64,000 bases of DNA from Oscillospiraceae bacterium (GTDB lineage Bacteria; Bacillota; Clostridia; Oscillospirales; Oscillospiraceae): NCBI GenBank assembly GCA_902778665.1, contig CACYYN010000018.1:23231-87230 (forward strand), written 5' to 3'. The notes below the pieces were generated by a model that had not been told where the DNA came from, ran no database searches, and worked only from the letters and a program-made list of their open reading frames with translations. The translations under genes and the position numbers were made by a program. Positions 1 through 64,000 of the stretch are shown piece after piece. Every line of letters starts with the position of its first letter. The stretch's first letter is position 1.

Positions 1-2
1 GT

Positions 3-1043
3 GAAGTCATGCTGCGTCTGGATCCCGGTGACGGAAGAATCCGCACTGCACGCCAGTTTAAAGCCTGGGAAGGCGGCGGTGAATACAACGTGGTGCGCGG
101 CCTTCGTCGCTGCTTCGGTCTCAAGACTACCGTGCTCACTGCATTTGCTGACAATGAAGTCGGTAAGCTGATGGAAGACTTTATCCTGCAGGGCGGCGTT
201 GACACATCCTTCATCAAGTGGATGCCCACGGACGGTATCGGCAGAGTCTGCCGCAACGGTCTGAACTTCACAGAGAGAGGCTTCGGTATCCGCGGCGCAG
301 TCGGTTGCTCTGACCGTGCAAACACCGCTATCTCCAAGGCTACTCCCGCAGACTTTGACTTCGACCATATTTTCGGTGAAGTCGGCGTGCGCTGGCTGCA
401 CACCGGCGGTATTTATGCTGCACTTTCCGAGCAGTCCTGCGAGACGGTTGTGGAATGCATCAAGACTGCAAAGAAATACGGCACGGTTATCTCCTATGAC
501 CTCAACTACCGTCCCTCCATGTGGAGTGCTATTGGCGGAAAAGAAAAGGCCCAGGAAGTCAACAAGGAAATCGCCAAGTATGTTGACGTCATGATCGGCA
601 ATGAGGAAGACTTCACCGCATGCCTCGGCTTTGAGGTAGAAGGCAACGACGCAAACCTCAAGACCCTCAACATCGAAGGCTACAAGAAGATGATCAACAA
701 GGCCGCTGAGACCTACCCCAACTTCAAGGTTGTTGCCACCACGCTCCGCACCGTGAAGACGGCCACCGTGAACGACTGGAGCGCACTCTGCTGGGCAGGC
801 GGCGAGATCTACAAGGCCAAGCAGTATGACGGCCTTGAGATTTATGACCGCGTTGGCGGTGGTGACTCCTTTGCATCCGGTCTTGTCTATGGCCTGATGA
901 CCACCGGCGATGCCGAGACGGCTGTGAACTACGGCGCAGCACACGGTGCTCTCGCCATGACCACCCCGGGTGACACCACCATGGCATCCAAAAAAGAAGT
1001 GGAAGCGATTATGGGCGGCGCAGGCGCACGCGTCAACCGTTAA
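3..1043 (+). CDS. kdgK: PfkB-family sugar kinase, probably 2-keto-3-deoxygluconate kinase (5' end missing)
   Basis: ATP-dependent sugar kinase of the PfkB/ribokinase fold. The frame is open to the left edge, and the residues before the first in-window Met (GEVMLRL) match the usual N-terminal strand of this family, so the true start lies outside the window. Visible motifs are the early glycine-rich GGGEYNV segment and the C-terminal signature RVGGGDSFASGLVYGL, which carries the anion hole and catalytic Asp. The 2-keto-3-deoxygluconate kinase assignment rests on overall resemblance. Another ketose or deoxy-sugar kinase is possible. It would act in hexuronate breakdown, but no partner genes are visible. 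It is the last gene of its transcript because a strong hairpin follows. Confidence 0.75.
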   Translation, partial: EVMLRLDPGDGRIRTARQFKAWEGGGEYNVVRGLRRCFGLKTTVLTAFADNEVGKLMEDFILQGGVDTSFIKWMPTDGIGRVCRNGLNFTERGFGIRGAVGCSDRANTAISKATPADFDFDHIFGEVGVRWLHTGGIYAALSEQSCETVVECIKTAKKYGTVISYDLNYRPSMWSAIGGKEKAQEVNKEIAKYVDVMIGNEEDFTACLGFEVEGNDANLKTLNIEGYKKMINKAAETYPNFKVVATTLRTVKTATVNDWSALCWAGGEIYKAKQYDGLEIYDRVGGGDSFASGLVYGLMTTGDAETAVNYGAAHGALAMTTPGDTTMASKKEVEAIMGGAGARVNR

Positions 1044-1065
1044 AATTCTCTTTTTGCAGCATAAT

Positions 1066-1093
1066 CGGGAGGGACTATTCCCTCCCGTTTTCA
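1066..1093 (+). terminator. Rho-independent terminator of the sugar kinase gene
   Basis: A nine-base-pair stem (CGGGAGGGA with TCCCTCCCG, loop of four bases) is followed by a T-rich stretch, 23 bases after the kinase stop codon. Confidence 0.75.
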
Positions 1094-1127
1094 TTGTGAC
1101 AAGCAATCATCCTGGTCGATTGATGAA

Positions 1128-1160
1128 AAAAAGGAAGGCCCTGAAGCCTTCCTTTTTTAT
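1128..1160. terminator. Bidirectional terminator between convergent genes
   Basis: The stem GGAAGGC/GCCTTCC is extended by an A-run on the left and a T-run on the right, so it can stop transcription from both sides. It lies 20 bases past the fakA stop codon on the minus strand. Confidence 0.8.
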
Positions 1161-1179
1161 TCCGGTTATTATTCCCTGC

Positions 1180-2868
1180 TTATTCTACAGAGATCATATA
1201 ATAGTATACAGGCTGCCCGCCGCTGTAAACATTGACCTCCGCATCCGGGAAGCATCCCGTCAGCGTTTCTCCGGCAGCATTTGCTTCCTTCTCGTCCACG
1301 TTTTCTCCGTAGTAGATCGTGATAAACTCCGGTTCCAGATCATTCAGCGCCCAGCTCAGTTCCTTAAACAGGGTCGGAATGTTGGTATAGCTTCCGAGAA
1401 GAGCACCGTCCAGCAGGGCGAGATACTCGCCGGCATGGATGGCGTGGCCGTCAAAGTCACTGTCACGTGCGGCGTAGGTCACCATAGCGGTATGCACATT
1501 CTCTATGGCGCCCTTCATTTCTTCGGTAATCGCCTCGGCGTCTTCATTGTCCGGGTTATAATTCAGCATGGCGGTAATCCCCTGCGGAACCGTTTTCGTC
1601 GGGATAACGATCACTTCCTTCTCGGTGAGAGGAACGCACTGCTCTGCTGCCATGATGATATTTTTATTATTGGGGAATACGAACACGGTAGACGCCGGCG
1701 TATGATTGATTTCCCGCAGGATATCATCTGTGGACGGGTTCATCGTCTGCCCGCCGGTAACAACTCCGTCAGTTCCGAGCTCACGGAAGAGCTCTTCCAT
1801 GCCCTTGCCGGCGCACACTGCAACCGCACCGTACTTTTTCTGAGGAGCGGCAATGGCATCTGCGCCGTCTTCCATGGCTTCCAGCTCCTGCTCAACCGCT
1901 TCCAGGTCATCCGTTGTCCGGGCTTTGCGTCCGGCAGCCACGTCATCATGCTGGGTGCGCATATTCTCGATCTTTGCCAGTTCCAGCGTTCCGTATTTCT
2001 GTGACTCCGTCAGCGCGGCGCCGGGAATATTGGTGTGGACATGAACTTTGAATTCGTCATCCCCTTCGCTGATCACAAGGGAATCGCCGATGGAGCCGAG
2101 GTAATCTCTCAGTGCATCCAGGCTGACATTGGGATCTGTTTTGCGGACAATATAGACCGTGTCATAGGCAAAGGTGATGTCTTCCGTATCAAACACGCCG
2201 AAGACGTTGGAATCTTCTTCCGGAAGGGGAGCACTCTCAGAATCGGAGAAGACCTCGCCCTTGAGGGACGCCAGCATGGCTTCCAGAATAACAATATATC
2301 CTTTTCCGCCTGCGTCCACCACACCGGCCTTTTTCAGCACCGGATTCAGATTCACCGTGTCGGCCAGGGCCATCCTGCCGGCCTTCAGGGCGCAGATAAA
2401 CACACCTTCCAGATCCGCCCCCAGGGAAGCCGCATCCACTGCGGCTTTGGATGCCAGACGGGAGACCGTAAGAATCGTCCCTTCGGCAGGCTTCATAACC
2501 GCTTTATAGGCCGCATCCACACCGTCATTCAACGCTCCGGCAAATTCAACGGTACCGGCAGTTTCCAGACCTTTGAAACGACGGGAAATGCCGCGAAACA
2601 ACAGAGAGAGGATAACGCCCGAATTGCCGCGCGCGCCTCGCAGAAGGGAGCTTGCAACACAGTCTGCCGCTGCTGAAATGGTATCAAAATTGCGCTTGCG
2701 AAGCTCCGTGGATGCGTTCTGCATCGTCAGGAACATGTTGGTGCCGGTGTCACCGTCCGGAACGGGGAAAACATTCAGCTCATTGATCAGCTGGATATTG
2801 GAGTGAAGAGCCGCCTCAGCGCAGAGAATCATCTCTTTAAACGCAGCGGCATCAATAAAATCTCTCAA
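1180..2868 (-). CDS. fakA: Fatty acid kinase FakA-like protein (DAK2 domain, YloV family)
   Basis: Probable ATP-binding subunit of fatty acid kinase, which phosphorylates fatty acids presented by a FakB/DegV-type binding protein for phospholipid synthesis. The 562 residues fit the family. An N-terminal DAK2 kinase domain (about 1-200) carries the nucleotide and metal motif PVPDGDTGTNM near residue 37, and a GARGNSG motif follows. The C-terminal half resembles the DegV-like tail of YloV. It follows the Asp23-family gene by 14 bases, the order seen in many Bacillota (yloU-yloV). No FakB gene is in the window. The kinase role is known for the family and inferred here. Confidence 0.85.
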   Translation of the reverse strand: MRDFIDAAAFKEMILCAEAALHSNIQLINELNVFPVPDGDTGTNMFLTMQNASTELRKRNFDTISAAADCVASSLLRGARGNSGVILSLLFRGISRRFKGLETAGTVEFAGALNDGVDAAYKAVMKPAEGTILTVSRLASKAAVDAASLGADLEGVFICALKAGRMALADTVNLNPVLKKAGVVDAGGKGYIVILEAMLASLKGEVFSDSESAPLPEEDSNVFGVFDTEDITFAYDTVYIVRKTDPNVSLDALRDYLGSIGDSLVISEGDDEFKVHVHTNIPGAALTESQKYGTLELAKIENMRTQHDDVAAGRKARTTDDLEAVEQELEAMEDGADAIAAPQKKYGAVAVCAGKGMEELFRELGTDGVVTGGQTMNPSTDDILREINHTPASTVFVFPNNKNIIMAAEQCVPLTEKEVIVIPTKTVPQGITAMLNYNPDNEDAEAITEEMKGAIENVHTAMVTYAARDSDFDGHAIHAGEYLALLDGALLGSYTNIPTLFKELSWALNDLEPEFITIYYGENVDEKEANAAGETLTGCFPDAEVNVYSGGQPVYYYMISVE

Positions 2869-2882
2869 GACATTGAATCTCC

Positions 2883-3233
2883 TTAGGCAATAATTGCATC
2901 CACAAAAACGTCAATGCTCTTCAGGGGAATTCCTGTGGATTTTTCGAGCTTATAGCTCACCTCATTGATAATGCTGCCGACGACTGTGGCAATCGGCACC
3001 CCGTGATCTACACCGATATGCAGCTCAAGGGACACTTCGCCGTTCTCTTCATTGCGGACACGGACACCCTTGCTCATGGATTCTCTGCGCAGCAGCTGCC
3101 ATGGGCCGCCCTCTTTTGCGCAGGCAACCATACCCTTGACACCGAAGCAGCTTGTTGCAGCTTCACCCGCCAGGTTGGTGAAAACTTCATCCGTGATGCA
3201 GATTGAGCCGATGTCGTTTTCCATTTTTATCAT
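2883..3233 (-). CDS. Asp23/Gls24 family envelope stress protein (YloU-like)
   Basis: A 116-residue Asp23/Gls24-family protein, first gene of the operon with fakA. The family fold is visible in the N-terminal strand with ITDEVFTNLAGEAA, the central VKGMVA turn and the C-terminal INVFVDAI-type strand (here KSIDVFVDAI). Family members are linked to cell envelope stress and often sit beside fakA. Their molecular role is not settled. The start chosen has an AGGGG ribosome binding site ten bases upstream. A second in-frame Met three codons later would be too far from it. Confidence 0.85.
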   Translation of the reverse strand: MIKMENDIGSICITDEVFTNLAGEAATSCFGVKGMVACAKEGGPWQLLRRESMSKGVRVRNEENGEVSLELHIGVDHGVPIATVVGSIINEVSYKLEKSTGIPLKSIDVFVDAIIA

Positions 3234-3276
3234 AGAAGGATAGCCCCTTTCTTTTTTTATATAGAAGCATCATAGG

Positions 3277-3305
3277 ATTATAAACTATTTCCCGGAAAAC
3301 CACAA
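3277..3305 (-). promoter_or_regulatory. Sigma-A type promoter of the asp23-fakA operon
   Basis: On the minus strand: TTGTGG, a 17-base spacer, then TATAAT. The -10 box lies about 45 bases before the Asp23 start. Confidence 0.65.
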
Positions 3306-3336
3306 GTGTAAAAATAGCGTTTTACGCGCAATCTGA

Positions 3337-3366
3337 TTGCTTTTCTGCACAAAAACATGTTATAAT
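3337..3366 (+). promoter_or_regulatory. Promoter for the small gene at 3444
   Basis: TTGCTT, an 18-base spacer, then a perfect TATAAT. It lies upstream of the TTG start at 3444 and diverges from the asp23 promoter. Confidence 0.6.
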
Positions 3367-3443
3367 CCGAGAAAAAGGCAACATCACTCCCAAAAACGGA
3401 GCACAAAATTGGGAGCAGTCACATTGGAAAGGAGACAGACGAC

Positions 3444-3731
3444 TTGGAACATCCGTCAAACCCCGCTTTTCAGGAAGAAGACGTCAGACTCACATACTAT
3501 TATTACAGTCTGGGAAATCGGGAGGCTGCTGAAAAGGCATACCGGCTGCTGAAGGAGAAAGACTATACCGGCTTTCTCACCATGGTCCTCTCTGTAGACA
3601 ATGGCGTTCGTTATGATCTGCCGGAGGAAGCTTTTGTGGATAATGATGGTGCAGAAGAGGGAGAAACCCGCGACATCACGGATAAATTCTATTTTGACCG
3701 GATTGCCTATTTTGAATACGAGCACGGCTGA
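3444..3731 (+). CDS. Small acidic protein of unknown function
   Basis: A 95-residue, strongly acidic soluble protein that I do not recognise. It has no signal peptide, membrane segment or cysteine. The middle (LGNREAAEKAYRLLKEKDY) looks helical and the end is rich in Asp, Glu, Tyr and Phe. The start is TTG. A GGAG ribosome binding site nine bases upstream supports it, as do the perfect -10 promoter box before it and a terminator after it. It is therefore probably a real single-gene transcript. Nothing in the neighbourhood suggests a function. Confidence 0.6.
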   Translation: MEHPSNPAFQEEDVRLTYYYYSLGNREAAEKAYRLLKEKDYTGFLTMVLSVDNGVRYDLPEEAFVDNDGAEEGETRDITDKFYFDRIAYFEYEHG

Positions 3732-3769
3732 ATGCAGTTCCGGCAAAAACACAGTACTGAACATATCAC

Positions 3770-3805
3770 AAAACGGATGGGGTGAACCATCCGTTTTGTT
3801 TTTCT
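3770..3805 (+). terminator. Rho-independent terminator
   Basis: An eleven-base-pair stem (AAAACGGATGG with CCATCCGTTTT, six-base loop) is followed by GTTTTTC. It ends the small gene at 3444. On the other strand it could also serve the convergent carboxypeptidase gene. Confidence 0.8.
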
Positions 3806-3830
3806 TCTACGAAAACAGGAATACTGCTTT

Positions 3831-5336
3831 TCAGAGATGATAAAGCGATGTATATTTTGTTTTCAGATAATCTGTGTAATAGGAGGGATCAAACCGACCG
3901 CAGACCCGGTTCAACAGCTCCATCGGCGGATAGAGGGCACTGTACTGATGAATATGCTCATGAAGCCAGGACGTCACAGGGGTAAGATTTCCCTCTGCAA
4001 CTGCCTGCCAGAGGCCGTCAACCTGCTGCTCCATCCTGGCGAGCATCTGCGCGCCGTAAGCGCTGCCCAGTGCATAGGAGGGGAAGTAGCCCAGCATGCC
4101 GCCGGACCAGTGGGAATCCTGCAGGCAGCCTGTTCTGTCATTCTCCGGGCGGATACCGAGATATTCCTCATACAGGTCATTCCAGACCTCCGGGATTTTA
4201 GCGACCGGAAGGGTACCGTCAATCATCCGCTTTTCGATTTCATACCGCACCATCACGTGCAGAGAATAGGTCAGTTCGTCTGCCTCCGTGCGGATCAGGG
4301 AGGGCTCCGCCCGGTTGATTTCACGGTAGAAGGCTTCCTCCGTCACATCTGAGAGCTGCTCGGGGAAGAGCACTCTGCATTCCTGCAGCAGCCGGTCGGA
4401 AAAGGGCCTGCTTCGGCCAATGATGTTCTCATAAAACCGGCTCTGGCTTTCATGGATGCTCATGGATGCCCCGCCGTACAGGCAGGTGTAGTTAAACCGG
4501 TCGTCTCCGCCCATTTCATAAATGGCATGCCCGCCTTCATGCAGGACGGAATAAACAGACGACAGAAACGCGTTTTCATGGTAGTGAGTGGTGATACGCA
4601 CGTCGTGGTTATTAAAGCCGGAGGTAAAAGGGTGCTCCGTGGTGCCCAGCACACAGCGCCTGGGGTCAATTCCTTCCAGTTCCATCAGTCGGAGGGCCAG
4701 CTTCTCCTGCCCCTCAATGGGATAATTGCGAAGGGCAAAGGGTTCATGCGGGGTCTGCACATTCTTGATTTTGTCGATGACCGGCACAATCTCTCTCCGC
4801 ACGGTGCGGAAGAATTCATCACAGGCGGTCATCGTCAGGCCTTCTTCAAAGCTGTCCAGCAGGACATTATAGGGTTCATCATCCGGATTCCACAATTGGG
4901 CCATGCGACGGTTGGCAGCAATTATTTTTTCCAGATAGGGTGCAAACATCTCATAGTCATTTCTGTTCTTTGCTCTGATCCAGACATCTGACGCTTCGCT
5001 CACCAGCATGGAATACTGCATATATTCCTCTGCGGGGATTTTTGTGATTTTGGAGGTCTCCCTGCGGAGCACCTTTACCTCGCGTCTCTCCTGCTCGTCC
5101 AGCTCGTCCAGATGCTCTTCCAGTTCATCCAGCAGCTTCTGCGTCTCGGGAGATGCTGCCAGCTCATATTCCATGGCGCTGAGGATACCCGTGGTTCTCG
5201 CCCTGCCCTCTGTGGAATCTTCCGGTGCCACGGTCACGCCGTCGCAGTATAAAAGCCCGCTTGCATGGGCGAGAGCCGATCTTTTTGCCTCAATTTCCTT
5301 CAGCTTTCGCACAGTCTCATTTTTTTCAAAAGCCAT
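3831..5336 (-). CDS. M32-family metallocarboxypeptidase (carboxypeptidase Taq type)
   Basis: Zinc carboxypeptidase of family M32, releasing C-terminal amino acids from peptides in the cytoplasm. At 501 residues it matches the family length. The metal site HEGGHAIYEMG is present near residue 260, and the flanking GFNNHDVRITT and GASMSIHESQSR segments are characteristic of M32. There is no signal peptide. The reading frame extends further upstream. I chose the Met at 5336 because a GGGAGGAG ribosome binding site lies about ten bases before it and the N-terminus then matches the family. It is a lone gene, divergent from proC. Confidence 0.88.
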   Translation of the reverse strand: MAFEKNETVRKLKEIEAKRSALAHASGLLYCDGVTVAPEDSTEGRARTTGILSAMEYELAASPETQKLLDELEEHLDELDEQERREVKVLRRETSKITKIPAEEYMQYSMLVSEASDVWIRAKNRNDYEMFAPYLEKIIAANRRMAQLWNPDDEPYNVLLDSFEEGLTMTACDEFFRTVRREIVPVIDKIKNVQTPHEPFALRNYPIEGQEKLALRLMELEGIDPRRCVLGTTEHPFTSGFNNHDVRITTHYHENAFLSSVYSVLHEGGHAIYEMGGDDRFNYTCLYGGASMSIHESQSRFYENIIGRSRPFSDRLLQECRVLFPEQLSDVTEEAFYREINRAEPSLIRTEADELTYSLHVMVRYEIEKRMIDGTLPVAKIPEVWNDLYEEYLGIRPENDRTGCLQDSHWSGGMLGYFPSYALGSAYGAQMLARMEQQVDGLWQAVAEGNLTPVTSWLHEHIHQYSALYPPMELLNRVCGRFDPSYYTDYLKTKYTSLYHL

Positions 5337-5413
5337 CGCCTGTTTTCTCCTCCCGGATTCTTTATGTGATACCCGGGATTTTACCAGATTCCGCCTTCGG
5401 ATGCAAGAGAGGG

Positions 5414-5442
5414 TGGACTTCACCCCGATTTTCGATTATAAT
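5414..5442 (+). promoter_or_regulatory. Probable proC promoter
   Basis: TGGACT, a 17-base spacer, then TATAAT, with the -10 box 39 bases before the proC start. Confidence 0.55.
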
Positions 5443-5481
5443 AAAGACAACTTTTCATCAACCCGGAAGGAGATACTTAAC

Positions 5482-6273
5482 ATGAAGCTTGGATTTATCG
5501 GCACAGGACATATGGGCGGTGCTCTGGCAAGAGCCGCCTCTCAGAACAGCAGCAACACACTTTTACTCGCCAACAGGCATCCCGAAAAGGCGCAGAAGCT
5601 GGCAGAAATCATCGGCGGCAACCCCTGCGACAATCTGCAGGCCGCCTCTGAGGCAGATTACCTTTTTCTCGGGGTAAAGCCTCAGATGCTGGAGGGTATG
5701 CTGATCGGCATAGAGGACACGCTGAAGGCCAGAACCACCCCCTTCGTAATCGTCTCCATGGTGGCCGGGCGGTCCATCGCCCAGCTGCAGCAGCTGCTGG
5801 GGTTTGATGCCCCCATTATCCGCATTATGCCGAACACCCCTGTATCGGTCGGCGCAGGGATGATACTCTACTCCTGCAGCAGAGAAGTGACCCGGGAAGC
5901 GGAAGACGGATTTCTCTCAGCCATGTCCTTTGCAGGCAGATTCGCCAGAATTGATGAGCACCTGGCCGATATCGGTTCCGTGGTTTCCGGCTGCGGCCCC
6001 GCCTTTGCCTCCATGTTCCTGGAAGCCCTGGCTGACGGAGGTGTCGCCTGCGGCATGCCCCGGGATCAGGCGCTGGAGGTCAGCGCCCAGATGCTCCTGG
6101 GCACGGCAAAAATGGCACTGGAGTCCCATGCCCATCCGGGCCAGATGAAGGATGCCGTATGCTCTCCCGGCGGCACCACCATTCAGGGTGTGCGCGTTCT
6201 GGAGGAAAACGGCTTCCGGGGTGCAGTGATGGATGCCGTTATAACCGCCTATGAGAAAACCATAAAGCTGTAA
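5482..6273 (+). CDS. proC: Pyrroline-5-carboxylate reductase
   Basis: Catalyses the last step of proline synthesis, NAD(P)H-dependent reduction of 1-pyrroline-5-carboxylate. The protein is 263 residues, normal for ProC. The N-terminal Rossmann motif GFIGTGHMGGALA starts at residue 4. Downstream the family signatures RIMPNTPVSVGAG and CSPGGTTIQGV (dimer and substrate region) are intact. The frame is open far upstream, but the Met at 5482 begins exactly at the Rossmann strand and has a GGAAGGAG ribosome binding site. It is a single-gene unit with its own promoter and terminator. Confidence 0.93.
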   Translation: MKLGFIGTGHMGGALARAASQNSSNTLLLANRHPEKAQKLAEIIGGNPCDNLQAASEADYLFLGVKPQMLEGMLIGIEDTLKARTTPFVIVSMVAGRSIAQLQQLLGFDAPIIRIMPNTPVSVGAGMILYSCSREVTREAEDGFLSAMSFAGRFARIDEHLADIGSVVSGCGPAFASMFLEALADGGVACGMPRDQALEVSAQMLLGTAKMALESHAHPGQMKDAVCSPGGTTIQGVRVLEENGFRGAVMDAVITAYEKTIKL

Positions 6274-6304
6274 ATAGCCCACAGCAACCTGTTTGCTTCC
6301 CTTA

Positions 6305-6334
6305 CGGCCGTCTGAGAATCAGGCGGCCGGTTTT
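6305..6334 (+). terminator. proC terminator
   Basis: An eleven-base-pair GC-rich stem (CGGCCGTCTGA with TCAGGCGGCCG, one G-T pair, loop GAA) is followed by GTTTT, 31 bases past proC. Confidence 0.7.
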
Positions 6335-6380
6335 GCACGCAGATCTTTTCGTCAATTCCAATAAAATTCCCTCTTTTCGG

Positions 6381-6409
6381 TTGCCTTTTATCAAAAATGA
6401 TGGTATAGT
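6381..6409 (+). promoter_or_regulatory. nifJ promoter
   Basis: TTGCCT, a 17-base spacer, then TATAGT, about 54 bases before the start codon. Confidence 0.65.
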
Positions 6410-6462
6410 ATGTCTGTCTGTTTTGAGGCAGAAACAAATTCTTAATGGAGATGAACTAAGCT

Positions 6463-9400
6463 ATGATTGAGCGTCACTTCAAGTCAATGGACGGCAACAA
6501 CGCAGCCGCCCATGTATCCTACGCATTCACAGAAGTTGCAGCAATCTACCCGATCACCCCGTCCAGCCCGATGGCTGACTATGTGGATCAGTGGTCCGCA
6601 GCAGGCAGAAAGAACATTTTCGGCAGCACTGTCAAAGTGCAGGAAATGCAGGCTGAATCCGGTGCAGCAGGTGCTGTTCACGGCAGTCTGAACGCAGGCG
6701 CCCTCACGACGACCTATACGGCATCCCAGGGTCTTCTGCTGATGATCCCGAACATGTACAAGATTGCCGGTGAGCTTCTTCCCGGTGTCTTCCATGTTAC
6801 CGCCCGTGCCCTTGCATCCCACACCCTCAGCATTTTCGGTGACCATTCCGACGTTATGGCCTGCCGCCAGACCGGCTTTGCCATGCTGTGCGAGTCTAAC
6901 GTTCAGGAAGTTATGGACCTGAGCCCGGTTGCTCACCTCGCAGCAATCAAAGGCCGCGTTCCTTTCCTCAACTTCTTCGATGGTTTCCGCACCTCCCACG
7001 AGATTCAGAAGATCCAGGTATGGGACTATGAAGACCTGGCCGACATGGTAGACATGAAGGCTGTTGAAGAGTTCCGTGCACGCGCTCTGAACCCGAACCA
7101 CCCGACCATGCGCGGCTCTCACGAAAATGGCGACATTTTCTTCCAGAACCGTGAAGCTTCCAACCCGTACTACGAGGCAATTCCTGCAGTTGTGGAAGAG
7201 TACATGGGCAAGATCAACGAGAAGCTCGGCACTGATTACTCCCTGTTCAACTACTACGGTGCTCCCGATGCAGACCGCGTGATCGTAGCAATGGGCTCCA
7301 TCTGCGACGTTGCAGAAGAAGTCATCGATTACCTCACCGCACAGGGTGAGAAGGTCGGCCTGGTAAAGGTCCGCCTGTTCCGCCCGTTCTGCCCGGACAA
7401 GCTGATTGAAGCTATCCCCGCAACCGCAAAGAAGATTGCCGTTCTCGACCGCACCAAGGAGCCCGGCGCACAGGGCGAGCCTCTCTATCTCGACGTTGTC
7501 ACCGCTCTGGCCAATGCCGGCAAGAATGACATCACCGTGATCGGCGGCCGCTACGGTCTCGGTTCCAAAGATACTCCTCCTGCTTCTGTCTTCGCTGTAT
7601 ACAACGAGATGAAGAAGGACACCATGAAGCGCCAGTTCACCATCGGTATTGTGGACGATGTGACCAACCTCTCTCTCGAAGAAACCAAGGCTCCCTCCAC
7701 CACCCCTGCAGGCACCATCGAGTGCAAATTCTGGGGTCTCGGCGGCGACGGCACTGTCGGTGCAAACAAGAACTCCTGCAAGATCATCGGCGACCATACC
7801 GACAAATATGTTCAGGCATACTTCCAGTATGACTCCAAGAAGACCGGCGGCGTAACCGTAAGCCATCTGCGCTTCGGCGACAAGCCCATCAAGAGCCCCT
7901 ACTACATCAACCAGGCTGACTTTGTTGCATGCCACGTTCCTTCCTACATCATGAAGGGCTTCCCCATCGCACGCGATGTGAAGCCGGGCGGCATCTTCCT
8001 TGTCAACAGCCAGTGGAGCTTTGAAGAGCTCGAGCATCATCTCGACGCTGCCTCCAAGCGCTACATTGCCAACCACAATGTTCAGCTCTACATGATCAAC
8101 GCTATTGACCTTGCCAAGAAGATCGGCATGGGCAAGCGCACCAACACCATCCTGCAGTCCGCATTCTTCTCCCTGGCAAAGGTTCTGCCTGAGGCAGAGG
8201 CAATCGGCTACATGAAGGATGCAGCTCTCCATTCCTATCTGAAGAAGGGCCAGGATGTGGTTGACATGAACTACAACGCCATTGATGCCGGCGCCACCGC
8301 CTACACCAAGGTTGAAGTTCCCGAGAGCTGGAAGACCGCTGAAGATGTGGTTGCCGAGAGCAAGCACACCGGCCGCGCTGCCACCCTTGAGACTGTCAAC
8401 AACATTCTTGATCCGGTTGACCGTATGGACGGCGATTCTCTGCCGGTATCCAAGTTCGTCAATCATGCAGACGGCACCTTCCCGCTCGGCGCATCCGCAT
8501 ACGAGAAGCGCGGCATCGCAGTTTCCGTGCCTGAATGGAATGCCGAGAAGTGCGTACAGTGCAACAACTGCGCATTCGTCTGCCCGCATGCTACCATCCG
8601 TCCGTTCGCACTCACCGCTGAAGAAGCTGCTGCTGCACCTGCAAACGCCAAGCTCGCTGACATCAAGGTCGGCAAGGGCAAGGGCGAGTACAAGTTCTGC
8701 ATGGCAGTTTCCCCGCTGGACTGCATGGGCTGCGGCGTCTGCATCAGCCAGTGTGCTGTCGGCGCAATCGAGATGAAGCCGCTTGAGAGCCAGGAAGACC
8801 AGCAGGTCGTCTTCGACTACATGGTGGCCAAGGTTGCAGAGAAGCCCGACATGTTCGCAGCTGACAACGTGAAGTTCAGCCAGTTCGCTCAGCCGTACCT
8901 CGAGTTCTCCGGCTCCTGCGCAGGCTGCGCCGAGACCAGCTATGCACGTCTCGTAACCCAGCTCTTCGGCGATCACATGATGATCTCCAACGCAACCGGA
9001 TGCTCCTCCATCTGGGGCGGCCCGGCAGCAACCTCTCCGTACACTGTCAACAAGGAAGGCAAAGGCCCCTCCTGGGCAAACTCCCTCTTTGAAGACAACG
9101 CAGAGCACGGCCTCGGCCTCTACCTCGGCCAGAAGAAGATCCGCGATGATCTCAAGGCCAAGGTTGAAGCTATGATCGCAGCTCCCAGCTGCTACCAGGG
9201 TCTCAAGGATGCCGCACAGGCATGGCTTGACACCTACAATGACGGCAACAAGAACCAGGCTCCGTCCAAGGCTCTGATTGCTGCTCTCGAAGAGTGCATC
9301 ACCCCGATCGACGGCTGCATCGAGTTCCTGAAGTCTGACACCGCAAAGGGCATCTACGGCGACGCACAGCCCGCAGCACTTGCCAAGGCTGAAGCTGCAA

Positions 9401-10128
9401 AGGCAGCCGGCAGCAACATCTGCACCTGCGATGCATGTCAGCTCGCTTCCCAGATTCTCGCTCAGAAGGATTACCTCAACAAGAAGTCTGCATGGATCTT
9501 CGGCGGCGACGGCTGGGCATACGATATCGGCTACGGCGGCGTTGACCACGTCCTCGCATCCGGTGAAGATGTGAACGTGTTCGTCTTCAACACTGAAGTT
9601 TACTCCAACACCGGCGGACAGGCTTCCAAGGCTTCCAACATCGGCCAGGTTGCACAGTTTGCAGCAGCCGGTAAGGAAATCAAGAGCAAGAGCCTCGCTG
9701 AGATGGCTATGACCTACGGCTACGTTTATGTTGCTCAGATCGCCATGGGCGCCAACAAAGTTCAGACCCTGAAGGCAATTGCCGAAGCTGAAGCATATCC
9801 CGGCCCGTCCCTCATCATTGCCTATGCACCTTGCGAGATGCACAGCATCAAGGGCGGCATGGAGAACTGCCAGAAGGAAATGGACAAGGCCGTCAAGTGC
9901 GGTTACTGGAACCTCTTCCGCTACAACCCGGCTCTGACCGAGAAGCAGTTCACGCTGGACAGCAAGGCTCCCGCAGCCGGCTACAGAGACTTCCTCATGA
10001 ACGAAGCCCGCTACAGCCGCCTGACCCGCGAGTTCCCGGCACGTGCCGACGTTCTGTTCGACAAGTCCGAAGCCAACGCTATGGAGCGTTACGAGCATCT
10101 CGTCAAGCTCCAGGCTATGTACGAATAA
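6463..10128 (+). CDS. nifJ: Pyruvate:ferredoxin (flavodoxin) oxidoreductase
   Basis: Oxidative decarboxylation of pyruvate to acetyl-CoA with ferredoxin as electron acceptor, the central carbon step of many anaerobes. The single 1221-residue chain has the full domain order. It runs from an N-terminal pyrimidine-binding domain (YPITPSSPMA near residue 29), through the transketolase C-terminal-like domain and gamma domain, to a two-cluster ferredoxin domain with Cys 697/700/703/707 and Cys 754/757/760/764. The C-terminal TPP domain carries CAGCAE (Cys 819/822) for the third cluster and GDGWAYDIGYGG near 1015. It is slightly longer than the usual ~1180 residues. Codon use is strongly biased to C-ending codons, as expected for high expression. 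It has its own promoter and terminator. Confidence 0.95.
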   Translation: MIERHFKSMDGNNAAAHVSYAFTEVAAIYPITPSSPMADYVDQWSAAGRKNIFGSTVKVQEMQAESGAAGAVHGSLNAGALTTTYTASQGLLLMIPNMYKIAGELLPGVFHVTARALASHTLSIFGDHSDVMACRQTGFAMLCESNVQEVMDLSPVAHLAAIKGRVPFLNFFDGFRTSHEIQKIQVWDYEDLADMVDMKAVEEFRARALNPNHPTMRGSHENGDIFFQNREASNPYYEAIPAVVEEYMGKINEKLGTDYSLFNYYGAPDADRVIVAMGSICDVAEEVIDYLTAQGEKVGLVKVRLFRPFCPDKLIEAIPATAKKIAVLDRTKEPGAQGEPLYLDVVTALANAGKNDITVIGGRYGLGSKDTPPASVFAVYNEMKKDTMKRQFTIGIVDDVTNLSLEETKAPSTTPAGTIECKFWGLGGDGTVGANKNSCKIIGDHTDKYVQAYFQYDSKKTGGVTVSHLRFGDKPIKSPYYINQADFVACHVPSYIMKGFPIARDVKPGGIFLVNSQWSFEELEHHLDAASKRYIANHNVQLYMINAIDLAKKIGMGKRTNTILQSAFFSLAKVLPEAEAIGYMKDAALHSYLKKGQDVVDMNYNAIDAGATAYTKVEVPESWKTAEDVVAESKHTGRAATLETVNNILDPVDRMDGDSLPVSKFVNHADGTFPLGASAYEKRGIAVSVPEWNAEKCVQCNNCAFVCPHATIRPFALTAEEAAAAPANAKLADIKVGKGKGEYKFCMAVSPLDCMGCGVCISQCAVGAIEMKPLESQEDQQVVFDYMVAKVAEKPDMFAADNVKFSQFAQPYLEFSGSCAGCAETSYARLVTQLFGDHMMISNATGCSSIWGGPAATSPYTVNKEGKGPSWANSLFEDNAEHGLGLYLGQKKIRDDLKAKVEAMIAAPSCYQGLKDAAQAWLDTYNDGNKNQAPSKALIAALEECITPIDGCIEFLKSDTAKGIYGDAQPAALAKAEAAKAAGSNICTCDACQLASQILAQKDYLNKKSAWIFGGDGWAYDIGYGGVDHVLASGEDVNVFVFNTEVYSNTGGQASKASNIGQVAQFAAAGKEIKSKSLAEMAMTYGYVYVAQIAMGANKVQTLKAIAEAEAYPGPSLIIAYAPCEMHSIKGGMENCQKEMDKAVKCGYWNLFRYNPALTEKQFTLDSKAPAAGYRDFLMNEARYSRLTREFPARADVLFDKSEANAMERYEHLVKLQAMYE

Positions 10129-10152
10129 TCCTTATCCCAGCATACTTTTCAG

Positions 10153-10182
10153 CGGCTCCCGGTATTCCGGGAGCCGCCTTTT
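10153..10182 (+). terminator. nifJ terminator abutting the next ribosome binding site
   Basis: A perfect ten-base-pair stem (CGGCTCCCGG with CCGGGAGCCG, loop TATT) is followed by CCTTTT. The AAAGGAG ribosome binding site of the next gene begins only a few bases later. Either that gene has a promoter inside the nifJ end, or it is fed by read-through. Confidence 0.75.
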
Positions 10183-10199
10183 AAAAGGAGAAGAGCATT

Positions 10200-11123
10200 A
10201 TGTTTCATTTCGGATTACTCACCGCTATTCTGGACGGATGGTCATTTGAAGAGGCCGTAGACACTGCGGCGGAAATGGGGTTTGAATGCCTCGAAGTCGC
10301 CTGCTGGCCGGCAGGCAAAGCGGAGCGCCGCTATGCGGGAGTTTCCCACATTGACGCAGAGCGCGTGCTGGCAGATGACGACTATGCCGCCTATGTGAAA
10401 AACTATATTGAAGGCAAGGGCATGCATATCTCCTCCCTCGCCTTCTATCCCAACACGATGGATCCTGACCTTGAGAAACGCGCAGCAGCCATTGCCCATC
10501 TGGAGGCACTGATCAAGGCCTCGGCAAAGCTGGGCGTTGGCATGGTGACGACGTTTATCGGCCGTGACCAGACAAAAACCGTGGAAGAGAACATTGAGCT
10601 CTTCCGGGAGATCTGGCCGCCGATTATTGCCCTGGCAGAAGAGAACAATGTAAAAGTCGCCATTGAAAACTGCCCGATGCTCTTCGGCAGAGACCAGTGG
10701 CCGGGCGGACAGAACCTGATGTGCACCCCGGCGATCTTCCGCAAGCTGTTTGAGATTATCCCCTCCCCCAACTTCGGCATCAATTTTGACCCCAGTCATT
10801 ACGTCTGGCAGCAGATGGACTATATCCGCACAATTCACGAGTTTAAGGATCGGATCTTCCATATCCACTTCAAGGATATCAAGCTCTATCCGGAAAAACT
10901 GGCGGAATGCGGCGTGCTTGCCTATCCGCTGGACTACATGAGCCCGAAGATTCCCGGGCTGGGCGACGTGAACTGGAGCGCCTTTGTCTCCGCCCTTCAC
11001 GATATCCGCTACAACGGAGACGCCGTGATTGAAGTGGAAGACAAGGCCTTTGAAAGCAGCCGGGAGGATATCCTCACATCCATCCGCCTGAGCAAGCACT
11101 ATCTCAACAATTTCATCGGTTAA
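10200..11123 (+). CDS. Sugar phosphate isomerase/epimerase family protein (xylose isomerase-like TIM barrel)
   Basis: A 307-residue AP-endonuclease-2/xylose-isomerase-type TIM barrel. The metal-binding acidic and histidine residues of this fold are seen in AIENCPM (Glu near 158), NFDPSHYVW, HIHFKDIKLYP and the late VIEVED. These enzymes isomerise, epimerise or dehydrate sugars and cyclitols, and the substrate cannot be read from the sequence. The gene has its own AAAGGAG ribosome binding site and ends in a bidirectional terminator. It adjoins the ROK/DeoR/glycyl-radical locus and may belong to it functionally, for example by handling a keto-sugar intermediate. That is inference. Confidence 0.8.
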   Translation: MFHFGLLTAILDGWSFEEAVDTAAEMGFECLEVACWPAGKAERRYAGVSHIDAERVLADDDYAAYVKNYIEGKGMHISSLAFYPNTMDPDLEKRAAAIAHLEALIKASAKLGVGMVTTFIGRDQTKTVEENIELFREIWPPIIALAEENNVKVAIENCPMLFGRDQWPGGQNLMCTPAIFRKLFEIIPSPNFGINFDPSHYVWQQMDYIRTIHEFKDRIFHIHFKDIKLYPEKLAECGVLAYPLDYMSPKIPGLGDVNWSAFVSALHDIRYNGDAVIEVEDKAFESSREDILTSIRLSKHYLNNFIG

Positions 11124-11146
11124 CGCCGGGAGGATAACTCATTCAA

Positions 11147-11185
11147 AAGCGGGAGGGCTCGTCAATGCCTTCCCGCTTCTCTTTA
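11147..11185. terminator. Bidirectional terminator between convergent genes
   Basis: The stem AAGCGGGAGGGC pairs with GCCTTCCCGCTT across an eight-base loop, with T-rich sequence to the right and A-rich sequence to the left. It separates the isomerase gene from the convergent ROK kinase gene. Confidence 0.7.
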
Positions 11186-11193
11186 TCTGTGAA

Positions 11194-12126
11194 TCACCTT
11201 ACCAGCTCGGAGGCGCCGATGATTCCGAAGTCCTGTTTCAGCTCGGCAAAGCGGAATTCCACCGGCTGGGGGATGTGGTTGTAGCGGTCAAATTCCTTCC
11301 GCACCCTGTCAAAGAGCAGATCGCCGAAATGGGTGAGCCCCCCGCCGAAGACAAACAGATTGACATTCAGCAGCTGGTAGATATTGAAAAGGCACACGGC
11401 GAGGTAATGCGCCATCTCGTCCAATTCGGCCAGGGCAAGAGGGTCCCCCTCCCGGCAGGCTGCAAGCAGGGCAACTCCGTCCACATCGCGGGTAAGATCC
11501 ATTTTGGTGTCGAACGAATCCGCCTTCAGGCGCACGCGCCGCGAGATATCCTTTCCCGCAGCCCAGGACATAAAGCAGCCGCGGTTCCGGCAGCCGCACA
11601 TAAGGCCTTCGTCTGGGGTGATGAGCATATGCCCGCTCTCCCCCGCCCAGCCGTAGCTGCCGCGAAACATCTCCCCGTTCAGAATCAGGCCGCTGCCGAT
11701 GCCCGTGCTTGCCGACATGTAGACCATGTGCCGGCTGCCCCGCCCCGCTCCGAACCGGTATTCCGCAAGGGCGGCGCAGTTGCTGTCGTTATCCAGCACA
11801 ATCGGGACCGAAAGCCGCTCTGCCATATAGGAGCGCATGGGAAAGTCACGCACGTTGGTCATGGCGGAGGTCATGCAGATGAAGCCCTCATCAAAAAGGA
11901 TAAAGGAGGGCATGCACACCCCGATTCCTTTCAGGTCCTTCTCCTCCAGAGCATTGCGCTGCAGCACGGTACGGATCTGCCTGAGAATCTGATCGGCAAG
12001 AGAAGGCCCATCGATGGAAGGGTCGGTGGCCTCCCGAAGGCGGTCTATCAGGTTGTTGTCTTCATCAAAAAGGCCGTAGGCGATCTTTGTGCCGCCCACG
12101 TCAATGCCTATGCGATACGCTTTCAT
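11194..12126 (-). CDS. ROK-family sugar kinase
   Basis: A 310-residue ROK (repressor, ORF, kinase) protein without a DNA-binding domain, so probably a sugar kinase. The ATP motif DVGGTKIAYG is at the N-terminus, the catalytic Asp lies in VLDNDSNCAA, and the ROK zinc site CGCRNRGC is present. I chose the second Met (12126). The GGAGG ribosome binding site falls inside the codons after the upstream ATG at 12141, eight bases before 12126. It is the third gene of a leftward operon behind the radical-enzyme activase and a DeoR regulator. That suggests it phosphorylates the imported sugar before the glycyl radical step. Confidence 0.85.
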   Translation of the reverse strand: MKAYRIGIDVGGTKIAYGLFDEDNNLIDRLREATDPSIDGPSLADQILRQIRTVLQRNALEEKDLKGIGVCMPSFILFDEGFICMTSAMTNVRDFPMRSYMAERLSVPIVLDNDSNCAALAEYRFGAGRGSRHMVYMSASTGIGSGLILNGEMFRGSYGWAGESGHMLITPDEGLMCGCRNRGCFMSWAAGKDISRRVRLKADSFDTKMDLTRDVDGVALLAACREGDPLALAELDEMAHYLAVCLFNIYQLLNVNLFVFGGGLTHFGDLLFDRVRKEFDRYNHIPQPVEFRFAELKQDFGIIGASELVR

Positions 12127-12144
12127 GTCTCTGCCCTCCATATT

Positions 12145-12900
12145 TTATTCCGCTGTTCTGGTCACGCTTATTCCTGCCAGATTCAGCGCTTTTTCTTTTT
12201 CATCGGGAAGGTATGCATCTGTGATAACATGCAGGGGTTTTCCTTCCGGGAGCGACAGCGGTACCACGCCGTGACGGGCAAATTTGCTGCTCTCCGTGAT
12301 CACATAGACACCGTCGGCATGCTCCGCCATATCCCGGACTGCCTGAACGCGCAAATGGTCATTACCGGTAAAACCAAGCTGCTCCGAATATCCGTCCACC
12401 CCGATAAACAGCTTATTCACATAAAACTGGGCCGCGCAGGTCCGCAGAATCGGCCCGACCATAACTTGGGCATCCTTCTGGAAGTCGCCCCCGAGGAGGA
12501 TGATGTTTGCGCTTGCGCTTTTTCGGATGAAGCTGGCAATAAACGCGCTGTTGGTAATGATGGTCACATCCGGATTTGCTTCCGCCAGCTCTGCCGCGAA
12601 AAGGGCACAGCAGCTGCCGTTTTCAATCATCACCGTCTCCCCGGGACTTACCAGCCCGGCCGCCGCCTTTGCAATCTTTCTTTTTTCCTCATAATGAACC
12701 GCAATCCTGTTATTCAGATCATCCGAACCGCCGAAGATTGCAAAGCCATGCTCTCGCCGGATCACTCCCCGCTTCTCCAGAGCGTCCAGATCCTTGCGGA
12801 TGGTCACCTGGGATGTCTCCAGTTTTTCCGCAAGAGCAGTTACCTCCATTTTGCCGTTCTCGGCGAGCAGCTCCAGAAGCGCCGTCTCTCTCTTTTTCAT
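12145..12900 (-). CDS. DeoR-family transcriptional regulator
   Basis: A 251-residue sugar-responsive repressor or activator. The N-terminal helix-turn-helix (about residues 1-55, with KLETSQVTIRKDLDALEKRG) is the DeoR type. It is followed by the DeoR C-terminal sensor domain, which normally binds a phosphorylated sugar intermediate (TIITNS and LGGDF segments). It sits between the activase gene (54 bases away) and the ROK kinase gene (18 bases away) and is probably co-transcribed with them. A related 22-base motif occurs at 13803 and 16369, in front of the two rightward transcripts of the locus, and is a candidate target. Confidence 0.88.
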   Translation of the reverse strand: MKKRETALLELLAENGKMEVTALAEKLETSQVTIRKDLDALEKRGVIRREHGFAIFGGSDDLNNRIAVHYEEKRKIAKAAAGLVSPGETVMIENGSCCALFAAELAEANPDVTIITNSAFIASFIRKSASANIILLGGDFQKDAQVMVGPILRTCAAQFYVNKLFIGVDGYSEQLGFTGNDHLRVQAVRDMAEHADGVYVITESSKFARHGVVPLSLPEGKPLHVITDAYLPDEKEKALNLAGISVTRTAE

Positions 12901-12954
12901 TTCAGAGTCCCCTTTCTCATCTTATCAATCGGTTCAAAACCTGTCATTCCGGCA

Positions 12955-13725
12955 TTAACGGAAGGAGCACTCCAGCCCATGCAGCAGAAAAACCTCACGA
13001 TACTTTTCCAGCATCTCGGGATGAAGCTGCTTTACACCCTTCATCTCATAGGGAACGCCCAGCTTCTCATACTTGCTCTCCCCCATCTGATGGAAGGGGA
13101 GAAGATGCACCTCCCGAACCCCCATTTCTGCCAGCTCTGATGCCATCGCTTCCGCAGCGGTGAGAGAGGCGTTGAACCGAGGAATAACCGGGATTCTCGC
13201 GATCACCGGTTTGTCTGACGAAACGGCAGTTATGAGGTTTTCTTTGATAACGTCGTTATACACCCCGGTGCCGCGAAAATGTGCCTCCCGGTCTGCCTGC
13301 TTAAAGTCATAAAGGAGGAGATCAATATGCGAGAGAAAGGTCTTAAAGCGCTCGGGCGAAGTATAGCCCTCCGTCTCGGCAGCCACATGAATGCTCTCCG
13401 CATGGGCAGCATCAGCAAGGCACGCAGCAAACTCCGCCTGCTGGAGCACATCGCCGCCGGAAAACGTCATCCCCCCGCCGGAGCGATCATAGAAGGGCTT
13501 ATCCTGACGGACCACGCTCATCACCTCTTCCACAGTATAGCGCGTGCCCCGGAAGGCAGGATCCTGCATTTCTTCCGTGAAATCGCAAAACCGGTTCTGA
13601 GACTCGGGGTTGGAACACCACCTGCACTGCAGAGGACAGCCCTTGAAAAAAACCGTCGTCCGGATGCCCGGCCCGTCATTGATGCTGAACTTCTGGATAT
13701 TAAAAATCAGGCCCGTCTGCTCCAT
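12955..13725 (-). CDS. Glycyl radical enzyme activase (radical SAM), lacking the ferredoxin insert
   Basis: A 256-residue radical SAM protein that installs the glycyl radical on its partner, here almost certainly the enzyme encoded divergently at 13905. The N-terminus (FSINDGPGIRTTVFFKGCP) is the activase signature, with cluster cysteines Cys30, Cys34 and Cys37 (CxxxCxxC). Most activases of the non-PFL glycyl radical enzymes carry an extra two-cluster ferredoxin segment directly after this. Here only about 20 residues with one cysteine separate SNPES from the GTRYTVEEV strand, so the insert is absent. The SAM-contacting GGE motif reads SGGDV (residues 89-93). It is first in the leftward operon and has its own near-consensus promoter. 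Confidence 0.9.
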   Translation of the reverse strand: MEQTGLIFNIQKFSINDGPGIRTTVFFKGCPLQCRWCSNPESQNRFCDFTEEMQDPAFRGTRYTVEEVMSVVRQDKPFYDRSGGGMTFSGGDVLQQAEFAACLADAAHAESIHVAAETEGYTSPERFKTFLSHIDLLLYDFKQADREAHFRGTGVYNDVIKENLITAVSSDKPVIARIPVIPRFNASLTAAEAMASELAEMGVREVHLLPFHQMGESKYEKLGVPYEMKGVKQLHPEMLEKYREVFLLHGLECSFR

Positions 13726-13758
13726 ATTCGTGTTCCTTTCCCTCTTAAATTCATTTTT

Positions 13759-13787
13759 ATTATAGCCGATTTTTGGATAGTTGTAAA
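13759..13787 (-). promoter_or_regulatory. Promoter of the activase-deoR-ROK operon
   Basis: On the minus strand: TTTACA, a 17-base spacer, then TATAAT, with the -10 box 34 bases before the activase start. Confidence 0.7.
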
Positions 13788-13802
13788 GAGTATTTTATTA
13801 TG

Positions 13803-13824
13803 TTTGAAAGTATTTTTAGTTTCA
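13803..13824. promoter_or_regulatory. Candidate regulator site between the divergent promoters
   Basis: The motif TTTGAnAnTATTTnnnnTTTCA occupies 22 bases. Its core, TGAAAGTATT...AGTTTCA, is an imperfect inverted repeat. It lies exactly between the -35 boxes of the two divergent promoters and recurs with 16 of 22 matches at 16369. The DeoR protein encoded nearby is the obvious candidate ligand. This is inference from position and similarity. Confidence 0.45.
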
Positions 13825-13838
13825 TTCATAATTTTTTA

Positions 13839-13867
13839 TTGACATCGACCCGGTTCAGCTCTATAAT
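13839..13867 (+). promoter_or_regulatory. Consensus promoter of the glycyl radical enzyme gene
   Basis: TTGACA, a 17-base spacer, then TATAAT: a perfect match to the housekeeping promoter. The -10 box ends 37 bases before the start codon, and a GGAGGAG ribosome binding site precedes the ATG. Such a strong promoter is probably held down by a repressor. Confidence 0.85.
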
Positions 13868-13904
13868 AGCGGCAGAATGAGAATTTGCGGAGGAGAAAAG
13901 ATTT

Positions 13905-16319
13905 ATGGAACAATCCGTATCACGCTTCGGCACACTGACGAAGCGCATGAATGCCTATCGCGAGGCATTGCTGTCTGTTCAGCCAAGGGTTTGCGCTGAG
14001 CGCGCCCTTCTGACGACTGAGAGCTACCGCCTGCATGCCGACAAGCCCATTGTGTTGCGCAGGGCGTATATGCTGCAGAATATTCTGGAAAAGATGACCA
14101 TTTATATTGAGCCGGAAACCCTGCTGGCAGGCAATCAGGCGTCCGCCAACCGGGCTGCCCCCATCTTCCCCGAGTACGCGATGGACTGGGTGATTCGGGA
14201 GCTGGATGAATTTGAAAAGCGGGACGGAGACGTCTTTACCATCTCGGAAGAGACGAAGGACCAGCTTCGCAGCATCTATCCCTTCTGGGAGCACAACACG
14301 CTGCTGGACAAGGGGCTTGCCGCCATTCCGCCGGAGAGCCGGGTTTTTTACGATCTCGGCATTATCAAGGCAGAGGGCAACCTGACTTCCGGGGATGCGC
14401 ATATTGCCGTGGCTTACGAAACCGTATTGCGGGAAGGGCTGAAGGCCTACGAGAGCAGAACCGTCTCCTGTATGAATGCACTGGACCTGACCGATTATAA
14501 AAACCTGAAGAAGTATTATTTCTACCAGGCCATTCTGATTGTCATTCAGGCCGTGCGGGATTTTGCCGCACGCTACGCAGACCTGGCAGAGACGCTCGCA
14601 GCGGAGGCGGAGCCGGAGCGTGCCGCCGAGCTAAGGGAGATGGCAAGAATCCTCCGTAAGGTGCCCTATGAGCCTGCCGAAACGCTGCGCGAGGCTGTGC
14701 AGTCTCTGTGGCTTACGCATCTTGTGCTTCAGATTGAGTCGAACGGGCACTCCCTCTCCTACGGGCGGATGGATCAATATCTGTGGCCTTATTACAAGAA
14801 GGATCTGGAACAGGGCGTCATCACAGAGGATGCCGCCTGCGAGCTGATGACCAACCTCTGGCTGAAGACCTTCACCATCAACAAAATCCGCTCCTGGAGC
14901 CACACCCAGTTCAGTGCAGGGTCTCCCCTCTACCAGAATGTGACCATCGGCGGCCAGACGCCGCAGCATGAAGACGCCGTCAACCCCATGTCCTATCTGA
15001 TTCTGCGCTCGGTGGCACAGACGCATCTGCCACAGCCCAACCTGACGGTGCGCTATCATGCCGGGCTGCCGGATGATTTTATGAATGAGGCGATTGAGGT
15101 GGTCAAGCTGGGCTTCGGGATGCCCGCATTCAACAATGATGAGATCATCATCCCATCTTTCATCCGCCGCGGTGTGAAGGAGGAGGACGCCTACAACTAC
15201 AGTGCCATCGGCTGCGTAGAAACCGCCGTGCCCGGCAAGTGGGGCTACCGATGCACCGGCATGAGCTTTCTGAACTTCCCCAAGTCGCTGCTGATTGCCA
15301 TGAACAACGGCACCGACCCTCAGAGCGGCACCCACCTTGTGGAGGGCACCGGCCATTTCAGAGACATGACCTCCTATGAGCAGCTTGCCCACGCCTGGGA
15401 CGTGGTCATCCGTGACTTTACACGGCACAGTGTCATCATTGAGAACGCCTGTGACATGGTGCTGGAGGAGAACGTGCCGGATGTGCTGTGCTCCGCCCTG
15501 TGTGAAGACTGCATCGGCCGCGGCCTGACGCTGAAAGAAGGCGGCGCTGTTTATGACTATATCAGCGGCCTGCAGGTGGGCATTGCCAACCTGGCCGATT
15601 CTCTCGCCGCCATTAAAAAGCTTGTCTTCGAAGAGAAAAAGCTCACGACCGCCGAGCTCTGGTCTGCACTGGAGACTGACTTTGCCGGAGAGGACGGCGA
15701 ACGGATCCGCCAGATGCTGATCAACGACGCCCCGAAATACGGCAATGATGACGACTATGTGGACAAGCTGATCGTTGAGGCCTATGACAGCTATATCGAC
15801 GAGATCCGGAAGTATCCCAACACCCGCTTCGGGCGCGGCCCCATCGGCGGGATTCGCTATGCGGGCACCTCCTCTATCTCTGCAAACGTGGGGCAGGGGC
15901 GAGGGACACTCGCCACCCCGGACGGACGCCATGCCGGCGAGCCGCTGGCCGAGGGCTGCTCTCCCAGCCATGCCATGGACAGGAACGGCCCCACTGCCGT
16001 CTTCAAATCCGTCAGCAAGCTGCGCACGGAGGAAATCACCGGCGGCGTGCTGCTGAACCAGAAGGTCACCCCGGCACTTCTCTCAAAAGAGGAGAACAAG
16101 CAGAAGCTGATTTTGCTGGTAAGGACGTTTTTCGACCTTCTCCACGGCTATCACGTGCAGTATAACGTAGTCTCCAGGGAAACAATGCTGGACGCCCAGA
16201 TCCACCCCGAGAAGCACCGCGATCTGATCGTCCGGGTGGCGGGCTACAGCGCCTTCTTCAACGTCCTCTCCCGCCAGACACAGGACGATATCATTGCCCG
16301 CACGGAGCAGTCACTTTGA
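13905..16319 (+). CDS. Glycyl radical enzyme of the YbiW type (probable anhydrohexitol-6-phosphate ring-opening lyase)
   Basis: An 804-residue glycyl radical enzyme with a PFL-type ten-stranded barrel. The thiyl Cys437 and the adjacent Glu439 lie in IGCVETAVPGKWGYRCTGM, and the radical Gly780 lies in RVAGYSAFF near the C-terminus. It is not pyruvate formate-lyase, which has a Cys-Cys pair. From memory of E. coli YbiW, the segments around IIKAEGNLTSGDAH, NGHSLSYGRMDQYL, SAGSPLYQNVTIGGQ and the Cys loop match closely. PflD is more distant. E. coli YbiW has been reported to open 1,5-anhydroglucitol-6-phosphate to 1-deoxyfructose-6-phosphate. Here the neighbouring ROK kinase, Gfo/Idh/MocA enzyme and sugar importer fit such a pathway. 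The exact substrate is inferred. Confidence 0.88.
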   Translation: MEQSVSRFGTLTKRMNAYREALLSVQPRVCAERALLTTESYRLHADKPIVLRRAYMLQNILEKMTIYIEPETLLAGNQASANRAAPIFPEYAMDWVIRELDEFEKRDGDVFTISEETKDQLRSIYPFWEHNTLLDKGLAAIPPESRVFYDLGIIKAEGNLTSGDAHIAVAYETVLREGLKAYESRTVSCMNALDLTDYKNLKKYYFYQAILIVIQAVRDFAARYADLAETLAAEAEPERAAELREMARILRKVPYEPAETLREAVQSLWLTHLVLQIESNGHSLSYGRMDQYLWPYYKKDLEQGVITEDAACELMTNLWLKTFTINKIRSWSHTQFSAGSPLYQNVTIGGQTPQHEDAVNPMSYLILRSVAQTHLPQPNLTVRYHAGLPDDFMNEAIEVVKLGFGMPAFNNDEIIIPSFIRRGVKEEDAYNYSAIGCVETAVPGKWGYRCTGMSFLNFPKSLLIAMNNGTDPQSGTHLVEGTGHFRDMTSYEQLAHAWDVVIRDFTRHSVIIENACDMVLEENVPDVLCSALCEDCIGRGLTLKEGGAVYDYISGLQVGIANLADSLAAIKKLVFEEKKLTTAELWSALETDFAGEDGERIRQMLINDAPKYGNDDDYVDKLIVEAYDSYIDEIRKYPNTRFGRGPIGGIRYAGTSSISANVGQGRGTLATPDGRHAGEPLAEGCSPSHAMDRNGPTAVFKSVSKLRTEEITGGVLLNQKVTPALLSKEENKQKLILLVRTFFDLLHGYHVQYNVVSRETMLDAQIHPEKHRDLIVRVAGYSAFFNVLSRQTQDDIIARTEQSL

Positions 16320-16368
16320 CCTGCCGCATTCTGAAACACCCTTACCGAAAATTTCTGCCAATTTTTTA

Positions 16369-16390
16369 TTTGATACTATTTGACATTTCA
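16369..16390. promoter_or_regulatory. Second copy of the candidate regulator site, overlapping a -35 box
   Basis: This 22-base stretch shares TTTGA, TATTT and TTTCA at identical spacing with the site at 13803 (16 of 22 bases). It covers the -35 box of the following promoter, a typical repressor position. Confidence 0.45.
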
Positions 16391-16408
16391 GCTCATTCGC
16401 GATACACT
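16380..16408 (+). promoter_or_regulatory. Promoter of the Gfo/Idh/MocA-ABC transporter operon
   Basis: TTGACA, a 17-base spacer, then TACACT. It lies 60 bases after the glycyl radical enzyme stop codon and 46 bases before the next start codon. Confidence 0.65.
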
Positions 16409-16454
16409 ATATTCATCCCAAATTAGTGATATTAACCAAAAGGAGTTGTTTTAA

Positions 16455-17492
16455 ATGTTAAATGTTGCTGTTCTGGGCTGCGGAAAAATAGCCCAGGTAC
16501 GCCACATTCCGGAATATGCTGCCAACAGCCATGTGAAGCTTGTCGGTTTCTATAACCCCACCTCCAGCCGAGCGGAAGACATGGCAAAAAAATACGGCGG
16601 GAAGGTCTATCTCTCCCCGGAAGAGGTGTTTGCAGACCCCGCGGTAGATGCGGTTTCCGTCTGCTCTGCCAATTATGCCCATGCCTCCCTCACCATCGCG
16701 GCACTGAAGGCAGGCAAACACGTCCTCTGTGAAAAGCCCATGGCCACCACACAGGAAGACTGCGAGGCAATGCTTGCCGAGGCGAAAAAAGCAGGCAAAC
16801 GGCTGCTGATTGCACAGAACCAGAGGCTTGCAAAGGCGCACACCGCCGCGAAAGGGCTTCTGGATGAGGGGCTCATCGGCGATGTGATCACCTTCCGCAC
16901 CACATTCGGCCACGGCGGGCCGGAAACCTGGTCTATCACGCCGGGCAAAAACACCTGGTTCTTCGATAAAAAACGCGCCGCTATGGGGGCTATGGCAGAT
17001 CTTGGCATTCACAAAACGGATCTGATCCGCTACCTCCTCGGCAGGGACGTGGTGCGCACCACTGCCCGCCTCACCACACTGGACAAGCGCGGAGCTGACG
17101 GCGAACTGATCGGTGTGGACGACAATGCCATCTGCATTTATGAGATGGAAGGCGGCATTCTCGGCACCATGACCGTGAGCTGGACCTATTACGGTGCGGA
17201 GGACAACTCCACCATTCTCTACGGCACAAAGGGCATCATGCGCATTTATGACGACCCTGCCCATTCCATCGTTGTCAAGCTGGCTGATGGGACTGAGAAG
17301 ACCTATGATGTGGAGCAGATCCAGACCAATGACAACCAGACGGCATCCGGCGTTATTGATGAATTTGTCTCTGCAGTGGAGGAAAACCGCCCCAGCATTC
17401 TGGATGCGCAGGGCGTGCTGAACTCCATGAAGGCCGTGTTTGCCAGCATCGCTTCCAGCGAGAGCGGCAGCCCGGTGCTCGTTGAGGGGTAA
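16455..17492 (+). CDS. Gfo/Idh/MocA-family NAD(P)-dependent sugar oxidoreductase
   Basis: A 345-residue oxidoreductase. The N-terminal Rossmann domain has VLGCGKIAQVRHIP, and the family's EKP motif is in GKHVLCEKPMATT (near residues 91-98). The C-terminal sheet domain has the substrate-binding DLGIHKTDLIRYLLG signature. Family members oxidise or reduce sugars and cyclitols. Bacterial 1,5-anhydro-D-fructose reductase belongs to this family, which makes an anhydro-sugar role plausible here. Inositol- or glucose-type substrates are the alternative. It has its own promoter and an AAGGAG ribosome binding site, and it heads the transcript carrying the ABC importer genes. Confidence 0.85.
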   Translation: MLNVAVLGCGKIAQVRHIPEYAANSHVKLVGFYNPTSSRAEDMAKKYGGKVYLSPEEVFADPAVDAVSVCSANYAHASLTIAALKAGKHVLCEKPMATTQEDCEAMLAEAKKAGKRLLIAQNQRLAKAHTAAKGLLDEGLIGDVITFRTTFGHGGPETWSITPGKNTWFFDKKRAAMGAMADLGIHKTDLIRYLLGRDVVRTTARLTTLDKRGADGELIGVDDNAICIYEMEGGILGTMTVSWTYYGAEDNSTILYGTKGIMRIYDDPAHSIVVKLADGTEKTYDVEQIQTNDNQTASGVIDEFVSAVEENRPSILDAQGVLNSMKAVFASIASSESGSPVLVEG

Positions 17493-17518
17493 TAACTGTA
17501 AAACAGTTGTTATAAAAA
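17491..17518 (+). other. Small intercistronic hairpin
   Basis: AATAACTGT pairs with ACAGTTGTT around an AAA loop, followed by an A-run and a T-run, between the oxidoreductase and binding-protein genes. It may be a processing or partial termination site that adjusts relative expression. Confidence 0.35.
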
Positions 17519-17540
17519 AATTTTTATCTGGAGGAAGATC

Positions 17541-18635
17541 ATGAAGAAAATTCTCGCAATTGCTCTCGCACTGTGCATGGTATTTGCTCTCTGCGCAGTA
17601 TCCGCATCTGCTGACGGCAAGACCATCTATGTTCTCGGACCTACCCCTGACCACGGCTGGACGGCACAGGCCGGTGCTTATGCACAGGCAAAGTGCGAAG
17701 AGATCACCGCTGAAGGCACCTACAAGGCTGTCTACATCCCCGCATCCTCCGGTGAAGAGCAGGTTGACCAGATCAACACCATCGTTGCAAACGGCGACGC
17801 CGCTATCGTTGTTATGATGGCACTGGATGACTCCGCTCAGGCCGGCCAGGAAACCCTCTATGCAGAAGGAATCCCCTTCATCTCCTTCGACCGTATCATT
17901 GAAGCCACCGAGGCCTATGCAGCTCTGAACTACTCCGGTAACAACTGGGAGTGCGGCGCAGGCATTGCTTACTGGCTCCAGAAGAACGGCATGCAGCCGG
18001 GCGACACGGTTGTTGTTCTCTACGGCGACAACGGCACCGTCTGCTCCCGCCGTCAGGAAGGCTTTGAGCAGTTCCTCCGCGGCGAAATGAAATACTCCGA
18101 CCTGAACAACGGCGAATTCGAGACCACACAGGTTTGGGAACAGGCTGACATCGACAACATCTTCAACGGCTACACCGTCGTCTGCAACTGGTCTGCTGAC
18201 GGGGCATACGGCTACATCGAGCAGAAGTTCGATGAGATCGTTGCCGCTGCAAAAGCAAACACCGGCAAGCTCTACATCTACTCCATGGACGATGAGATGA
18301 CCTTCGGTGTTCTCAACTATCTCCAGGCCGGTGCATCTGCCGAGACACTCGCCGACACGGAAGCTCTTGAGGTCTACATTTCCGCTATCGGCGGTATGCA
18401 GGAGCTCTACAACGTCATGGCTGGCACTGATGAGAAGAGCGAACTCGCTGCCAAGTACTTTGACGACATGATGTCCGTCTCCTTCAACCCGAAGATGATG
18501 CAGTCTGCTATCCAGTACGGCGTTGACTTTGTCAACGGCAACTGGGACTTTGAGCAGGGCTCCGGTTCCTACGAACCCGTGTTCATCGTTGACCGCACCA
18601 ACGCAGCTGAGGTGGAAGGCTTCCAGGGTCACTGA
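17541..18635 (+). CDS. Sugar ABC transporter substrate-binding protein (RbsB-like)
   Basis: A 364-residue secreted binding protein of the periplasmic-binding-protein type I fold, the substrate-capturing part of the importer encoded next. A signal peptide (positively charged start, hydrophobic stretch 4-18) ends in VSASA with no lipobox cysteine at the right place. The mature start KTIYVLGPTPDHGWTAQAGAYAQ is typical of ribose/galactose/autoinducer-2-type binders, and MDDEMTFGVLNYLQAG matches the hinge region. C-ending codons and a strong GGAGG site suggest high expression. The substrate is unknown and inferred from the locus to be an anhydro- or related sugar. Confidence 0.88.
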   Translation: MKKILAIALALCMVFALCAVSASADGKTIYVLGPTPDHGWTAQAGAYAQAKCEEITAEGTYKAVYIPASSGEEQVDQINTIVANGDAAIVVMMALDDSAQAGQETLYAEGIPFISFDRIIEATEAYAALNYSGNNWECGAGIAYWLQKNGMQPGDTVVVLYGDNGTVCSRRQEGFEQFLRGEMKYSDLNNGEFETTQVWEQADIDNIFNGYTVVCNWSADGAYGYIEQKFDEIVAAAKANTGKLYIYSMDDEMTFGVLNYLQAGASAETLADTEALEVYISAIGGMQELYNVMAGTDEKSELAAKYFDDMMSVSFNPKMMQSAIQYGVDFVNGNWDFEQGSGSYEPVFIVDRTNAAEVEGFQGH

Positions 18636-18676
18636 TTCCCGGATAAGCTTTGCCTGGCTTTAAGCTGAACCGACTT

Positions 18677-18710
18677 GCGGATGCAGGCACCCCCTGCATC
18701 CGCACCCTTT
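18677..18710 (+). terminator. Attenuating hairpin after the binding-protein gene
   Basis: A perfect eleven-base-pair stem (GCGGATGCAGG with CCTGCATCCGC, five-base loop) is followed by ACCCTTT. Its position between binding protein and ATPase is typical of hairpins that keep binding-protein mRNA in excess over the membrane components. Confidence 0.65.
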
Positions 18711-18782
18711 ATCGGCATTTTACAGTTATTACACCATCATTCCTCTTGAATAAAAAAGGCACTAACAAGGGAGACCGCATTT

Positions 18783-20300
18783 ATGACTATCCTTGAGATG
18801 AACCACATTTCCAAGTCATTCGGCGGAGCAAAAGCGCTTTCAGATGTCCATCTTTCCATCGAAAAGGGCGAAATCCATGCACTTCTCGGAGAAAACGGGG
18901 CAGGAAAAAGCACCCTGATGAACATTCTGACTGGCGTCATACCGGCGGATGAAGGCACCATTACCTTTCTTGGAAAACAGTATCCCAGCCCCACAATCCA
19001 GCAGATGGAGGCGGCCGGCATTGCATTCGTCCATCAGGAGCTGAATGTCATCAACGATCTGTCCGTCTCTGACAATATTTTTCTCTGCCGCGAAATCAAA
19101 ACGAAGTTCGGCCTGATTGATCAGAAAGAGCAGCTCAAGCGGACCCGGCAGCTGTTTGAAGATCTTGGTGTGGATATGAATCCCTCCGCCATGGTCTCTG
19201 AGCTGAAGGCCAGTGAGAAGCAGCTTCTTGAAATCTGCCGTGCTCTTTATGCAGACGCCCAGCTTCTGATTCTGGATGAGCCTACCACATCCCTCTCCAA
19301 CAACGAAATTGACCATCTGTTCGGTATCCTCCGCAGGCTGAAAGAACAGGGCAAATCCTTCATCTTTATCTCTCACAAAATGCCGGAGGTTTTTGCCATT
19401 TCAGACCGGTACACGGTCCTGAGAAACGGTGAATTTGTGGCGGAAGCGGAAGGATTTATCCGGGATACAGACCCCCACGCCATCACGTCTTTCATGGTCG
19501 GCAAGCAGTATGTTGACACGGAAGTTTACCAGCCCCGGCCCCTCGGCGATGTGGTGCTGAAGCTGGAAGGCTTTACCGGCGAGGGATTTGAAGATATAAA
19601 CCTGGAGGCAAAACGCGGAGAGATCATCGCTTTCACCGGCCTTGCAGGCTGCGGCGCATCCGAACTGATGCAGACGATGTTCGGCGTGCTGCCCTCCACC
19701 GGCGGGACTTTCTCCGTCTACGGCAAGCCGCTGCAGGGTCCCGTTGTCAGCTTTATGAAGAACTCTGTTGCCATGCTGCCTTCCAACCGCAAAGAAAACT
19801 CCGTGGTGCCGGATATGAGCATTTTGGAAAACTTCTATCTGGCGGAGCATGAAATTTCCAAGCGGAAAAAACCCTTTATCAACACGAAGGAAGAGCTGGC
19901 ACGCTATTCTGCCCAGAAGGAAGCTCTGCGCATCAAGGCCGGCAATTCGTCCGACAGCATCTCCTCCCTCTCCGGCGGCAACCAGCAAAAGGTCTTCCTT
20001 GCCCGCTGGCTGAATATCGGGGCAGACATTCTCCTCTTTGACAACCCGACCCAGGGTGTTGATGTAGGCGCCAAGGAGGAGATCTACAAGCTGATCCTTG
20101 ATTTTGCCCAGCAGGGAAAAACCGTTATTATCAACACCCTCGAAATTCCGGAAATCCAGAAAGTGGCAGACCGGTGCGTCGTCTTTTACGAGGGAAAAAT
20201 TGTTAAGATATTCGATCACAGCGAAGTCAACGAGCACAACGTTATGATGTATTCCACCAATGCTATTGAGACAACTCGGGAGGGCAGCAGCCATGAATAA
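18783..20300 (+). CDS. Sugar ABC transporter ATP-binding protein (RbsA/MglA type, two nucleotide-binding domains)
   Basis: A 505-residue duplicated ATPase energising simple-sugar import. The first half has Walker A GENGAGKST near residue 37, an LSGG-equivalent degenerate segment (VSELKASEKQLLEI) and Walker B LLILDEPTTSL. The second half has a degenerate Walker A (FTGLAGCGASELM), intact signature SSLSGGNQQKV and ILLFDNPTQGVDVGAKEEIY. This asymmetry is normal for the RbsA/MglA family. A GGGAG ribosome binding site precedes the start, and the gene overlaps the permease gene by eight bases. Confidence 0.93.
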   Translation: MTILEMNHISKSFGGAKALSDVHLSIEKGEIHALLGENGAGKSTLMNILTGVIPADEGTITFLGKQYPSPTIQQMEAAGIAFVHQELNVINDLSVSDNIFLCREIKTKFGLIDQKEQLKRTRQLFEDLGVDMNPSAMVSELKASEKQLLEICRALYADAQLLILDEPTTSLSNNEIDHLFGILRRLKEQGKSFIFISHKMPEVFAISDRYTVLRNGEFVAEAEGFIRDTDPHAITSFMVGKQYVDTEVYQPRPLGDVVLKLEGFTGEGFEDINLEAKRGEIIAFTGLAGCGASELMQTMFGVLPSTGGTFSVYGKPLQGPVVSFMKNSVAMLPSNRKENSVVPDMSILENFYLAEHEISKRKKPFINTKEELARYSAQKEALRIKAGNSSDSISSLSGGNQQKVFLARWLNIGADILLFDNPTQGVDVGAKEEIYKLILDFAQQGKTVIINTLEIPEIQKVADRCVVFYEGKIVKIFDHSEVNEHNVMMYSTNAIETTREGSSHE

Positions 20301-21378
20301 CAACAGTTTCGGCAAGAAGCTGGGCAGAGTCTGGAGCCAGTACAGCTATATCTTCGTTCTGCTGATCATCATGATCGGCTACGCGTTTACGATCCACTCC
20401 AACGGCAACACCTTTAAATTCAGTCACATTGCAGCCATCCTCGGCAGCCAGAACACCTGTATTGTCGGCACCATTGCCCTTGGCATGGCGTTTGTCATCA
20501 TCACCGGGCAGATTGACCTGTCGGTTGGTTCCTCCCTTGTGCTGTGCACCGGCGTTACCATTGTGGTGTTTAACCTGACGGACAATGTGTTCCTCATGAT
20601 CCTCGCCGCCCTGGCAACCGGCGCTCTCTGCGGCCTCATTAACGGGCTTCTGGTCGGGCTTGGCAAAATGCCGCCCTTCGTCGTCACCCTCGGCACCATG
20701 CTGATCTACCGTTCGCTCACCCTCTCCGTCGTGCGGAAGGTAGACCCTGCCATCAGCGGCTCCTCCTCCAGTCAGTTCGCCATGATCAGCAAAAAGGCCA
20801 ACTACCAGTTTCTCCGCATGCAGTTTGGCACCGGGAAGCTGAAATTCGGCACATTCTCGATTCCGTATATCTTCTTCGTCTTCCTGCTGGTGGCAATCAT
20901 CCTGATTATTGTCTCCCGCAAGACAAAATACGGCAAGAGCGTATACGCAGTTGGTTCTAATGAGAAGAGCGCCCGCCTCGCCGGCATTAATGTCACCTGG
21001 GTGAAGATCTCCGTTTTTGTTCTCACCGGCGTTCTGGTGGGTATCGCCTCCATCCTGCAGGCCTGCAAGATCGGCAATGTGACCCCCGCCTCCTCCGGAC
21101 AGAGCTATGAGATGTATGCCATTGCCTCGGTTGTGCTGGCAGGCGTCAGCATGGCAGGCGGCAAGGGAAACATGCTGGGTGTTATCTTCGGTGCCCTCTC
21201 CTACACCACCATTAACTTTATCATTGTTTCCATCCCCGGCCTCAGTGTGGACATTCAGGACACCTTCCAGGGCCTCGTGCTCATCATCGTCATCCTGATT
21301 CAGACTGCAGGCCCGGCCATCAAGGAAAGCTTCCAGCGCTCCCGCAAACGCCGCCTTGCCTCAGCAAAGGCAGAATGA
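20293..21378 (+). CDS. Sugar ABC transporter permease (RbsC type)
   Basis: A 361-residue inner-membrane permease with about eight to ten hydrophobic helices. The family signatures GMAFVIITGQIDLSVGS and GSNEKSARLAGINV (cytoplasmic loop contacting the ATPase) are clear. The Met at 20293 has a GGGAGG site about nine bases upstream and overlaps the ATPase gene by eight bases. An upstream in-frame Met would overlap much more. It is the last gene of the operon, and a palindromic repeat follows within 20 bases. Confidence 0.92.
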   Translation: MNNNSFGKKLGRVWSQYSYIFVLLIIMIGYAFTIHSNGNTFKFSHIAAILGSQNTCIVGTIALGMAFVIITGQIDLSVGSSLVLCTGVTIVVFNLTDNVFLMILAALATGALCGLINGLLVGLGKMPPFVVTLGTMLIYRSLTLSVVRKVDPAISGSSSSQFAMISKKANYQFLRMQFGTGKLKFGTFSIPYIFFVFLLVAIILIIVSRKTKYGKSVYAVGSNEKSARLAGINVTWVKISVFVLTGVLVGIASILQACKIGNVTPASSGQSYEMYAIASVVLAGVSMAGGKGNMLGVIFGALSYTTINFIIVSIPGLSVDIQDTFQGLVLIIVILIQTAGPAIKESFQRSRKRRLASAKAE

Positions 21379-21395
21379 AAATCCTATTGCGCTGA

Positions 21396-21478
21396 CAGGA
21401 CAAAAGGACAAAACTCTGTACCGCAAGTGCCAACTTGTTTCGTACACTGAGTTTTGTCCTTTTTGTCACGCTGTCCTG
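21396..21478 (+). repeat. Dispersed palindromic repeat, copy 1 (83 bp)
   Basis: Nested inverted repeat. The outer arms are CAGGACA/TGTCCTG. The inner arms are GGACAAAACTC/GAGTTTTGTCC, with an apical CAAGT/ACTTG stem flanked by GTAC. It is nearly identical (about five differences) to the copy at 29858. The inner stem followed by TTTTTGTC could also act as a terminator for the sugar transporter operon. Confidence 0.9.
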
Positions 21479-21526
21479 CCATTCTCCTTTGCATTTTGTC
21501 ATTTTGTCACACCGGAAAAATAATAA

Positions 21527-21562
21527 TTCGGTAATCCTTTTCTCTCGTGTCTGTGTTACTAT
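21527..21562 (+). promoter_or_regulatory. Promoter of the two-component operon with putative response-regulator site
   Basis: TTCGGTAA is followed after two bases by CTTTTCTCTC and, ten bases on, by a -10-like TACTAT. The same arrangement occurs before the gene at 23723, which suggests autoregulation by the OmpR-type regulator. Confidence 0.5.
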
Positions 21563-21582
21563 GCTGTCCGGAAAGGTGGTGC

Positions 21583-22260
21583 ATGGAAATGGCCGCAAAC
21601 CGGATTCTGCTGGTGGAAGATGACCACGCTATTGCCGATGCCGTCGCACTGAACCTGCGCACGGTAGGCTATGAGGTAGTATTCTTTGACGACGGCGGCA
21701 TAGCTGCCGATTCCCTGAAGACAGATCACTCCTATGACCTCGCCCTGCTGGACATTATGCTCCCCGGGATGGACGGCTTTGAGCTGTTTGCACGGATGGA
21801 GAAATATAACATCCCTGTTATCTACATGACCGCCCGGACCGACAGCGAATCTGAAGTGCGAGGGCTCAGGGATGGTGCAGAGGATTATATTGTGAAGCCC
21901 TTTGCCATCGTGACTTTGCTGGTGCGGATTGAGAAGGTGCTGACCAGAACGGGGCGGCTTAATCAGGTTTATCGTTACCGGGACTTCACATTGGATGCGG
22001 AAAACCGCACTTTGACCCGGGCCGGAGAACCGATTGACCTGCCGCCGCTGGAATTTGATGTCTTCACCGTCCTGATAAAAAACAAAAACCGCACAGTTTC
22101 ACGTGACCGCATTCTGAATGAAATCTGGGGAGAGGATTATTTCGGAGACATCCGGACTGTTGACGTACGCATTGCAAATCTGCGAAAAAAGCTGGGGCTG
22201 TCAGAAGAAATCCGCACCATCTCCAAAGCCGGATACCGCCTGGAGGAGGCACGGAAATGA
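21583..22260 (+). CDS. OmpR/PhoB-family response regulator
   Basis: A 225-residue two-component response regulator. The receiver domain (about 5-120) has the acidic pair VEDD, phospho-acceptor Asp57 in DLALLDIMLPGMDG, the conserved Thr in MTAR and Lys in IVKPF. The winged-helix DNA-binding domain ends with VDVRIANLRKKLG and the usual KAGYRLE. The start is uncertain between ATG 21583 and ATG 21589, both close to the AAAGGTGG site. It overlaps the kinase gene by four bases (ATGA). Together they probably sense an envelope or environmental signal and control the secreted protein gene at 23723. Confidence 0.92.
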   Translation: MEMAANRILLVEDDHAIADAVALNLRTVGYEVVFFDDGGIAADSLKTDHSYDLALLDIMLPGMDGFELFARMEKYNIPVIYMTARTDSESEVRGLRDGAEDYIVKPFAIVTLLVRIEKVLTRTGRLNQVYRYRDFTLDAENRTLTRAGEPIDLPPLEFDVFTVLIKNKNRTVSRDRILNEIWGEDYFGDIRTVDVRIANLRKKLGLSEEIRTISKAGYRLEEARK

Positions 22261-23642
22261 AGCTCCGGAAAAAGGTTTCACTGCTGTGCAGCCTGGTTCT
22301 GGTGCTTGCAGTCGGCGTCTGCTCGACAATACTGATCGACCGGGCCGGAGATAAAATTCTGAATCTCACCTATGCTAACACGCAGCAGAAGCAGCAGGCG
22401 CTGGTTACCGCCTTCACCAACATGCTTACCTATTACCATGATGAGCTTGACAGTTCCGTCACCTCCCGCTCTCTGATGAAATACTGCTTTTCACAGGTTG
22501 CGGACGCTGAAGCCGTTCTGAAAGCGGACGGCGAAACGCTCTGCTCCTCTCTCTCGATCGATCCCGGCGAATATCTGACGCCTGTCAGCCCTTCTCTGCC
22601 GGAGTACCGCGTCATCAGGGAAGACGGACGCAGGCTTCTCATTGCCGGCAGCACGGTGCTTCTTTATCGTCAACAAAATTCACCCGAATGCCTTGTTTAT
22701 TTGGTACAGGATATCACCTCGGTCTATGATCAGATTCACTCGCTTATCCGGCAGTTCGCAGTGATCGGAGCGGTCTTTATCGGTCTGGGCGTTTCGCTGA
22801 TTGCTCTTCTGGTACGACGGTCTCTGTTACCTCTTCAGAAGCTGCAGATAGCTGCCTCACACATTGCAGCGGGCAACTACACAGAGCGTGCAGCTGTTTC
22901 TTCCGCCGACGAAGTGGGGGCCCTGGCAAAAGACTTCAACACAATGGCAGCATCAGTTGAACAACGGATCGGCGAACTCACCGAGACGGCAGAGCGCCAG
23001 AGACTCTTTATCAGCGGCGTAACCCATGAATTCAAGACACCCCTGACAGCGCTTCTGCTGAATGTTGATTCGCTCCAAAACACCTGTATGCGTGAAGATG
23101 AACAAGCCGAAACCCTTGATCGCATTTCGCAGCAGTCCCGCTGGCTGGAGCAGCTGGTGCAAAAGCTGCTGAAGCTTATCACACTCAATCAGCTCCCGGC
23201 GCTAAAGCCGGTCTCCGTCCCTCCCCTGCTGGACCGCGTGCGGGATAACACGGAGGCCTCACTCTCCGCCCGGGGAATTACGCTGGAAACGTGCTGCACG
23301 GTTGACCGGCTGAATCTGGACGCCGATCTGATGCAGTCAGTCCTGGTGAACCTGGTGGACAATGCCGCAAAGGCTTCCTCTGCCGGGCAAACCGTCATGC
23401 TCTCTGCGAGCCCGGAAGGTTTTACCGTTCAGGACCGGGGATGCGGAATCCCGCAGGACGAGATAAATCGAATCACGGAACCTTTTTACATGGTTGACCG
23501 GTCCCGAAGCAAAAAGACGGGGGGAATGGGTCTCGGCCTTGCACTGGTGAAAGAGATCGTGGCGGCACACGGCGGAACCCTGGAAATAAAAAGTGAAGTC
23601 GGTGCGGGCACCACAGCACGGGTGCTTTTAAAGCAATCATAA
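22257..23642 (+). CDS. Membrane sensor histidine kinase
   Basis: A 461-residue HAMP-type sensor kinase, partner of the regulator encoded just upstream. TM1 is at about residues 7-25 and TM2 at about 163-187, bracketing an extracytoplasmic sensor of about 135 residues. A HAMP linker follows. The dimerisation box holds phospho-accepting His257 (GVTHEFKTPLTALL), and the ATPase domain has NLVDNAAKAS, DRGCGI and GMGLGLALVKEI (N, G1 and G2 boxes). The signal is unknown. Confidence 0.92.
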   Translation: MKLRKKVSLLCSLVLVLAVGVCSTILIDRAGDKILNLTYANTQQKQQALVTAFTNMLTYYHDELDSSVTSRSLMKYCFSQVADAEAVLKADGETLCSSLSIDPGEYLTPVSPSLPEYRVIREDGRRLLIAGSTVLLYRQQNSPECLVYLVQDITSVYDQIHSLIRQFAVIGAVFIGLGVSLIALLVRRSLLPLQKLQIAASHIAAGNYTERAAVSSADEVGALAKDFNTMAASVEQRIGELTETAERQRLFISGVTHEFKTPLTALLLNVDSLQNTCMREDEQAETLDRISQQSRWLEQLVQKLLKLITLNQLPALKPVSVPPLLDRVRDNTEASLSARGITLETCCTVDRLNLDADLMQSVLVNLVDNAAKASSAGQTVMLSASPEGFTVQDRGCGIPQDEINRITEPFYMVDRSRSKKTGGMGLGLALVKEIVAAHGGTLEIKSEVGAGTTARVLLKQS

Positions 23643-23689
23643 TTCGGTAATCTTTCGGTAACGACTTTTCTCTCAGAATCAGCTAAGCT
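23643..23689 (+). promoter_or_regulatory. Direct-repeat response-regulator site and promoter
   Basis: Two TTCGGTAA units lie eleven bases apart, the spacing bound by OmpR/PhoB-family dimers. CTTTTCTCTC and a -10-like TAAGCT follow nine bases later. No good -35 box is visible, which fits activation by a bound regulator. The layout matches that at 21527. Confidence 0.55.
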
Positions 23690-23722
23690 TGAGGCACATT
23701 CTGATGAAAAGAGGTACAACTC

Positions 23723-25180
23723 ATGCGAAAAACAATTTCTCTTGTGCTGGCTGGTGTGCTTGCTCTCGCTCTGCTCCCCGGCTTCGGTAAAGCCGAGAAC
23801 ACCGCATCTGTTCTCACAAAAGAGCAGGAGCAGCTGCTTCAGACGGCAGAAAGCGGCAGAGAAGGCTCCGTCCTGCTCCCTGAGCTGGAGGTTCCGGATC
23901 GCTTCACAGGTGACTGGTCCGGCGTTGAAGGGTTCATAAACGTCCATGCCGATGCTGCAATTGAGCTTCCCGATAAAGAAAAGATACCCATCGGAACCAT
24001 TTCCCGCAGGGATTTCACGCAGGAGGATGCAGACAATCTGATACGCGTGTTTCTCAAGGGTAACACTCTTTACGAGGAGCTCGGGATGACGAAGCAGCGG
24101 GCTCTTGATCGCCTGGAGCAATATGAATCCATGCAGCGTGGTGAAATCCCGCTGGAAGGTGACTCCCTCACCCTTGAAAACCTGCCCGAGGTCATAGAAC
24201 GCTGGAAGGAATATGTCCGCACCGCCCCGGAAGGAGATGAACGCATCCCTGCGTCTGCAAAGTTTGAAAGCAAAGACTACGGCGAGGAGCTGCGCGGATG
24301 GACCGAAGTGGGCGGACGGGAAGTGCACCTTTTCATCCAGAATCAGAGCAGCTTCTGGGACCATGCCAGTGTCTTCGAGCCGGGATACGGAGATCCGAAC
24401 GGGACCTGGGCACAGCCGATATCTCTGATCCCGGACGAAGCCTTACCCGAACCGCTGACAGTCGGCTTTTCCGCAGGCGATGCTCTCTCTCAGGGCGATG
24501 AGCTGATAGCGAAGCTCGGCTTTCAGAATGTGATCTGTGATGAGATCACACCTGTCTTCTTCACTTCCACAAACCCATATGCTGTTGATGCGGATGAAAG
24601 CCTGCCGGAAGCAGAGAGCGACATTGCAAAGCTGATTCTCGCTACGGGGTACGAGCTCCACTATGTCCGCTGTCTGAACGGCTTTCCCATCGGCTATACT
24701 TCTGCCTCCGGCACTGCCTCGACGGAAACCGGAGCCCCCATGCGTGCATGGATGTACGAATACATTACGCTGGACATTACAGAAGACGGCGTCAAATGCT
24801 TCCAGTGGTTCTCTCCCCATACAGAGCCGGTGATGCTGGCAGAGGACAGCAGGCTTCTTCCTTTCGATCAGGTTGCGGAAATCTTTGCCCGTATGATGAT
24901 GGTGAAGAACAATGACGTGCTGTATGTCAACGCCCGTAACGGCTTCACAACCACCAGAAACTTCCGCATCAGCAAGGTCAGCCTCACCATCATGCGTATC
25001 CGGGACAGAGAAAACTTCGACGAAGGCATGCTGATCCCGGTATGGGACTTTTGCGGCACCGTGCAATACGAATACGACGGCTGGGACAATTACGGTTTCA
25101 CAGGGGATCACGAAGAGAGGATCTTCCTCACTGTCAATGCCGTCGATGGCAGCGTCATCGACAGGGATCTGGGTTTTTAA
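23723..25180 (+). CDS. Secreted protein of unknown function (possibly DUF6034-like), target of the adjacent two-component system
   Basis: A 485-residue exported protein with a signal peptide (hydrophobic 4-19) ending near GFGKAE and no lipobox. The rest is an acidic mixed alpha/beta protein with no motif I can name for certain. I have a weak recollection of DUF6034, a Clostridia family found near two-component systems. The repeated pattern of beta-rich segments (ITLDITEDGVKCFQWFSP, FLTVNAVDGSVIDRD) resembles YycH/PepSY-type extracytoplasmic domains. It lies 80 bases after the kinase gene behind its own regulator-type direct repeat. It is likely a target of the system or an accessory sensor for it. 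Confidence 0.7.
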   Translation: MRKTISLVLAGVLALALLPGFGKAENTASVLTKEQEQLLQTAESGREGSVLLPELEVPDRFTGDWSGVEGFINVHADAAIELPDKEKIPIGTISRRDFTQEDADNLIRVFLKGNTLYEELGMTKQRALDRLEQYESMQRGEIPLEGDSLTLENLPEVIERWKEYVRTAPEGDERIPASAKFESKDYGEELRGWTEVGGREVHLFIQNQSSFWDHASVFEPGYGDPNGTWAQPISLIPDEALPEPLTVGFSAGDALSQGDELIAKLGFQNVICDEITPVFFTSTNPYAVDADESLPEAESDIAKLILATGYELHYVRCLNGFPIGYTSASGTASTETGAPMRAWMYEYITLDITEDGVKCFQWFSPHTEPVMLAEDSRLLPFDQVAEIFARMMMVKNNDVLYVNARNGFTTTRNFRISKVSLTIMRIRDRENFDEGMLIPVWDFCGTVQYEYDGWDNYGFTGDHEERIFLTVNAVDGSVIDRDLGF

Positions 25181-25277
25181 ATGACAAGCTGTTCATCCAT
25201 CTTATCATAATAATTCTCGGTTGCTGCCATTGCCTACAGCGCAATACATAAATTGCCAAAGCCTTCCGCCGTTAGAG

Positions 25278-26969
25278 CTATCGTGCTCTCATCATAGCAG
25301 GAGAATAACCACGGTTTTCTATACAAGGAGTATTATCTTTCATTCGTTCATAAATCTTACTGAACTCATCCATTTTAACTTCTCGTATTCCTCTTTGTTC
25401 CAGATAATTCAAAATGTCATCTTGTGTATATGCAAGAGCAATTTGTTGGTGAATCTCTGAAACAAGTCTCATCGCTTCTTCTTTATTCTTTCCTTTTTCT
25501 ATCAGCCAAGTGAGCATACGGTTATGCCAGTATTCTTTTACCGGATATCCATACTCCAGCAATTCAGAGATTTCGTTTTGTCGCATAATGTAGTATGGCT
25601 TTCCGCTTTGTGCTTCGGCAAGCTGTTTTCGTATTTCCGGATGCTCTATATAGTAATCTGAGCATATCAGATTGTTGTCTATTTGAACATCAACGAAATC
25701 TTCTTGTATGAACTTGATCAGCCCCGGAACTTCCTCCGGCTTCATTTCAGGATTGTCTGTTCTTCTGCATAGACGACAAAATCTATTCATAGGAATTTCG
25801 CCGTAATAGACAGGAATGATTCTATTCATTATTTTCATGATCCACTGGATCTTCTGCCGCTTTTCCTGAAACATTTCTGTATTGACAATCGGATATACTT
25901 CCTTCAATTCTTCCGGAATCCATACAGCCAACATATTTTTCTGTTTGGCCAAATACCCCAGATAGCACAGCTTTTCTACTGCCTCTCTCCGTTCCTCTGG
26001 GAAAGTATACAGATCGTCCTCAGAACGGATCGCCTCTTCAAATGTCTGTAATTCTTCATCATTCAGCATATAGAAATCTCTGCGGATGATTACAGGCTCC
26101 AGCAAATAATGTGTCAGTTCCCGTGCAAGTGTTTTACTCGTCATGCCTTTATATCGCGGCACTTCAATTCTCCGAGCTATTTTATCCAGCGCACTTTTGG
26201 GATAGGCTCCCAGTATTTCTTCCATTGTCGCGTGTGTTGACTTTTTCCCGGGATTTACTGTTGAGGAGATCTTAATGTCTTTTTTCTGAAATCCTTTCGT
26301 CTGTCGTTCTGCAGTCGGATATTCTGTTTCTTCTTTCAGAGGCAATACAGTATTCAATTGTTTATCCTGTATGATTGTTCGAAGAAGATCAGCAGTCTTT
26401 TTTATTTCCTTCTCCGTGGATCTTTGAATTGCATTGTCACAAGCAAAAAATTTTTCAACGCAAGGGATGGTTATTACTTTTTCGGCGGCTTTTACAAGCA
26501 ATTCTTTCCTGGTTAGATAAACCGGATCACCTACTTCAAACCGGAAGCCATCCTGGATCCGGCTGACACAGCCCTCCACATCAAAACCTGCCGGGACCCT
26601 CATCTTTGAGATAACCGGACCTGAGAATGGATAATCCTGGATATCTTTTTCTATCTCAATTCTGTATTCTGTTTTCCCGTTTGTATAAGAAAATGATTTT
26701 ACACAATCAAAGTATTCTGGTAAAAACACACCGGAAGCATCGGCGGCATCATGATAATAATCGGCTTTCAATGGCCGCTTTTCATCCGGTTCATATACTC
26801 TTGCTATTCGGAGGAACATAAAGGAAAAAGCTTCCGTATCATTCTGTCCTGTCAGCGCATCCAGAATCAGACTCAGTGAAGAAAAAGAAATTCCTGCAGA
26901 GATATAACATCTCCACCAGACAGGTGGTCTGCTGTCTTTCCTCAAAACTTTCAATAAATACCCCTGCAT
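25278..26969 (-). CDS. pRiA4b ORF-3-like domain protein, third gene of the hip operon
   Basis: A 563-residue protein. The first ~150 residues, starting YLLKVLRKDSRPPVWWRCYI and containing a metal-type motif YYHDAADASG, resemble the plasmid pRiA4b ORF-3 (IS1096 TnpR-like) domain found on many mobile elements. The remaining ~400 residues are helical and charged, with no family I recognise. A central segment (EEILGAYPKSALDKIARRIEV) resembles a SAP-like or replication-associated helix pair. An AAGGAGG site precedes the start, and the gene lies 30 bases after hipA, so it is probably co-transcribed with hipBA. Function is unknown. Confidence 0.7.
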   Translation of the reverse strand: MQGYLLKVLRKDSRPPVWWRCYISAGISFSSLSLILDALTGQNDTEAFSFMFLRIARVYEPDEKRPLKADYYHDAADASGVFLPEYFDCVKSFSYTNGKTEYRIEIEKDIQDYPFSGPVISKMRVPAGFDVEGCVSRIQDGFRFEVGDPVYLTRKELLVKAAEKVITIPCVEKFFACDNAIQRSTEKEIKKTADLLRTIIQDKQLNTVLPLKEETEYPTAERQTKGFQKKDIKISSTVNPGKKSTHATMEEILGAYPKSALDKIARRIEVPRYKGMTSKTLARELTHYLLEPVIIRRDFYMLNDEELQTFEEAIRSEDDLYTFPEERREAVEKLCYLGYLAKQKNMLAVWIPEELKEVYPIVNTEMFQEKRQKIQWIMKIMNRIIPVYYGEIPMNRFCRLCRRTDNPEMKPEEVPGLIKFIQEDFVDVQIDNNLICSDYYIEHPEIRKQLAEAQSGKPYYIMRQNEISELLEYGYPVKEYWHNRMLTWLIEKGKNKEEAMRLVSEIHQQIALAYTQDDILNYLEQRGIREVKMDEFSKIYERMKDNTPCIENRGYSPAMMRAR

Positions 26970-26999
26970 ATTCTGAACCTCCTTCCGCAGAAACTATTG

Positions 27000-28277
27000 T
27001 TACAAATATTTCTTTATACCCCCGTATTGAAGTATTCTGCCTTCAATTTCCGGTGCTTTCGTGTATCCCTTTACAGTTAATTCATACGCTGATTGCCGAA
27101 GCGCTTCTTTAAACCTTCGGACCATTTCTTCAAAATGGGTCATCGCTATTTTCTCTCCAATTCCGACTCTTCTCGCCGCGACTCTGAATGCCTCTCCTGA
27201 GATGTCATCAACAGATAATGCATCTCCTATCGAAAAAGCCATATCTCGTGTGCATTGTTCATACACTACTGTACTGACTATATCGTAAGCCGGTGCCAGT
27301 CGCATTGTTCTCAGATTGCTGTCATGCAGGATAGAAAAATTCTTGATATGTGCATCTGTATTACCGATCAGATAATGAAATATGATAAGATCCCACAATT
27401 TCAGTTGGTCTTTAATCGGATCAGCTGAATGCTTTCGGAGAATCTCAAACATCATCTCCATATACCCTTTCTGCCCTTTCTCATACTTCTCTGCTGATGG
27501 GATGCCCATGGCCTGTGCAAAATCCTCCTGATGAAGGCGATCCGGACGAGGTAAGCCGCTGATCATGTCCGGTCTCCGACTGAAAACCCGATCATATCGT
27601 TGCGTAGCAAACAGCACTTCATTCTCATTGCCTTCTCCGGTGTTGATGATAAAACTCCTCGGTATCGAGATGCCGCAACGCGCAGCTGTAAGCATCGATA
27701 ACTGTTCATTCGTTACTATTGCTCCCAAGCGGATATGACTTTGCTTGACTATATGAGTACTCGGCGCCGTACCTCGTGGGAGATACCATCTGTTCCCCGG
27801 CATATCATAGTAGAGCCCTACTTTTCCGGATGCTCCGGTTAAAGACAGATGGGCCTTGATTACAAACTCTGAAGATTTTTCGACACCCTCTGCTGCGAGT
27901 TCTTTCACTTGCTTCTCTGATATTCTCTCGTAAGAAGCCTCTGTCTCCTCTGCTTCTTCTGTAATACTGACAGCTCCAAGGCATTCCCTGCCTAATCCAT
28001 GGAGGATAGTGAGATAATCACTCTCGTCCACATGCATATATCCGGCTACAGAGCGTCGCGTAAATCCCTCCGGAAGAAGACCTTCAAAATAGTTTTTCGT
28101 CTGTACAGCCGAAAAAGGGGCACTCTGTAATGGCAGGCTTAATGAAATCGGAACCTTGCAGGATTTTATATATTCTTCATCATAGCAAAATCTTGCCGTC
28201 TGAGAATTCTCTCCCGCAATTGTCCCGACAGAAACCATCAAGCCCTCGCGTTCAATTTTTACCTTGTAAGAAACCAT
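27000..28277 (-). CDS. hipA: HipA-family kinase toxin
   Basis: A 425-residue Ser/Thr kinase-like toxin of type II toxin-antitoxin systems. E. coli HipA stops translation by phosphorylating glutamyl-tRNA synthetase. The N-terminal HipA-1 domain carries NYFEGLLPEG, and the core has SLTGASGKVGLYYD (glycine-rich loop). The catalytic loop NTDAHIKNFSI and the metal-binding LAPAYDIVST are intact, so an active kinase is expected. Six bases separate it from the upstream antitoxin gene. It is A+T-rich relative to core genes, consistent with acquisition. Confidence 0.92.
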   Translation of the reverse strand: MVSYKVKIEREGLMVSVGTIAGENSQTARFCYDEEYIKSCKVPISLSLPLQSAPFSAVQTKNYFEGLLPEGFTRRSVAGYMHVDESDYLTILHGLGRECLGAVSITEEAEETEASYERISEKQVKELAAEGVEKSSEFVIKAHLSLTGASGKVGLYYDMPGNRWYLPRGTAPSTHIVKQSHIRLGAIVTNEQLSMLTAARCGISIPRSFIINTGEGNENEVLFATQRYDRVFSRRPDMISGLPRPDRLHQEDFAQAMGIPSAEKYEKGQKGYMEMMFEILRKHSADPIKDQLKLWDLIIFHYLIGNTDAHIKNFSILHDSNLRTMRLAPAYDIVSTVVYEQCTRDMAFSIGDALSVDDISGEAFRVAARRVGIGEKIAMTHFEEMVRRFKEALRQSAYELTVKGYTKAPEIEGRILQYGGIKKYL

Positions 28278-28283
28278 ATCTGA

Positions 28284-28496
28284 TCAGCCTCTCGGTGACA
28301 GGCTGCAGTCCAGGCCAAGAAGGTTTGCAAGGTAGACTGCCTTGCCAAGTTCTGCAGTGCTTTTTCCGTTTTCCAGATCTGAAATAAAACTGACACTGAA
28401 TCCGCTGAACTCTGAAAGGAAGGCCTGAGTATAACCCAGTTCTTTTCTTCTTTTTCGGATTTCCTGTCCGAAGGATTTTGCGTCGGTTATCGTCAT
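28284..28496 (-). CDS. hipB: HipB-like antitoxin (XRE helix-turn-helix)
   Basis: A 70-residue protein consisting of one XRE helix-turn-helix (GQEIRKRRKELGYTQAFLSE...FISDLENGK). It is the antitoxin and operon repressor partner of the HipA downstream. A GAGGAGGG ribosome binding site precedes the start. Its promoter region contains three evenly spaced GCCGTACGGC-type palindromes, the expected autoregulatory sites. Confidence 0.9.
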   Translation of the reverse strand: MTITDAKSFGQEIRKRRKELGYTQAFLSEFSGFSVSFISDLENGKSTAELGKAVYLANLLGLDCSLSPRG

Positions 28497-28511
28497 ATGT
28501 CCCTCCTCAAT

Positions 28512-28607
28512 GCCGTACGGCGAAGTATCTCATATTATGATCGTTTATGAGCCGTACGGCTTATTTTTGTTAGAGTCATTATATTATAAGCCGAACGGCC
28601 CAGTCAA
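28512..28607 (-). promoter_or_regulatory. hipBA promoter with three phased operators
   Basis: Minus-strand promoter TTGACT, 18-base spacer, TATAAT (plus-strand 28602-28607 and 28578-28583). Palindromes GCCGTACGGC (28512-28521), GCCGTACGGC (28551-28560) and GCCGAACGGC (28590-28599) start exactly 39 bases apart. The last lies between the -35 and -10 boxes and the first lies just before the hipB ribosome binding site. The rest of this 333-base gap, up to the gene at 28830, shows no other clear element. Confidence 0.8.
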
Positions 28608-28829
28608 GCAGTTTTTGACGTCTTTTCTCCATCCAGTGCTTGAACTATTACCTGAATTGCATTACAATTTCTCACAACGAAGACAGATGCCCCGCAAAGC
28701 AGACCTGAAATCCCTGTTTTCGGCCTTCGCAACCGTCAGTTGCGGAATTTCCAAGCCCGGTTGGTGGCATGCAACGGACATTTCAGCTATATTCTCTCTC
28801 GAAAAAACAACTTGCAAAGGAGCAGAGAA

Positions 28830-29819
28830 ATGATTTTAGCAGATAAAATTACTGACCTCAGAAAAAAGAACGGCTGGTCACAGGAAGACCTCGCCGAAAA
28901 GATGGGCGTTAGCAGACAATCTATTTCAAAATGGGAGAGTGCGCAGTCCGTCCCTGACATGGGGAGAATTGTTCGGCTTTCCGAAGTGTTCAGCGTCAGC
29001 ACCGACTATTTGCTGAAGGATGAACTGGAAGCGGAGCGGAATGAAGTGATTCCTGTCGAGGATTCCGACACGCCTTTTCTCACGATATCCATGGAGGAGG
29101 CCTCCGAATTTCTGCAGATCAAGGAGAAGAACGCAGCACGCGTTGCGCTCGGCGTGATGCTCTGTGTCCTCTCCCCCGTTTTGCTGATCTTCCTGAGCGG
29201 AGCACAGGAATTCGGAAAGCTGGCGCTCACCGAGAATCAGGCAGCAGGGATCGGCATGGTTGTTCTCCTCCTTCTGGTAGGATGTGCCGTAGCACTCTTC
29301 GTCACCTGTGATATCCGCCTGAAGCCCTACGAAGCTTTGGAGAAGAGCCCGATTGAAACGCTGTACGGTGTCACAGGCATGGTTCGCGAGCGGAAAAGCC
29401 GGTATCAGCCGACCTATACGCGCCATCTGACCATCGGCATACTTCTCTGTGTTGCCGCTGTAATGCCCTTATTCATCTCTCTCTTTTTCTCGGAAGAAGA
29501 CAACCTGCACCAGATTATTGCCATGTGCCTTCTGCTGGTGCTTGCGTCCGCCGGATCACTTCTGATCGTCCATACATCCATTATCTGGGGCAGCTTTCAG
29601 CAGCTTCTGGAAGAAGGCGATTATTCCCGCAGCGCAAAAGAAGACTCCAGAAAATACGGTTGGATCAGCGGAAGCTACTGGATGCTGGTGACAGCAGGAT
29701 ACCTCGCATGGAGCTTTACTTCCGGAAAATGGTCTGACTCGTGGATCGTCTGGCCGATAGCTGCCGTAGCCTACGGCGCGGTATACGAGATTGCCAAAGC
29801 CCTCCGCCAGAGGGGATGA
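28830..29819 (+). CDS. XRE-family transcriptional regulator with C-terminal membrane domain
   Basis: A 329-residue regulator. The N-terminal helix-turn-helix ([32 protein letters not shown]) belongs to the common Clostridia XRE class that ends in membrane helices. About six hydrophobic segments follow, around residues 105-130, 143-163, 203-225, 237-262, 281-298 and 303-320. It probably responds to membrane or cell-wall stress. The Met at 28830 has an AAAGGAG site ten bases upstream and begins the HTH directly. It is a single gene divergent from hipB, and repeat copy 2 begins 38 bases after its stop. Confidence 0.85.
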
Positions 29820-29857
29820 AAACCTGCAGAAACCAGCGATATATCAGAACTTCTTAA

Positions 29858-29940
29858 CAGGACAAAAGGACAAAACTCCGTACTGCAAGTGAAAACTTGT
29901 TTCGTACGCTGAGTTTTGTCCTTTTTGTCACGCTGTCCTG
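29858..29940 (+). repeat. Dispersed palindromic repeat, copy 2 (83 bp)
   Basis: Same nested palindrome and same orientation as copy 1 at 21396, with about five substitutions. It follows the XRE regulator gene and may double as its terminator. Confidence 0.9.
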
Positions 29941-30034
29941 CTGCATAAGTTCTCTGCCATTCTGCTCGCCTGCATACCTACATGAGAGCATAAATGTGAA
30001 TTTTCTGTGAACAGTTTGAATTTCCGCCGATTGT

Positions 30035-30048
30035 TCCCATTTATGGGA
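30035..30048. promoter_or_regulatory. Perfect palindrome upstream of the DUF3987 gene
   Basis: TCCCAT-TT-ATGGGA lies about 60 bases before the start codon and is a possible operator. No confident promoter boxes were found with it. Confidence 0.35.
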
Positions 30049-30109
30049 CATATCATGTGAGAAAATAGAACCATCAAAGGGATTTTTAAACCCGCAAGGA
30101 GGTTTTATG

Positions 30110-32440
30110 ATGAATTCTCAGTTTTCTATCACACTGTATGTTTCTACGGAAATCTGGAATCCGCAGAATTGCTGGTATCCTTACAAGGTGACGGCAACAA
30201 CAGAAGACGTTCTGCGAGATGTTGTTCGCTTCGACCACGTATTTGTCAAATTCAAAAGAAATCGCAGAAATAACAAGAACTTTGAATATGCGGATTATCT
30301 GGTTCTGGACTGTGACAATGACCATTCCGATTTCCGGGAAGACTGGATCTGGCCGGGGGATCTTTCCGATCTGATGCCGGGCGTCAGCTATGTCACATAT
30401 TCCAGCAGAAATGACAATGAGCCGAAAGGAGATAAGTCTCCACGGCCGCGTTTTCACGCGATCTTCCCGATTGACCGTGTCACTGATGCGGAGGAATATG
30501 CTTCACTCAAACGAAAGACCGCTGAGCTCTTCCCTTTCTTCGATCATAACGCACTGGATGCCGGCAGATTTTTCTTTGGCACTGATGCCTCACAGATCGA
30601 ATATGAGACCGGAGATATGAATCTAACCCGCTTTCTGGCTCTGCAGGATCAGATTTCGGATGATCCGAACCCTGCACCGGAGCAAACTGAACCGTCGGCT
30701 GAAAAAGGAAATCTGATTCCCGAGGGCGAACGGAATACAACGCTCTCCGTGAAGGCGGCGAAACTCCTCAAACGCTGGGGCGACACCGATGAAGCCCGCC
30801 GAAGATTTGAAGAGACAGCTTCCTGTTGCGTACCTGCTCTACCGGAAAAAGAACTCAACCAGATCTGGAAGAGCGCACTGAAGTTTTACCGGAAGATCAG
30901 TTCCGTGCCCGGGTATGTGCCGCCTGCCGAATACGGTCACCAAAGTGAACTTCCTGCAGCTCCTGCAGCACAGCAATGGGAAGAGCCCATTCCTCTTGTG
31001 GATGAAAAGCTTCCGGTTTTCCCTGTAGATTCCCTCCCGAAAATCATGAAAGACTATGTGCTTGCCCTGTCGGAATCCCTGCAGACCGCCGTCGACATGC
31101 CTGCCGCCTGCGCTCTGGGTGTGCTCTCCGTCTGCCTGCAGAAGAAGTACAACGTCCGCATCCGCAGCGACTGGGCGGAGCCGATCAATCTCTACTCCCT
31201 CGTCATAGCGGAACCCTCTGAGAAGAAATCTCCCTGTCTCAGGCACATGATCCAGCCGATTACCCGGTATGAAGCGGAATGGAATAAAACGCACAAGGAA
31301 GACATTGAAATAAGCCAACGAAAGAGCCGCGCTCTTCGTAAAAGAGCAGATGACGCCGAAAGAGCTTATTCAAATGGAAAAATCTCAGAAGAGCAGATGA
31401 GGACAGCTGCAAGGGAAGCAGATAACTATCCCGCTCTGGATTATCTCCGGATCTTCGTGGACGACGTCACTCCCGAGGCACTGACGTCACACCTGGCGGC
31501 AAATCGGGGCACCTGTTCCATCATGTCAGCAGAAGGCGGAATCTTTGAAACCTTTGCAGGCCGATACAGCGGCTCGGCAAACATCGACACCGCCCTCAAG
31601 GCTTATCCCGGCGATCCCATCCGGGTGGATCGGGAGGGCAGGCCGAGTGAAACGATCTCGGACCCTGCCATGACAATTCTCATGATGATCCAGCCGGATG
31701 TTCTGTCTTCTGTGATGGGTAACAGCGCCTTCCGTGGCCGTGGCCTGACGGCAAGATTTCTCTATTCCCTGCCGGAATCCCGGGTCGGAAGCCGGAATGT
31801 CAATCCGGCCTCTGTCCCTCCTGAGGTCCGCAGAGCATATGAAGAATTTGTTCTCGGACTGCTGCAGGAGGAACTGCCGGACACGCCGGAGGAGATCACC
31901 CTCTCCGAAGAAGCAGAGCAGGCACGCATTACTTTTGCTGAAGACCTGGAGCGTCGGCTTCTCGGTGACCTGACTGATATCCGTGACTGGGCCGGGAAGC
32001 TGGAGGGAAACACCATGCGCATCGCCGGCCTGATCTGTCGCGCTGAGGCAGGACCGGACGGGCGTATACAACCGGGGAATCCGGAGGAAGACCCTCACTA
32101 TGAGATTACCGGCAGGCAGATGTTCAATGCAATTCGCATTGCGAATTATTACGTTGAGCACACAAAAGCCGCCTACCGGAAAATGGGCATTGAAATGCTG
32201 ACAAGCCGTTGCCAGCGTGCTTTGGCCGTTATTAAAAAACAGCATCTCGAAACGCTGAAGCTTCGCGAACTCATGCGAAACTGCCGCTTTCTTACCACGG
32301 CAGATGAGGCGCAGAAGGTTCTTGACCATCTGGAAGAGTATGCCTACATCGCCATCCGTGATCCGGAAACCCGCCGTAAACCCGGCAGGCCTGGTAACCC
32401 GATTTATGACGTCAATCCCCTTGTTTTTCAGGAGAACTGA
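30110..32440 (+). CDS. PrimPol/DUF3987-type replication protein
   Basis: A 776-residue protein of the kind found on plasmids, phages and integrative elements. The N-terminal region (about 1-190) resembles an archaeo-eukaryotic primase fold, with the acidic strand YLVLDCDND and the basic-His segment PRPRFHAIFP. A primase C-terminal helical domain (about 200-265: IPEGERNTTLS ... ELNQIWKSALKFY) follows. The rest, from about 300, is the DUF3987/YfjI-type helicase-like domain with FVDDVTPEAL, SAEGGIFETFAGRYSG and RGLTARFLYSLPESRVG. The second ATG is preferred because it is seven bases from the AGGAGG site. It stands without integrase, Rep or capsid genes, so it may be the remnant of a mobile element. 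Confidence 0.8.
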   Translation: MNSQFSITLYVSTEIWNPQNCWYPYKVTATTEDVLRDVVRFDHVFVKFKRNRRNNKNFEYADYLVLDCDNDHSDFREDWIWPGDLSDLMPGVSYVTYSSRNDNEPKGDKSPRPRFHAIFPIDRVTDAEEYASLKRKTAELFPFFDHNALDAGRFFFGTDASQIEYETGDMNLTRFLALQDQISDDPNPAPEQTEPSAEKGNLIPEGERNTTLSVKAAKLLKRWGDTDEARRRFEETASCCVPALPEKELNQIWKSALKFYRKISSVPGYVPPAEYGHQSELPAAPAAQQWEEPIPLVDEKLPVFPVDSLPKIMKDYVLALSESLQTAVDMPAACALGVLSVCLQKKYNVRIRSDWAEPINLYSLVIAEPSEKKSPCLRHMIQPITRYEAEWNKTHKEDIEISQRKSRALRKRADDAERAYSNGKISEEQMRTAAREADNYPALDYLRIFVDDVTPEALTSHLAANRGTCSIMSAEGGIFETFAGRYSGSANIDTALKAYPGDPIRVDREGRPSETISDPAMTILMMIQPDVLSSVMGNSAFRGRGLTARFLYSLPESRVGSRNVNPASVPPEVRRAYEEFVLGLLQEELPDTPEEITLSEEAEQARITFAEDLERRLLGDLTDIRDWAGKLEGNTMRIAGLICRAEAGPDGRIQPGNPEEDPHYEITGRQMFNAIRIANYYVEHTKAAYRKMGIEMLTSRCQRALAVIKKQHLETLKLRELMRNCRFLTTADEAQKVLDHLEEYAYIAIRDPETRRKPGRPGNPIYDVNPLVFQEN

Positions 32441-32452
32441 TTTCGAAAGATC

Positions 32453-32486
32453 TTGCGTAAAATTTTACTTCATGTTATACTAACAT
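32453..32486 (+). promoter_or_regulatory. Promoter and operator of the Phd/RelE toxin-antitoxin operon
   Basis: TTGCGT, a 17-base spacer, then TATACT. The perfect palindrome ATGTTA-TAC-TAACAT (32472-32486) covers the -10 box, a typical autoregulatory operator for an antitoxin. Confidence 0.7.
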
Positions 32487-32505
32487 ACAGAGAGGATGTG
32501 ATGAT

Positions 32506-32769
32506 ATGGCAAATATTTGCCCGGTTTCGGACCTGCGAAACTATAACACTGTTCTTGAAAACATCTCCGCCGGATCCCCTGTTTATCTCACCGTTAACGG
32601 GAGGGGCAGATACACCATCCGGGATATTTCAGATGATGAGGAATTTGAAAAAACCAAAGCCATGCTTCATCTGATGTGTGAGCTGAATGAAGGAAGGCGT
32701 TCCGGTGAAGAAGAAGGCTATCTCTCTTCTGAAGACGTGAGAGCAACCTTTCGGAGTAAGGCAGAATGA
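32506..32769 (+). CDS. Phd/YefM-family antitoxin
   Basis: An 87-residue antitoxin. The N-terminal half (CPVSDLRNYNTVLENI ... PVYLTVNGRGRYTIRDI) is the Phd/YefM DNA-binding fold. The acidic C-terminal tail would wrap the toxin. The start has an AGAGGATG site, and the stop overlaps the toxin start by four bases, ensuring coupled translation. Confidence 0.88.
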   Translation: MANICPVSDLRNYNTVLENISAGSPVYLTVNGRGRYTIRDISDDEEFEKTKAMLHLMCELNEGRRSGEEEGYLSSEDVRATFRSKAE

Positions 32770-33077
32770 CATATGAAGTCCGTTATTCCCCGTCTGCTCT
32801 GCGAGACCTGGAAAGAATCCGTGCAGACGTGCTTCATGTCTCCGGAAACAGCAATACCGCCTTCCGTTATATTTCCGAGTTGTTAGATAAAGTAGAGTCG
32901 AAAAAGTGTTATCCAAAATCCGGGACACCGTTATATTATGAGGACGGTTTCACCGGCTACTATTATGTCGCATATAAGGCCTATCTCGCATTCTACCGGA
33001 TCAAAGATGAAACAATACTCGTAGACAGAATTCTCCCCGGAAAGAGTGATTATATGCGCCGCCTCCACCTTGGGTGA
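32766..33077 (+). CDS. RelE/ParE-family toxin
   Basis: A 103-residue toxin of the RelE/ParE superfamily. It has YSPSALRDLERI, the central KSGTPLYYEDG turn and the C-terminal strand RILPGKSDYMRRL. RelE members cut mRNA on the ribosome, whereas ParE members poison gyrase. The basic C-terminus and the Phd/YefM partner favour the RelE side, without proof. The genes are translationally coupled. Repeat copy 3 begins twelve bases after the stop. Confidence 0.87.
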   Translation: MTYEVRYSPSALRDLERIRADVLHVSGNSNTAFRYISELLDKVESKKCYPKSGTPLYYEDGFTGYYYVAYKAYLAFYRIKDETILVDRILPGKSDYMRRLHLG

Positions 33078-33088
33078 CAATTTCACAG

Positions 33089-33164
33089 CAGGACAAAAGG
33101 ACAAAACTCCGTACCGCAAATGTACGCCAGAGTTTTGTCCTTTTTGTCACACTGTCTACTGCTG
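33089..33164 (+). repeat. Dispersed palindromic repeat, copy 3 (about 76 bp)
   Basis: The left arm is identical to copies 1 and 2 (CAGGACAAAAGGACAAAACTC in two joined units), and the right arm GAGTTTTGTCC plus TTTTTGTC is conserved. The apical stem is shortened to a GTAC...GTAC loop and the outer right arm is degenerate. It lies between the convergent toxin gene and ABC permease gene. Confidence 0.85.
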
Positions 33165-33268
33165 TTAATCCGTAATATGAATAAGCAGAATTCTCCCATG
33201 ACAAAATGTCAGTATTCCTGTATGTGCAGGATCATAAGTTTCAGGGTGAATTTTTCCATACCGATTAT

Positions 33269-34129
33269 TCATTCTTTTACTGATCCGCTTGTCAGTCCTG
33301 CCGTGATGCGATCCGAGAAGAAGAAGTAAATAACAATAATAGGTAGAAGTGCAATCGTAACCCCGGCAAAGACTTTGTTCCAGTTTGCAAGGAAATCTGC
33401 TGTATATGTATAGATTCCCAATGTCAACGTTTTCAATGTGGATTTTGTCAGGAAAACAAGTGGCATATAAAAATCATTCCAAATCATAACGAAGTTCAAT
33501 AGCGCTACTGTAAATATAACAGGTCTCGTCACCGGGAGAACTATACGCATAAAAATATCCAATTCACTCGCTCCATCAATCCTTGCAGCTTCTAATAGAG
33601 CCTTTGGAAATGAATGAAAAAATTTTGAGAATACTGTAAAAGAAAATGAAAGATTTGCCGCATAAATCAGGGATAGGCCAAGAAGGGAATTATTCAGGTG
33701 TAATCGAGTCATTATAACAAAAAGTGGAAGGATTCCTAACTGGATAGGGAACATTAGTCCTACGAGGAAATAGGTTTGCAAAAAACTCTTTCCTCTGAAC
33801 TCGAACATAGCTATCCCGTAAGCCAGAGATGACGATACAATGATTAATAAAACCAGGCTCAAGCCAACCAACACCAGACTATTGACAAGATTTCGAATAA
33901 AATTATCTTCTATCAACACAACTCTGAAGTTTTCAAATACAAATTTATGCGGCCACCCCATAGTATTATTGATCAAATCTGACCTCGTTTTAAATGCATT
34001 CAAGAAAGATAATCCTATCAGATAAATTGCTATAAAGGAATAGAGGATTAATACTCCGGATATTATTCCTTTTGTAATACTGCTGGCTCGAGAATCGTTC
34101 AGCTCATGAATGTTCCGTTTTCTTTTCAT
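33269..34129 (-). CDS. Carbohydrate ABC transporter permease (CUT1, MalG type)
   Basis: A 286-residue inner-membrane permease with six hydrophobic helices. The cytoplasmic EAA loop reads EAARIDGASELDIFMRIVLPVTRP. It is the last gene of the leftward binding-protein/permease operon, one base after the MalF-type partner. No ATPase gene is present, as is common for CUT1 systems that share an MsmK-type ATPase encoded elsewhere. The substrate is inferred from the neighbouring rhamnosidase to be a rhamnose-containing oligosaccharide. Confidence 0.9.
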   Translation of the reverse strand: MKRKRNIHELNDSRASSITKGIISGVLILYSFIAIYLIGLSFLNAFKTRSDLINNTMGWPHKFVFENFRVVLIEDNFIRNLVNSLVLVGLSLVLLIIVSSSLAYGIAMFEFRGKSFLQTYFLVGLMFPIQLGILPLFVIMTRLHLNNSLLGLSLIYAANLSFSFTVFSKFFHSFPKALLEAARIDGASELDIFMRIVLPVTRPVIFTVALLNFVMIWNDFYMPLVFLTKSTLKTLTLGIYTYTADFLANWNKVFAGVTIALLPIIVIYFFFSDRITAGLTSGSVKE

Positions 34130-34130
34130 A

Positions 34131-35027
34131 TCAGAACCTCATTTCTCGTTTTCGTAGGATGATTCTTGTAATCAAAGAGATAACCAGTATAATGATAAAC
34201 ATCGTTACTGAGATAGATGAACCAAAACCTAAAGATGTTTCGCCAAAATAGGTTCCACCGAACGCATAGCGGTAAAAAACCATATTTACAAAATCTATGC
34301 TGTTATTTACACCGCCCTGTACGCCCCCTAACATGAAAGGAATATCAAACATTGTAAGAGCATAAATGGTTGAGAGTGTAATAACTGTTGAGATTGAAGA
34401 TTGTAGCTGTGGGAATACCACATAAAAAAACTTTTGATGCTCATTACATCCATCTATTATTGATGCTTCAAGAATCGATTCATCTATTTCTTTCATATTG
34501 GCATTAAATATCATCATACCATTTCCAATACACGCCCATATCACAACAATTACAAACAGCTTGAAGCTCAAATCGGGATTTCCAAGCCATGCGCTTTTTG
34601 AGAACCCAAGCTTCTCTAAAATAGAATTCAACAATCCGATATTTGGATGAAAAACCATTAATGCGAAAAATCCAACTATTGATGTTGAAATTACATAAGG
34701 TAAAAAAAGCATGAATTGAATATACCGATGCCCCCTTATTCTTATGAACAATATATACGCAAAAAAGATCTGCAAAGGGGTAATAATCAGCAAAACACAG
34801 ATGAGATATTTGATATTATTTCCCAAAGCATTAAAGAATATTCTTGACATTCTTCCGCCACCAAGCAACTTTTGAAAATTGGCAAAACCGACAAACTTCA
34901 TTGGTCCTATTCCGTTCCATTCAAAAAAGCTGTAATACATGGCAAAAATAATGGGAATAATCATAAATAGCGTATATAAAATAAAACCTGGCGTAATAAA
35001 TCCTAAGTATGCCCTGTTCTTTTTCAT
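34131..35027 (-). CDS. Carbohydrate ABC transporter permease (CUT1, MalF type)
   Basis: A 298-residue permease with six membrane helices and the EAA loop EASIIDGCNEHQKFFYVVFPQL. The reading frame continues nine codons upstream. I chose the Met at 35027 because AAAGGAG lies about nine bases before it and because the upstream extension contains the intercistronic hairpin. It is the partner of the MalG-type permease next to it. Confidence 0.9.
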   Translation of the reverse strand: MKKNRAYLGFITPGFILYTLFMIIPIIFAMYYSFFEWNGIGPMKFVGFANFQKLLGGGRMSRIFFNALGNNIKYLICVLLIITPLQIFFAYILFIRIRGHRYIQFMLFLPYVISTSIVGFFALMVFHPNIGLLNSILEKLGFSKSAWLGNPDLSFKLFVIVVIWACIGNGMMIFNANMKEIDESILEASIIDGCNEHQKFFYVVFPQLQSSISTVITLSTIYALTMFDIPFMLGGVQGGVNNSIDFVNMVFYRYAFGGTYFGETSLGFGSSISVTMFIIILVISLITRIILRKREMRF

Positions 35028-35051
35028 TGATGATGTCTCCTTTATGGGAAA

Positions 35052-35077
35052 CACCGGAAAGCAACTGCTTTCCGGTG
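35052..35077 (-). other. Intercistronic hairpin between binding-protein and permease genes
   Basis: A perfect eleven-base-pair stem (CACCGGAAAGC with GCTTTCCGGTG, four-base loop) has no T-run. It is probably an mRNA-stabilising or partially terminating element that keeps binding-protein mRNA abundant. Confidence 0.65.
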
Positions 35078-35101
35078 CCTTGAAAACTAATATAGCTCTG
35101 C

Positions 35102-36322
35102 TTACTTCTCCATCTCCTGAAGCTCATTTAAGAAATCTTCAACGCTGATTCCGCCAGAGAAGACCTTTGCCTGATCCTCTTCCCAAACCTGACCAGGAGC
35201 CTCTCCTTCCGCTGCCTGTGCTACAAGGATATTGTACCAGCTCTCTGTCATAATATCAAACTTTGATACATCATTTACAACCGGATCAGCCGTTTCGATT
35301 TCACTAATGCACGGAATTACATTCAGAGTATTTACCCAGATAGATTGACCTTCAAGGCTTGCGAAGAAATTGACGAATGCCAGTGCTGCCTCTTCATTTG
35401 CTGTAGTGGCATTCACTGAGAAGCCATTAGCTGAAGTTCCTACAAACGGAACAACACCGTCTGAAGTAGGGATCTGAAATGCTCCATAATTCAAGTCAGG
35501 ATTATTGGCATTGATTGTCGCAATATTCCATGTTCCGTCAATTACCATAGCTGCCTCGCCTTTTGAAAATGCGAGGATAGCTCCGGAACCATCTACACCA
35601 GTATAGCCAACGCCATAATATCCGGCTTCACCCCATTCGACCATTTTCTTCATTGCGGAAACAACTCGTTCATCATTTATTGCAACTGTGTTTCCTGCGA
35701 CGTACTCCTCCAAATAATCCAATCCGGTTGCTGCAAGAACCGGTTCAAAGAAGAACAGGCATTCCCATGGATCCATAGCTCCGAAAGAAACAGGAATATA
35801 ACCTGCATCTTTGATTATCGGCAAAATTGCTTCAAACTCCTCAAATGTTTTCGGGATACTAAGTCCGAGTTCATTGAAGATATCCTTATTGTAAAATACT
35901 GCACGTCCATCTACAGACGCTGTCGGGCTGGAATAAACTTTCCCGTCAACTGTTGCTATCTTCATAGTAGTATCTGAGAAAATAGAATGATCCAGCTTGT
36001 CAGTCAAATCCATCAACAGCCCCTGCTGAGCGTAAGCAGGCATATTCGTGGTAGCGGTTCCATTTGTCCAGAACAGATCCGGCGCCTCTCCTGCCTGAAA
36101 TGCTGTTGCAAGAAGATTATAATACTGATCCGATGTCTTCACCTGGAAATCGACACTAACATCAGGATATTTCTCCTGGAATGCGGCAATCACCGCTTTA
36201 CCTGCTTCCTCAAACTGCGATGTGTGTTCCCAGATAACTAATTTCCCGCTTGGTTCTGCATACGCAAATGGCGACAGTGCAAGAACCAGTACCAAGGCAA
36301 GTGCTATCCATGCTTTTTTCAT
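35102..36322 (-). CDS. Carbohydrate ABC transporter substrate-binding protein (CUT1)
   Basis: A 406-residue extracytoplasmic binding protein of the maltose-binding type. The signal peptide (hydrophobic 5-20) ends in PFAYAEP, so signal peptidase I is expected and no lipobox Cys is present. Typical elements are LVIWEHTSQF, VIAAFQEKYPDV, APDLFWTNGTATT and the late AALAFVNFFASLEGQ. It is the first gene of the leftward operon and has a near-consensus promoter. A clear paralogue is encoded at 42305 in the divergent regulatory operon and shares several of these segments. Confidence 0.92.
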   Translation of the reverse strand: MKKAWIALALVLVLALSPFAYAEPSGKLVIWEHTSQFEEAGKAVIAAFQEKYPDVSVDFQVKTSDQYYNLLATAFQAGEAPDLFWTNGTATTNMPAYAQQGLLMDLTDKLDHSIFSDTTMKIATVDGKVYSSPTASVDGRAVFYNKDIFNELGLSIPKTFEEFEAILPIIKDAGYIPVSFGAMDPWECLFFFEPVLAATGLDYLEEYVAGNTVAINDERVVSAMKKMVEWGEAGYYGVGYTGVDGSGAILAFSKGEAAMVIDGTWNIATINANNPDLNYGAFQIPTSDGVVPFVGTSANGFSVNATTANEEAALAFVNFFASLEGQSIWVNTLNVIPCISEIETADPVVNDVSKFDIMTESWYNILVAQAAEGEAPGQVWEEDQAKVFSGGISVEDFLNELQEMEK

Positions 36323-36638
36323 GATATTTCCTCCGTATCAATATTTTTCTAGCCTTTTCAGGCTGAATTGTCTATATTATATTCAGAGGAATAATACTTT
36401 TCAATTGACGAACTTATCTCAATTATTCACAATTATCAGTTATCAGCTTATTTGAAATTCAAAACAAAAGCTTTTGGTTCAAATTATTAAATTATCTTGC
36501 CTGTCTGTTTTCCTTTCTCTTCTCACTTCATCCTGGTTTATTTATTATTTTCCACCTTCTCTTTACAATTTTGCATGGCTCTTAATTCTTTCTGGTGATA
36601 AAATAATATTGATTTATTGTATCTTGAGAGGAATCGCT
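36323..36638. other. Divergent intergenic region between the transporter and rhamnosidase operons
   Basis: A 316-base A+T-rich region. It holds the leftward promoter at 36376-36404. The rightward gene lacks a convincing promoter by eye, which fits activation by the AraC-type response regulator encoded downstream. No repeat or RNA structure stands out. Confidence 0.4.
36376..36404 (-). promoter_or_regulatory. Promoter of the CUT1 transporter operon
   Basis: On the minus strand: TTGAAA, a 17-base spacer, then TATAAT, 54 bases before the binding-protein start codon. Confidence 0.65.
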
Positions 36639-39053
36639 ATGTATGGTTATATGAGAAAATACCCCAACCAGATTCCGTGGATTTCCGGAGAAGGTGCGCA
36701 GCTCGGCGATGCCTGGTGGATTTGTGTTCCATCAAAAGAGTATCATCGATTACAGAGATATGATCGCAAGCAGATCGAAGATGCTTTTTTTGTTCTGTCA
36801 CTTACAATTTCAAACATTCCTTCGGAGGCAATTGTCCATGTTAGTGCTGTGAATCGTTATAGATTATATGTCAATGGAAAACCTGTTTCCTTTGGTCCGA
36901 GAAAAGGAGATATATACAGCTATTATTATGAAACACTGGATATATCTCCCTTTCTGACGCATGGTTCAAATGTTATTGCCGCCTATGTTGTATCTGTCTC
37001 TTCTAGAGCGATGCAGATCGGACAGAACAAGACTATGTCTTCCGGTTCTATTATTTCCGGATTGGAAGCAACAGGATTCATTCTGGAAGGAACAATAGAC
37101 AATATCAGTATCAGTACCGGGATAGCAGACTGGAAGGTCCGCCTGGACGAGTCAAAACAGCACCATCACTTTGCTTTTAATGATGCACACGGATCATTTG
37201 AAAACGTAGATGCTCTCAAAATTCCCTGGGGATGGAATGAGTCGCCTTTTATATCAAAAGATTGGATATCTGCTGAAAAGCTGTTTCGTCCCGGATGCAA
37301 TTACTATGGTCAGATTCGTGCTTTACCACTGATTTCTCGTCCATTCGCTCAGATGGAAGAAACACCAATTAATTTTCTTCGTCAGCTACGGGGTAGGTCT
37401 GACTCTATCATCAATTTTGACGACAATGGTTTAGCCCATATTCCTCCAAATACCCATGCTTCATGCATTCTTGATGCCGGTGTTCATACTACTGCTTTTC
37501 TTTCCACGACATGGGAAGGTTCCGGTGCTGCTATCCGTTTTACTTACTCAGAATCGATGTGGCTGCAAGATGATTCCGGAAGATATTACAAAGCATGTAG
37601 AGATGATATCAACGGTTTTGTTATTGGCTCTTTCGATCTTATAAAAACAAGTAATGCTGGCGTATATGAGCCCTTCTGGTTTCGTACTTTTCGTTTCATT
37701 TCTGTAGATGTAACAACTGCCGAGAATTCACTGACACTCCAGTTGCCGAAAATGCGGCGAACTGGTTATCCTCTAAATATCAGAACACATATATACTCTT
37801 CAAATAAAGACATTATGTGGCTTTGGGAGACGTCCCTGCGGACGCTGAAAAACTGTATGCACGAAACATTTGAAGACTGTCCCTATTATGAGCAGTACCA
37901 ATATGTTATGGATTCGAAACTGGGGATGGATTTTGTCTACGCCATTTCCGATGATCTAAAGTTCCCATCAGCAACGTTATGGGATTTTCATAGTTCTCTC
38001 AGACCTGACGGAATGATTTCCTGCAGCTATCCATCAAACGAAACGCAAATCATTCCCGGATTTTCTTTACAATTTATCTGGATGGTAGAGCGCTATTATC
38101 ATCACACTGCAGATAAAGCTGTAGTCGTTTTCTACCGGCCAACCATTGACGCAATCCTGAATTATTTTGACCGCCACATAGGAGATACAGGTTTATGTGA
38201 AGGGCTTGGTTACTGGGAGTTTGCAGACTGGTCAAAAGAATGGAATGCCTGTCATGGTCGCCCCGATGCCATACAACACGGGCCTTCCACTATTTTTAAC
38301 CTGATGTATGCCTGGTCTCTTCAGCTTGCTGCACGATTGATGGCAGAAACAGGAAGAGATGGGCTTTCTGAAGAATACAACTGCCGTGCCCAGAACATTT
38401 TAACCCGGATTGACAGTCTTTGCTGGTCGGATAAGCATCAGATGCTGATGGAAGCGCCTTCCTTTAATGAGTTTTCCCAACATGCACAGATACTTGGCGT
38501 ATTAACCGGTCTTCTATCGGGTAAAAGAGGCTATAATGCTCTGAACAATATGCTCTCAGATAAATCCACAATCAGCTGCTCTCTGCCATGGCAGTATTAT
38601 CTGTTCAGAGCACTGGAGCGTTTTGGCATGTATAAAGAAATGCGTCAACGATTGGACGATTTTACGAAATTACAGGATTTCAATTTCACGACAATGCCGG
38701 AGTGGGGTTTTGAAGGATCACGGAGTGATTGCCACGCTTGGAGTGCTGTTCCATTATACGAAATCACAGCCACTATTCTTGGAGTCCGACCGGCAGAAGA
38801 TGGTTGGAATAAAATACTCGTTCAGCCTAATCTTTTGGGGTATTCAGATTGCAAGGGAGATGTAATTACACCGCACGGTGTTGTTCATATTGAGATCACT
38901 GCCACCGATTATTCGACTACTCTGAAACTTCAAACTCCTCACGAGACAATAGTTGTAATGCCGGATGCAAGACGCTATGTTCTGCAAGCCGGGTCATATT
39001 ACCTTCGCGCTGAAAACAATGAAGGATTCTTCGGAGGAACAATAGCAGAATAG
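36639..39053 (+). CDS. Alpha-L-rhamnosidase-like glycoside hydrolase (GH78 type)
   Basis: An 804-residue intracellular glycosidase predicted to release terminal rhamnose from imported glycans or glycosides. N-terminal beta-sandwich domains (about 1-380, with RLYVNGKPVSFGPRKGD) precede the (alpha/alpha)6 barrel. There the segment CMHETFEDCPYYEQYQYVMD corresponds to the acidic DCP...E active-site region of GH78. GLGYWEFADWSKEWN and FEGSRSDCHAWSAVPLYEI follow, and a C-terminal beta domain ends the protein. There is no signal peptide. The frame runs 55 codons further upstream into hydrophobic non-homologous sequence, so I took the Met at 36639, which has GAGAGG seven bases upstream. It heads the operon with the YesMN-type system. 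Confidence 0.85.
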   Translation: MYGYMRKYPNQIPWISGEGAQLGDAWWICVPSKEYHRLQRYDRKQIEDAFFVLSLTISNIPSEAIVHVSAVNRYRLYVNGKPVSFGPRKGDIYSYYYETLDISPFLTHGSNVIAAYVVSVSSRAMQIGQNKTMSSGSIISGLEATGFILEGTIDNISISTGIADWKVRLDESKQHHHFAFNDAHGSFENVDALKIPWGWNESPFISKDWISAEKLFRPGCNYYGQIRALPLISRPFAQMEETPINFLRQLRGRSDSIINFDDNGLAHIPPNTHASCILDAGVHTTAFLSTTWEGSGAAIRFTYSESMWLQDDSGRYYKACRDDINGFVIGSFDLIKTSNAGVYEPFWFRTFRFISVDVTTAENSLTLQLPKMRRTGYPLNIRTHIYSSNKDIMWLWETSLRTLKNCMHETFEDCPYYEQYQYVMDSKLGMDFVYAISDDLKFPSATLWDFHSSLRPDGMISCSYPSNETQIIPGFSLQFIWMVERYYHHTADKAVVVFYRPTIDAILNYFDRHIGDTGLCEGLGYWEFADWSKEWNACHGRPDAIQHGPSTIFNLMYAWSLQLAARLMAETGRDGLSEEYNCRAQNILTRIDSLCWSDKHQMLMEAPSFNEFSQHAQILGVLTGLLSGKRGYNALNNMLSDKSTISCSLPWQYYLFRALERFGMYKEMRQRLDDFTKLQDFNFTTMPEWGFEGSRSDCHAWSAVPLYEITATILGVRPAEDGWNKILVQPNLLGYSDCKGDVITPHGVVHIEITATDYSTTLKLQTPHETIVVMPDARRYVLQAGSYYLRAENNEGFFGGTIAE

Positions 39054-39092
39054 AAATCCAAACGGGCATGCGTATGTGGAGAGAAACAGACC

Positions 39093-40841
39093 ATGGAACA
39101 GATAAAAAGAATTATTATCCCCCACAGCACGAAAACAAGAATCATTACGATTTTCACTATCCTCGTAATTGTCCCTTTTATTATTCTCTCTATTCTTACT
39201 TTCGCTATGTTAAGCCATTATGCTGTGTCCAATATTCTGGTTGCGACAAAAGGCACCATCTCTATGATCAGCTTTCAAATTTGTTCCTCAATAAAGGACT
39301 ATGAAGAGTTAACAATGTCATTATACTACGACGGAACCGTGGAATTGTTGGGTTCGGAAAGCTCTCCTTCATCGCAGGATGAAGAAAAAATAGAATCTGC
39401 TCTTCAGTCTTATTGCTCCCGCTCAGGTGTCAGGTCTGCATATCTATTTGCAGGGAATTCACATTTCTATAGTGGTGAATACTATCCAGAAATTGAACTG
39501 TTCATTGAATCCCATCGAAACATGATAAAAGAGGAGCATGGGGCTTGTATCTGGTTTCCCACCAACGAGTTACACGGAAATGCCCAGGAAACCAGCTATA
39601 TCCTTGCCAGAACCCTAAACTCAAAAGCCAAGGAAGACGTCGGAATTCTATGTATCATTATAGACGACCGAATGGTGAAAAATGCGTTTAGTCAGATAAA
39701 GTCAGAATATGCGACAAGATATCTGACTACAGAAGACGGAAAAATCATATATTCTTCGGATCTTAATGAGCTCGGAAAATATGTCGATTTCTCCGAAATA
39801 GATCCATCCTCAAAAAGCACTGTTATACAAACCAGAAGATTACTCCAAGGGTACTCTACCCTCATCTCTCAAAAAATCATGAGAACTAACTGGTATTGCA
39901 TAATACTCTTGGACATCAGCTTCTTTCCTCAAAATGCCGCAAAGCTTATTCTCGTTTTCTTAATTATTGTCGTGGTGTATCTTGTGTTCCTGTTGTTCAT
40001 GCTTCAAAAGCTGAATAAGCTGATTTTTTCTCCTCTGACAAAACTAACACAAGCAATGGATGCCTATGCACAGGGGGAGTTGGAAGCGACTCAGCTTTCT
40101 CCTGTTGGTTCCGGAGAGTTTTACAGTATCTCAGAGCATTTTAACAACATGAGTGTTAGAATACAGGAGTTAGTCACTCATTACAGAGAGGAAGAGGATG
40201 AGAAGAATCGGCAAAAAATGAAAGCTCTTACTTCTCAGTTGACTCCTCATTTTATTTACAATGCTTTAAATACTATAAAATGGATGGCTCTTCTGAATCA
40301 TCAGGAAAACATCCAGCACTTAACTGAATCCCTGATCTACATTTTTATGAATGCAGCAAAAGTTGACGATAACAATTATACAGTAGAAGATGAGATTCGT
40401 TTAATTGAAAACTACGCAGTAATCCAAAAAGCCAGATTTATGAATTTTGAATTAATGATCGAATGCGATGAAATAAGCAAAACCTGCATTATTCGTAAGT
40501 TTTTGCTTCAGCCTATCGTCGAAAACTCCATTGTACATGGGATCAGTGCAAGCCAGTCAAAAGTCTGTAGAATAATAGTGAAAATATGGGCAGATGATAA
40601 TCTGAATATCGTCATAGAGGATGATGGAATAGGATTTGATGTTGAAAAATGGAGGGATCTCCCGCAGAAGACAGATGGGCACAGTAACATTGGCATAAAG
40701 AGTATAGAGGAAATAATACTCTTGGAATATGGTACCCATTATGGCATGCAAATCAGCAGTGAACCCGGGAATGGAACTAAAGTAACTTATCTTCTACCTG
40801 TCATAAGAGAGAATAGTGATGATTCGAATAATAATAGTTGA
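39093..40841 (+). CDS. YesM-type sensor histidine kinase
   Basis: A 582-residue membrane kinase of the LytS/YesM class. TM1 is at about residues 14-40 and TM2 at about 286-310, enclosing a large extracytoplasmic sensor. A HAMP segment (FSPLTKLTQAMDAYAQGEL) follows. The kinase core has His386 in LTPHFIYNALNTIKW, and the ATPase domain has ENSIVHGI and EDDGIGFD. It partners with the AraC-type regulator that overlaps its end. In this class the ligand is often a carbohydrate, sometimes detected through a binding protein, which makes the third operon gene at 42305 notable. Confidence 0.92.
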   Translation: MEQIKRIIIPHSTKTRIITIFTILVIVPFIILSILTFAMLSHYAVSNILVATKGTISMISFQICSSIKDYEELTMSLYYDGTVELLGSESSPSSQDEEKIESALQSYCSRSGVRSAYLFAGNSHFYSGEYYPEIELFIESHRNMIKEEHGACIWFPTNELHGNAQETSYILARTLNSKAKEDVGILCIIIDDRMVKNAFSQIKSEYATRYLTTEDGKIIYSSDLNELGKYVDFSEIDPSSKSTVIQTRRLLQGYSTLISQKIMRTNWYCIILLDISFFPQNAAKLILVFLIIVVVYLVFLLFMLQKLNKLIFSPLTKLTQAMDAYAQGELEATQLSPVGSGEFYSISEHFNNMSVRIQELVTHYREEEDEKNRQKMKALTSQLTPHFIYNALNTIKWMALLNHQENIQHLTESLIYIFMNAAKVDDNNYTVEDEIRLIENYAVIQKARFMNFELMIECDEISKTCIIRKFLLQPIVENSIVHGISASQSKVCRIIVKIWADDNLNIVIEDDGIGFDVEKWRDLPQKTDGHSNIGIKSIEEIILLEYGTHYGMQISSEPGNGTKVTYLLPVIRENSDDSNNNS

Positions 40842-42318
40842 TGATGAAGTATTATCCCGTGTAGGGATTCGATCTTTCTTTGATGAAGAAAGAGATATCG
40901 AAGTAGTCAAAACTTTTGGTCTGGCTGCAGAGGCAATCGTTTTTCTTCAGAAAAACAGGGTGGATATTGTCATAACAGATATTGAGATGGCCGACATAAA
41001 CGGCCTTGACTTTATTCAGACTATACGGGAACAGGACTTAGCTGACGGTGTAATCATTGTCAGTTGTCATAGTGATTTCTCTTATGCGCAACGCGCTATA
41101 GAAAACGGCACAAATAGTTATGTTCTGAAGCATAATATATCAAAAGAAGCTCTATTGGAAGAAGTAAGACGTGTATATGCTGCTACCGTTCAGCATGAAG
41201 AATCTGTACATAACAAAGTCTTATACTCAAAAGATAAGATTATTGCTGAAAATTGTGTATACAGACTTGTAGTTATAAAATTTAACTCGTTTGATTCTTC
41301 GCTTGATACACATAACATAGAACGGCCAATGCTTGTTCATCTACTTGAGGAAATTGTCGCGAAATATCGTATTGGTACTCTCTTTGCCCCGTACGCAAAA
41401 GAAATCTTCGCTGTTTTCCAATTAGAAAAATCTTTAAACCAAAAGAAGCGTGATGAGCAGCTAAAAGAGTATCTGCAGATTATTGAGAAAAACATGTCCC
41501 AGTATATAAATGAAAAGCTCATTTTTGGTATCAGCGAAGAGTTTATAAATAAAGACAATATCTCTTTCTATTACCGGCAGGCAATAAAAGCCGTAGATAA
41601 CTGTTTTTATGCTCCTTCGGATAATATGTTTTTTTATGATTCCGGAGAAAAAGATTTTTTAATACCTCATTTTACTTGGAAATCTTTCTTAGATCCAGAT
41701 GGTCTGAAAATAGTTTCCAACGAGCTTAAAGTTGCCTTGGTCTCAGCGACTGCAAACAAATGGGATGTTGTTCAGGTCAAGTCACAGATCATCCAGAATA
41801 TCAGCATTCTTCTATACAAAGTTTCCAATGAATATATGGTGGGAAAACAATTCGAATATGACTGGAACTCTTTGAAAACAATGCCTCTGCTTATCAGTAC
41901 TTCCACGACCGTCGATCAATTAGAAGAAAACGCGCTGAAATTGCTGTCACAACTCTGGAATGAATGTTCGGCAGAATTACATCATGATGAATTATCTGCT
42001 GCCTTTCGGTACATTGATCAACATCTCAAGGATAAGATAACTCTTGACGATCTTACGCTGGCATGTCATATGAGTGCTCCATCATTCTGCAAAAAATTCA
42101 AAGAACGCACTGGACAGACTCCATTTGAATTCATAAACATCTCCAGGATTGAGAAAGCAAAAACCATGTTAAAAAATAAGAATTACTCTCTATGGGACAT
42201 CTCGGAAGCTACAGGATTTGCAAACTCAAATTATATGATTCGTGTATTCAAGAAGGTAACCGGTCAGACTGTCAGTGAATACAGAAATCAGTTAGGAATT
42301 CACGATGGAAAAGAATAA
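40819..42318 (+). CDS. YesN-type response regulator with AraC DNA-binding domain
   Basis: A 499-residue regulator. The receiver domain has IVDDE and phospho-acceptor Asp54 (IVITDIEMADING). A long middle region of unknown fold follows. The C-terminal AraC double helix-turn-helix (about 400-499) has ITLDDLTLACHMSAPSFCKKFKERTG and the signature SEATGFANSNYMIRVFKKVTG. The gene overlaps the kinase gene by 23 bases. Likely targets are the divergent transporter operon and the rhamnosidase promoter. Confidence 0.92.
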   Translation: MIRIIIVDDEVLSRVGIRSFFDEERDIEVVKTFGLAAEAIVFLQKNRVDIVITDIEMADINGLDFIQTIREQDLADGVIIVSCHSDFSYAQRAIENGTNSYVLKHNISKEALLEEVRRVYAATVQHEESVHNKVLYSKDKIIAENCVYRLVVIKFNSFDSSLDTHNIERPMLVHLLEEIVAKYRIGTLFAPYAKEIFAVFQLEKSLNQKKRDEQLKEYLQIIEKNMSQYINEKLIFGISEEFINKDNISFYYRQAIKAVDNCFYAPSDNMFFYDSGEKDFLIPHFTWKSFLDPDGLKIVSNELKVALVSATANKWDVVQVKSQIIQNISILLYKVSNEYMVGKQFEYDWNSLKTMPLLISTSTTVDQLEENALKLLSQLWNECSAELHHDELSAAFRYIDQHLKDKITLDDLTLACHMSAPSFCKKFKERTGQTPFEFINISRIEKAKTMLKNKNYSLWDISEATGFANSNYMIRVFKKVTGQTVSEYRNQLGIHDGKE

Positions 42319-43561
42319 AATGAAGCAAAGATTAATAACAGTTGTTGTCTTGATCCTTCTATCGAGATGCTTTCCATTCGATGCATCCGCTCAGGAGTCT
42401 TCTGCAGTCTCTGGATATATAACAATCTGGGAGCACAACTACAGTTTTAAAGATAGCCTTGAGGCCGTTATCAATGCATTTCAAGACTCTTATCCAAATG
42501 TAGAAGTGGATTATACCATTAAACCATATGGAGATTATGACGATCTTCTAAGGCTATCTATTCAAGCGGGAAGCGGCCCTGATTTATTCTGGACAAATGG
42601 TACAGCAACTACAACTATGCAAGAGCTAGTTGATGCGGGCATATGTTACAATCTCACCGATCTGATTGACTATAGTTTTATCTCTGACAATGCACTCGCT
42701 CTTGGAAGAGTTAATGACAGTGTTTACTCAGTTCCCTGGATGACGATGGATACCCGTATTTGTTATTATAATATAGATATGTTCCTGAAAAACGGCTGGA
42801 AAGTCCCTAAAACATTCGAAGAATTTGAAACTCTTCTTGCCTCAATAAAAGCATCCGGTGTAACACCCATTTCCCTGAGCAGTGATCCCTGGTGTATTCT
42901 ATTCATATACGAACCCGTCTTAGCTGCATGTGCCCCTGAATTCAGTTCTGAATTGCAGAATAATAATGTCAATATAACAGATCAACCGGCAAGAGATGCT
43001 CTTCGTACTCTTCTACAATGGGCAAAGAATGATTATTTTGGTAGCAACTGGCTTTCTATGGTAGACAGTGATGTCCAAAATTACACATTCGCGACAGGTA
43101 AAACGGCTATGACTGTTGCTGGATCCTGGGATGCGGTCATCATCAGCAAGAATAATCCCTCCCTCAATTTTGGCGTTTTCGCTATTCCTGCACATGATGG
43201 TACCTCCGGACTCGTAGGAACTGCTGCAAATGGGTTTTCTGTGAATTCCCATTCGAAAAATCTTGATGCCGCTATCGCCTTTGCTAATTTCTGTGCAGGA
43301 GAAGAAGCCCAGACGATATGGGTACAAAAATTGGGAGCAGTACCAGGAACTGACAAAATAGAGGCCAGCACTGAGGTTGCTAAACAAATAGTTGAGAATG
43401 GTGATGGCAGAGTATTTGAAAGTTGGCAAAATGTTTTAAGCCATCGGTCACCTTCGGGTGAGGCCTTCTCCATTTACGAAAAAGATATACGGAAAGTTTT
43501 TCTTGGCGAAGTCTCTGTTGACGAATTTATGGACTCGATCTCTGCCACAATAACACAATAG
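42305..43561 (+). CDS. Second CUT1-type substrate-binding protein, possible sensor component
   Basis: A 418-residue secreted binding protein paralogous to the one at 35102, sharing ITIWEH, PDLFWTNGTATT, PKTFEEFE and the GTAANGFSVN region. The signal peptide (hydrophobic about 10-20) ends near DASAQ with no lipobox. The gene overlaps the end of the response-regulator gene by 14 bases, so it is translated with the kinase and regulator, not with the permeases. This placement suggests it presents ligand to the YesM kinase. Alternatively it is a second import receptor with different affinity. The start is either 42305 or the Met at 42320. Confidence 0.88.
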   Translation: MEKNKMKQRLITVVVLILLSRCFPFDASAQESSAVSGYITIWEHNYSFKDSLEAVINAFQDSYPNVEVDYTIKPYGDYDDLLRLSIQAGSGPDLFWTNGTATTTMQELVDAGICYNLTDLIDYSFISDNALALGRVNDSVYSVPWMTMDTRICYYNIDMFLKNGWKVPKTFEEFETLLASIKASGVTPISLSSDPWCILFIYEPVLAACAPEFSSELQNNNVNITDQPARDALRTLLQWAKNDYFGSNWLSMVDSDVQNYTFATGKTAMTVAGSWDAVIISKNNPSLNFGVFAIPAHDGTSGLVGTAANGFSVNSHSKNLDAAIAFANFCAGEEAQTIWVQKLGAVPGTDKIEASTEVAKQIVENGDGRVFESWQNVLSHRSPSGEAFSIYEKDIRKVFLGEVSVDEFMDSISATITQ

Positions 43562-43644
43562 CACTAAAGCCAAATATGTATTCAGTCCCCAGCATTCTCA
43601 GCACCATCTTGTTCCCTAATACAGATCATTGTTTTAATCTCATG

Positions 43645-43716
43645 CAGGACAAAAGGACAAAACTCGGATGTACATTTGCTGTACGGAGTTTTGTCCTTTT
43701 TGTCCTTTTGTCCTGC
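43645..43716 (+). repeat. Dispersed palindromic repeat, copy 4 (72 bp)
   Basis: The most regular copy. The arms are built from two (left) or three (right) GGACAAAA-type units, ending in GCAGG/CCTGC, around a TGTACA-type apical stem. It shares orientation with the other copies and lies 83 bases after the binding-protein gene. Confidence 0.88.
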
Positions 43717-43801
43717 TATAGGTTTGCAGCTGTCTGTTTCGGATTCTGTGACAGTTTTGTGATGGTTTCGGTGCTATGCTTATCGGAAGAGACGGAAGAT
43801 A

Positions 43802-43833
43802 GAAAAATCCGGCAGCGGGAAGCCCGATGCCGG
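43802..43833 (-). terminator. Terminator of the PurN-like gene
   Basis: On the minus strand a stem (CCGGCA with TGCCGG, extended by GGG/CCC across a short loop) is followed by ATTTTTCT, 12 bases past the stop codon. Confidence 0.65.
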
Positions 43834-43845
43834 AGAAATTCTGAT

Positions 43846-44481
43846 TTACTTTTTCTCTTCCGCAATCAGCACACGGTTGCCGTGGTGTGAAAGCCTGCCC
43901 TGACAGTAGAGGGAGAGTGCTTCGATGAGAAGCTTCCACTCCGCCTCCTCCATGACGCGGCTGCGCAAGGTTTCGGGTGTATCGTCTGGGCGGACCATCA
44001 CGGCCCGCTGCAGGATGATGCTGCCAACTCTTCCGTCATTATCGGCAAAGAAGGCCGTGGCGCCCGTTATTTTAACGCCCCGCTCCAGCACGGCATGAAA
44101 CACCTGATCATCCGGTTCCTCTTCAAAGGCGGGAATCAGGGACGGACATGTGCCGATAATCCGGTTTCTGTACTGAAAGGGGATGACACCAAGCTCCAGA
44201 TTATACCCGGCAAGAATCACCAGATCAATATCCATATCCCGAAGCTTGTTTGCCACTGCCATGCTATGGCTGGTCATATTCGGGAACAGCTCCGGATCCA
44301 CCACGAAAGCCGGCACGCCGGCACTGATGGCTCGCTTCATTGCCTTGTTGTTTTTTTCCGGCGCAATCACCGCAACGAGCTCAAAATCCGGTATCTCTTT
44401 AAAATAGACCGCATCAAGAACCGCCTGAAGTTTATAACCGTCTCCGGAAACAAGAGCCGCCGCTCGAATCAACACACTCAC
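43846..44481 (-). CDS. PurN-like formyltransferase-fold protein with altered active site
   Basis: A 211-residue protein with the fold and length of phosphoribosylglycinamide formyltransferase (PurN), recognisable from DLVILAGYNLELG, PSLIPAF, GVKITGATAFF and the C-terminal helix. In active PurN the catalytic Asn and His lie in the NIHPSLLP motif. Here that motif reads GTCPSLIP (residues 110-117), so both are replaced, by Gly and Cys. The third catalytic Asp, normally before a GGP turn, falls in a disturbed segment (DNDGRVGS). The N-terminal substrate loop is also changed (SGDGYK). It is probably not a normal PurN. A pseudoenzyme or a different formyl or acyl transfer is possible. No other purine genes are nearby. 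Confidence 0.75.
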   Translation of the reverse strand: MSVLIRAAALVSGDGYKLQAVLDAVYFKEIPDFELVAVIAPEKNNKAMKRAISAGVPAFVVDPELFPNMTSHSMAVANKLRDMDIDLVILAGYNLELGVIPFQYRNRIIGTCPSLIPAFEEEPDDQVFHAVLERGVKITGATAFFADNDGRVGSIILQRAVMVRPDDTPETLRSRVMEEAEWKLLIEALSLYCQGRLSHHGNRVLIAEEKK

Positions 44482-44515
44482 CTGCCCTGTACTTACCGCT
44501 CTGAAAGGAAATCTC

Positions 44516-44544
44516 TTGTAGAAAAGGAAAAATCAAGCTATAAT
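44516..44544 (+). promoter_or_regulatory. Promoter of the phosphatase-acetyltransferase operon
   Basis: TTGTAG, a 17-base spacer, then TATAAT. The start codon follows 62 bases later, after a leader that contains the opposing promoter. Confidence 0.6.
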
Positions 44545-44560
44545 ATAGACTGTTTTTATT

Positions 44561-44589
44561 ATTATACAACTCAGTTCACATAACGTCAA
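44561..44589 (-). promoter_or_regulatory. Promoter of the PurN-like gene
   Basis: On the minus strand: TTGACG, a 17-base spacer, then TATAAT. It lies inside the leader of the rightward operon, so polymerases at the two promoters would face each other. Confidence 0.65.
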
Positions 44590-44605
44590 GACAGGGAATT
44601 GCGAT

Positions 44606-45739
44606 ATGACTCAACTTTATCTGATCCGCCATACACAGGCCGAGGGAAACCGTTACCGGATGATGCAGGGGCATTGGGACGGCGATATCACCTCTCTCGG
44701 AAAAGAGCAGATTGAGGCTCTCTCCCGGCGATTTGAGAATATCCCCATCGATGCCGTCTATGCCAGCGACCTGACCAGAGCAGTTTTAACGGCGAAAGGG
44801 ATTGCCGACAGAAAGGGCCTGCCCGTCCTGAAGGATCCCCGCCTGCGGGAACTCGATCTGGGTCCGTGGGAGTCACAGTTTTTCGGTAATATCCGGCATA
44901 ACTTTCCGGAGGAGTCTGAGGTTTTCATGCACGATCCCGGAAGCTGGAAGATTGCAGGCGCCGAAACCGCTTATGACGTGATTGATCGCGCCTATCCCGC
45001 CTTGCTGGAAATTCTGGACCGACACCCCGACCAGAGCCTTGCGATAGTAAGCCACGGGGTCACCATCCGCTGTCTCCTGACCAGAATTCTTAACCGTAGT
45101 TTTGCTCCGGACGAACTTCTGCCAATATTCCAGAACACCGCAGTGACCAAACTTCTTTATGACCGCGGGAACTTTACGGTGGAATATATGGGAGATGCCT
45201 CCCATCTGGATAGCATCATCCTGCCGGACTGGATATCCATCGGGGCGCTTCGGGATGAGCCCTTTAATCCGGAGGATGATCCTTCTTTCTACAAAGCGTG
45301 CTATGCGGACGCATGGAAGGTCTCCCATCATGGCAGTCTGGAACGGTTTGATGCCAACGTTTATTATGAAGCTGCCGTAAGGCACCATAAAAAGCATCCC
45401 GGTGCAGTGCAAAAGCTGTTTGACGGAGAAACCTGCGTCGGTCTGGTAGACTGCGACACTGAACGCGGTGCACATGCCAATTACGGCTGGATCAGCCTCC
45501 TCTATCTGACGGAGGATTACCGTGGGAAGGGATATGGCATTCAGGCCTTCGCCCGGGCACTGGTCCTATACCGTAATCTGGGCAGAAGAGCCATCCGGCT
45601 TCACGCAGCAGCCACCAATGAACAGGCTGTACGGTTTTATGAGAAGCTCGGATTCTCCATTCTGGCCACCGAGCCCGGAACAGTCGGTCAGCTGTATCTC
45701 ATGGAAAAGCGGTTGGAGGGGCAAAAAGATGTTCGGTGA
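44606..45739 (+). CDS. Histidine phosphatase fused to GNAT acetyltransferase
   Basis: A 377-residue two-domain protein. Residues 1-205 are a phosphoglycerate-mutase-like histidine phosphatase with the phospho-accepting His in LIRHTQAEGN, an Asp/Glu pair in LRELDLGPWE and the second His in IVSHGVTIR. Residues from about 235 on form a GNAT N-acetyltransferase with the acetyl-CoA loop DYRGKGYGIQAF and the helix NEQAVRFYEKLGF. The joined frame is continuous with no internal stop, so this is a real fusion. It starts an operon, overlapping the metallophosphoesterase gene by eleven bases. Substrates of both domains are unknown. Confidence 0.88.
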   Translation: MTQLYLIRHTQAEGNRYRMMQGHWDGDITSLGKEQIEALSRRFENIPIDAVYASDLTRAVLTAKGIADRKGLPVLKDPRLRELDLGPWESQFFGNIRHNFPEESEVFMHDPGSWKIAGAETAYDVIDRAYPALLEILDRHPDQSLAIVSHGVTIRCLLTRILNRSFAPDELLPIFQNTAVTKLLYDRGNFTVEYMGDASHLDSIILPDWISIGALRDEPFNPEDDPSFYKACYADAWKVSHHGSLERFDANVYYEAAVRHHKKHPGAVQKLFDGETCVGLVDCDTERGAHANYGWISLLYLTEDYRGKGYGIQAFARALVLYRNLGRRAIRLHAAATNEQAVRFYEKLGFSILATEPGTVGQLYLMEKRLEGQKDVR

Positions 45740-46838
45740 AGCGCCCCGTATCTCCCGGCCCGATTTCCCGGCGGGGAAAAGGGTTCTTGTCATTTCAGAC
45801 ATTCACGGCAACCTCCCCTATCTGAAAGGCCTTCTGGAGAAGACCGGATTCTGCCGTGATGACATTCTGATTCTGGATGGGGATTTTCTGGAAAAGGGGC
45901 CTGACAGCATCGGCACCCTGCACTATATCATGGAGCTCTCCCGGGAAGGGAATGTCTATCCGATTCTTGGCAACTGTGATGAGTGGCAGCTCGTCTTTCG
46001 TTGGGGTAAAGACGGAGACAAACACATGATGCATTATCTCCGCAAACGGCGGTACGGCCTGATTTTTGAGATGCTTCAGCAGCTCGGGATCAACCCCCTC
46101 ACTGTAGAAAATCTCTCCGATCATCTCCCTCTTCTGGACAGGACATACTCCGCCGAATGGGATTTTCTGCGCAGTCTGCCCCATGCTATAGAAACGGATG
46201 ATTTTGTTTTTGTACATGCCGGAATGGACGGTTCAAAGCCGCTGGAGGAGAACACTTCGGACGAGCTTACTGCCCGCGACGCCTTTTTGCGAGAGGGACA
46301 GACCTTTCAAAAATGGGTTGTGACCGGCCACTGGCCGGTTGTGCTGTATGGCGAGAATATTGTCTGTGCCAACCCGATTATCGACCGGGAACACCGCATC
46401 ATCTGTCTCGACGGAGGCTGCGTTCTGAAAGACGACGGGCAGCTCAACGCATTTATTCTGCCGGACATACGCTGCACGGACGCCTCTTCCTTTTCCTTTA
46501 TGTCTTATGATCCCTTCCCGGAAGCGGAGGTCCTGGAGCACCAGGACGAAAGTGCGCATTCCTATTATATTCGCTGGGGAGACAGCGATGTACAGGTTCT
46601 CCAACGGGGTACGGAATTCTCCCGTTGCCGACACGTCCGCACCGGCTATGAAATGGATATTCTGACAAAATATCTTTTTCAGGACAGCCCTGTCACCGGC
46701 TGCAATGACTGCACCGATTATATTCTCCCCCTGGAGCCGGGAGACCGGATCTCAATTGTGGAAAAAACCTCCCGAGGCGTTCTGGCCAAACACAACGGCA
46801 CAAGCGGCTGGTATTTCGGAAGGCTGAAAGGAGCATAG
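45729..46838 (+). CDS. Calcineurin-like metallophosphoesterase with C-terminal SH3-like domain
   Basis: A 369-residue phosphoesterase of the serine/threonine protein phosphatase or Ap4A hydrolase type. The metal-binding motifs are in order: ISDIHGN near residue 22, DGDFLEKGPDS, LGNCDEW, and later GHWP with a further His. The final ~60 residues (DYILPLEPGDRISIVEKTSRG ... SGWYFGRL) look like an SH3-like beta domain. The frame is open far upstream. The Met at 45729 is supported by GGAGGGG nine bases before it. It is co-transcribed with the phosphatase-acetyltransferase fusion. Confidence 0.85.
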   Translation: MFGEAPRISRPDFPAGKRVLVISDIHGNLPYLKGLLEKTGFCRDDILILDGDFLEKGPDSIGTLHYIMELSREGNVYPILGNCDEWQLVFRWGKDGDKHMMHYLRKRRYGLIFEMLQQLGINPLTVENLSDHLPLLDRTYSAEWDFLRSLPHAIETDDFVFVHAGMDGSKPLEENTSDELTARDAFLREGQTFQKWVVTGHWPVVLYGENIVCANPIIDREHRIICLDGGCVLKDDGQLNAFILPDIRCTDASSFSFMSYDPFPEAEVLEHQDESAHSYYIRWGDSDVQVLQRGTEFSRCRHVRTGYEMDILTKYLFQDSPVTGCNDCTDYILPLEPGDRISIVEKTSRGVLAKHNGTSGWYFGRLKGA

Positions 46839-46842
46839 AATC

Positions 46843-47280
46843 ATGCTGGATAATTATCTGATTGTACACAAAAGTGTCCTGCCGGACTACTTTGAAAAGG
46901 TGGTTGAGGCGCGGCGTATGATTGAGAGCGGGAAAGCCCCGGATGTCTCTTCCGCAGTAAAAATGGCAGGGATATCCCGGAGCACCTTCTACAAATATAA
47001 GGACTTTATCCTGGAACCCTCCGCCATGAGCGAAGGGCGAAAGGCGGTGCTCTCCGTTATGCTTGTGCATGAGACCGGCGTGCTCAGCGCTCTGCTGGCC
47101 AAGGTCTCGGATGCCGGATGCAGCGTTCTCACCATCACACAGAGCCTTCCGATTCACGATCGTGCAGGCGTTACCATTTCTCTGGACATCAGCGGCATGC
47201 CCGGAACCATTGACAGCCTTCTCTCTGCGCTGGCCTCCACACCGGGGGTTGAGCAGCCGAAGCTGCTTGCGATTGAATAA
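46843..47280 (+). CDS. ACT domain protein of the UPF0735/PheB family
   Basis: A 145-residue protein matching PheB/UPF0735 in length and layout. An N-terminal helix-turn-helix-like segment (DVSSAVKMAGISRSTFYKYKDFI) is followed by a C-terminal ACT domain (about 70-145), which usually binds an amino acid. It probably senses an amino acid, but a regulatory role is inferred, and PheB itself is poorly understood. It starts four bases after the metallophosphoesterase stop codon. Confidence 0.88.
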   Translation: MLDNYLIVHKSVLPDYFEKVVEARRMIESGKAPDVSSAVKMAGISRSTFYKYKDFILEPSAMSEGRKAVLSVMLVHETGVLSALLAKVSDAGCSVLTITQSLPIHDRAGVTISLDISGMPGTIDSLLSALASTPGVEQPKLLAIE

Positions 47281-47306
47281 TTTTGCCAAATCAAAGGAGT
47301 TTATCA

Positions 47307-50300
47307 ATGAAACGTTTCTTATCCCTTCTGCTGACTCTCTCTTTGCTGCTATCTTTGGCGGCTTTCGCCTTTGCGGAAGATGAGAGTGCACCCGCCCTGC
47401 CCTCCGTCGGTGAAACGGTGGAAGGCTTCACTGTGAAGGAAGTGCGTGATTTTCCGCTGCTGGGTGCCGAGCTCATCCTTTTTGAGCATGACCGGACAGG
47501 TGCCGAGCTCATGTACATCGCAAACAATGACACCAACCGTGTGTTTGACCTCACCTTCTTCACCCGTGCCATTGATAACACCGGGCTCCCCCATGTGTTT
47601 GAGCATGCCACACTGAACGGGTCTGAAAAGTATCCCTCGTCGGCACTGTTTTTCAACCTGATGTATCAGACCTATAACACCTACATGAATGCGCTCACCG
47701 CTCCGCTTCTCACCACTTATCCGGTGGCCAGCCTGTCGGAAGAGCAGCTTCTGAAATATGCCGATTTCTATACGGACAGCTGCCTGCACCCGATGATTCT
47801 CGAAAAGGAGAGCATCTACCGGGAAGAGGCCTGGCGTTACCGTCTGGCAGATATGGATGAACCGCTGACCATAGAAGGCACCGTCTATTCCGAAATGCTC
47901 GCCGCAGCAAATCTGGAGAGCAAGGCGTATACCAATCTGCTCCGGGCTGCATTTCCCGGCTCCACAATCGGCAATGTGTCCGGCGGAGACCCCGCCTATA
48001 TCCCGGATATGACCTGGGATGCCCTGAAGGAGTATCACGAAACCTATTACCATCCTTCCAACTGCATTGCCTATCTCTATGGTCAGTTTGACCATTACGA
48101 GGCGTTTCTCGCCCTGTTGGATCAGGCATTTGCTCCTTATGAGAAGAGAGAATTTTCCTTCGAAGACCCTCTCTACACCCCCATTACCGAGCCTGTAGAA
48201 CAGTCACTCCCCTACCCGGTGGAAGCCGGATCAGACACCGAAAACCGTTCTTCGGTCTACTATGCATTTGTCTGCCCGGGTCTGAAGGATGAAAAGCAGG
48301 AGGAGCTGGTTCTCAACACCCTGACTGATCTGATGAATGCCGAGGCTTCCGTTCTGATGCAACGGCTGAAAAAGGCACTGCCTGCCGGCACTTTCGGTTC
48401 TTACATAGAAATAGATGCTCCGGAAGACGCTATTATCTTTGTGGCCTCCAACATCAATGCTGAGGACGCTCCCATTTTCCGTGAGACTGTCGATTCCGCC
48501 CTGGAAGAGATTGCCGCCAACGGCTTCCCGCAGGATCTTGTGGACGGCATCATGTCTTCCCTGTCACTATCCATGAAGCTCAGCCGCGAAGACACCAGCG
48601 CAGGGCTGTCTCTGGTGGCAGCGGGTTCTCTCAACTCGCTGTATGCCGCAACGGGCGATCCCTTTAACTACCTCTCCTATGTGGACGCCCTGGAACAGAT
48701 GGATAACTGGAACCAGAGCGGACATTACAAGCATGCCGTTTCCGACTGGCTTCTCGGAAGCAACACCACCGCACTGGTCAGCACATACCCCCAGCCGGGC
48801 ATGCGTGAGGAACTGGATGCTGCCGAGGCGCAGCGTCTTGCCGATGTGAAGGCCTCCATGACCGAAGAAGAGCTTCGCTCTCTGGTGGAGCAGACGAATG
48901 CCGAAAAGCCGGAAGAGGATGCCTCTGCACTTGTGGCACAGCTTCAGGCTGTGGACGTTGCCTCCCTGCCGGAGGAAATCCGTGATTATGAAGTGATTGA
49001 CATCACCGGTGATGACGGAATTCGCCGCCTGAGCGCAGAAGCCGCAGTTGACGGTGTAGGACAGTCTATCCTGTTTCTTGATGCAGCCGGCATACCCCAG
49101 GAGGATCTGCATTGGTTTGCCCTCTATACCGCTCTGATCGGCCAGATGGATACATCCGCCCACACGCATGAGGAGCTGGCAGCCCTCATAACCCGCTACC
49201 TCTACAGCGGCAGCATCCGCCTTTCCCTGGTGCATGCCTACGGCACCAACGAGTTCCACCCCTATCTCCGTGCCGGATGGATTGCAGAAACGGATGACCT
49301 GAAGGCCGGGTATGATCTGGTCTATGAGATTCTCTTTGACACGCAGTTCACTGATACGGAAACTCTGTCCGGCCTGATTTCACAGAGCAAAGCCTCTCTG
49401 AAGAGCGGCATCACCAACAGTCCCTATTCTGCACAGCTTTACCGTGCCTACGGTGCAACATCCCCCCTCTACGCCTATTATGACAATTTCAACTACCTCC
49501 CCTACTATGCATTTCTGGAGGAAGCTGAACGCCTCGTTCAGGAGAATCCGGAGGCCGTTATCGCAAAGCTGGAAGAGATTCAACAGACCTTCCATAACCG
49601 TGCCGGAGCAATGACTGTGTATGCCGGCAGTGCAGACGGAACGCCCGTGAATGAGGCCCTTGCAAATGAATTTCTGCAGAAGCTGGACAACCGCCCGGTT
49701 GAGCCCGTGGAATACAGCTTTGAAAAGCCTGCTGCGAGAGAAGCCCTCATTGTGGACAGCTCCGTACAGTATAACTGCATTGTCTGCGACTATGCTGCGG
49801 TTGGCCTTTCCGAATACACTGCCGATATGGATGCTGTCTCCGCTCTGATTTCCGACGTTTATCTCATGCCCATGCTGCGTGAGCAGTACGGCGTTTACAC
49901 ACCGATGCACGGCTTTGTGGATGATGCGGGCCCCTACTTCATCTCATACCGCGACCCCAACATTACAGAGACCTTTGAAGTCTATGAGGCGCTGCCTGAA
50001 TTTCTGGAACAGCTCTCTCTGGACCAGGAAACACTGGACGGCTATATTCTCTCCAGTTACTCCTCTTATGCTATGCCGCAGGGTGAGCTCTCCGGTGCGA
50101 TCTCTGAAATCACCTCGGTTCTCACCAAAGAGCCCGAAAATCTGAGGCTTCAGTATATGAAAGAGCTGAAGGCTCTGACGCCGGATCGTGTACGTGCCTT
50201 TGCTGAGCCGTATGCCGCCATGATGCAAAACGGCTACCGTCTTACCGCCGGCGGAGCTGCAGCCGTGCAGGCCACCAGTGATCTGTATGACATGATTCTC

Positions 50301-50726
50301 AACCCATTCGGCACTGTGGATACCTCCCAGGTGGAGTTTTCGGATGTGACGGAGGGCGGCGAACATTATGATGCCGTGCGGTATGTATTCGAAAGCCTCC
50401 TGATGACGGGTGCCGATGAAACCCGCTTCGGTGTGGATGAAGATGCCGTATTCGGGGATCTGGCCGGCGCTCTCTATGCACTCTTCGGAGGAGACTGTGC
50501 TGCCAAAGAAGATGCATGTGCCTTTCTGATTGAGAACGGAATGGTTCCGCCCGAGAGCAGTGCTGATGAAGTGCTGACTTCCGAATCTGTCCATCAGATC
50601 ATCACCGGCTTCTGCGAAGCTATCGGCATGCAGTATCCGGGAGAGGCCCCCGCCGAGCCCGACGCCGTGCTTACCAGAGGTCAGCTGTCCGAAATTCTCA
50701 TGACTTTTGTCAGCGGTCTGGAATAA
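47307..50726 (+). CDS. Secreted M16C metallopeptidase with C-terminal S-layer-homology-like repeats
   Basis: An exported zinc peptidase of 1139 residues. The signal peptide (MKRFLSLLLTLSLLLSLAAF) ends near AFAED. The inverted zinc motif HVFEH (His96, Glu99, His100) lies in an M16 domain, and three more M16-type domains follow, as in presequence protease-like (M16C) enzymes. The last ~140 residues (FSDVTEGGEHYDAVRYVFESLLMTG, LTRGQLSEILMTF) look like SLH-type cell-wall-anchoring repeats. The start at 47307 has AAAGGAG nine bases upstream. It probably degrades peptides at the cell surface. It is 26 bases behind the ACT protein gene and ends in a strong terminator. Confidence 0.88.
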   Translation: MKRFLSLLLTLSLLLSLAAFAFAEDESAPALPSVGETVEGFTVKEVRDFPLLGAELILFEHDRTGAELMYIANNDTNRVFDLTFFTRAIDNTGLPHVFEHATLNGSEKYPSSALFFNLMYQTYNTYMNALTAPLLTTYPVASLSEEQLLKYADFYTDSCLHPMILEKESIYREEAWRYRLADMDEPLTIEGTVYSEMLAAANLESKAYTNLLRAAFPGSTIGNVSGGDPAYIPDMTWDALKEYHETYYHPSNCIAYLYGQFDHYEAFLALLDQAFAPYEKREFSFEDPLYTPITEPVEQSLPYPVEAGSDTENRSSVYYAFVCPGLKDEKQEELVLNTLTDLMNAEASVLMQRLKKALPAGTFGSYIEIDAPEDAIIFVASNINAEDAPIFRETVDSALEEIAANGFPQDLVDGIMSSLSLSMKLSREDTSAGLSLVAAGSLNSLYAATGDPFNYLSYVDALEQMDNWNQSGHYKHAVSDWLLGSNTTALVSTYPQPGMREELDAAEAQRLADVKASMTEEELRSLVEQTNAEKPEEDASALVAQLQAVDVASLPEEIRDYEVIDITGDDGIRRLSAEAAVDGVGQSILFLDAAGIPQEDLHWFALYTALIGQMDTSAHTHEELAALITRYLYSGSIRLSLVHAYGTNEFHPYLRAGWIAETDDLKAGYDLVYEILFDTQFTDTETLSGLISQSKASLKSGITNSPYSAQLYRAYGATSPLYAYYDNFNYLPYYAFLEEAERLVQENPEAVIAKLEEIQQTFHNRAGAMTVYAGSADGTPVNEALANEFLQKLDNRPVEPVEYSFEKPAAREALIVDSSVQYNCIVCDYAAVGLSEYTADMDAVSALISDVYLMPMLREQYGVYTPMHGFVDDAGPYFISYRDPNITETFEVYEALPEFLEQLSLDQETLDGYILSSYSSYAMPQGELSGAISEITSVLTKEPENLRLQYMKELKALTPDRVRAFAEPYAAMMQNGYRLTAGGAAAVQATSDLYDMILNPFGTVDTSQVEFSDVTEGGEHYDAVRYVFESLLMTGADETRFGVDEDAVFGDLAGALYALFGGDCAAKEDACAFLIENGMVPPESSADEVLTSESVHQIITGFCEAIGMQYPGEAPAEPDAVLTRGQLSEILMTFVSGLE

Positions 50727-50748
50727 TATGCATAACCAAATAACAGCA

Positions 50749-50790
50749 CAGCAGCCATGCACGAAACGGTGCATGGCTGCTGATTTTTTT
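50749..50790. terminator. Strong terminator between convergent operons
   Basis: A perfect fourteen-base-pair stem (CAGCAGCCATGCAC with GTGCATGGCTGCTG, six-base loop) is followed by ATTTTTTT on the plus strand. It mainly serves the M16 peptidase gene. Confidence 0.9.
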
Positions 50791-50820
50791 ATTCTTTGTT
50801 TTAATATGATGCCGAAAGAA

Positions 50821-51972
50821 TTATTTTACATGTTTCCCCTGATACCCGGAACGGGAAGAAGACCTGCCGCCCAGACGGTTCAGAGAAAAACCGCTTTTCT
50901 TCTGTGCTGCGGCTGCATGAGACCCTTCCATACGGGATGGCTCCGGCACCGATTCCGGAGCAGCAGCGTCTCTGTTTTCTGTCTCCGGCATTTTTTCTGT
51001 TGCAGCTTCTCCGTCTGTTGCAGAGACTGCAGCGCTTTCAACCGGCTGATGTTCCTGCTGAACAGATTCAGCAGGGACAGCTTCCGCAGCCGATGTGTCC
51101 ACCGTCTCTTCGGCCGAACTGTTTTCAGCGGCAGCATCGGATGATGCGGGCGTCTTCTTCAGGACGGTTGAAGCAAATTCTTTCACCTTCGTTCCGGCAG
51201 ATTTTACAGCAGTTCCGAACGCAACGGGTGTGCTCTTCCTGTCTGAAGGCTCCGACTCCGCTGCTCCTTCTCCGAAAATCTTCGTGAAGTAGTCATTCTC
51301 AGGTTCTCCGGTCAGGCCGAGTCTGGAAGGAATGCCCTTATAGTCAGGCGCTGACCAGTTCAGCACAAGCCCGCACCAGTTCTTTCTTCTGTTGATATAA
51401 AGGAATTGGAAAATAAAGCGTGTAATGAAATAGGCGATAAAGGCGGATGCTGTACCGATGATAGCTGCTGCCAGCACATCGCTGGGATAGTGTGCCATGA
51501 GATAGTTGCGGGAAATCATCATCAGCAGAATCCAAACGACAGCCGGAACGGTCCATTTTTTCCCCTTCATCAGGCGGATCGCAACCATGCCTGCCGCCGC
51601 AGCCGTAACATGGCCGGAGGGGAATGACCAGTCGTCCTCCATGGGCGCGCCGATTTCTGCCCACCACTGGGAATACGGAGCGACGGTCAGAGGTCTCGGC
51701 CTCGCTACCAAATCTTTCAGAATAATGTTGGTGATGAGTGCCCCGCAGCAGACTGCACCGAAAATACAGACGCCAAGCTTTCTGGTCTTCGGGAACAGCA
51801 TGAAAATGATTGCCGCGAGGAAAAACAGGATTCCCTTCTCCCCGAGAAGGGTGATCAGTTTAAACAGAAAAGTAAAAAGACTGTTTGAGACCGCATGAAG
51901 AGCCGATAGAATCAGCCTGTCATATCCCGCGAATGCGGTATTCAGCCAGCTGGCCGCAGCAGTAAGTTCCAA
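50821..51972 (-). CDS. PAP2-family membrane phosphatase with long disordered tail
   Basis: A 383-residue membrane protein. The first ~215 residues are a PAP2 phosphatidic-acid or undecaprenyl-diphosphate phosphatase-like domain with all three motifs: KDLVARPRP, PSGH and SRNYLMAHYPSDV. It has about six membrane helices. The last ~150 residues are Ala/Glu/Ser-rich low complexity followed by a basic Gly/Ser/Arg end, an unusually long cytoplasmic tail for this family. It is the last gene of the gltX operon, 21 bases after the MATE transporter gene. It may recycle the lipid carrier for envelope synthesis. Confidence 0.88.
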   Translation of the reverse strand: MELTAAASWLNTAFAGYDRLILSALHAVSNSLFTFLFKLITLLGEKGILFFLAAIIFMLFPKTRKLGVCIFGAVCCGALITNIILKDLVARPRPLTVAPYSQWWAEIGAPMEDDWSFPSGHVTAAAAGMVAIRLMKGKKWTVPAVVWILLMMISRNYLMAHYPSDVLAAAIIGTASAFIAYFITRFIFQFLYINRRKNWCGLVLNWSAPDYKGIPSRLGLTGEPENDYFTKIFGEGAAESEPSDRKSTPVAFGTAVKSAGTKVKEFASTVLKKTPASSDAAAENSSAEETVDTSAAEAVPAESVQQEHQPVESAAVSATDGEAATEKMPETENRDAAAPESVPEPSRMEGSHAAAAQKKSGFSLNRLGGRSSSRSGYQGKHVK

Positions 51973-51993
51973 AAAATCGCCTCCAAAAATCTA

Positions 51994-53376
51994 TTAATCC
52001 GCGACAAGGTTATTCACCCAGACACGTTTTTTGACGAAGATATAGCCTATGATGCACTTGATGATGTCAACGCCGTAGGAAATGGCATAAATGGGGATGA
52101 TGGGCAGATCCGTCACCTTGACGAGAAACAGCGTCAGAGGAATGGAAAGCACCCAGATATAGACACTGTCATACAAAAACGTGAGAAGCGCCTTTCCTCC
52201 GGAGCGAAGAGTAAAGAAGCAGGAATTGGTAAAGGCGTTGGCAGGCATCATCACCGCATTGATCAGCAGCATACCGGTGGCAAGATGCTTCACCATATCC
52301 GTTGTGTTATAGATGTTAGGAATCAACGGAGAGAGAGCTGCCATCACAATTCCCACCGCAGTGCTCAGCGCGACAGAGAAAGCGATCAGCTTCCGGTTTT
52401 CGTCAACAGCCTGCTCCAGCTTTCCTGCGCCGAGCAGCTGCCCGATAATAATGGAAATCGAGGTTCCCATGGCAAAGAAAGCGCAAAAGAACAGGTTTGA
52501 CACCGTCGAAGCAATATTCTCCGCCGACACAACCTCCAGCCCTCTTCTTGACATAATCTGATTCAGGGTCGTCATGCCGCCGGACCAGAGAAGCTCATTG
52601 ATAAGAAGCGGCATGCCCGTGGCTGCAACCTGCCTGACAAGTCCGGACGGAACTTTCATGCTCCGGTAGAGGCCCCTGGCAAAGGGGTGTTTTCCGGTAT
52701 GCGTGTGGGTGTAGACAATGATAACCGCGCACTCCACAACTCTTGCGATCACGGTTGCAATAGCAGCCCCCACCACACCGAGCTTCGGTGCACCGAATTT
52801 ACCGAATATCAGCAGATAATTAAAAAACAGGTTGATGAAAACGGCCAGGATCCCGGCACGCATGGGGATTTTCGTTTCTCCGGTTTCTCTCAGCGTGCTG
52901 GAATAGACATTCAGCAAGGCGAAAAGCGGCATCTGAAGGAGCATGACGTCCATGTACTGCCTGCCGAACTGCAGCGTAGCAGCCAGGTCAAGGTTATCTT
53001 CCCCTTCATGGATAAAAAGGGAGATCAGCTCCTCCCCGAAGGAAAGCAGAAGCATAACCGCCACTGTCAGCACGCCAAGAACCACCCAGAACTTGAAGCG
53101 CATGCTGTTTTTGATGCCTTCCTGGTCGCCTTTTCCGTAATACTGGGCTGTATAGATCCCCGCTCCGGCAAGGCTGCCGAAAACGCAGAGGTTGAATATA
53201 AACAGAATCTGATTGACGATTGCCACGCCGGACATCGGTTCCGTCCCGACCCGGCCGACCATAATATTGTCAAGCAGGGAGACAAAATTTGTGATTACAT
53301 TCTGTATCAGGACAGGAATCATAACCGCAAAGAGTTTTTTGTAAAACTCCCTGTCCCCGATCAATTTTCTCCCCAT
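51994..53376 (-). CDS. MATE-family efflux transporter
   Basis: A 460-residue membrane protein with twelve predicted helices in two repeats of six, typical of the DinF/NorM-type multidrug and toxin extrusion family. The conserved N-terminal segment VIQNVITNFVSLLDNIMVGRVG and the matching second-half region (LLWSGGMTTLNQIMSRRG) are clear. It exports cationic drugs or metabolites using a Na+ or H+ gradient. It lies 29 bases after ricT and 21 bases before the PAP2 gene, and is probably in the same operon. Confidence 0.92.
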   Translation of the reverse strand: MGRKLIGDREFYKKLFAVMIPVLIQNVITNFVSLLDNIMVGRVGTEPMSGVAIVNQILFIFNLCVFGSLAGAGIYTAQYYGKGDQEGIKNSMRFKFWVVLGVLTVAVMLLLSFGEELISLFIHEGEDNLDLAATLQFGRQYMDVMLLQMPLFALLNVYSSTLRETGETKIPMRAGILAVFINLFFNYLLIFGKFGAPKLGVVGAAIATVIARVVECAVIIVYTHTHTGKHPFARGLYRSMKVPSGLVRQVAATGMPLLINELLWSGGMTTLNQIMSRRGLEVVSAENIASTVSNLFFCAFFAMGTSISIIIGQLLGAGKLEQAVDENRKLIAFSVALSTAVGIVMAALSPLIPNIYNTTDMVKHLATGMLLINAVMMPANAFTNSCFFTLRSGGKALLTFLYDSVYIWVLSIPLTLFLVKVTDLPIIPIYAISYGVDIIKCIIGYIFVKKRVWVNNLVAD

Positions 53377-53405
53377 TCAATTCCGCCTTTCGGTTTATCT
53401 GTCTT

Positions 53406-54803
53406 TCAGGCCGGCGGGTTGCTGCTGCCTCCCAACGGTTTTTTCCCTCTGTGATAGTATCTTCTGTGATTATTCTTTTTCTTTTCAGGAGAAGATGCAG
53501 CCTGATGTGCTCCGTCAGCCGTCTGAGATGCGGGCTTCCCCTGTTTTTCTTTTTTCCCGCCTGCAGATACAGCGTCTTTTCCCTCTCTGTTTTCCGCTTT
53601 GGGGGAAGAATGCTCATTATTTCTGCTTCCGGAAGTGTTGTGATTCGGCTTTCTGTTCTTTTTATGATTCCCGGATGCAGAATGCACATGATTTTCTTCT
53701 GCAGATTTCTTACCGGTCTCAGCCTTTGTCTCGGTCTGTCTTTCCGGCTGAGCTGCAGGCTTTTTTCCGTTCTTTCTGCCGTTCGGTCTCCGATTCTGCC
53801 GATGCCGTCTTGCCTGGTGGTCTGCCGGTGCACTGTCGCTCTGCTGTTCCTCCTGTGGGGCAGCAGGCTCCTCCTTCTGTTCTTCTGCAAACAGGAGAGG
53901 CAGAGCCCACGGATCTTCCTCCTCTACGGGTTCCTCTTCTGTGGGAACATAGTTCAGCACCTTCGGGTAAGGCTCGCCCTCTTTGGGGTGCCCGCCGGGA
54001 ACCGTTGCTACCTCTGCCGCTTTGAACTGATGGATCGCATCGTCCGACTCGCCCTCCAGATGAACTTTTACCGTCTGCCGAAGGAGATCCACAGAAACCA
54101 CGTTGCCGTAGCCTTCCGTAGTCTCAACAAAAGCTCCCTGTTTCGGCACCTTCTTCACCAGATCTTCATAAGCCTCTTCCTCATAGCGCAGGCAGCACAT
54201 CAGCCTGCCGCAGCTTCCGGAAATTTTAGCCGGGTTCAGGGAGAGATTCTGGATCTTTGCCATTTTCGTGGATACGGGTGCAAAATCGCCCAGGAATGTG
54301 TGGCAGCAGTAGGGTCTGCCGCAAATTCCGATTCCGCCCAGCATTTTTGCTTCATCACGCACCCCGATCTGACGCAGCTCAATCCTGTTGTGGAAAATAC
54401 TGGCAAGATCCTTCACCAGTTCACGGAAATCCACACGCCCGTCAGCCGTGAAGAAGAAAAGTGTTTTGCTGCCGTCAAAGCAGCACTCCACATCAACGAG
54501 CTTCATGTCGAGCCCGTGCTCTTCAATCTTCTTCTGGCAGATGACAAGTGCTTCCTTTTCCCGGATTCTGTTCTGTTCATCCGTGCGTTTGTCCTGCTCT
54601 GTGGCAATGCGCACAACCGGCCGAAGCGGCTTCACAATCACAGCGTCATCAACCATGCGGTTAGCCTGTGCACACTCTGCAATTTCAAGCCCCTTAGCCG
54701 TCTCGACAATAACCTTGTCTCCCTCCTTCAACTGCAGGCCTTCCGGAGAGAAATAGTAGTTCTTGCCGCTTGTTTTGAATTTAATTTCAACTATTTCTGT
54801 CAA
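53406..54803 (-). CDS. ricT: RicT (YaaT/PSP1 domain) protein with long basic tail
   Basis: A 465-residue protein. Residues ~1-275 are the PSP1/YaaT domain, with the conserved cysteine clusters GICGRPYCCHTF and SCGRLMCCLRYE. In B. subtilis RicT forms an iron-sulfur complex with RicA and RicF that stimulates RNase Y and affects sporulation and biofilm genes. The remaining ~190 residues are a low-complexity tail rich in Lys, Arg, Asn, Gln and Glu, far longer than in B. subtilis YaaT, and may bind RNA. It directly follows holB (one base gap), as in many Bacillota. Confidence 0.9.
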   Translation of the reverse strand: MTEIVEIKFKTSGKNYYFSPEGLQLKEGDKVIVETAKGLEIAECAQANRMVDDAVIVKPLRPVVRIATEQDKRTDEQNRIREKEALVICQKKIEEHGLDMKLVDVECCFDGSKTLFFFTADGRVDFRELVKDLASIFHNRIELRQIGVRDEAKMLGGIGICGRPYCCHTFLGDFAPVSTKMAKIQNLSLNPAKISGSCGRLMCCLRYEEEAYEDLVKKVPKQGAFVETTEGYGNVVSVDLLRQTVKVHLEGESDDAIHQFKAAEVATVPGGHPKEGEPYPKVLNYVPTEEEPVEEEDPWALPLLFAEEQKEEPAAPQEEQQSDSAPADHQARRHRQNRRPNGRKNGKKPAAQPERQTETKAETGKKSAEENHVHSASGNHKKNRKPNHNTSGSRNNEHSSPKAENREGKDAVSAGGKKEKQGKPASQTADGAHQAASSPEKKKNNHRRYYHRGKKPLGGSSNPPA

Positions 54804-54804
54804 T

Positions 54805-55629
54805 TTAAGTTCCTCTCTGTTTCATCCCTGCGATCGAGCTTGTTTCCAGCAGCCCGAACACCTGCTTCACATTGACATTCACCTTCAGATAATCGATGCA
54901 TTTTTCCATCAGCTTTACCAGCAGATCCAGCTGTTTCCGGTCCATGCCCATGCTGTCCGCCCGGCCGCAGAGCATATCCGTTACTCTCTGCTCCACGCAT
55001 AGACAGAACTCCGTCATTTCCTGAAAGGAAAGGCCGGCATTGTCTTCACAAAACTGCCACAGCGGGAATCTTTCCCGCTTTGCAACTTTTTTCAGATATT
55101 CTCCCGCCAGCTGCTCTGTTCCGTCCTGTTCGGGTGCCGATTCCGCTGTCACATTTATCTCAACACAGCGTGAGCGGACTGTGGACAGTAGCCGCCCGGG
55201 ATTAGACACGCACAGCACGATCACGGCTCCGTTGGGGGGTTCCTCCAGAAACTTCAGTGCGGCATTCTGCGCCTCTGGGTTCATAAACTCGGCGTCTTTG
55301 AAGAGATAGACCTTTCTCGCCGCCTCATTCGGTAGCACTACGGCATCCGCTGCAGCTTCCCGCACCTGGTCTACCACAACTTCGCGTTTTTTCTTACCCG
55401 CATCATTTTCCAGACGTTCAATCACAAAGACATCCGGGTGAACACCGGCTGATACTTTTTTGCAGGCGCTGCACACTCCACAGGGAAGAGGCGGTCTGCC
55501 CTGGCAAACCGCAGCCTGTGCTATCCGCTGTGCCTGAGCAAAAGCATCTTCCGCCACCGGTGACGAGACAATGTAGGCATGCCTGATCTGGCCTGCATGG
55601 TCAAAGCAGATGTTCTGCATCTCAGGCAA
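54805..55629 (-). CDS. holB: DNA polymerase III delta-prime subunit
   Basis: A 274-residue clamp-loader subunit of the replicative polymerase. The AAA+ fold is recognisable from HAYIVSSPVAEDAFAQAQRIA and the zinc-binding cysteines CQGRPPLPCGVCSACKK, and from LFKDAEFMNPEAQNAALKFLEEPP and STVRSRC (sensor/arginine-finger region). The Walker A loop is degenerate, normal for delta-prime. It overlaps the gltX stop by eight bases and is followed by ricT. Confidence 0.9.
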   Translation of the reverse strand: MPEMQNICFDHAGQIRHAYIVSSPVAEDAFAQAQRIAQAAVCQGRPPLPCGVCSACKKVSAGVHPDVFVIERLENDAGKKKREVVVDQVREAAADAVVLPNEAARKVYLFKDAEFMNPEAQNAALKFLEEPPNGAVIVLCVSNPGRLLSTVRSRCVEINVTAESAPEQDGTEQLAGEYLKKVAKRERFPLWQFCEDNAGLSFQEMTEFCLCVEQRVTDMLCGRADSMGMDRKQLDLLVKLMEKCIDYLKVNVNVKQVFGLLETSSIAGMKQRGT

Positions 55630-57097
55630 GCTTTTTCAGGGCTACTCCCAGTCTGCGCAGGGTTTCATCTTTACCGAGAATCCGGCAGATTTCAACTGCT
55701 CCGCCGGGAGTCACAGCCTTGCCGGCAGCACCGATTCTCACCGGCCACATCACTACAGATTTTTTCACTCCCATGGTTTCCGTCAGCTTCGTCATGGCGG
55801 ACAGGATCTCCTCATCCTTCCACTCGGTGATTTCTGCAAACATCGGGATGATCTGCTCCAGCACGGTTTTTGCACTCTCCAGTGTGCTCTTGCTCTTCTG
55901 ATGCACGAAAAGCTCTGCATCATACTCCGGCAGCTCATCAAAGAAATCAAGTTTGGGTGCAATGTCCGTCAGCACCTCTGTGCGCTGCTGCAGAAGGGCT
56001 GCAATAGCAGAAGGATCAATCGCCGGGTTCTTTACGGCCTGACGAATGAACGGCTCTGCAACCTTCGCAAAGTCTTCCGCAGACATTGCGCGGATATACT
56101 CCGCGTTGAAATACTTCAGTTTTTCAATGTCAAAAATGGCAGGGGATTTGGAAATACCCTTCAGATCAAAAATCTCTTTCAGCTCGTCGAGAGAATAGAT
56201 CTCACGCTCTCCTCCGGGACTCCATCCCAGAAGTGCCACATAGTTGATGACAGCATTGGTCAGATATCCCTGCGCAATCAGATCTTCATAGGAAGGATCC
56301 CCATGCCGTTTGGACATCTTGTTGTGTGCATCCCGCATTACGGGAGAGCAGTGGACGTATTTGGGGATATTCCAGCCGAAGCCTTCATAAAGCAGATTAT
56401 ATTTCGGTGCAGAGGACAGGTATTCACTGCCGCGGACAACATGGGTGATTCCCATCAGATGATCATCCACCACGTTGGCAAAGTTGTAGGTCGGCATACC
56501 GTCACGCTTGATAAGCACCTGGTCGTCCAGGGTTTTGTTCTCAACCGTGATATCGCCAAAGATCTCATCGTGGAAGGTTGTGGTCCCCTCGTGAGGGATT
56601 CTCTGCCGGATAACATAGGGCTCCCCGGCTGCTGCTCTCACATCCGATTCTTCTTTGCTGAGAGAACGGCAGGGATCGTCTGCCCGGTTGAATTCTCCGG
56701 AATCTTCCTCGCTCTCCGCCTTCTCGCAGAAGCAGCGATAGGCGCAGCCCTTCTCCACCAGGAGATCGGCATACTCTTTATACATAGCCATGCGCTCGCT
56801 CTGAATATAGGGTGCTACCGGGCCACCTACATCCGGGCCTTCATCATGCTCCAGATGGCATTCTTCCATGGTGCGGTAAATCACGTCCGTCGCGCCTTCG
56901 ATCAGGCGGCCGCGGTCTGTATCTTCAATGCGGAGGATGAACTTGCCCCCCGCATGGCGGGCGATCAGATAAGTGTACAGAGCTGTACGGAGGTTACCTA
57001 CATGCATATAGCCTGTGGGAGAAGGTGCAAATCTTGTGCGGACCTCACCCACCGGAATCTTTTTTTCATTGGCCTCAAACCATGTCATGTCCTTCAT
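55622..57097 (-). CDS. gltX: Glutamyl-tRNA synthetase
   Basis: Class I synthetase charging tRNA-Glu, and perhaps tRNA-Gln where a GatCAB pathway exists. The 491 residues are of normal length. The HIGH motif appears as HVGN (residues 32-35, within RFAPSPTGYMHVGNLRT), and the KMSKS loop reads KMSKRHGDPS. The C-terminal anticodon-binding helical domain is complete. The first Met (57097) has GGAG ten bases upstream. It heads the operon gltX-holB-ricT-MATE-PAP2. HipA-type kinases are known to phosphorylate this enzyme in E. coli, and a hipA gene is in this window. Confidence 0.95.
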   Translation of the reverse strand: MKDMTWFEANEKKIPVGEVRTRFAPSPTGYMHVGNLRTALYTYLIARHAGGKFILRIEDTDRGRLIEGATDVIYRTMEECHLEHDEGPDVGGPVAPYIQSERMAMYKEYADLLVEKGCAYRCFCEKAESEEDSGEFNRADDPCRSLSKEESDVRAAAGEPYVIRQRIPHEGTTTFHDEIFGDITVENKTLDDQVLIKRDGMPTYNFANVVDDHLMGITHVVRGSEYLSSAPKYNLLYEGFGWNIPKYVHCSPVMRDAHNKMSKRHGDPSYEDLIAQGYLTNAVINYVALLGWSPGGEREIYSLDELKEIFDLKGISKSPAIFDIEKLKYFNAEYIRAMSAEDFAKVAEPFIRQAVKNPAIDPSAIAALLQQRTEVLTDIAPKLDFFDELPEYDAELFVHQKSKSTLESAKTVLEQIIPMFAEITEWKDEEILSAMTKLTETMGVKKSVVMWPVRIGAAGKAVTPGGAVEICRILGKDETLRRLGVALKKLA

Positions 57098-57135
57098 AAT
57101 ACTTATACTCCATTCTAAATAAACATAACTAATAT

Positions 57136-57164
57136 ATAATAAGAATTAATTTAGCAGTTGTCAA
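57136..57164 (-). promoter_or_regulatory. gltX promoter
   Basis: On the minus strand: perfect TTGACA, a 17-base spacer, then TATTAT. Its -35 box overlaps the -35 box of the divergent trpS promoter. Confidence 0.8.
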
Positions 57165-57186
57165 GTCGAAGTTATTCTGATAAAAT
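57158..57186 (+). promoter_or_regulatory. trpS promoter
   Basis: TTGTCA, a 17-base spacer, then TAAAAT, 58 bases before trpS. The seven bases 57158-57164 (TTGTCAA) supply the -35 boxes of both strands. No T-box leader fits in the short gap. Confidence 0.75.
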
Positions 57187-57244
57187 ACAGAAATACGATG
57201 GTTTATTATCGCTTTAGGAATTTTTCACAAAGAAGGTACCTTTT

Positions 57245-58261
57245 ATGGAAAACCAGACTGAAAACAAAAAAGTAATGTTCTCCGGTATTCAGCCGTCCGG
57301 AGACCTTCATCTCGGCAGTTATCTCGGCGCCATGAAAAACTGGGTGGAGCTTTCCGACCAGTATGACTGCTACTACTGCATTGTGGACGAGCACAGCATC
57401 ACGGTTCGCCAGAACCCTGCAGAGCTGCGCCGCCGTTCCGTTCTGCAGCTGGCACAGTATATTGCCTGCGGCCTTGACCCGAAAAAGAATACGCTGTTCA
57501 TTCAGAGCCATGTGCATGAGCATGCCGAGCTGGGCTGGATTCTGAACTGCTACACCATGTTCGGTGAACTGAGCCGCATGACGCAGTTTAAAGACAAGAG
57601 TGCCAAAAATGCAGAGAACATCAACGGCGGTCTCTTCACCTATCCCACACTGATGGCAGCAGATATTCTGCTTTATAATGCCCACTATGTGCCCGTCGGT
57701 GCAGACCAGAAACAGCACGTGGAGCTTACAAGAGATATCGCTACCCGCTTCAATAACATTTACGGCGATACTTTTGTTGTTCCGGAGCCCTATATTCCGA
57801 AAGTAGGGGCAAGAATCATGGCCCTCTCCACGCCGACCTCCAAGATGAGCAAGAGTGAGCCCCAGGGCTGTGTGTTCATTATGGATTCTCCTGATGAGAT
57901 TGCCCGAAAGTTTAAGCGCGCCGTTACAGACTCTGACACCGAACGCTGTGTGCGCTACGCGCCGGAAGAGAAGCCCGGTGTTGCCAACCTGATGAATATC
58001 TATTCCTCTGTCACCGGTAAAACCTATGAAGAGATCGAGAAGGAATTTGAGGGCAAAGGCTACGGTGCATTCAAGCCGGCTGTAGGTGACGCCGTTATTG
58101 AAGCACTGCGCCCGATTCGTGAGGAGACCGAGCGTCTTCTCGCCGACAAGGCCTATCTGAAAGAGATCTATACAGAGGGTGCATCCAGAGCTCAGTATAC
58201 CGCCCGGAAGACACTCCGCAAAGTTGCTAAAAGAATTGGATTTGTCGAGAAGCCGTTCTGA
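57245..58261 (+). CDS. trpS: Tryptophanyl-tRNA synthetase
   Basis: Class I synthetase charging tRNA-Trp. At 338 residues it is the bacterial TrpS size. The HIGH-equivalent motif is HLGSYLGAM (PSGDLHLGS near residue 22), and KMSKS is intact in TSKMSKSEPQG. The conserved DQKQHVELTRDIA segment is present. An AGAAGG site precedes the start. It is followed 20 bases later by the glycosyltransferase gene and may be co-transcribed with it. Confidence 0.96.
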   Translation: MENQTENKKVMFSGIQPSGDLHLGSYLGAMKNWVELSDQYDCYYCIVDEHSITVRQNPAELRRRSVLQLAQYIACGLDPKKNTLFIQSHVHEHAELGWILNCYTMFGELSRMTQFKDKSAKNAENINGGLFTYPTLMAADILLYNAHYVPVGADQKQHVELTRDIATRFNNIYGDTFVVPEPYIPKVGARIMALSTPTSKMSKSEPQGCVFIMDSPDEIARKFKRAVTDSDTERCVRYAPEEKPGVANLMNIYSSVTGKTYEEIEKEFEGKGYGAFKPAVGDAVIEALRPIREETERLLADKAYLKEIYTEGASRAQYTARKTLRKVAKRIGFVEKPF

Positions 58262-58281
58262 CTTTTCCCCCGGAGGAAGTT

Positions 58282-59409
58282 ATGTTTTCTGAGCTTGCAC
58301 TTCCGCTGAGAATTGCCCTGACCCTGCTCTCAGCGTTTGCAGTTTCATATTTTATGGTTCCGTCGGTCAAGCGGTTTGCTGAGAGCGTCGGTGCCATTGA
58401 CATGCCCAATGCCAGGCGCATCAACAAGGTTCCAATCCCACGAATGGGCGGAATTGCAATATTCTGCGGTTTTATGGTTTCCGCCATTCTGTTTGTGGAT
58501 TTGACAGACCAGGTAAAGGGGATTCTGATCGGCAGTGTCATCATCGCCGTTATGGGCGGGTTTGACGATATTTATAATCTCAGCCCCTGGGTTAAACTCA
58601 GCATCCAGGTTGCTGCGGCGATTGTTTGTGTTGCCTGCGGTGTGGTTGTTGATGGTATCACGAATTTCATGGCAGATGAGGAAATGGTCTATCTCAACCA
58701 GCCTATCTCCATTCTGGTTACTATTATCTGGATTGTGGGCTGCACCAATGCCATTAACCTGATCGACGGGCTGGATGGGCTGGCGGTAGGTATGTCCACC
58801 ATCAGTGCCACAACGCTGTTTATCATATCCTTTATTGTGGAAGACATCCACATCAACGTCTCCATCCTTCTTCTGTGCGTGATCGGTTCCTGCATAGGCT
58901 TCTGGCCCTACAATAAGAATCCTGCAAAAATATTTATGGGAGATGTAGGGTCCCAGATGCTGGGCTTCCTGCTGTCCTCCATCTCCGTGATGGGTCTGTT
59001 TAAAATGCATGCCCTGGTAACCATGCTCGTTCCTTTCCTGGCTATGGCGGTACCTCTTGCAGACACGGCTTTCGCCTTTATCCGAAGGATTCTGCATGGG
59101 CAAAGTCCTTTCCATGCCGATAAAGGCCATTTCCATCATCGGCTTCTTGCCATGGGGCTCACGCAGAAACAGGCCGTCACTGTTATTTACGGGATCTCCA
59201 TTCTTCTGGGTATTTTTGCCTATCTCATGATCGGTAAGACAAGAAACGTGAAGATCATATGCCTGATTGTGGCCTTCGTGATGGTATTCTCGATTGTGGT
59301 TTATGTCCTGAAGATTTATCCCCGTACCCATGCGAAACGCCTGTCCAGCCCCGGTGCCCAGGAAGACGACATCAAGATCTATCATAAGAAAGGAAGTCAG
59401 AAGAGATGA
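58282..59409 (+). CDS. Undecaprenyl-phosphate GlcNAc-1-phosphate transferase-type glycosyltransferase (WecA/TagO, MraY-like)
   Basis: A 375-residue integral membrane enzyme with ten or eleven helices that transfers a sugar-1-phosphate to undecaprenyl phosphate, starting teichoic acid or other surface polysaccharide synthesis. The family motifs are present: GGFDDIYNL, TNAINLIDGLDGLAVG, FMGDVGSQMLGF, and the cytoplasmic HADKGHFHHRL characteristic of WecA/TagO as opposed to MraY. GGAGGA precedes the start. The C-terminal tail is basic. The stop overlaps the MFS gene by four bases. Confidence 0.92.
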   Translation: MFSELALPLRIALTLLSAFAVSYFMVPSVKRFAESVGAIDMPNARRINKVPIPRMGGIAIFCGFMVSAILFVDLTDQVKGILIGSVIIAVMGGFDDIYNLSPWVKLSIQVAAAIVCVACGVVVDGITNFMADEEMVYLNQPISILVTIIWIVGCTNAINLIDGLDGLAVGMSTISATTLFIISFIVEDIHINVSILLLCVIGSCIGFWPYNKNPAKIFMGDVGSQMLGFLLSSISVMGLFKMHALVTMLVPFLAMAVPLADTAFAFIRRILHGQSPFHADKGHFHHRLLAMGLTQKQAVTVIYGISILLGIFAYLMIGKTRNVKIICLIVAFVMVFSIVVYVLKIYPRTHAKRLSSPGAQEDDIKIYHKKGSQKR

Positions 59410-60830
59410 ACCTGAAGCTCAACTATAAACGGACATTTCTGATCGGGTTTGCCTTTTTCGGCATTTTGCTGCTGTGGCAGGTATACGATTCCTGGTGTCC
59501 GACCTTTCTGACAGATATTTTTGCAAGAAGAATGTATGGGATCTCCTCTGCCGAGCTAAAAGCGGGTGATCCGGAGAAAATTCTCAATGTCCAGTGGCTT
59601 GTCGGCATTATCATGGCCTGTGACAACCTCGCTGCCCTGATCCTTTTGCCAATTTTCGGCAATCTCTCTGACCGGACAGCCACTCCTATCGGAAAACGTA
59701 TGCCCTACATTCTGACAGGTACCTTTGTTGCTGCCATTGCATTTCCATTCATTCCGCTATTCTTCCACGCCAACAATATTGCAGGTATGGTTGCCATGAT
59801 GGTCATTGTGCTGATTTTCATGATGATGTACCGCAACCCGGCAGTTGCCCTGATGCCCGATATCACCCCCAAGCCCCTCCGTGCGAAAGCAAACGGCATT
59901 ATTAATATCATGGGATATCTGGGCGGTGCATTTGCCACCGTTCTCGGCATCTTTCTGAAGCTGAGTGATTATATCAATGCTGCGGATGAAGCCAGAAAAG
60001 TCTGGATTATTGAGCTGCCGTTTATCATAGCCTCCATACTGATGGTTATTTCCGCGCTGGTGCTTTTCTTCACCATAAAGGAAAACAAGATCGCGGCGGA
60101 AATCAAAGACGAGATGGCAGAGGGAGAACGCTTTGCCGCGATCGAAAACCCGGTGGAAGATGACAAACCCATGTCCCCTGCGAACAAAAAAATGCTGCTG
60201 GCTATTCTGGCAGCTGAATTCCTCTGGTTCATGTCAGATAATGCCATCGGAACCTATATCGGCAATTACGTTATCTATTATCTCCAGTCTGTTTCCAGCG
60301 CCACCATGATTCTCACCATCATCGGCGGGCTTGCCAGTGTCATCGGTTTTGCAACTGCAGGTTCCATTGCCGACAAAATCGGCAGGAAGTGGACGATTTC
60401 CTGCGGGCTTGCCATCACCTTCCTTGCTCTGATTATCATGTGCTTTGTTGCCCCGACCCATAACGTCACTGGGGCGAACGGGGAGTTCTCCTTCCCCAAA
60501 CTTCTCTTTGCGGTCTGGGCCATCAAAGGCTTCGGCATGGCCCTCGTGCATAATTGCTCCTTCCCCATGGTGGTGGAGCTCTCTTCCTCCAAGACCATCG
60601 GAAAATTTACCGGATTCTACTATGCAGCCAGCATGTCTGCACAGACGGTCACCCCGATTCTTCTCGGTCTTGTCTTCAACATGACGCGCAAATGGCGGGT
60701 TCTTTCCATTTATTCCGCCATCCTCACAGCCTGCAGCTTTGCAGTCTTCACGCTGCTGGTCAAGAATATCCGGGCGAGCAAAGTCGCCAACGCGAAGGGC
60801 CTCGAAGCAATCGGCGCAGAAGACGAGTAA
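59406..60830 (+). CDS. MFS transporter (GPH/SLC45-like sugar transporter)
   Basis: A 474-residue membrane transporter with twelve predicted helices. The start is coupled to the upstream gene by a four-base ATGA overlap. The segment GNLSDRTATPIGKRMPYILTG is the loop 2-3 motif of cation-sugar symporters of the GPH/SLC45 group, and AGSIADKIGRKWTIS is the matching motif of the second half. The substrate is unknown. Coupling to a lipid-linked sugar transferase gene may be coincidental. A terminator follows. Confidence 0.88.
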   Translation: MNLKLNYKRTFLIGFAFFGILLLWQVYDSWCPTFLTDIFARRMYGISSAELKAGDPEKILNVQWLVGIIMACDNLAALILLPIFGNLSDRTATPIGKRMPYILTGTFVAAIAFPFIPLFFHANNIAGMVAMMVIVLIFMMMYRNPAVALMPDITPKPLRAKANGIINIMGYLGGAFATVLGIFLKLSDYINAADEARKVWIIELPFIIASILMVISALVLFFTIKENKIAAEIKDEMAEGERFAAIENPVEDDKPMSPANKKMLLAILAAEFLWFMSDNAIGTYIGNYVIYYLQSVSSATMILTIIGGLASVIGFATAGSIADKIGRKWTISCGLAITFLALIIMCFVAPTHNVTGANGEFSFPKLLFAVWAIKGFGMALVHNCSFPMVVELSSSKTIGKFTGFYYAASMSAQTVTPILLGLVFNMTRKWRVLSIYSAILTACSFAVFTLLVKNIRASKVANAKGLEAIGAEDE

Positions 60831-60854
60831 TAATTATTCCAAACACAAAAGCAA

Positions 60855-60895
60855 AAGCCTTTGCTCTCATCAAGGAGGGCAAAGGCTTCATCTTT
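60855..60895 (+). terminator. Terminator after the MFS gene
   Basis: AAGCCTTTGC pairs with GCAAAGGCTT around a fourteen-base loop, followed by a T-rich stretch (CATCTTTTGTT). Confidence 0.65.
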
Positions 60896-60905
60896 TGTTG
60901 TCACA

Positions 60906-61224
60906 TCACATAAATGATCCGGCAAATGTGATCAGCTGCGGGAAGAGGATGCAAAGAGCAATTACAACCACGGTTCCCAGAATATACCAGACCAGATATT
61001 TAAATGTTGAGCTCACCTGAATTTTCATCAGATCACATGCCACATAAAGGCACATGCCGACAGGCGGTGTAACAAGCCCGATACCGATGACAACCGTAAC
61101 CAGAACACCCAGCTACCTTTGAATGTCCTCCACAGTTCTTTCCATGTGAACCTTCCGTTTTCTTTCTCAACGCCTTCTTTTTTGGCGAAGAAATAGGAGA
61201 TAACCATCAAGCCGTAAGCGGTTG
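60906..61224 (-). pseudogene. Remnant of a TRAP transporter large permease (DctM) gene
   Basis: Two fragments in different frames on the minus strand. The downstream one (60906-61092) reads VVIGIGLVTPPVGMCLYVAC and ends ILFPQLITFAGSFM-stop, which is the C-terminal signature of DctM/SiaM-type permeases. The upstream one (about 61093-61224) reads TAYGLMVISYFFAKKEG followed by WKELWRTFKGSW, the middle cytoplasmic loop of the same family. The sequence between them and everything N-terminal (roughly three quarters of a ~430-residue gene) is missing. The rest of the 618-base gap between 60830 and 61449 holds no intact gene. A short open stretch starting MTLDELSRIA near 61250 runs into the breakpoint and may be the end of another broken gene. 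Confidence 0.75.
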
Positions 61225-61373
61225 GCTATACGTGAAAGTTCGTCCAAAGTCATAAAACCATTCTCTCTCCGTTTCTTAAAAATCAAAGAAAAGCGCTGCA
61301 AATATCATACCTTATTTTTGTTTAGGAGTAAACATTAAATTTCTCACATTTCCTTGAATTCACATCCCTGATG

Positions 61374-61402
61374 TTGCATTCCGGCAACAGAGGTTATATA
61401 CT
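61374..61402 (+). promoter_or_regulatory. Promoter of the lipoprotein gene
   Basis: TTGCAT, a 17-base spacer, then TATACT, 46 bases before the start codon. Confidence 0.65.
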
Positions 61403-61448
61403 GCTTTTGCCTTATAAGAATTATATCATTTTTGGAGATTACCTAATC

Positions 61449-62543
61449 ATGAAACTGATTTCCACCATTTTGTCTGTTCTCCTTATTCTTTCCCTGACAG
61501 GATGCGGCAATTCCACCCAATCTTCAGAGCAATCTACCATAACCCCTGCAGAAACCGTGAGCCCCGTCACAGCGGAAGCATCGGCTTCTCCAATTCCTTC
61601 TACTTTGCCCTCTATGCCGGAGGACCAGCAGAAACAGCTGATTCTGGACCGTTATGAAGAATGGTCATACAAAGAGCCATGGGAATCTCCCTGGTTCTAC
61701 ACTTTTACCGATCTGGATCATAACGGCAGGCTGGAAGTAACCGCTGCCACTGTGCAGGGCACCGGTATTTACACCCATGCCGGCTACTGGGAAGTTACTC
61801 CGGATTATTCTGATATTCGCCCCTGCGAAATAACCGTTGATGAGGAAGGCGCTTCCTATCCTGATATTATTGTTGACTCTGCACCGTGCTGTTTTGATCC
61901 TTCAACAGGACTTTATTACTACATTTTTGAGGACATGGTACGCGGTGGCTTTTCGGAGTATTATACCTCAATCAACGCTATCTGCCTGCATGACGGAAAA
62001 GTTGATCTGATCCCGCTGGCTGCTCGTTATGAATGCTATGACAACAGCGAAAAACCGACTGCCATCATCTATTATGACGGCGATGGGAAGGAATCCACCA
62101 AGCAGTTTTTTGACTCTGCTGTGCAAAACTTCTCTGCCGGAAAAGAGACATCCACAATTTCTCTGAATTGGACCATGGTAGAAAATCCCACTCCGAAGGA
62201 AGAACCCTCAGAATGGGATGGAGAAGTGGGGCCGGAGGTTGTCATCACAAAAAATCCAAGAAGCGAAACTGTTCCTGCCGGAGGAAAGACATGGTTTATC
62301 GCCCATGCTGATAACGCAGTCTCCCTAACCTGGCGCTGTGTGGACAAAGACGGTTTTTCTGTTTCGCTGGAGGATGCGCTTGCACAGCATCCCGGCCTTA
62401 CACTTGAAGTGCTGGAAGATGACACCATTGCCGTAGGCAACATTCCCCTCTCTTTTGACGGCTGGGGTATTCAGGCCAGATTTGACGGCATTGGAGACGG
62501 CAATTTTGACGTTACGGAACCTGCCATTATCACGGTTCAATAA
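61449..62543 (+). CDS. Predicted lipoprotein of unknown function
   Basis: A 364-residue exported lipoprotein. The signal peptide ends in a clear lipobox LSLTGC, with Cys at residue 20. A Ser/Thr/Pro/Glu-rich linker (about 21-60) follows, then a folded domain starting DRYEEWSYKEPWESPWFYTFTDLDHNGRLEV, whose DLDHNGRLE resembles a calcium-binding dockerin/EF-hand-like loop. Near the C-terminus is an Ig-like segment (VVITKNPRSETVPAGGKTWFIAHADNAVSLTWRCVDKDG). The Met at 61449 has GGAG eleven bases upstream, and the frame upstream of it is not homologous. It shows that lipoprotein sorting exists here, in contrast to the non-lipidated binding proteins. Confidence 0.85.
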   Translation: MKLISTILSVLLILSLTGCGNSTQSSEQSTITPAETVSPVTAEASASPIPSTLPSMPEDQQKQLILDRYEEWSYKEPWESPWFYTFTDLDHNGRLEVTAATVQGTGIYTHAGYWEVTPDYSDIRPCEITVDEEGASYPDIIVDSAPCCFDPSTGLYYYIFEDMVRGGFSEYYTSINAICLHDGKVDLIPLAARYECYDNSEKPTAIIYYDGDGKESTKQFFDSAVQNFSAGKETSTISLNWTMVENPTPKEEPSEWDGEVGPEVVITKNPRSETVPAGGKTWFIAHADNAVSLTWRCVDKDGFSVSLEDALAQHPGLTLEVLEDDTIAVGNIPLSFDGWGIQARFDGIGDGNFDVTEPAIITVQ

Positions 62544-62567
62544 AAGGAATGTTTTATACGGAAAGCA

Positions 62568-63206
62568 TCAGGTTATTCTCGGCAGGTTCCATCGAAAATG
62601 CTCTGCCAGCACACGAAGGAGTATAATCAGCGAGAAGCCGAGCAGCATTGCAGGCAGCTGCCGATCTGTCAGCTTCAGGATGATTGCCATGACAACACCC
62701 CCCGCAATGGAGGCAAGGGCATAGATATGCTTCCGGAAAATATCGGGGATCTGGTCAGCAAAAACATCCCGGAGCACCCCTCCTCCTACGCCTGTGGTAA
62801 AGCCAAGAAATACAATCAGGAAAACATTCTCCTGATAACCTGCATTGACGCCCACCATCAACCCGTCTACCGTAAACGCGGCGAGCCCGATGGTATCAAA
62901 CCAGAAGACCGTGCGGTCATACAGATGTGCCATCTTCTTTGGGAGATGCCGCTGCTGCTTGATCAGAATAAAAACCGTGTTGGCCACTGCTATTGCGATG
63001 ATCGCATAAAACGGATCTCGAAAAACCACGGGTGGGGTATTCCCGATGATAAGATCCCGGACCAGCCCGCCTCCGCAGGCCGTTGCCACCGCAAGCATAT
63101 TCACACCGAAAATATCCATTTTTTTCGAAACAGCCACAAAAGATCCGGAAAGGGCAAAAGCGATCGTTCCGATCAGATCAAATACTTCCGGCAAAGTCAA
63201 TAACAT
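62568..63206 (-). CDS. TRIC-type cation channel/UPF0126 membrane protein (YicG-like)
   Basis: A 212-residue membrane protein with about seven helices in two repeats. Each repeat begins with a family motif (FDLIGTIAFALSGSFVA and FDTIGLAAFTVDGLMVG) and contains ATACGGGLVRDLIIGNTPP or FTTGVGGGVLRDVFADQIP. Bacterial members are trimeric potassium or cation channels. The longer frame adds 12 codons, but GGGAG lies seven bases before the Met at 63206, which I chose. It is a lone gene convergent with the lipoprotein gene and divergent from the mutarotase gene. Confidence 0.9.
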   Translation of the reverse strand: MLLTLPEVFDLIGTIAFALSGSFVAVSKKMDIFGVNMLAVATACGGGLVRDLIIGNTPPVVFRDPFYAIIAIAVANTVFILIKQQRHLPKKMAHLYDRTVFWFDTIGLAAFTVDGLMVGVNAGYQENVFLIVFLGFTTGVGGGVLRDVFADQIPDIFRKHIYALASIAGGVVMAIILKLTDRQLPAMLLGFSLIILLRVLAEHFRWNLPRIT

Positions 63207-63293
63207 TTTGTTTCTCCCACAGATAATAAATGAAGTAATCACGGCAGACAGAACCTGTATGCAGGAACTGACTCCGGTTCACTTCTTATCTGT

Positions 63294-63322
63294 ATTATAG
63301 GCTATTCCCAGCAATCCGTCAA
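63294..63322 (-). promoter_or_regulatory. Promoter of the TRIC-like channel gene
   Basis: On the minus strand: TTGACG, a 17-base spacer, then TATAAT, about 88 bases before the start codon. Confidence 0.65.
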
Positions 63323-63340
63323 TCCGATCAAACTTATTTG

Positions 63341-63369
63341 TTGCTATTCTGTTTCTTCCTTGGTATGAT
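63341..63369 (+). promoter_or_regulatory. Promoter of the mutarotase gene
   Basis: TTGCTA, a 17-base spacer, then TATGAT, 44 bases before the start codon, which also has an AAGGAGGA site. Confidence 0.65.
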
Positions 63370-63413
63370 AGTGTGCAGAACCCATCCAAAACTAAATTAA
63401 GGAGGAACATTGT

Positions 63414-63857
63414 ATGTTAATCGGCATCCCTGATATTATCGGCTCTGATCTTCTCAAGGCTCTGGCTGACACAGGCCATGGCGATCTGATCGTAATAGCC
63501 GACCATTTTTACCCACCCTATTCCAAATCGCCCCATGCGGTGAGCATTCAGGCAAAGGGCACAGGCTCTGCGGAAATGCTGGATGCAGTGCTGCAGCTGG
63601 TACCGCTGGACGTAGAGTATGAAAAGCAGCCCATCTGGTACATCGTTCCGGATCAGGAATCTGGCGTGGTCGTGGAAAGCAATCCGGTATGGGATGATGT
63701 AAAGCAGACCGTAGCCAAACATGGGTATGATCCTGCCTGCATCGGCACACTGGAACGCATGAAATTCTATGAAAAGGCCGGAAACGCCTCCGTCACCATC
63801 TGCACCAGCGAAACACAGCCCTACGGCTGCATTATGCTGCAGAAGGGCGTAAAATAA
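63414..63857 (+). CDS. FucU/RbsD-family sugar mutarotase
   Basis: A 147-residue protein of the RbsD/FucU fold, which interconverts anomers of fucose or pyranose and furanose forms of ribose. The N-terminus has GIPDIIGSDLLKALADTGHGDLIVIADHFYP, with the catalytic His-Gly-Asp. The C-terminal YGCIMLQKGVK matches the family end. Its length fits FucU (about 140). It has its own promoter. No fucose genes are visible, so the substrate is left open. Confidence 0.88.
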   Translation: MLIGIPDIIGSDLLKALADTGHGDLIVIADHFYPPYSKSPHAVSIQAKGTGSAEMLDAVLQLVPLDVEYEKQPIWYIVPDQESGVVVESNPVWDDVKQTVAKHGYDPACIGTLERMKFYEKAGNASVTICTSETQPYGCIMLQKGVK

Positions 63858-63910
63858 ACACTTCTTATCTCCTTTGATCATCAAAAAACTCAGCCGTATC
63901 TTCTGATATG

Positions 63911-63960
63911 ATCCTCCTGAAGTAGACAAGGAAAATAACCAAAGTCTACATCAGGAGGAT
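63911..63960. repeat. Long inverted repeat covering a ribosome binding site
   Basis: Arms of 17 bases (63911-63927 and 63944-63960) match at 16 positions around a 16-base loop. The right arm contains AGGAGG, the ribosome binding site of the gene starting at 63965, so the folded mRNA would hide it. This layout and the neighbouring sequence suggest the terminal region of an insertion sequence. Confidence 0.7.
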
Positions 63961-63964
63961 TTTT

Positions 63965-64000
63965 ATGAACAGACGCAGGCACACACCTGAATGGATGCAG
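63965..64000 (+). CDS. Start of a gene cut by the window edge (possible transposase)
   Basis: Only twelve codons are visible (MNRRRHTPEWMQ). An AGGAGG site four bases... five bases from a T-run precedes the ATG. The basic start and the hairpin upstream are reminiscent of transposase orfA genes, but the identity cannot be decided from this fragment. Confidence 0.4.
   Translation, partial: MNRRRHTPEWMQ

Follow-up and report, generated by a model that had tools for sequence, protein, structure and literature searches.

Gene content of the locus

We analyzed a 64,000-nt stretch of DNA (hereafter the window) from an anaerobic gut-type bacterium of the Oscillospiraceae, whose genome is 84% complete. 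Between positions 11194 and 21378 the window holds eight genes, and ORF calls together with Pfam and NCBIfam profiles recovered every gene that a preliminary description had placed there. On the reverse strand lie a ROK sugar kinase (11194..12141; PF00480, 188 bits), a DeoR-family regulator (12145..12900; profile matches) and a 256-aa radical SAM enzyme that activates glycyl radical enzymes (12955..13725; profile matches and motifs). This activase is of the short form, with one Cys between its CX3CX2C and GGMTFSGG motifs. The forward strand encodes an 804-aa YbiW-clade glycyl radical enzyme (GRE; 13905..16319; assigned by Pfam, residues and tree), a Gfo/Idh/MocA oxidoreductase (16455..17492; a family-level assignment from profile and PDB matches), a Peripla_BP_4 sugar-binding protein (17541..18635; Pfam), an Rbs/Ara-type double ATP-binding subunit (18783..20300; profile matches) and a BPD_transp_2 permease (20293..21378; Pfam). 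The permease ORF opens at 20260, and the ATG at 20293 fits better as its start. Peripla_BP_4, the double ATPase and BPD_transp_2 together mark the importer as Rbs-type (CUT2). None of the eight genes is a PTS gene.

A ninth gene, absent from the preliminary description, encodes a 307-aa AP_endonuc_2 TIM-barrel sugar enzyme (10200..11123, forward strand; Pfam); it converges with the ROK gene across a gap of 70 bases. A role for the neighboring PFOR (6463-10128) was also considered and abandoned, as no evidence spoke for it.

The locus had been described as two divergent transcripts. In support of this, two promoter-like sites lie between the GRE and activase genes: one upstream of the GRE (13839..13867, forward strand) matches the sigma-70 consensus at 12/12 positions (TTGACA-17-TATAAT), and one for activase-DeoR-ROK (13759..13787, reverse strand) matches at 11/12. 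A third site upstream of the Gfo and importer genes (16380..16408, forward strand; 10/12) could, as judged from the sequence, drive a separate Gfo-importer transcript. As 14 promoter-like sites were found, compared with 7.4 ± 2.2 in shuffled sequences, a single match is no proof by itself. The DeoR regulator would presumably control both divergent promoters; footprinting of the promoter region, on an alignment of three sequences only, revealed no convincing operator. A terminator-like hairpin of 12 pairs (11147..11178, forward strand) lies between the TIM-barrel and ROK genes; the scan that detected it found 14 such hairpins in all, and 11.7 were expected from shuffles.

The glycyl radical enzyme belongs to the YbiW clade

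The GRE scores 707 bits against the PFL-like profile and 114 bits against Gly_radical, so its identification is not due to chance. Its catalytic residues Cys437 and Glu439 (loop GCVETAVPGKWGYRCTGM) and the radical Gly780 are exactly where the preliminary description had placed them. The protein is 52% identical to E. coli YbiW and 40% identical to PflD. Its top three PDB sequence matches are 6xs4, 8yjn and 8id7 (889-897 bits), the last two being entries named YbiW, followed at a distance by glycerol dehydratase (582 bits), diol dehydratase (549 bits) and PflD (494 bits). In a tree of 46 sequences, 44 of them drawn from a set of 84 GREs, with PflD (and not CutC, HypD or similar enzymes) as outgroup, the window GRE falls inside the clade that holds YbiW. 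Scores were far below all NCBIfam equivalog cut-offs for CutC, HypD, HpsG/HpfG, indoleacetate decarboxylase, 4-HPA decarboxylase and PFL. The placement against PflD, the identities, the PDB ranks and these cut-offs all bear out the YbiW-like assignment made earlier.

E. coli PflD/PflC acts on 1,5-anhydromannitol-6-phosphate (AM6P), which is a substrate of PflD and not of YbiW. It belongs to the same superfamily as the window GRE and shares the expected type of reaction; however, the sequence identity is low, and PflD lacks both the IIKAEGN motif and the WGYRCTGMSF motif (WGYRCTGM loop) that the window GRE has in common with YbiW. PTS genes flank PflD in E. coli. For YbiW itself, the reported reaction is opening of the 1,5-anhydroglucitol-6-phosphate (AG6P) ring (Ma et al. 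2024, in the summary given in PMC12441222).

A ROK kinase with Met at the sugar-contacting position

In the window kinase, CGCRNRGCFM replaces the ROK motif CxCGxxGCxE. Met191 thus stands in for Glu, and the acidic last residue of CxCGxxGCx(E/D) is not present, while N118, D119, E168 and H171 are retained. We found 13 kinases of this type next to YbiW-clade GREs, spread over four phyla, and all of them read GCxM. The 23 other motif-bearing ROK proteins have Glu (21), Asp (1) or Gln (1) at this position and never Met. For this comparison, 26 ROK control loci were considered, of which five had no match to the ROK query, one was the window's own kinase and four lacked the full motif, and these were dropped. 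In a further five ROK-like proteins encoded close to YbiW-clade GREs, the zinc motif is missing entirely.

The replaced Glu contacts the sugar in relatives (PMC2742894, PMC5458393). Met at a sugar-contacting Glu position fits a substrate with a modified reducing end, for example an anhydrohexitol; on sequence grounds the exchange could instead point to some other substrate modified at C1 or C2.

Distances between kinases correlate with those between GREs (11 pairs, Mantel r 0.93), for which shared descent may be an alternative cause. When the motif columns were excluded, the kinases of this type (13 sequences) grouped as one clade in only 36% of bootstrap trees, although a single clade was not rejected (p-AU 0.335). 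In one ROK-GRE relative (G008), the kinase and GRE reading frames share 4 bases.

The prediction that the kinase supplies the 6-phosphate gains support from the Glu-to-Met exchange in 13/13 linked kinases and from a genus-mate, Oscillospiraceae RGIG3788, in which GRE, FSA, ROK and GldA genes stand in a row (L059, the same stretch as G281/L207). Like the window, this row pairs a YbiW-clade GRE with a ROK kinase. It differs in that its GRE is of the FGMEGK type, its kinase is BglK-like without a zinc motif, and it also holds a GldA-like gene and an FSA-like aldolase that narrowly misses the equivalog cut-off.

A probable kinase-fed variant of the YbiW pathway

We consider it probable that the core of the locus (activase, GRE, ROK kinase and DeoR regulator) encodes a PTS-independent YbiW pathway for an AG-type substrate, in which phosphorylation by the kinase precedes radical ring opening. 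In this scheme, an unphosphorylated 1,5-anhydrohexitol, most likely 1,5-anhydroglucitol (AG), would be taken up, with the importer probably supplying this substrate or a precursor. The ROK kinase would phosphorylate it at O6, the activase would charge the GRE, and the GRE would break a C-O bond of the 6-phosphate by radical chemistry, opening its ring and giving 1-deoxyfructose-6-phosphate. We infer both the identity of the substrate and the phosphorylated position.

The E. coli YbiW/YbiY/FsaA pathway for AG has in common with the window the GRE clade, the catalytic and loop motifs, an activase and the expected ring opening. In contrast, the window has a ROK kinase and an ABC importer in place of a PTS, its activase is short, and its locus carries neither FsaA nor GldA. 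The bacterial AG route, as presented in PMC12441222, is PTS-fed; with an unusual sugar kinase taking the place of the customary phosphotransferase uptake system, the window locus looks like a new version of this recently described pathway. The E. coli D-allose als operon (AlsBAC, AlsK) is comparable in that a free hexose enters through an Rbs-type importer and is then phosphorylated by a ROK kinase, but it has no radical enzyme and AlsK retains the Glu of the ROK motif.

More tentatively, and with more doubt than confidence, we suggest that the Met-type proteins are ROK 1,5-anhydrohexitol 6-kinases dedicated to YbiW-clade GREs in at least four phyla, serving a PTS-independent pathway with a non-FSA aldolase or another downstream route. 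If the kinase-fed version is true, it would extend the pathway to the ROK-pairing Oscillospiraceae, Lachnospiraceae, spirochaetes, Bacteroidales and Chloroflexota, and further cases could be sought through its residue signature. According to PMC12441222, AG is a polyol in blood and food, and its 6-phosphate damages neutrophils in two human disorders.

Aldolase and GldA genes

The kinase-fed version leaves a defined and directly testable gap, namely how 1-deoxyfructose-6-phosphate is cleaved without FSA. An FSA aldolase was found near none of nine Met-type kinase-GRE pairs compared to 45/66 other loci (80 loci were collected, and L122, L123, L124, L126 and L127, with no GRE above 700 bits, were dropped before counting). 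The broader statement that ROK and FSA never occur together near a GRE was rejected, as it is true of the Met-type kinase only: L059/L207 combines an FSA-like gene with a different ROK. Seven of 11 kinase-type genomes, including that of the window, have no FSA/transaldolase gene, with no PF00923 match in the window genome (84% complete) or in G008 (98% complete). The window genome has nine iron-ADH matches, seven of them over the cut-off; at the eight loci examined in this incomplete genome (L136-L143), resemblance to GldA reached at most 38 bits, and one protein is FucO-like (447 bits). A class II aldolase or DeoC of this genome is a conceivable candidate for cleaving 1-deoxyfructose-6-phosphate, and our results neither favor nor disfavor it.

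With no FSA-family gene found in this 84%-complete genome and no close GldA relative at these eight of nine loci, the self-contained island of the preliminary description is not supported. Its YbiW-type GRE and a kinase that would provide the 6-phosphate are supported. Our verdict is that the earlier proposal holds in part: the locus is probably a known pathway in kinase-fed form and not a complete, self-contained island.

The oxidoreductase, importer and TIM-barrel enzyme

The flanking genes might be unrelated to the core. It is quite possible, though we lean against it, that the Gfo, TIM-barrel and importer genes form an independent 3-keto-glycoside or inositol-type module beside the GRE-kinase pair by chance, with the GRE substrate entering by another way. 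Within the genus, a TIM-barrel gene adjoins a Gfo gene without a GRE in 11 of the 15 stretches read, and two of these, on closer examination, each have an additional Gfo and an additional TIM-barrel gene. The binding protein is present at ≥80% in seven other genomes of the genus; five of them have the importer and one the binding protein alone, in each case with no adjacent GRE (the seventh is cut by a contig end). The separate promoter-like site before the Gfo gene points the same way. However, in Lachnospiraceae Zagget2, importer orthologs (72% for the ABC subunit, 66% for the permease) are found no more than about 10 kb from the ROK-GRE pair and a TIM-barrel ortholog (67% identical) about 18 kb from the GRE, and Rbs-type importers also occur at ROK-GRE loci L048, L049, L085, L116 and G008. 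Because importer orthologs recur this close to ROK-GRE in another bacterial family, import of the substrate or a precursor is the probable role of this transporter. The binding protein itself had no PDB match at E 1e-5, so PDB comparison offers no guess at what is imported, and a plasmid search with it returned nothing. The Gfo and TIM-barrel enzymes probably represent an older module for sugar processing, which feeds into the kinase-fed pathway or simply uses the same importer.

We regard it as unlikely that the substrate of the GRE-kinase pair is a different 6-phosphorylated 1-deoxy or anhydro sugar, such as AM6P, rather than AG6P. One conserved stretch comes in at least two forms across the YbiW clade (IIKAEGN-x-TSGDAH and FGMEGK-x-N[SA]GDAH), which leaves room for substrate differences among its members; the window GRE, however, carries the YbiW form of these motifs and not the PflD form. 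Also in favor of another substrate such as AM6P, the Gfo family includes 1,5-anhydro-D-fructose reductase (AFR; 2glx), and the Rhizobiaceae reductase yields anhydromannitol (PMC12441222).

This product, whose 6-phosphate belongs to PflD, also tells against the earlier naming of the Gfo protein as AFR. The two share a family, but 2glx is only the seventh-best PDB match (96 bits), behind DgpA, glucose-fructose oxidoreductase and aldose-aldose oxidoreductase, and no NCBIfam cut-off was reached. An integrated island, with import of 1,5-anhydrofructose or AG, interconversion of keto and hydroxyl forms by the Gfo enzyme, phosphorylation by ROK and ring opening by the GRE, is accordingly quite improbable. 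In its favor, this GRE is present at ≥89% in 4 of 101 genus genomes, and in all four the GRE, Gfo and importer genes stand in a row on one strand; against it, Gfo-importer-TIM (G270) and Gfo-importer (G304) are found in the genus with no GRE, and ROK-GRE loci outside the genus have a distant Gfo or none that was seen.

Finally, an ordinary glucokinase paired incidentally with the GRE is very unlikely: although the nearest solved relatives of the ROK protein are glucokinases (3vgk, 167 bits), it scores 197.9 bits against a TIGR00744 subfamily cut-off of 260.35, four linked kinases scanned from other loci likewise fall below, and the Met exchange and the pairing across phyla argue against it.

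Viral scans returned no more than a PFL-like relative at 28%. A plasmid search with the GRE matched 65 records, of which the ten listed are Enterococcus megaplasmids (69-70%) and Klebsiella (about 52%).

Locus organization

The eight genes between 11194 and 21378 are those of the preliminary description, with the same identities and two-strand layout. The ROK kinase (11194-12141), DeoR regulator and activase (12955-13725) are encoded on the minus strand; the glycyl radical enzyme (GRE; 13905-16319), a Gfo/Idh/MocA oxidoreductase (Gfo; 16455-17492) and the binding protein, double ATPase and permease of an importer (ending at 21378) lie on the plus strand. Directly outside this interval is a TIM-barrel gene (AP_endonuc_2, 10200-11123) that belongs to any discussion of the locus. 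The activase/GRE intergenic gap contains a perfect sigma-70-like site facing the GRE and an 11/12 site facing the activase, and an additional promoter-like site lies upstream of Gfo. Since the whole stretch holds 14 such sites compared to 7.4 in shuffles, any single match is weak. Elsewhere, the window encodes a HipA-like protein (HipA_C, Couple_hipA; 27000-28277) and an alpha-L-rhamnosidase-like glycosidase (36474-39053).

The radical enzyme and its activase

The GRE shares 52% identity with E. coli YbiW and 40% with PflD. Its top three PDB sequence matches (6xs4, 8yjn and 8id7; 889-897 bits) include two named YbiW (8yjn and 8id7), with glycerol dehydratase at 582, diol dehydratase at 549 and PflD at 494 bits, and it reaches no NCBIfam equivalog cut-off for other GREs. 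In a quick tree of 46 GREs hand-picked from the sequences gathered, it falls inside the clade holding YbiW, with PflD outside, bearing out its earlier description as YbiW-like. According to a review, YbiW and PflD cleave 1,5-anhydroglucitol-6-phosphate and 1,5-anhydromannitol-6-phosphate to 1-deoxyfructose-6-phosphate, the 6-phosphate being supplied by a PTS (PMC12441222).

Between its CX3CX2C motif and GGMTFSGG, the window activase has 46 residues and one Cys, against 92 residues and six Cys in E. coli YbiY; an auxiliary iron-sulfur insert seems to have been lost. E. coli PflA is likewise short (246 aa; inter-motif stretch not parsed). The short type also occurs at L048, L089, L049, L035, L050 and other loci, in a spacing table with some other rows misparsed. 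Within the YbiW clade, a second motif type, FGMEGK or LGMEGK-x-N[SA]GDAH, replaces IIKAEGN-x-TSGDAH at L050, L053-L057, L059-L066, L070-L077 and other loci. It is common among Bacillota and Coriobacteria whose GRE is linked to an FsaA-type aldolase (FSA) and GldA, and may mark a different specificity.

The window's own genome encodes a short second GRE (G000:C1 11306-12646, within L046 10856-12883; 675 aa) that has 30% identity to the window enzyme, adjoins an activase-like gene and reaches no NCBIfam cut-off. At two other loci (L083 10004-17283 and L088 9992-17429), a YbiW-like GRE, FSA-type aldolase, activase, PflD-like GRE and Gfo are consecutive on one strand. Megaplasmids of Enterococcus gilvus and E. 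raffinosus (L035 and L036; about 0.9-1 Mb) carry a YbiW-clade GRE, 69-70% identical, with an activase and DeoR, and neither FSA nor a ROK kinase was seen near it. The GRE is matched at the same 28% by four putative viral contigs (L037-L040; IMG/VR, 33-220 kb); in L037, the matching gene encodes 741 aa, resembles pyruvate formate-lyase and includes a glycyl radical domain.

The linked ROK kinase

We sought GRE relatives in genome contigs of 84,980 species and kept the best 80 loci among at least 588 matching stretches; 75 carry a GRE above 700 bits. Among these 75 of the best 80, a window-like ROK kinase adjoins the GRE at nine, an FSA-type aldolase (at least 100 bits, within 6.5 kb of the GRE) is linked at 45, and none has both. 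When at least 3 kb on either side of the GRE is required, 53 loci remain, five with the kinase, 38 with the aldolase and none with both (Fisher p = 0.001); without enterobacteria (n = 34), the counts are 5, 22 and 0 (p = 0.003), both p values taking no account of relatedness. Just four changes are needed to place these labels on the GRE tree.

Thirteen GRE-adjacent kinases (from the nine loci, the window, genus-mates L159 and L160, and the relative G008) span Bacillota, Spirochaetota, Bacteroidota and Chloroflexota. In all 13, the last Glu of the ROK zinc motif CxCGxxGCxE is Met. For comparison, 23 other ROK proteins that have the motif were drawn from E. coli (four kinases), the genomes of the window and its relatives (16) and the loci (three); several resemble repressors. 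Of these, 21 carry Glu, one Asp, one Gln and none Met. Near YbiW-clade GREs there are five further ROK-like proteins (L059, L208, L071, L058 and L068) in which the motif is missing altogether. The window kinase retains the other sugar-binding residues N118, D119, E168 and H171.

In glucokinases, the zinc-motif Glu binds the hydroxyls at C1 and C2; we take Asp187 of NagK to be the equivalent position. Published work lists this Glu as one sugar-contacting residue of ROK kinases (PMC2742894, PMC5458393) and Asp187 among the GlcNAc contacts of NagK (PMC10031466). Loss of the Glu would fit a substrate without a C1 hydroxyl, such as an anhydrohexitol. There is good support for a YbiW-type GRE whose linked kinase is distinctive, and we infer that their substrate is an anhydrohexitol.

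With all columns kept, a single branch separates the 13 kinases from the rest (SH-aLRT 89). Once the motif columns are removed along with three long rows, the kinases need two changes; the AU test does not reject a single kinase clade (p-AU 0.335), which 36% of bootstrap trees recover. Their partner GREs are scattered through the YbiW clade (seven changes). Distances among the kinases track those among the GREs (Mantel r 0.93, 11 pairs), a correlation that shared descent alone could yield.

The downstream steps

Ma et al. 2024 reportedly assign the downstream steps to the aldolase FsaA/B and GldA. We found no match to PF00923 (transaldolase/FSA) in the window's genome (84% complete), in G008 (98% complete) or in five of nine other genomes with the kinase-GRE pair (completeness unstated), that is, in 7 of the 11 checked. 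PF00923 is matched in the remaining four of the nine, in all five FSA-linked controls and in 16 of 200 genomes sampled from the bacterial family. The window's genome has nine iron-ADH matches, seven above cut-off; at eight of these loci in this 84%-complete genome, none shows GldA likeness above 38 bits, and one is FucO-like (447 bits).

In a genome of the same genus, G281, a GRE, FSA-like aldolase, BglK-like ROK kinase and GldA-like gene are consecutive on one strand; gene row and scores of its stretch L207 are identical to those of L059 (Oscillospiraceae RGIG3788). At 225 bits, the aldolase falls short of the FSA equivalog cut-off (246); the ROK protein is far under the BglK cut-off, and the GldA-like gene is over the glycerol dehydrogenase subfamily cut-off and under the GldA equivalog. 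With a kinase replacing the PTS, the row looks like the entire expected route and lends support to a scheme in which a kinase acts before the radical enzyme. Among the open-access titles and abstract openings listed on anhydroglucitol, YbiW and GREs, none concerned a kinase-fed version, which does not establish it as unpublished.

Oxidoreductase, importer and TIM barrel

Of 101 genomes of the genus, 30 match the TIM barrel (E up to 1e-40) and 11 encode the binding protein at 80% or more; the window-type GRE is present at 89% or more in four, and two more have a 68% GRE. The order GRE-Gfo-binding protein-ABC-permease is consecutive in all four genomes with the GRE at 89% or more (the G233 contig starts inside the GRE), and G237 and G297 share a conserved block that runs from PFOR through the permease. 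G270 has Gfo-binding protein-ABC-permease-TIM with the GRE absent from the row; in G304, where Gfo and importer lie close to the edge of a contig, the genome has no such GRE (best match 34%). The importer is present with no adjoining GRE in G265, G281 and G269, and the binding protein adjoins neither ABC genes nor a GRE in G228; G268 is interrupted by a contig end. Of the 15 TIM stretches read, 11 place Gfo (68-73%) next to TIM (81-87%) with no GRE; two of these 11, on closer examination, carry an additional Gfo as well as an additional TIM barrel. The proposal of a self-contained catabolic island is not supported, because no FSA-family aldolase was found in the 84%-complete genome and the oxidoreductase module can be present where the GRE is not.

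In the kinase-GRE region of Lachnospiraceae Zagget2 (L089/L247), the importer is represented by orthologues (ABC 72%, permease 66%, binding protein 43-49%) no more than about 10 kb from the GRE, the kinase lying between them, and a TIM-barrel orthologue (67%) is about 18 kb from the GRE. Importer and TIM barrel are thus near the pair in two families and are also found without it.

The closest PDB chains to Gfo are DgpA and glucose-fructose oxidoreductase, ahead of the known anhydrofructose reductase in seventh place, so the reductase step once proposed for Gfo is not supported. The product of the Rhizobiaceae reductase is given as anhydromannitol (PMC12441222). A lactonase (PF10282) is encoded near the ROK kinase in L048 (5899-7056) and L089 (3991-7186); a lactone does not fit a pathway starting at anhydroglucitol. 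The same L089 region additionally encodes a 2-hydroxyacid dehydrogenase and a Gfo protein.
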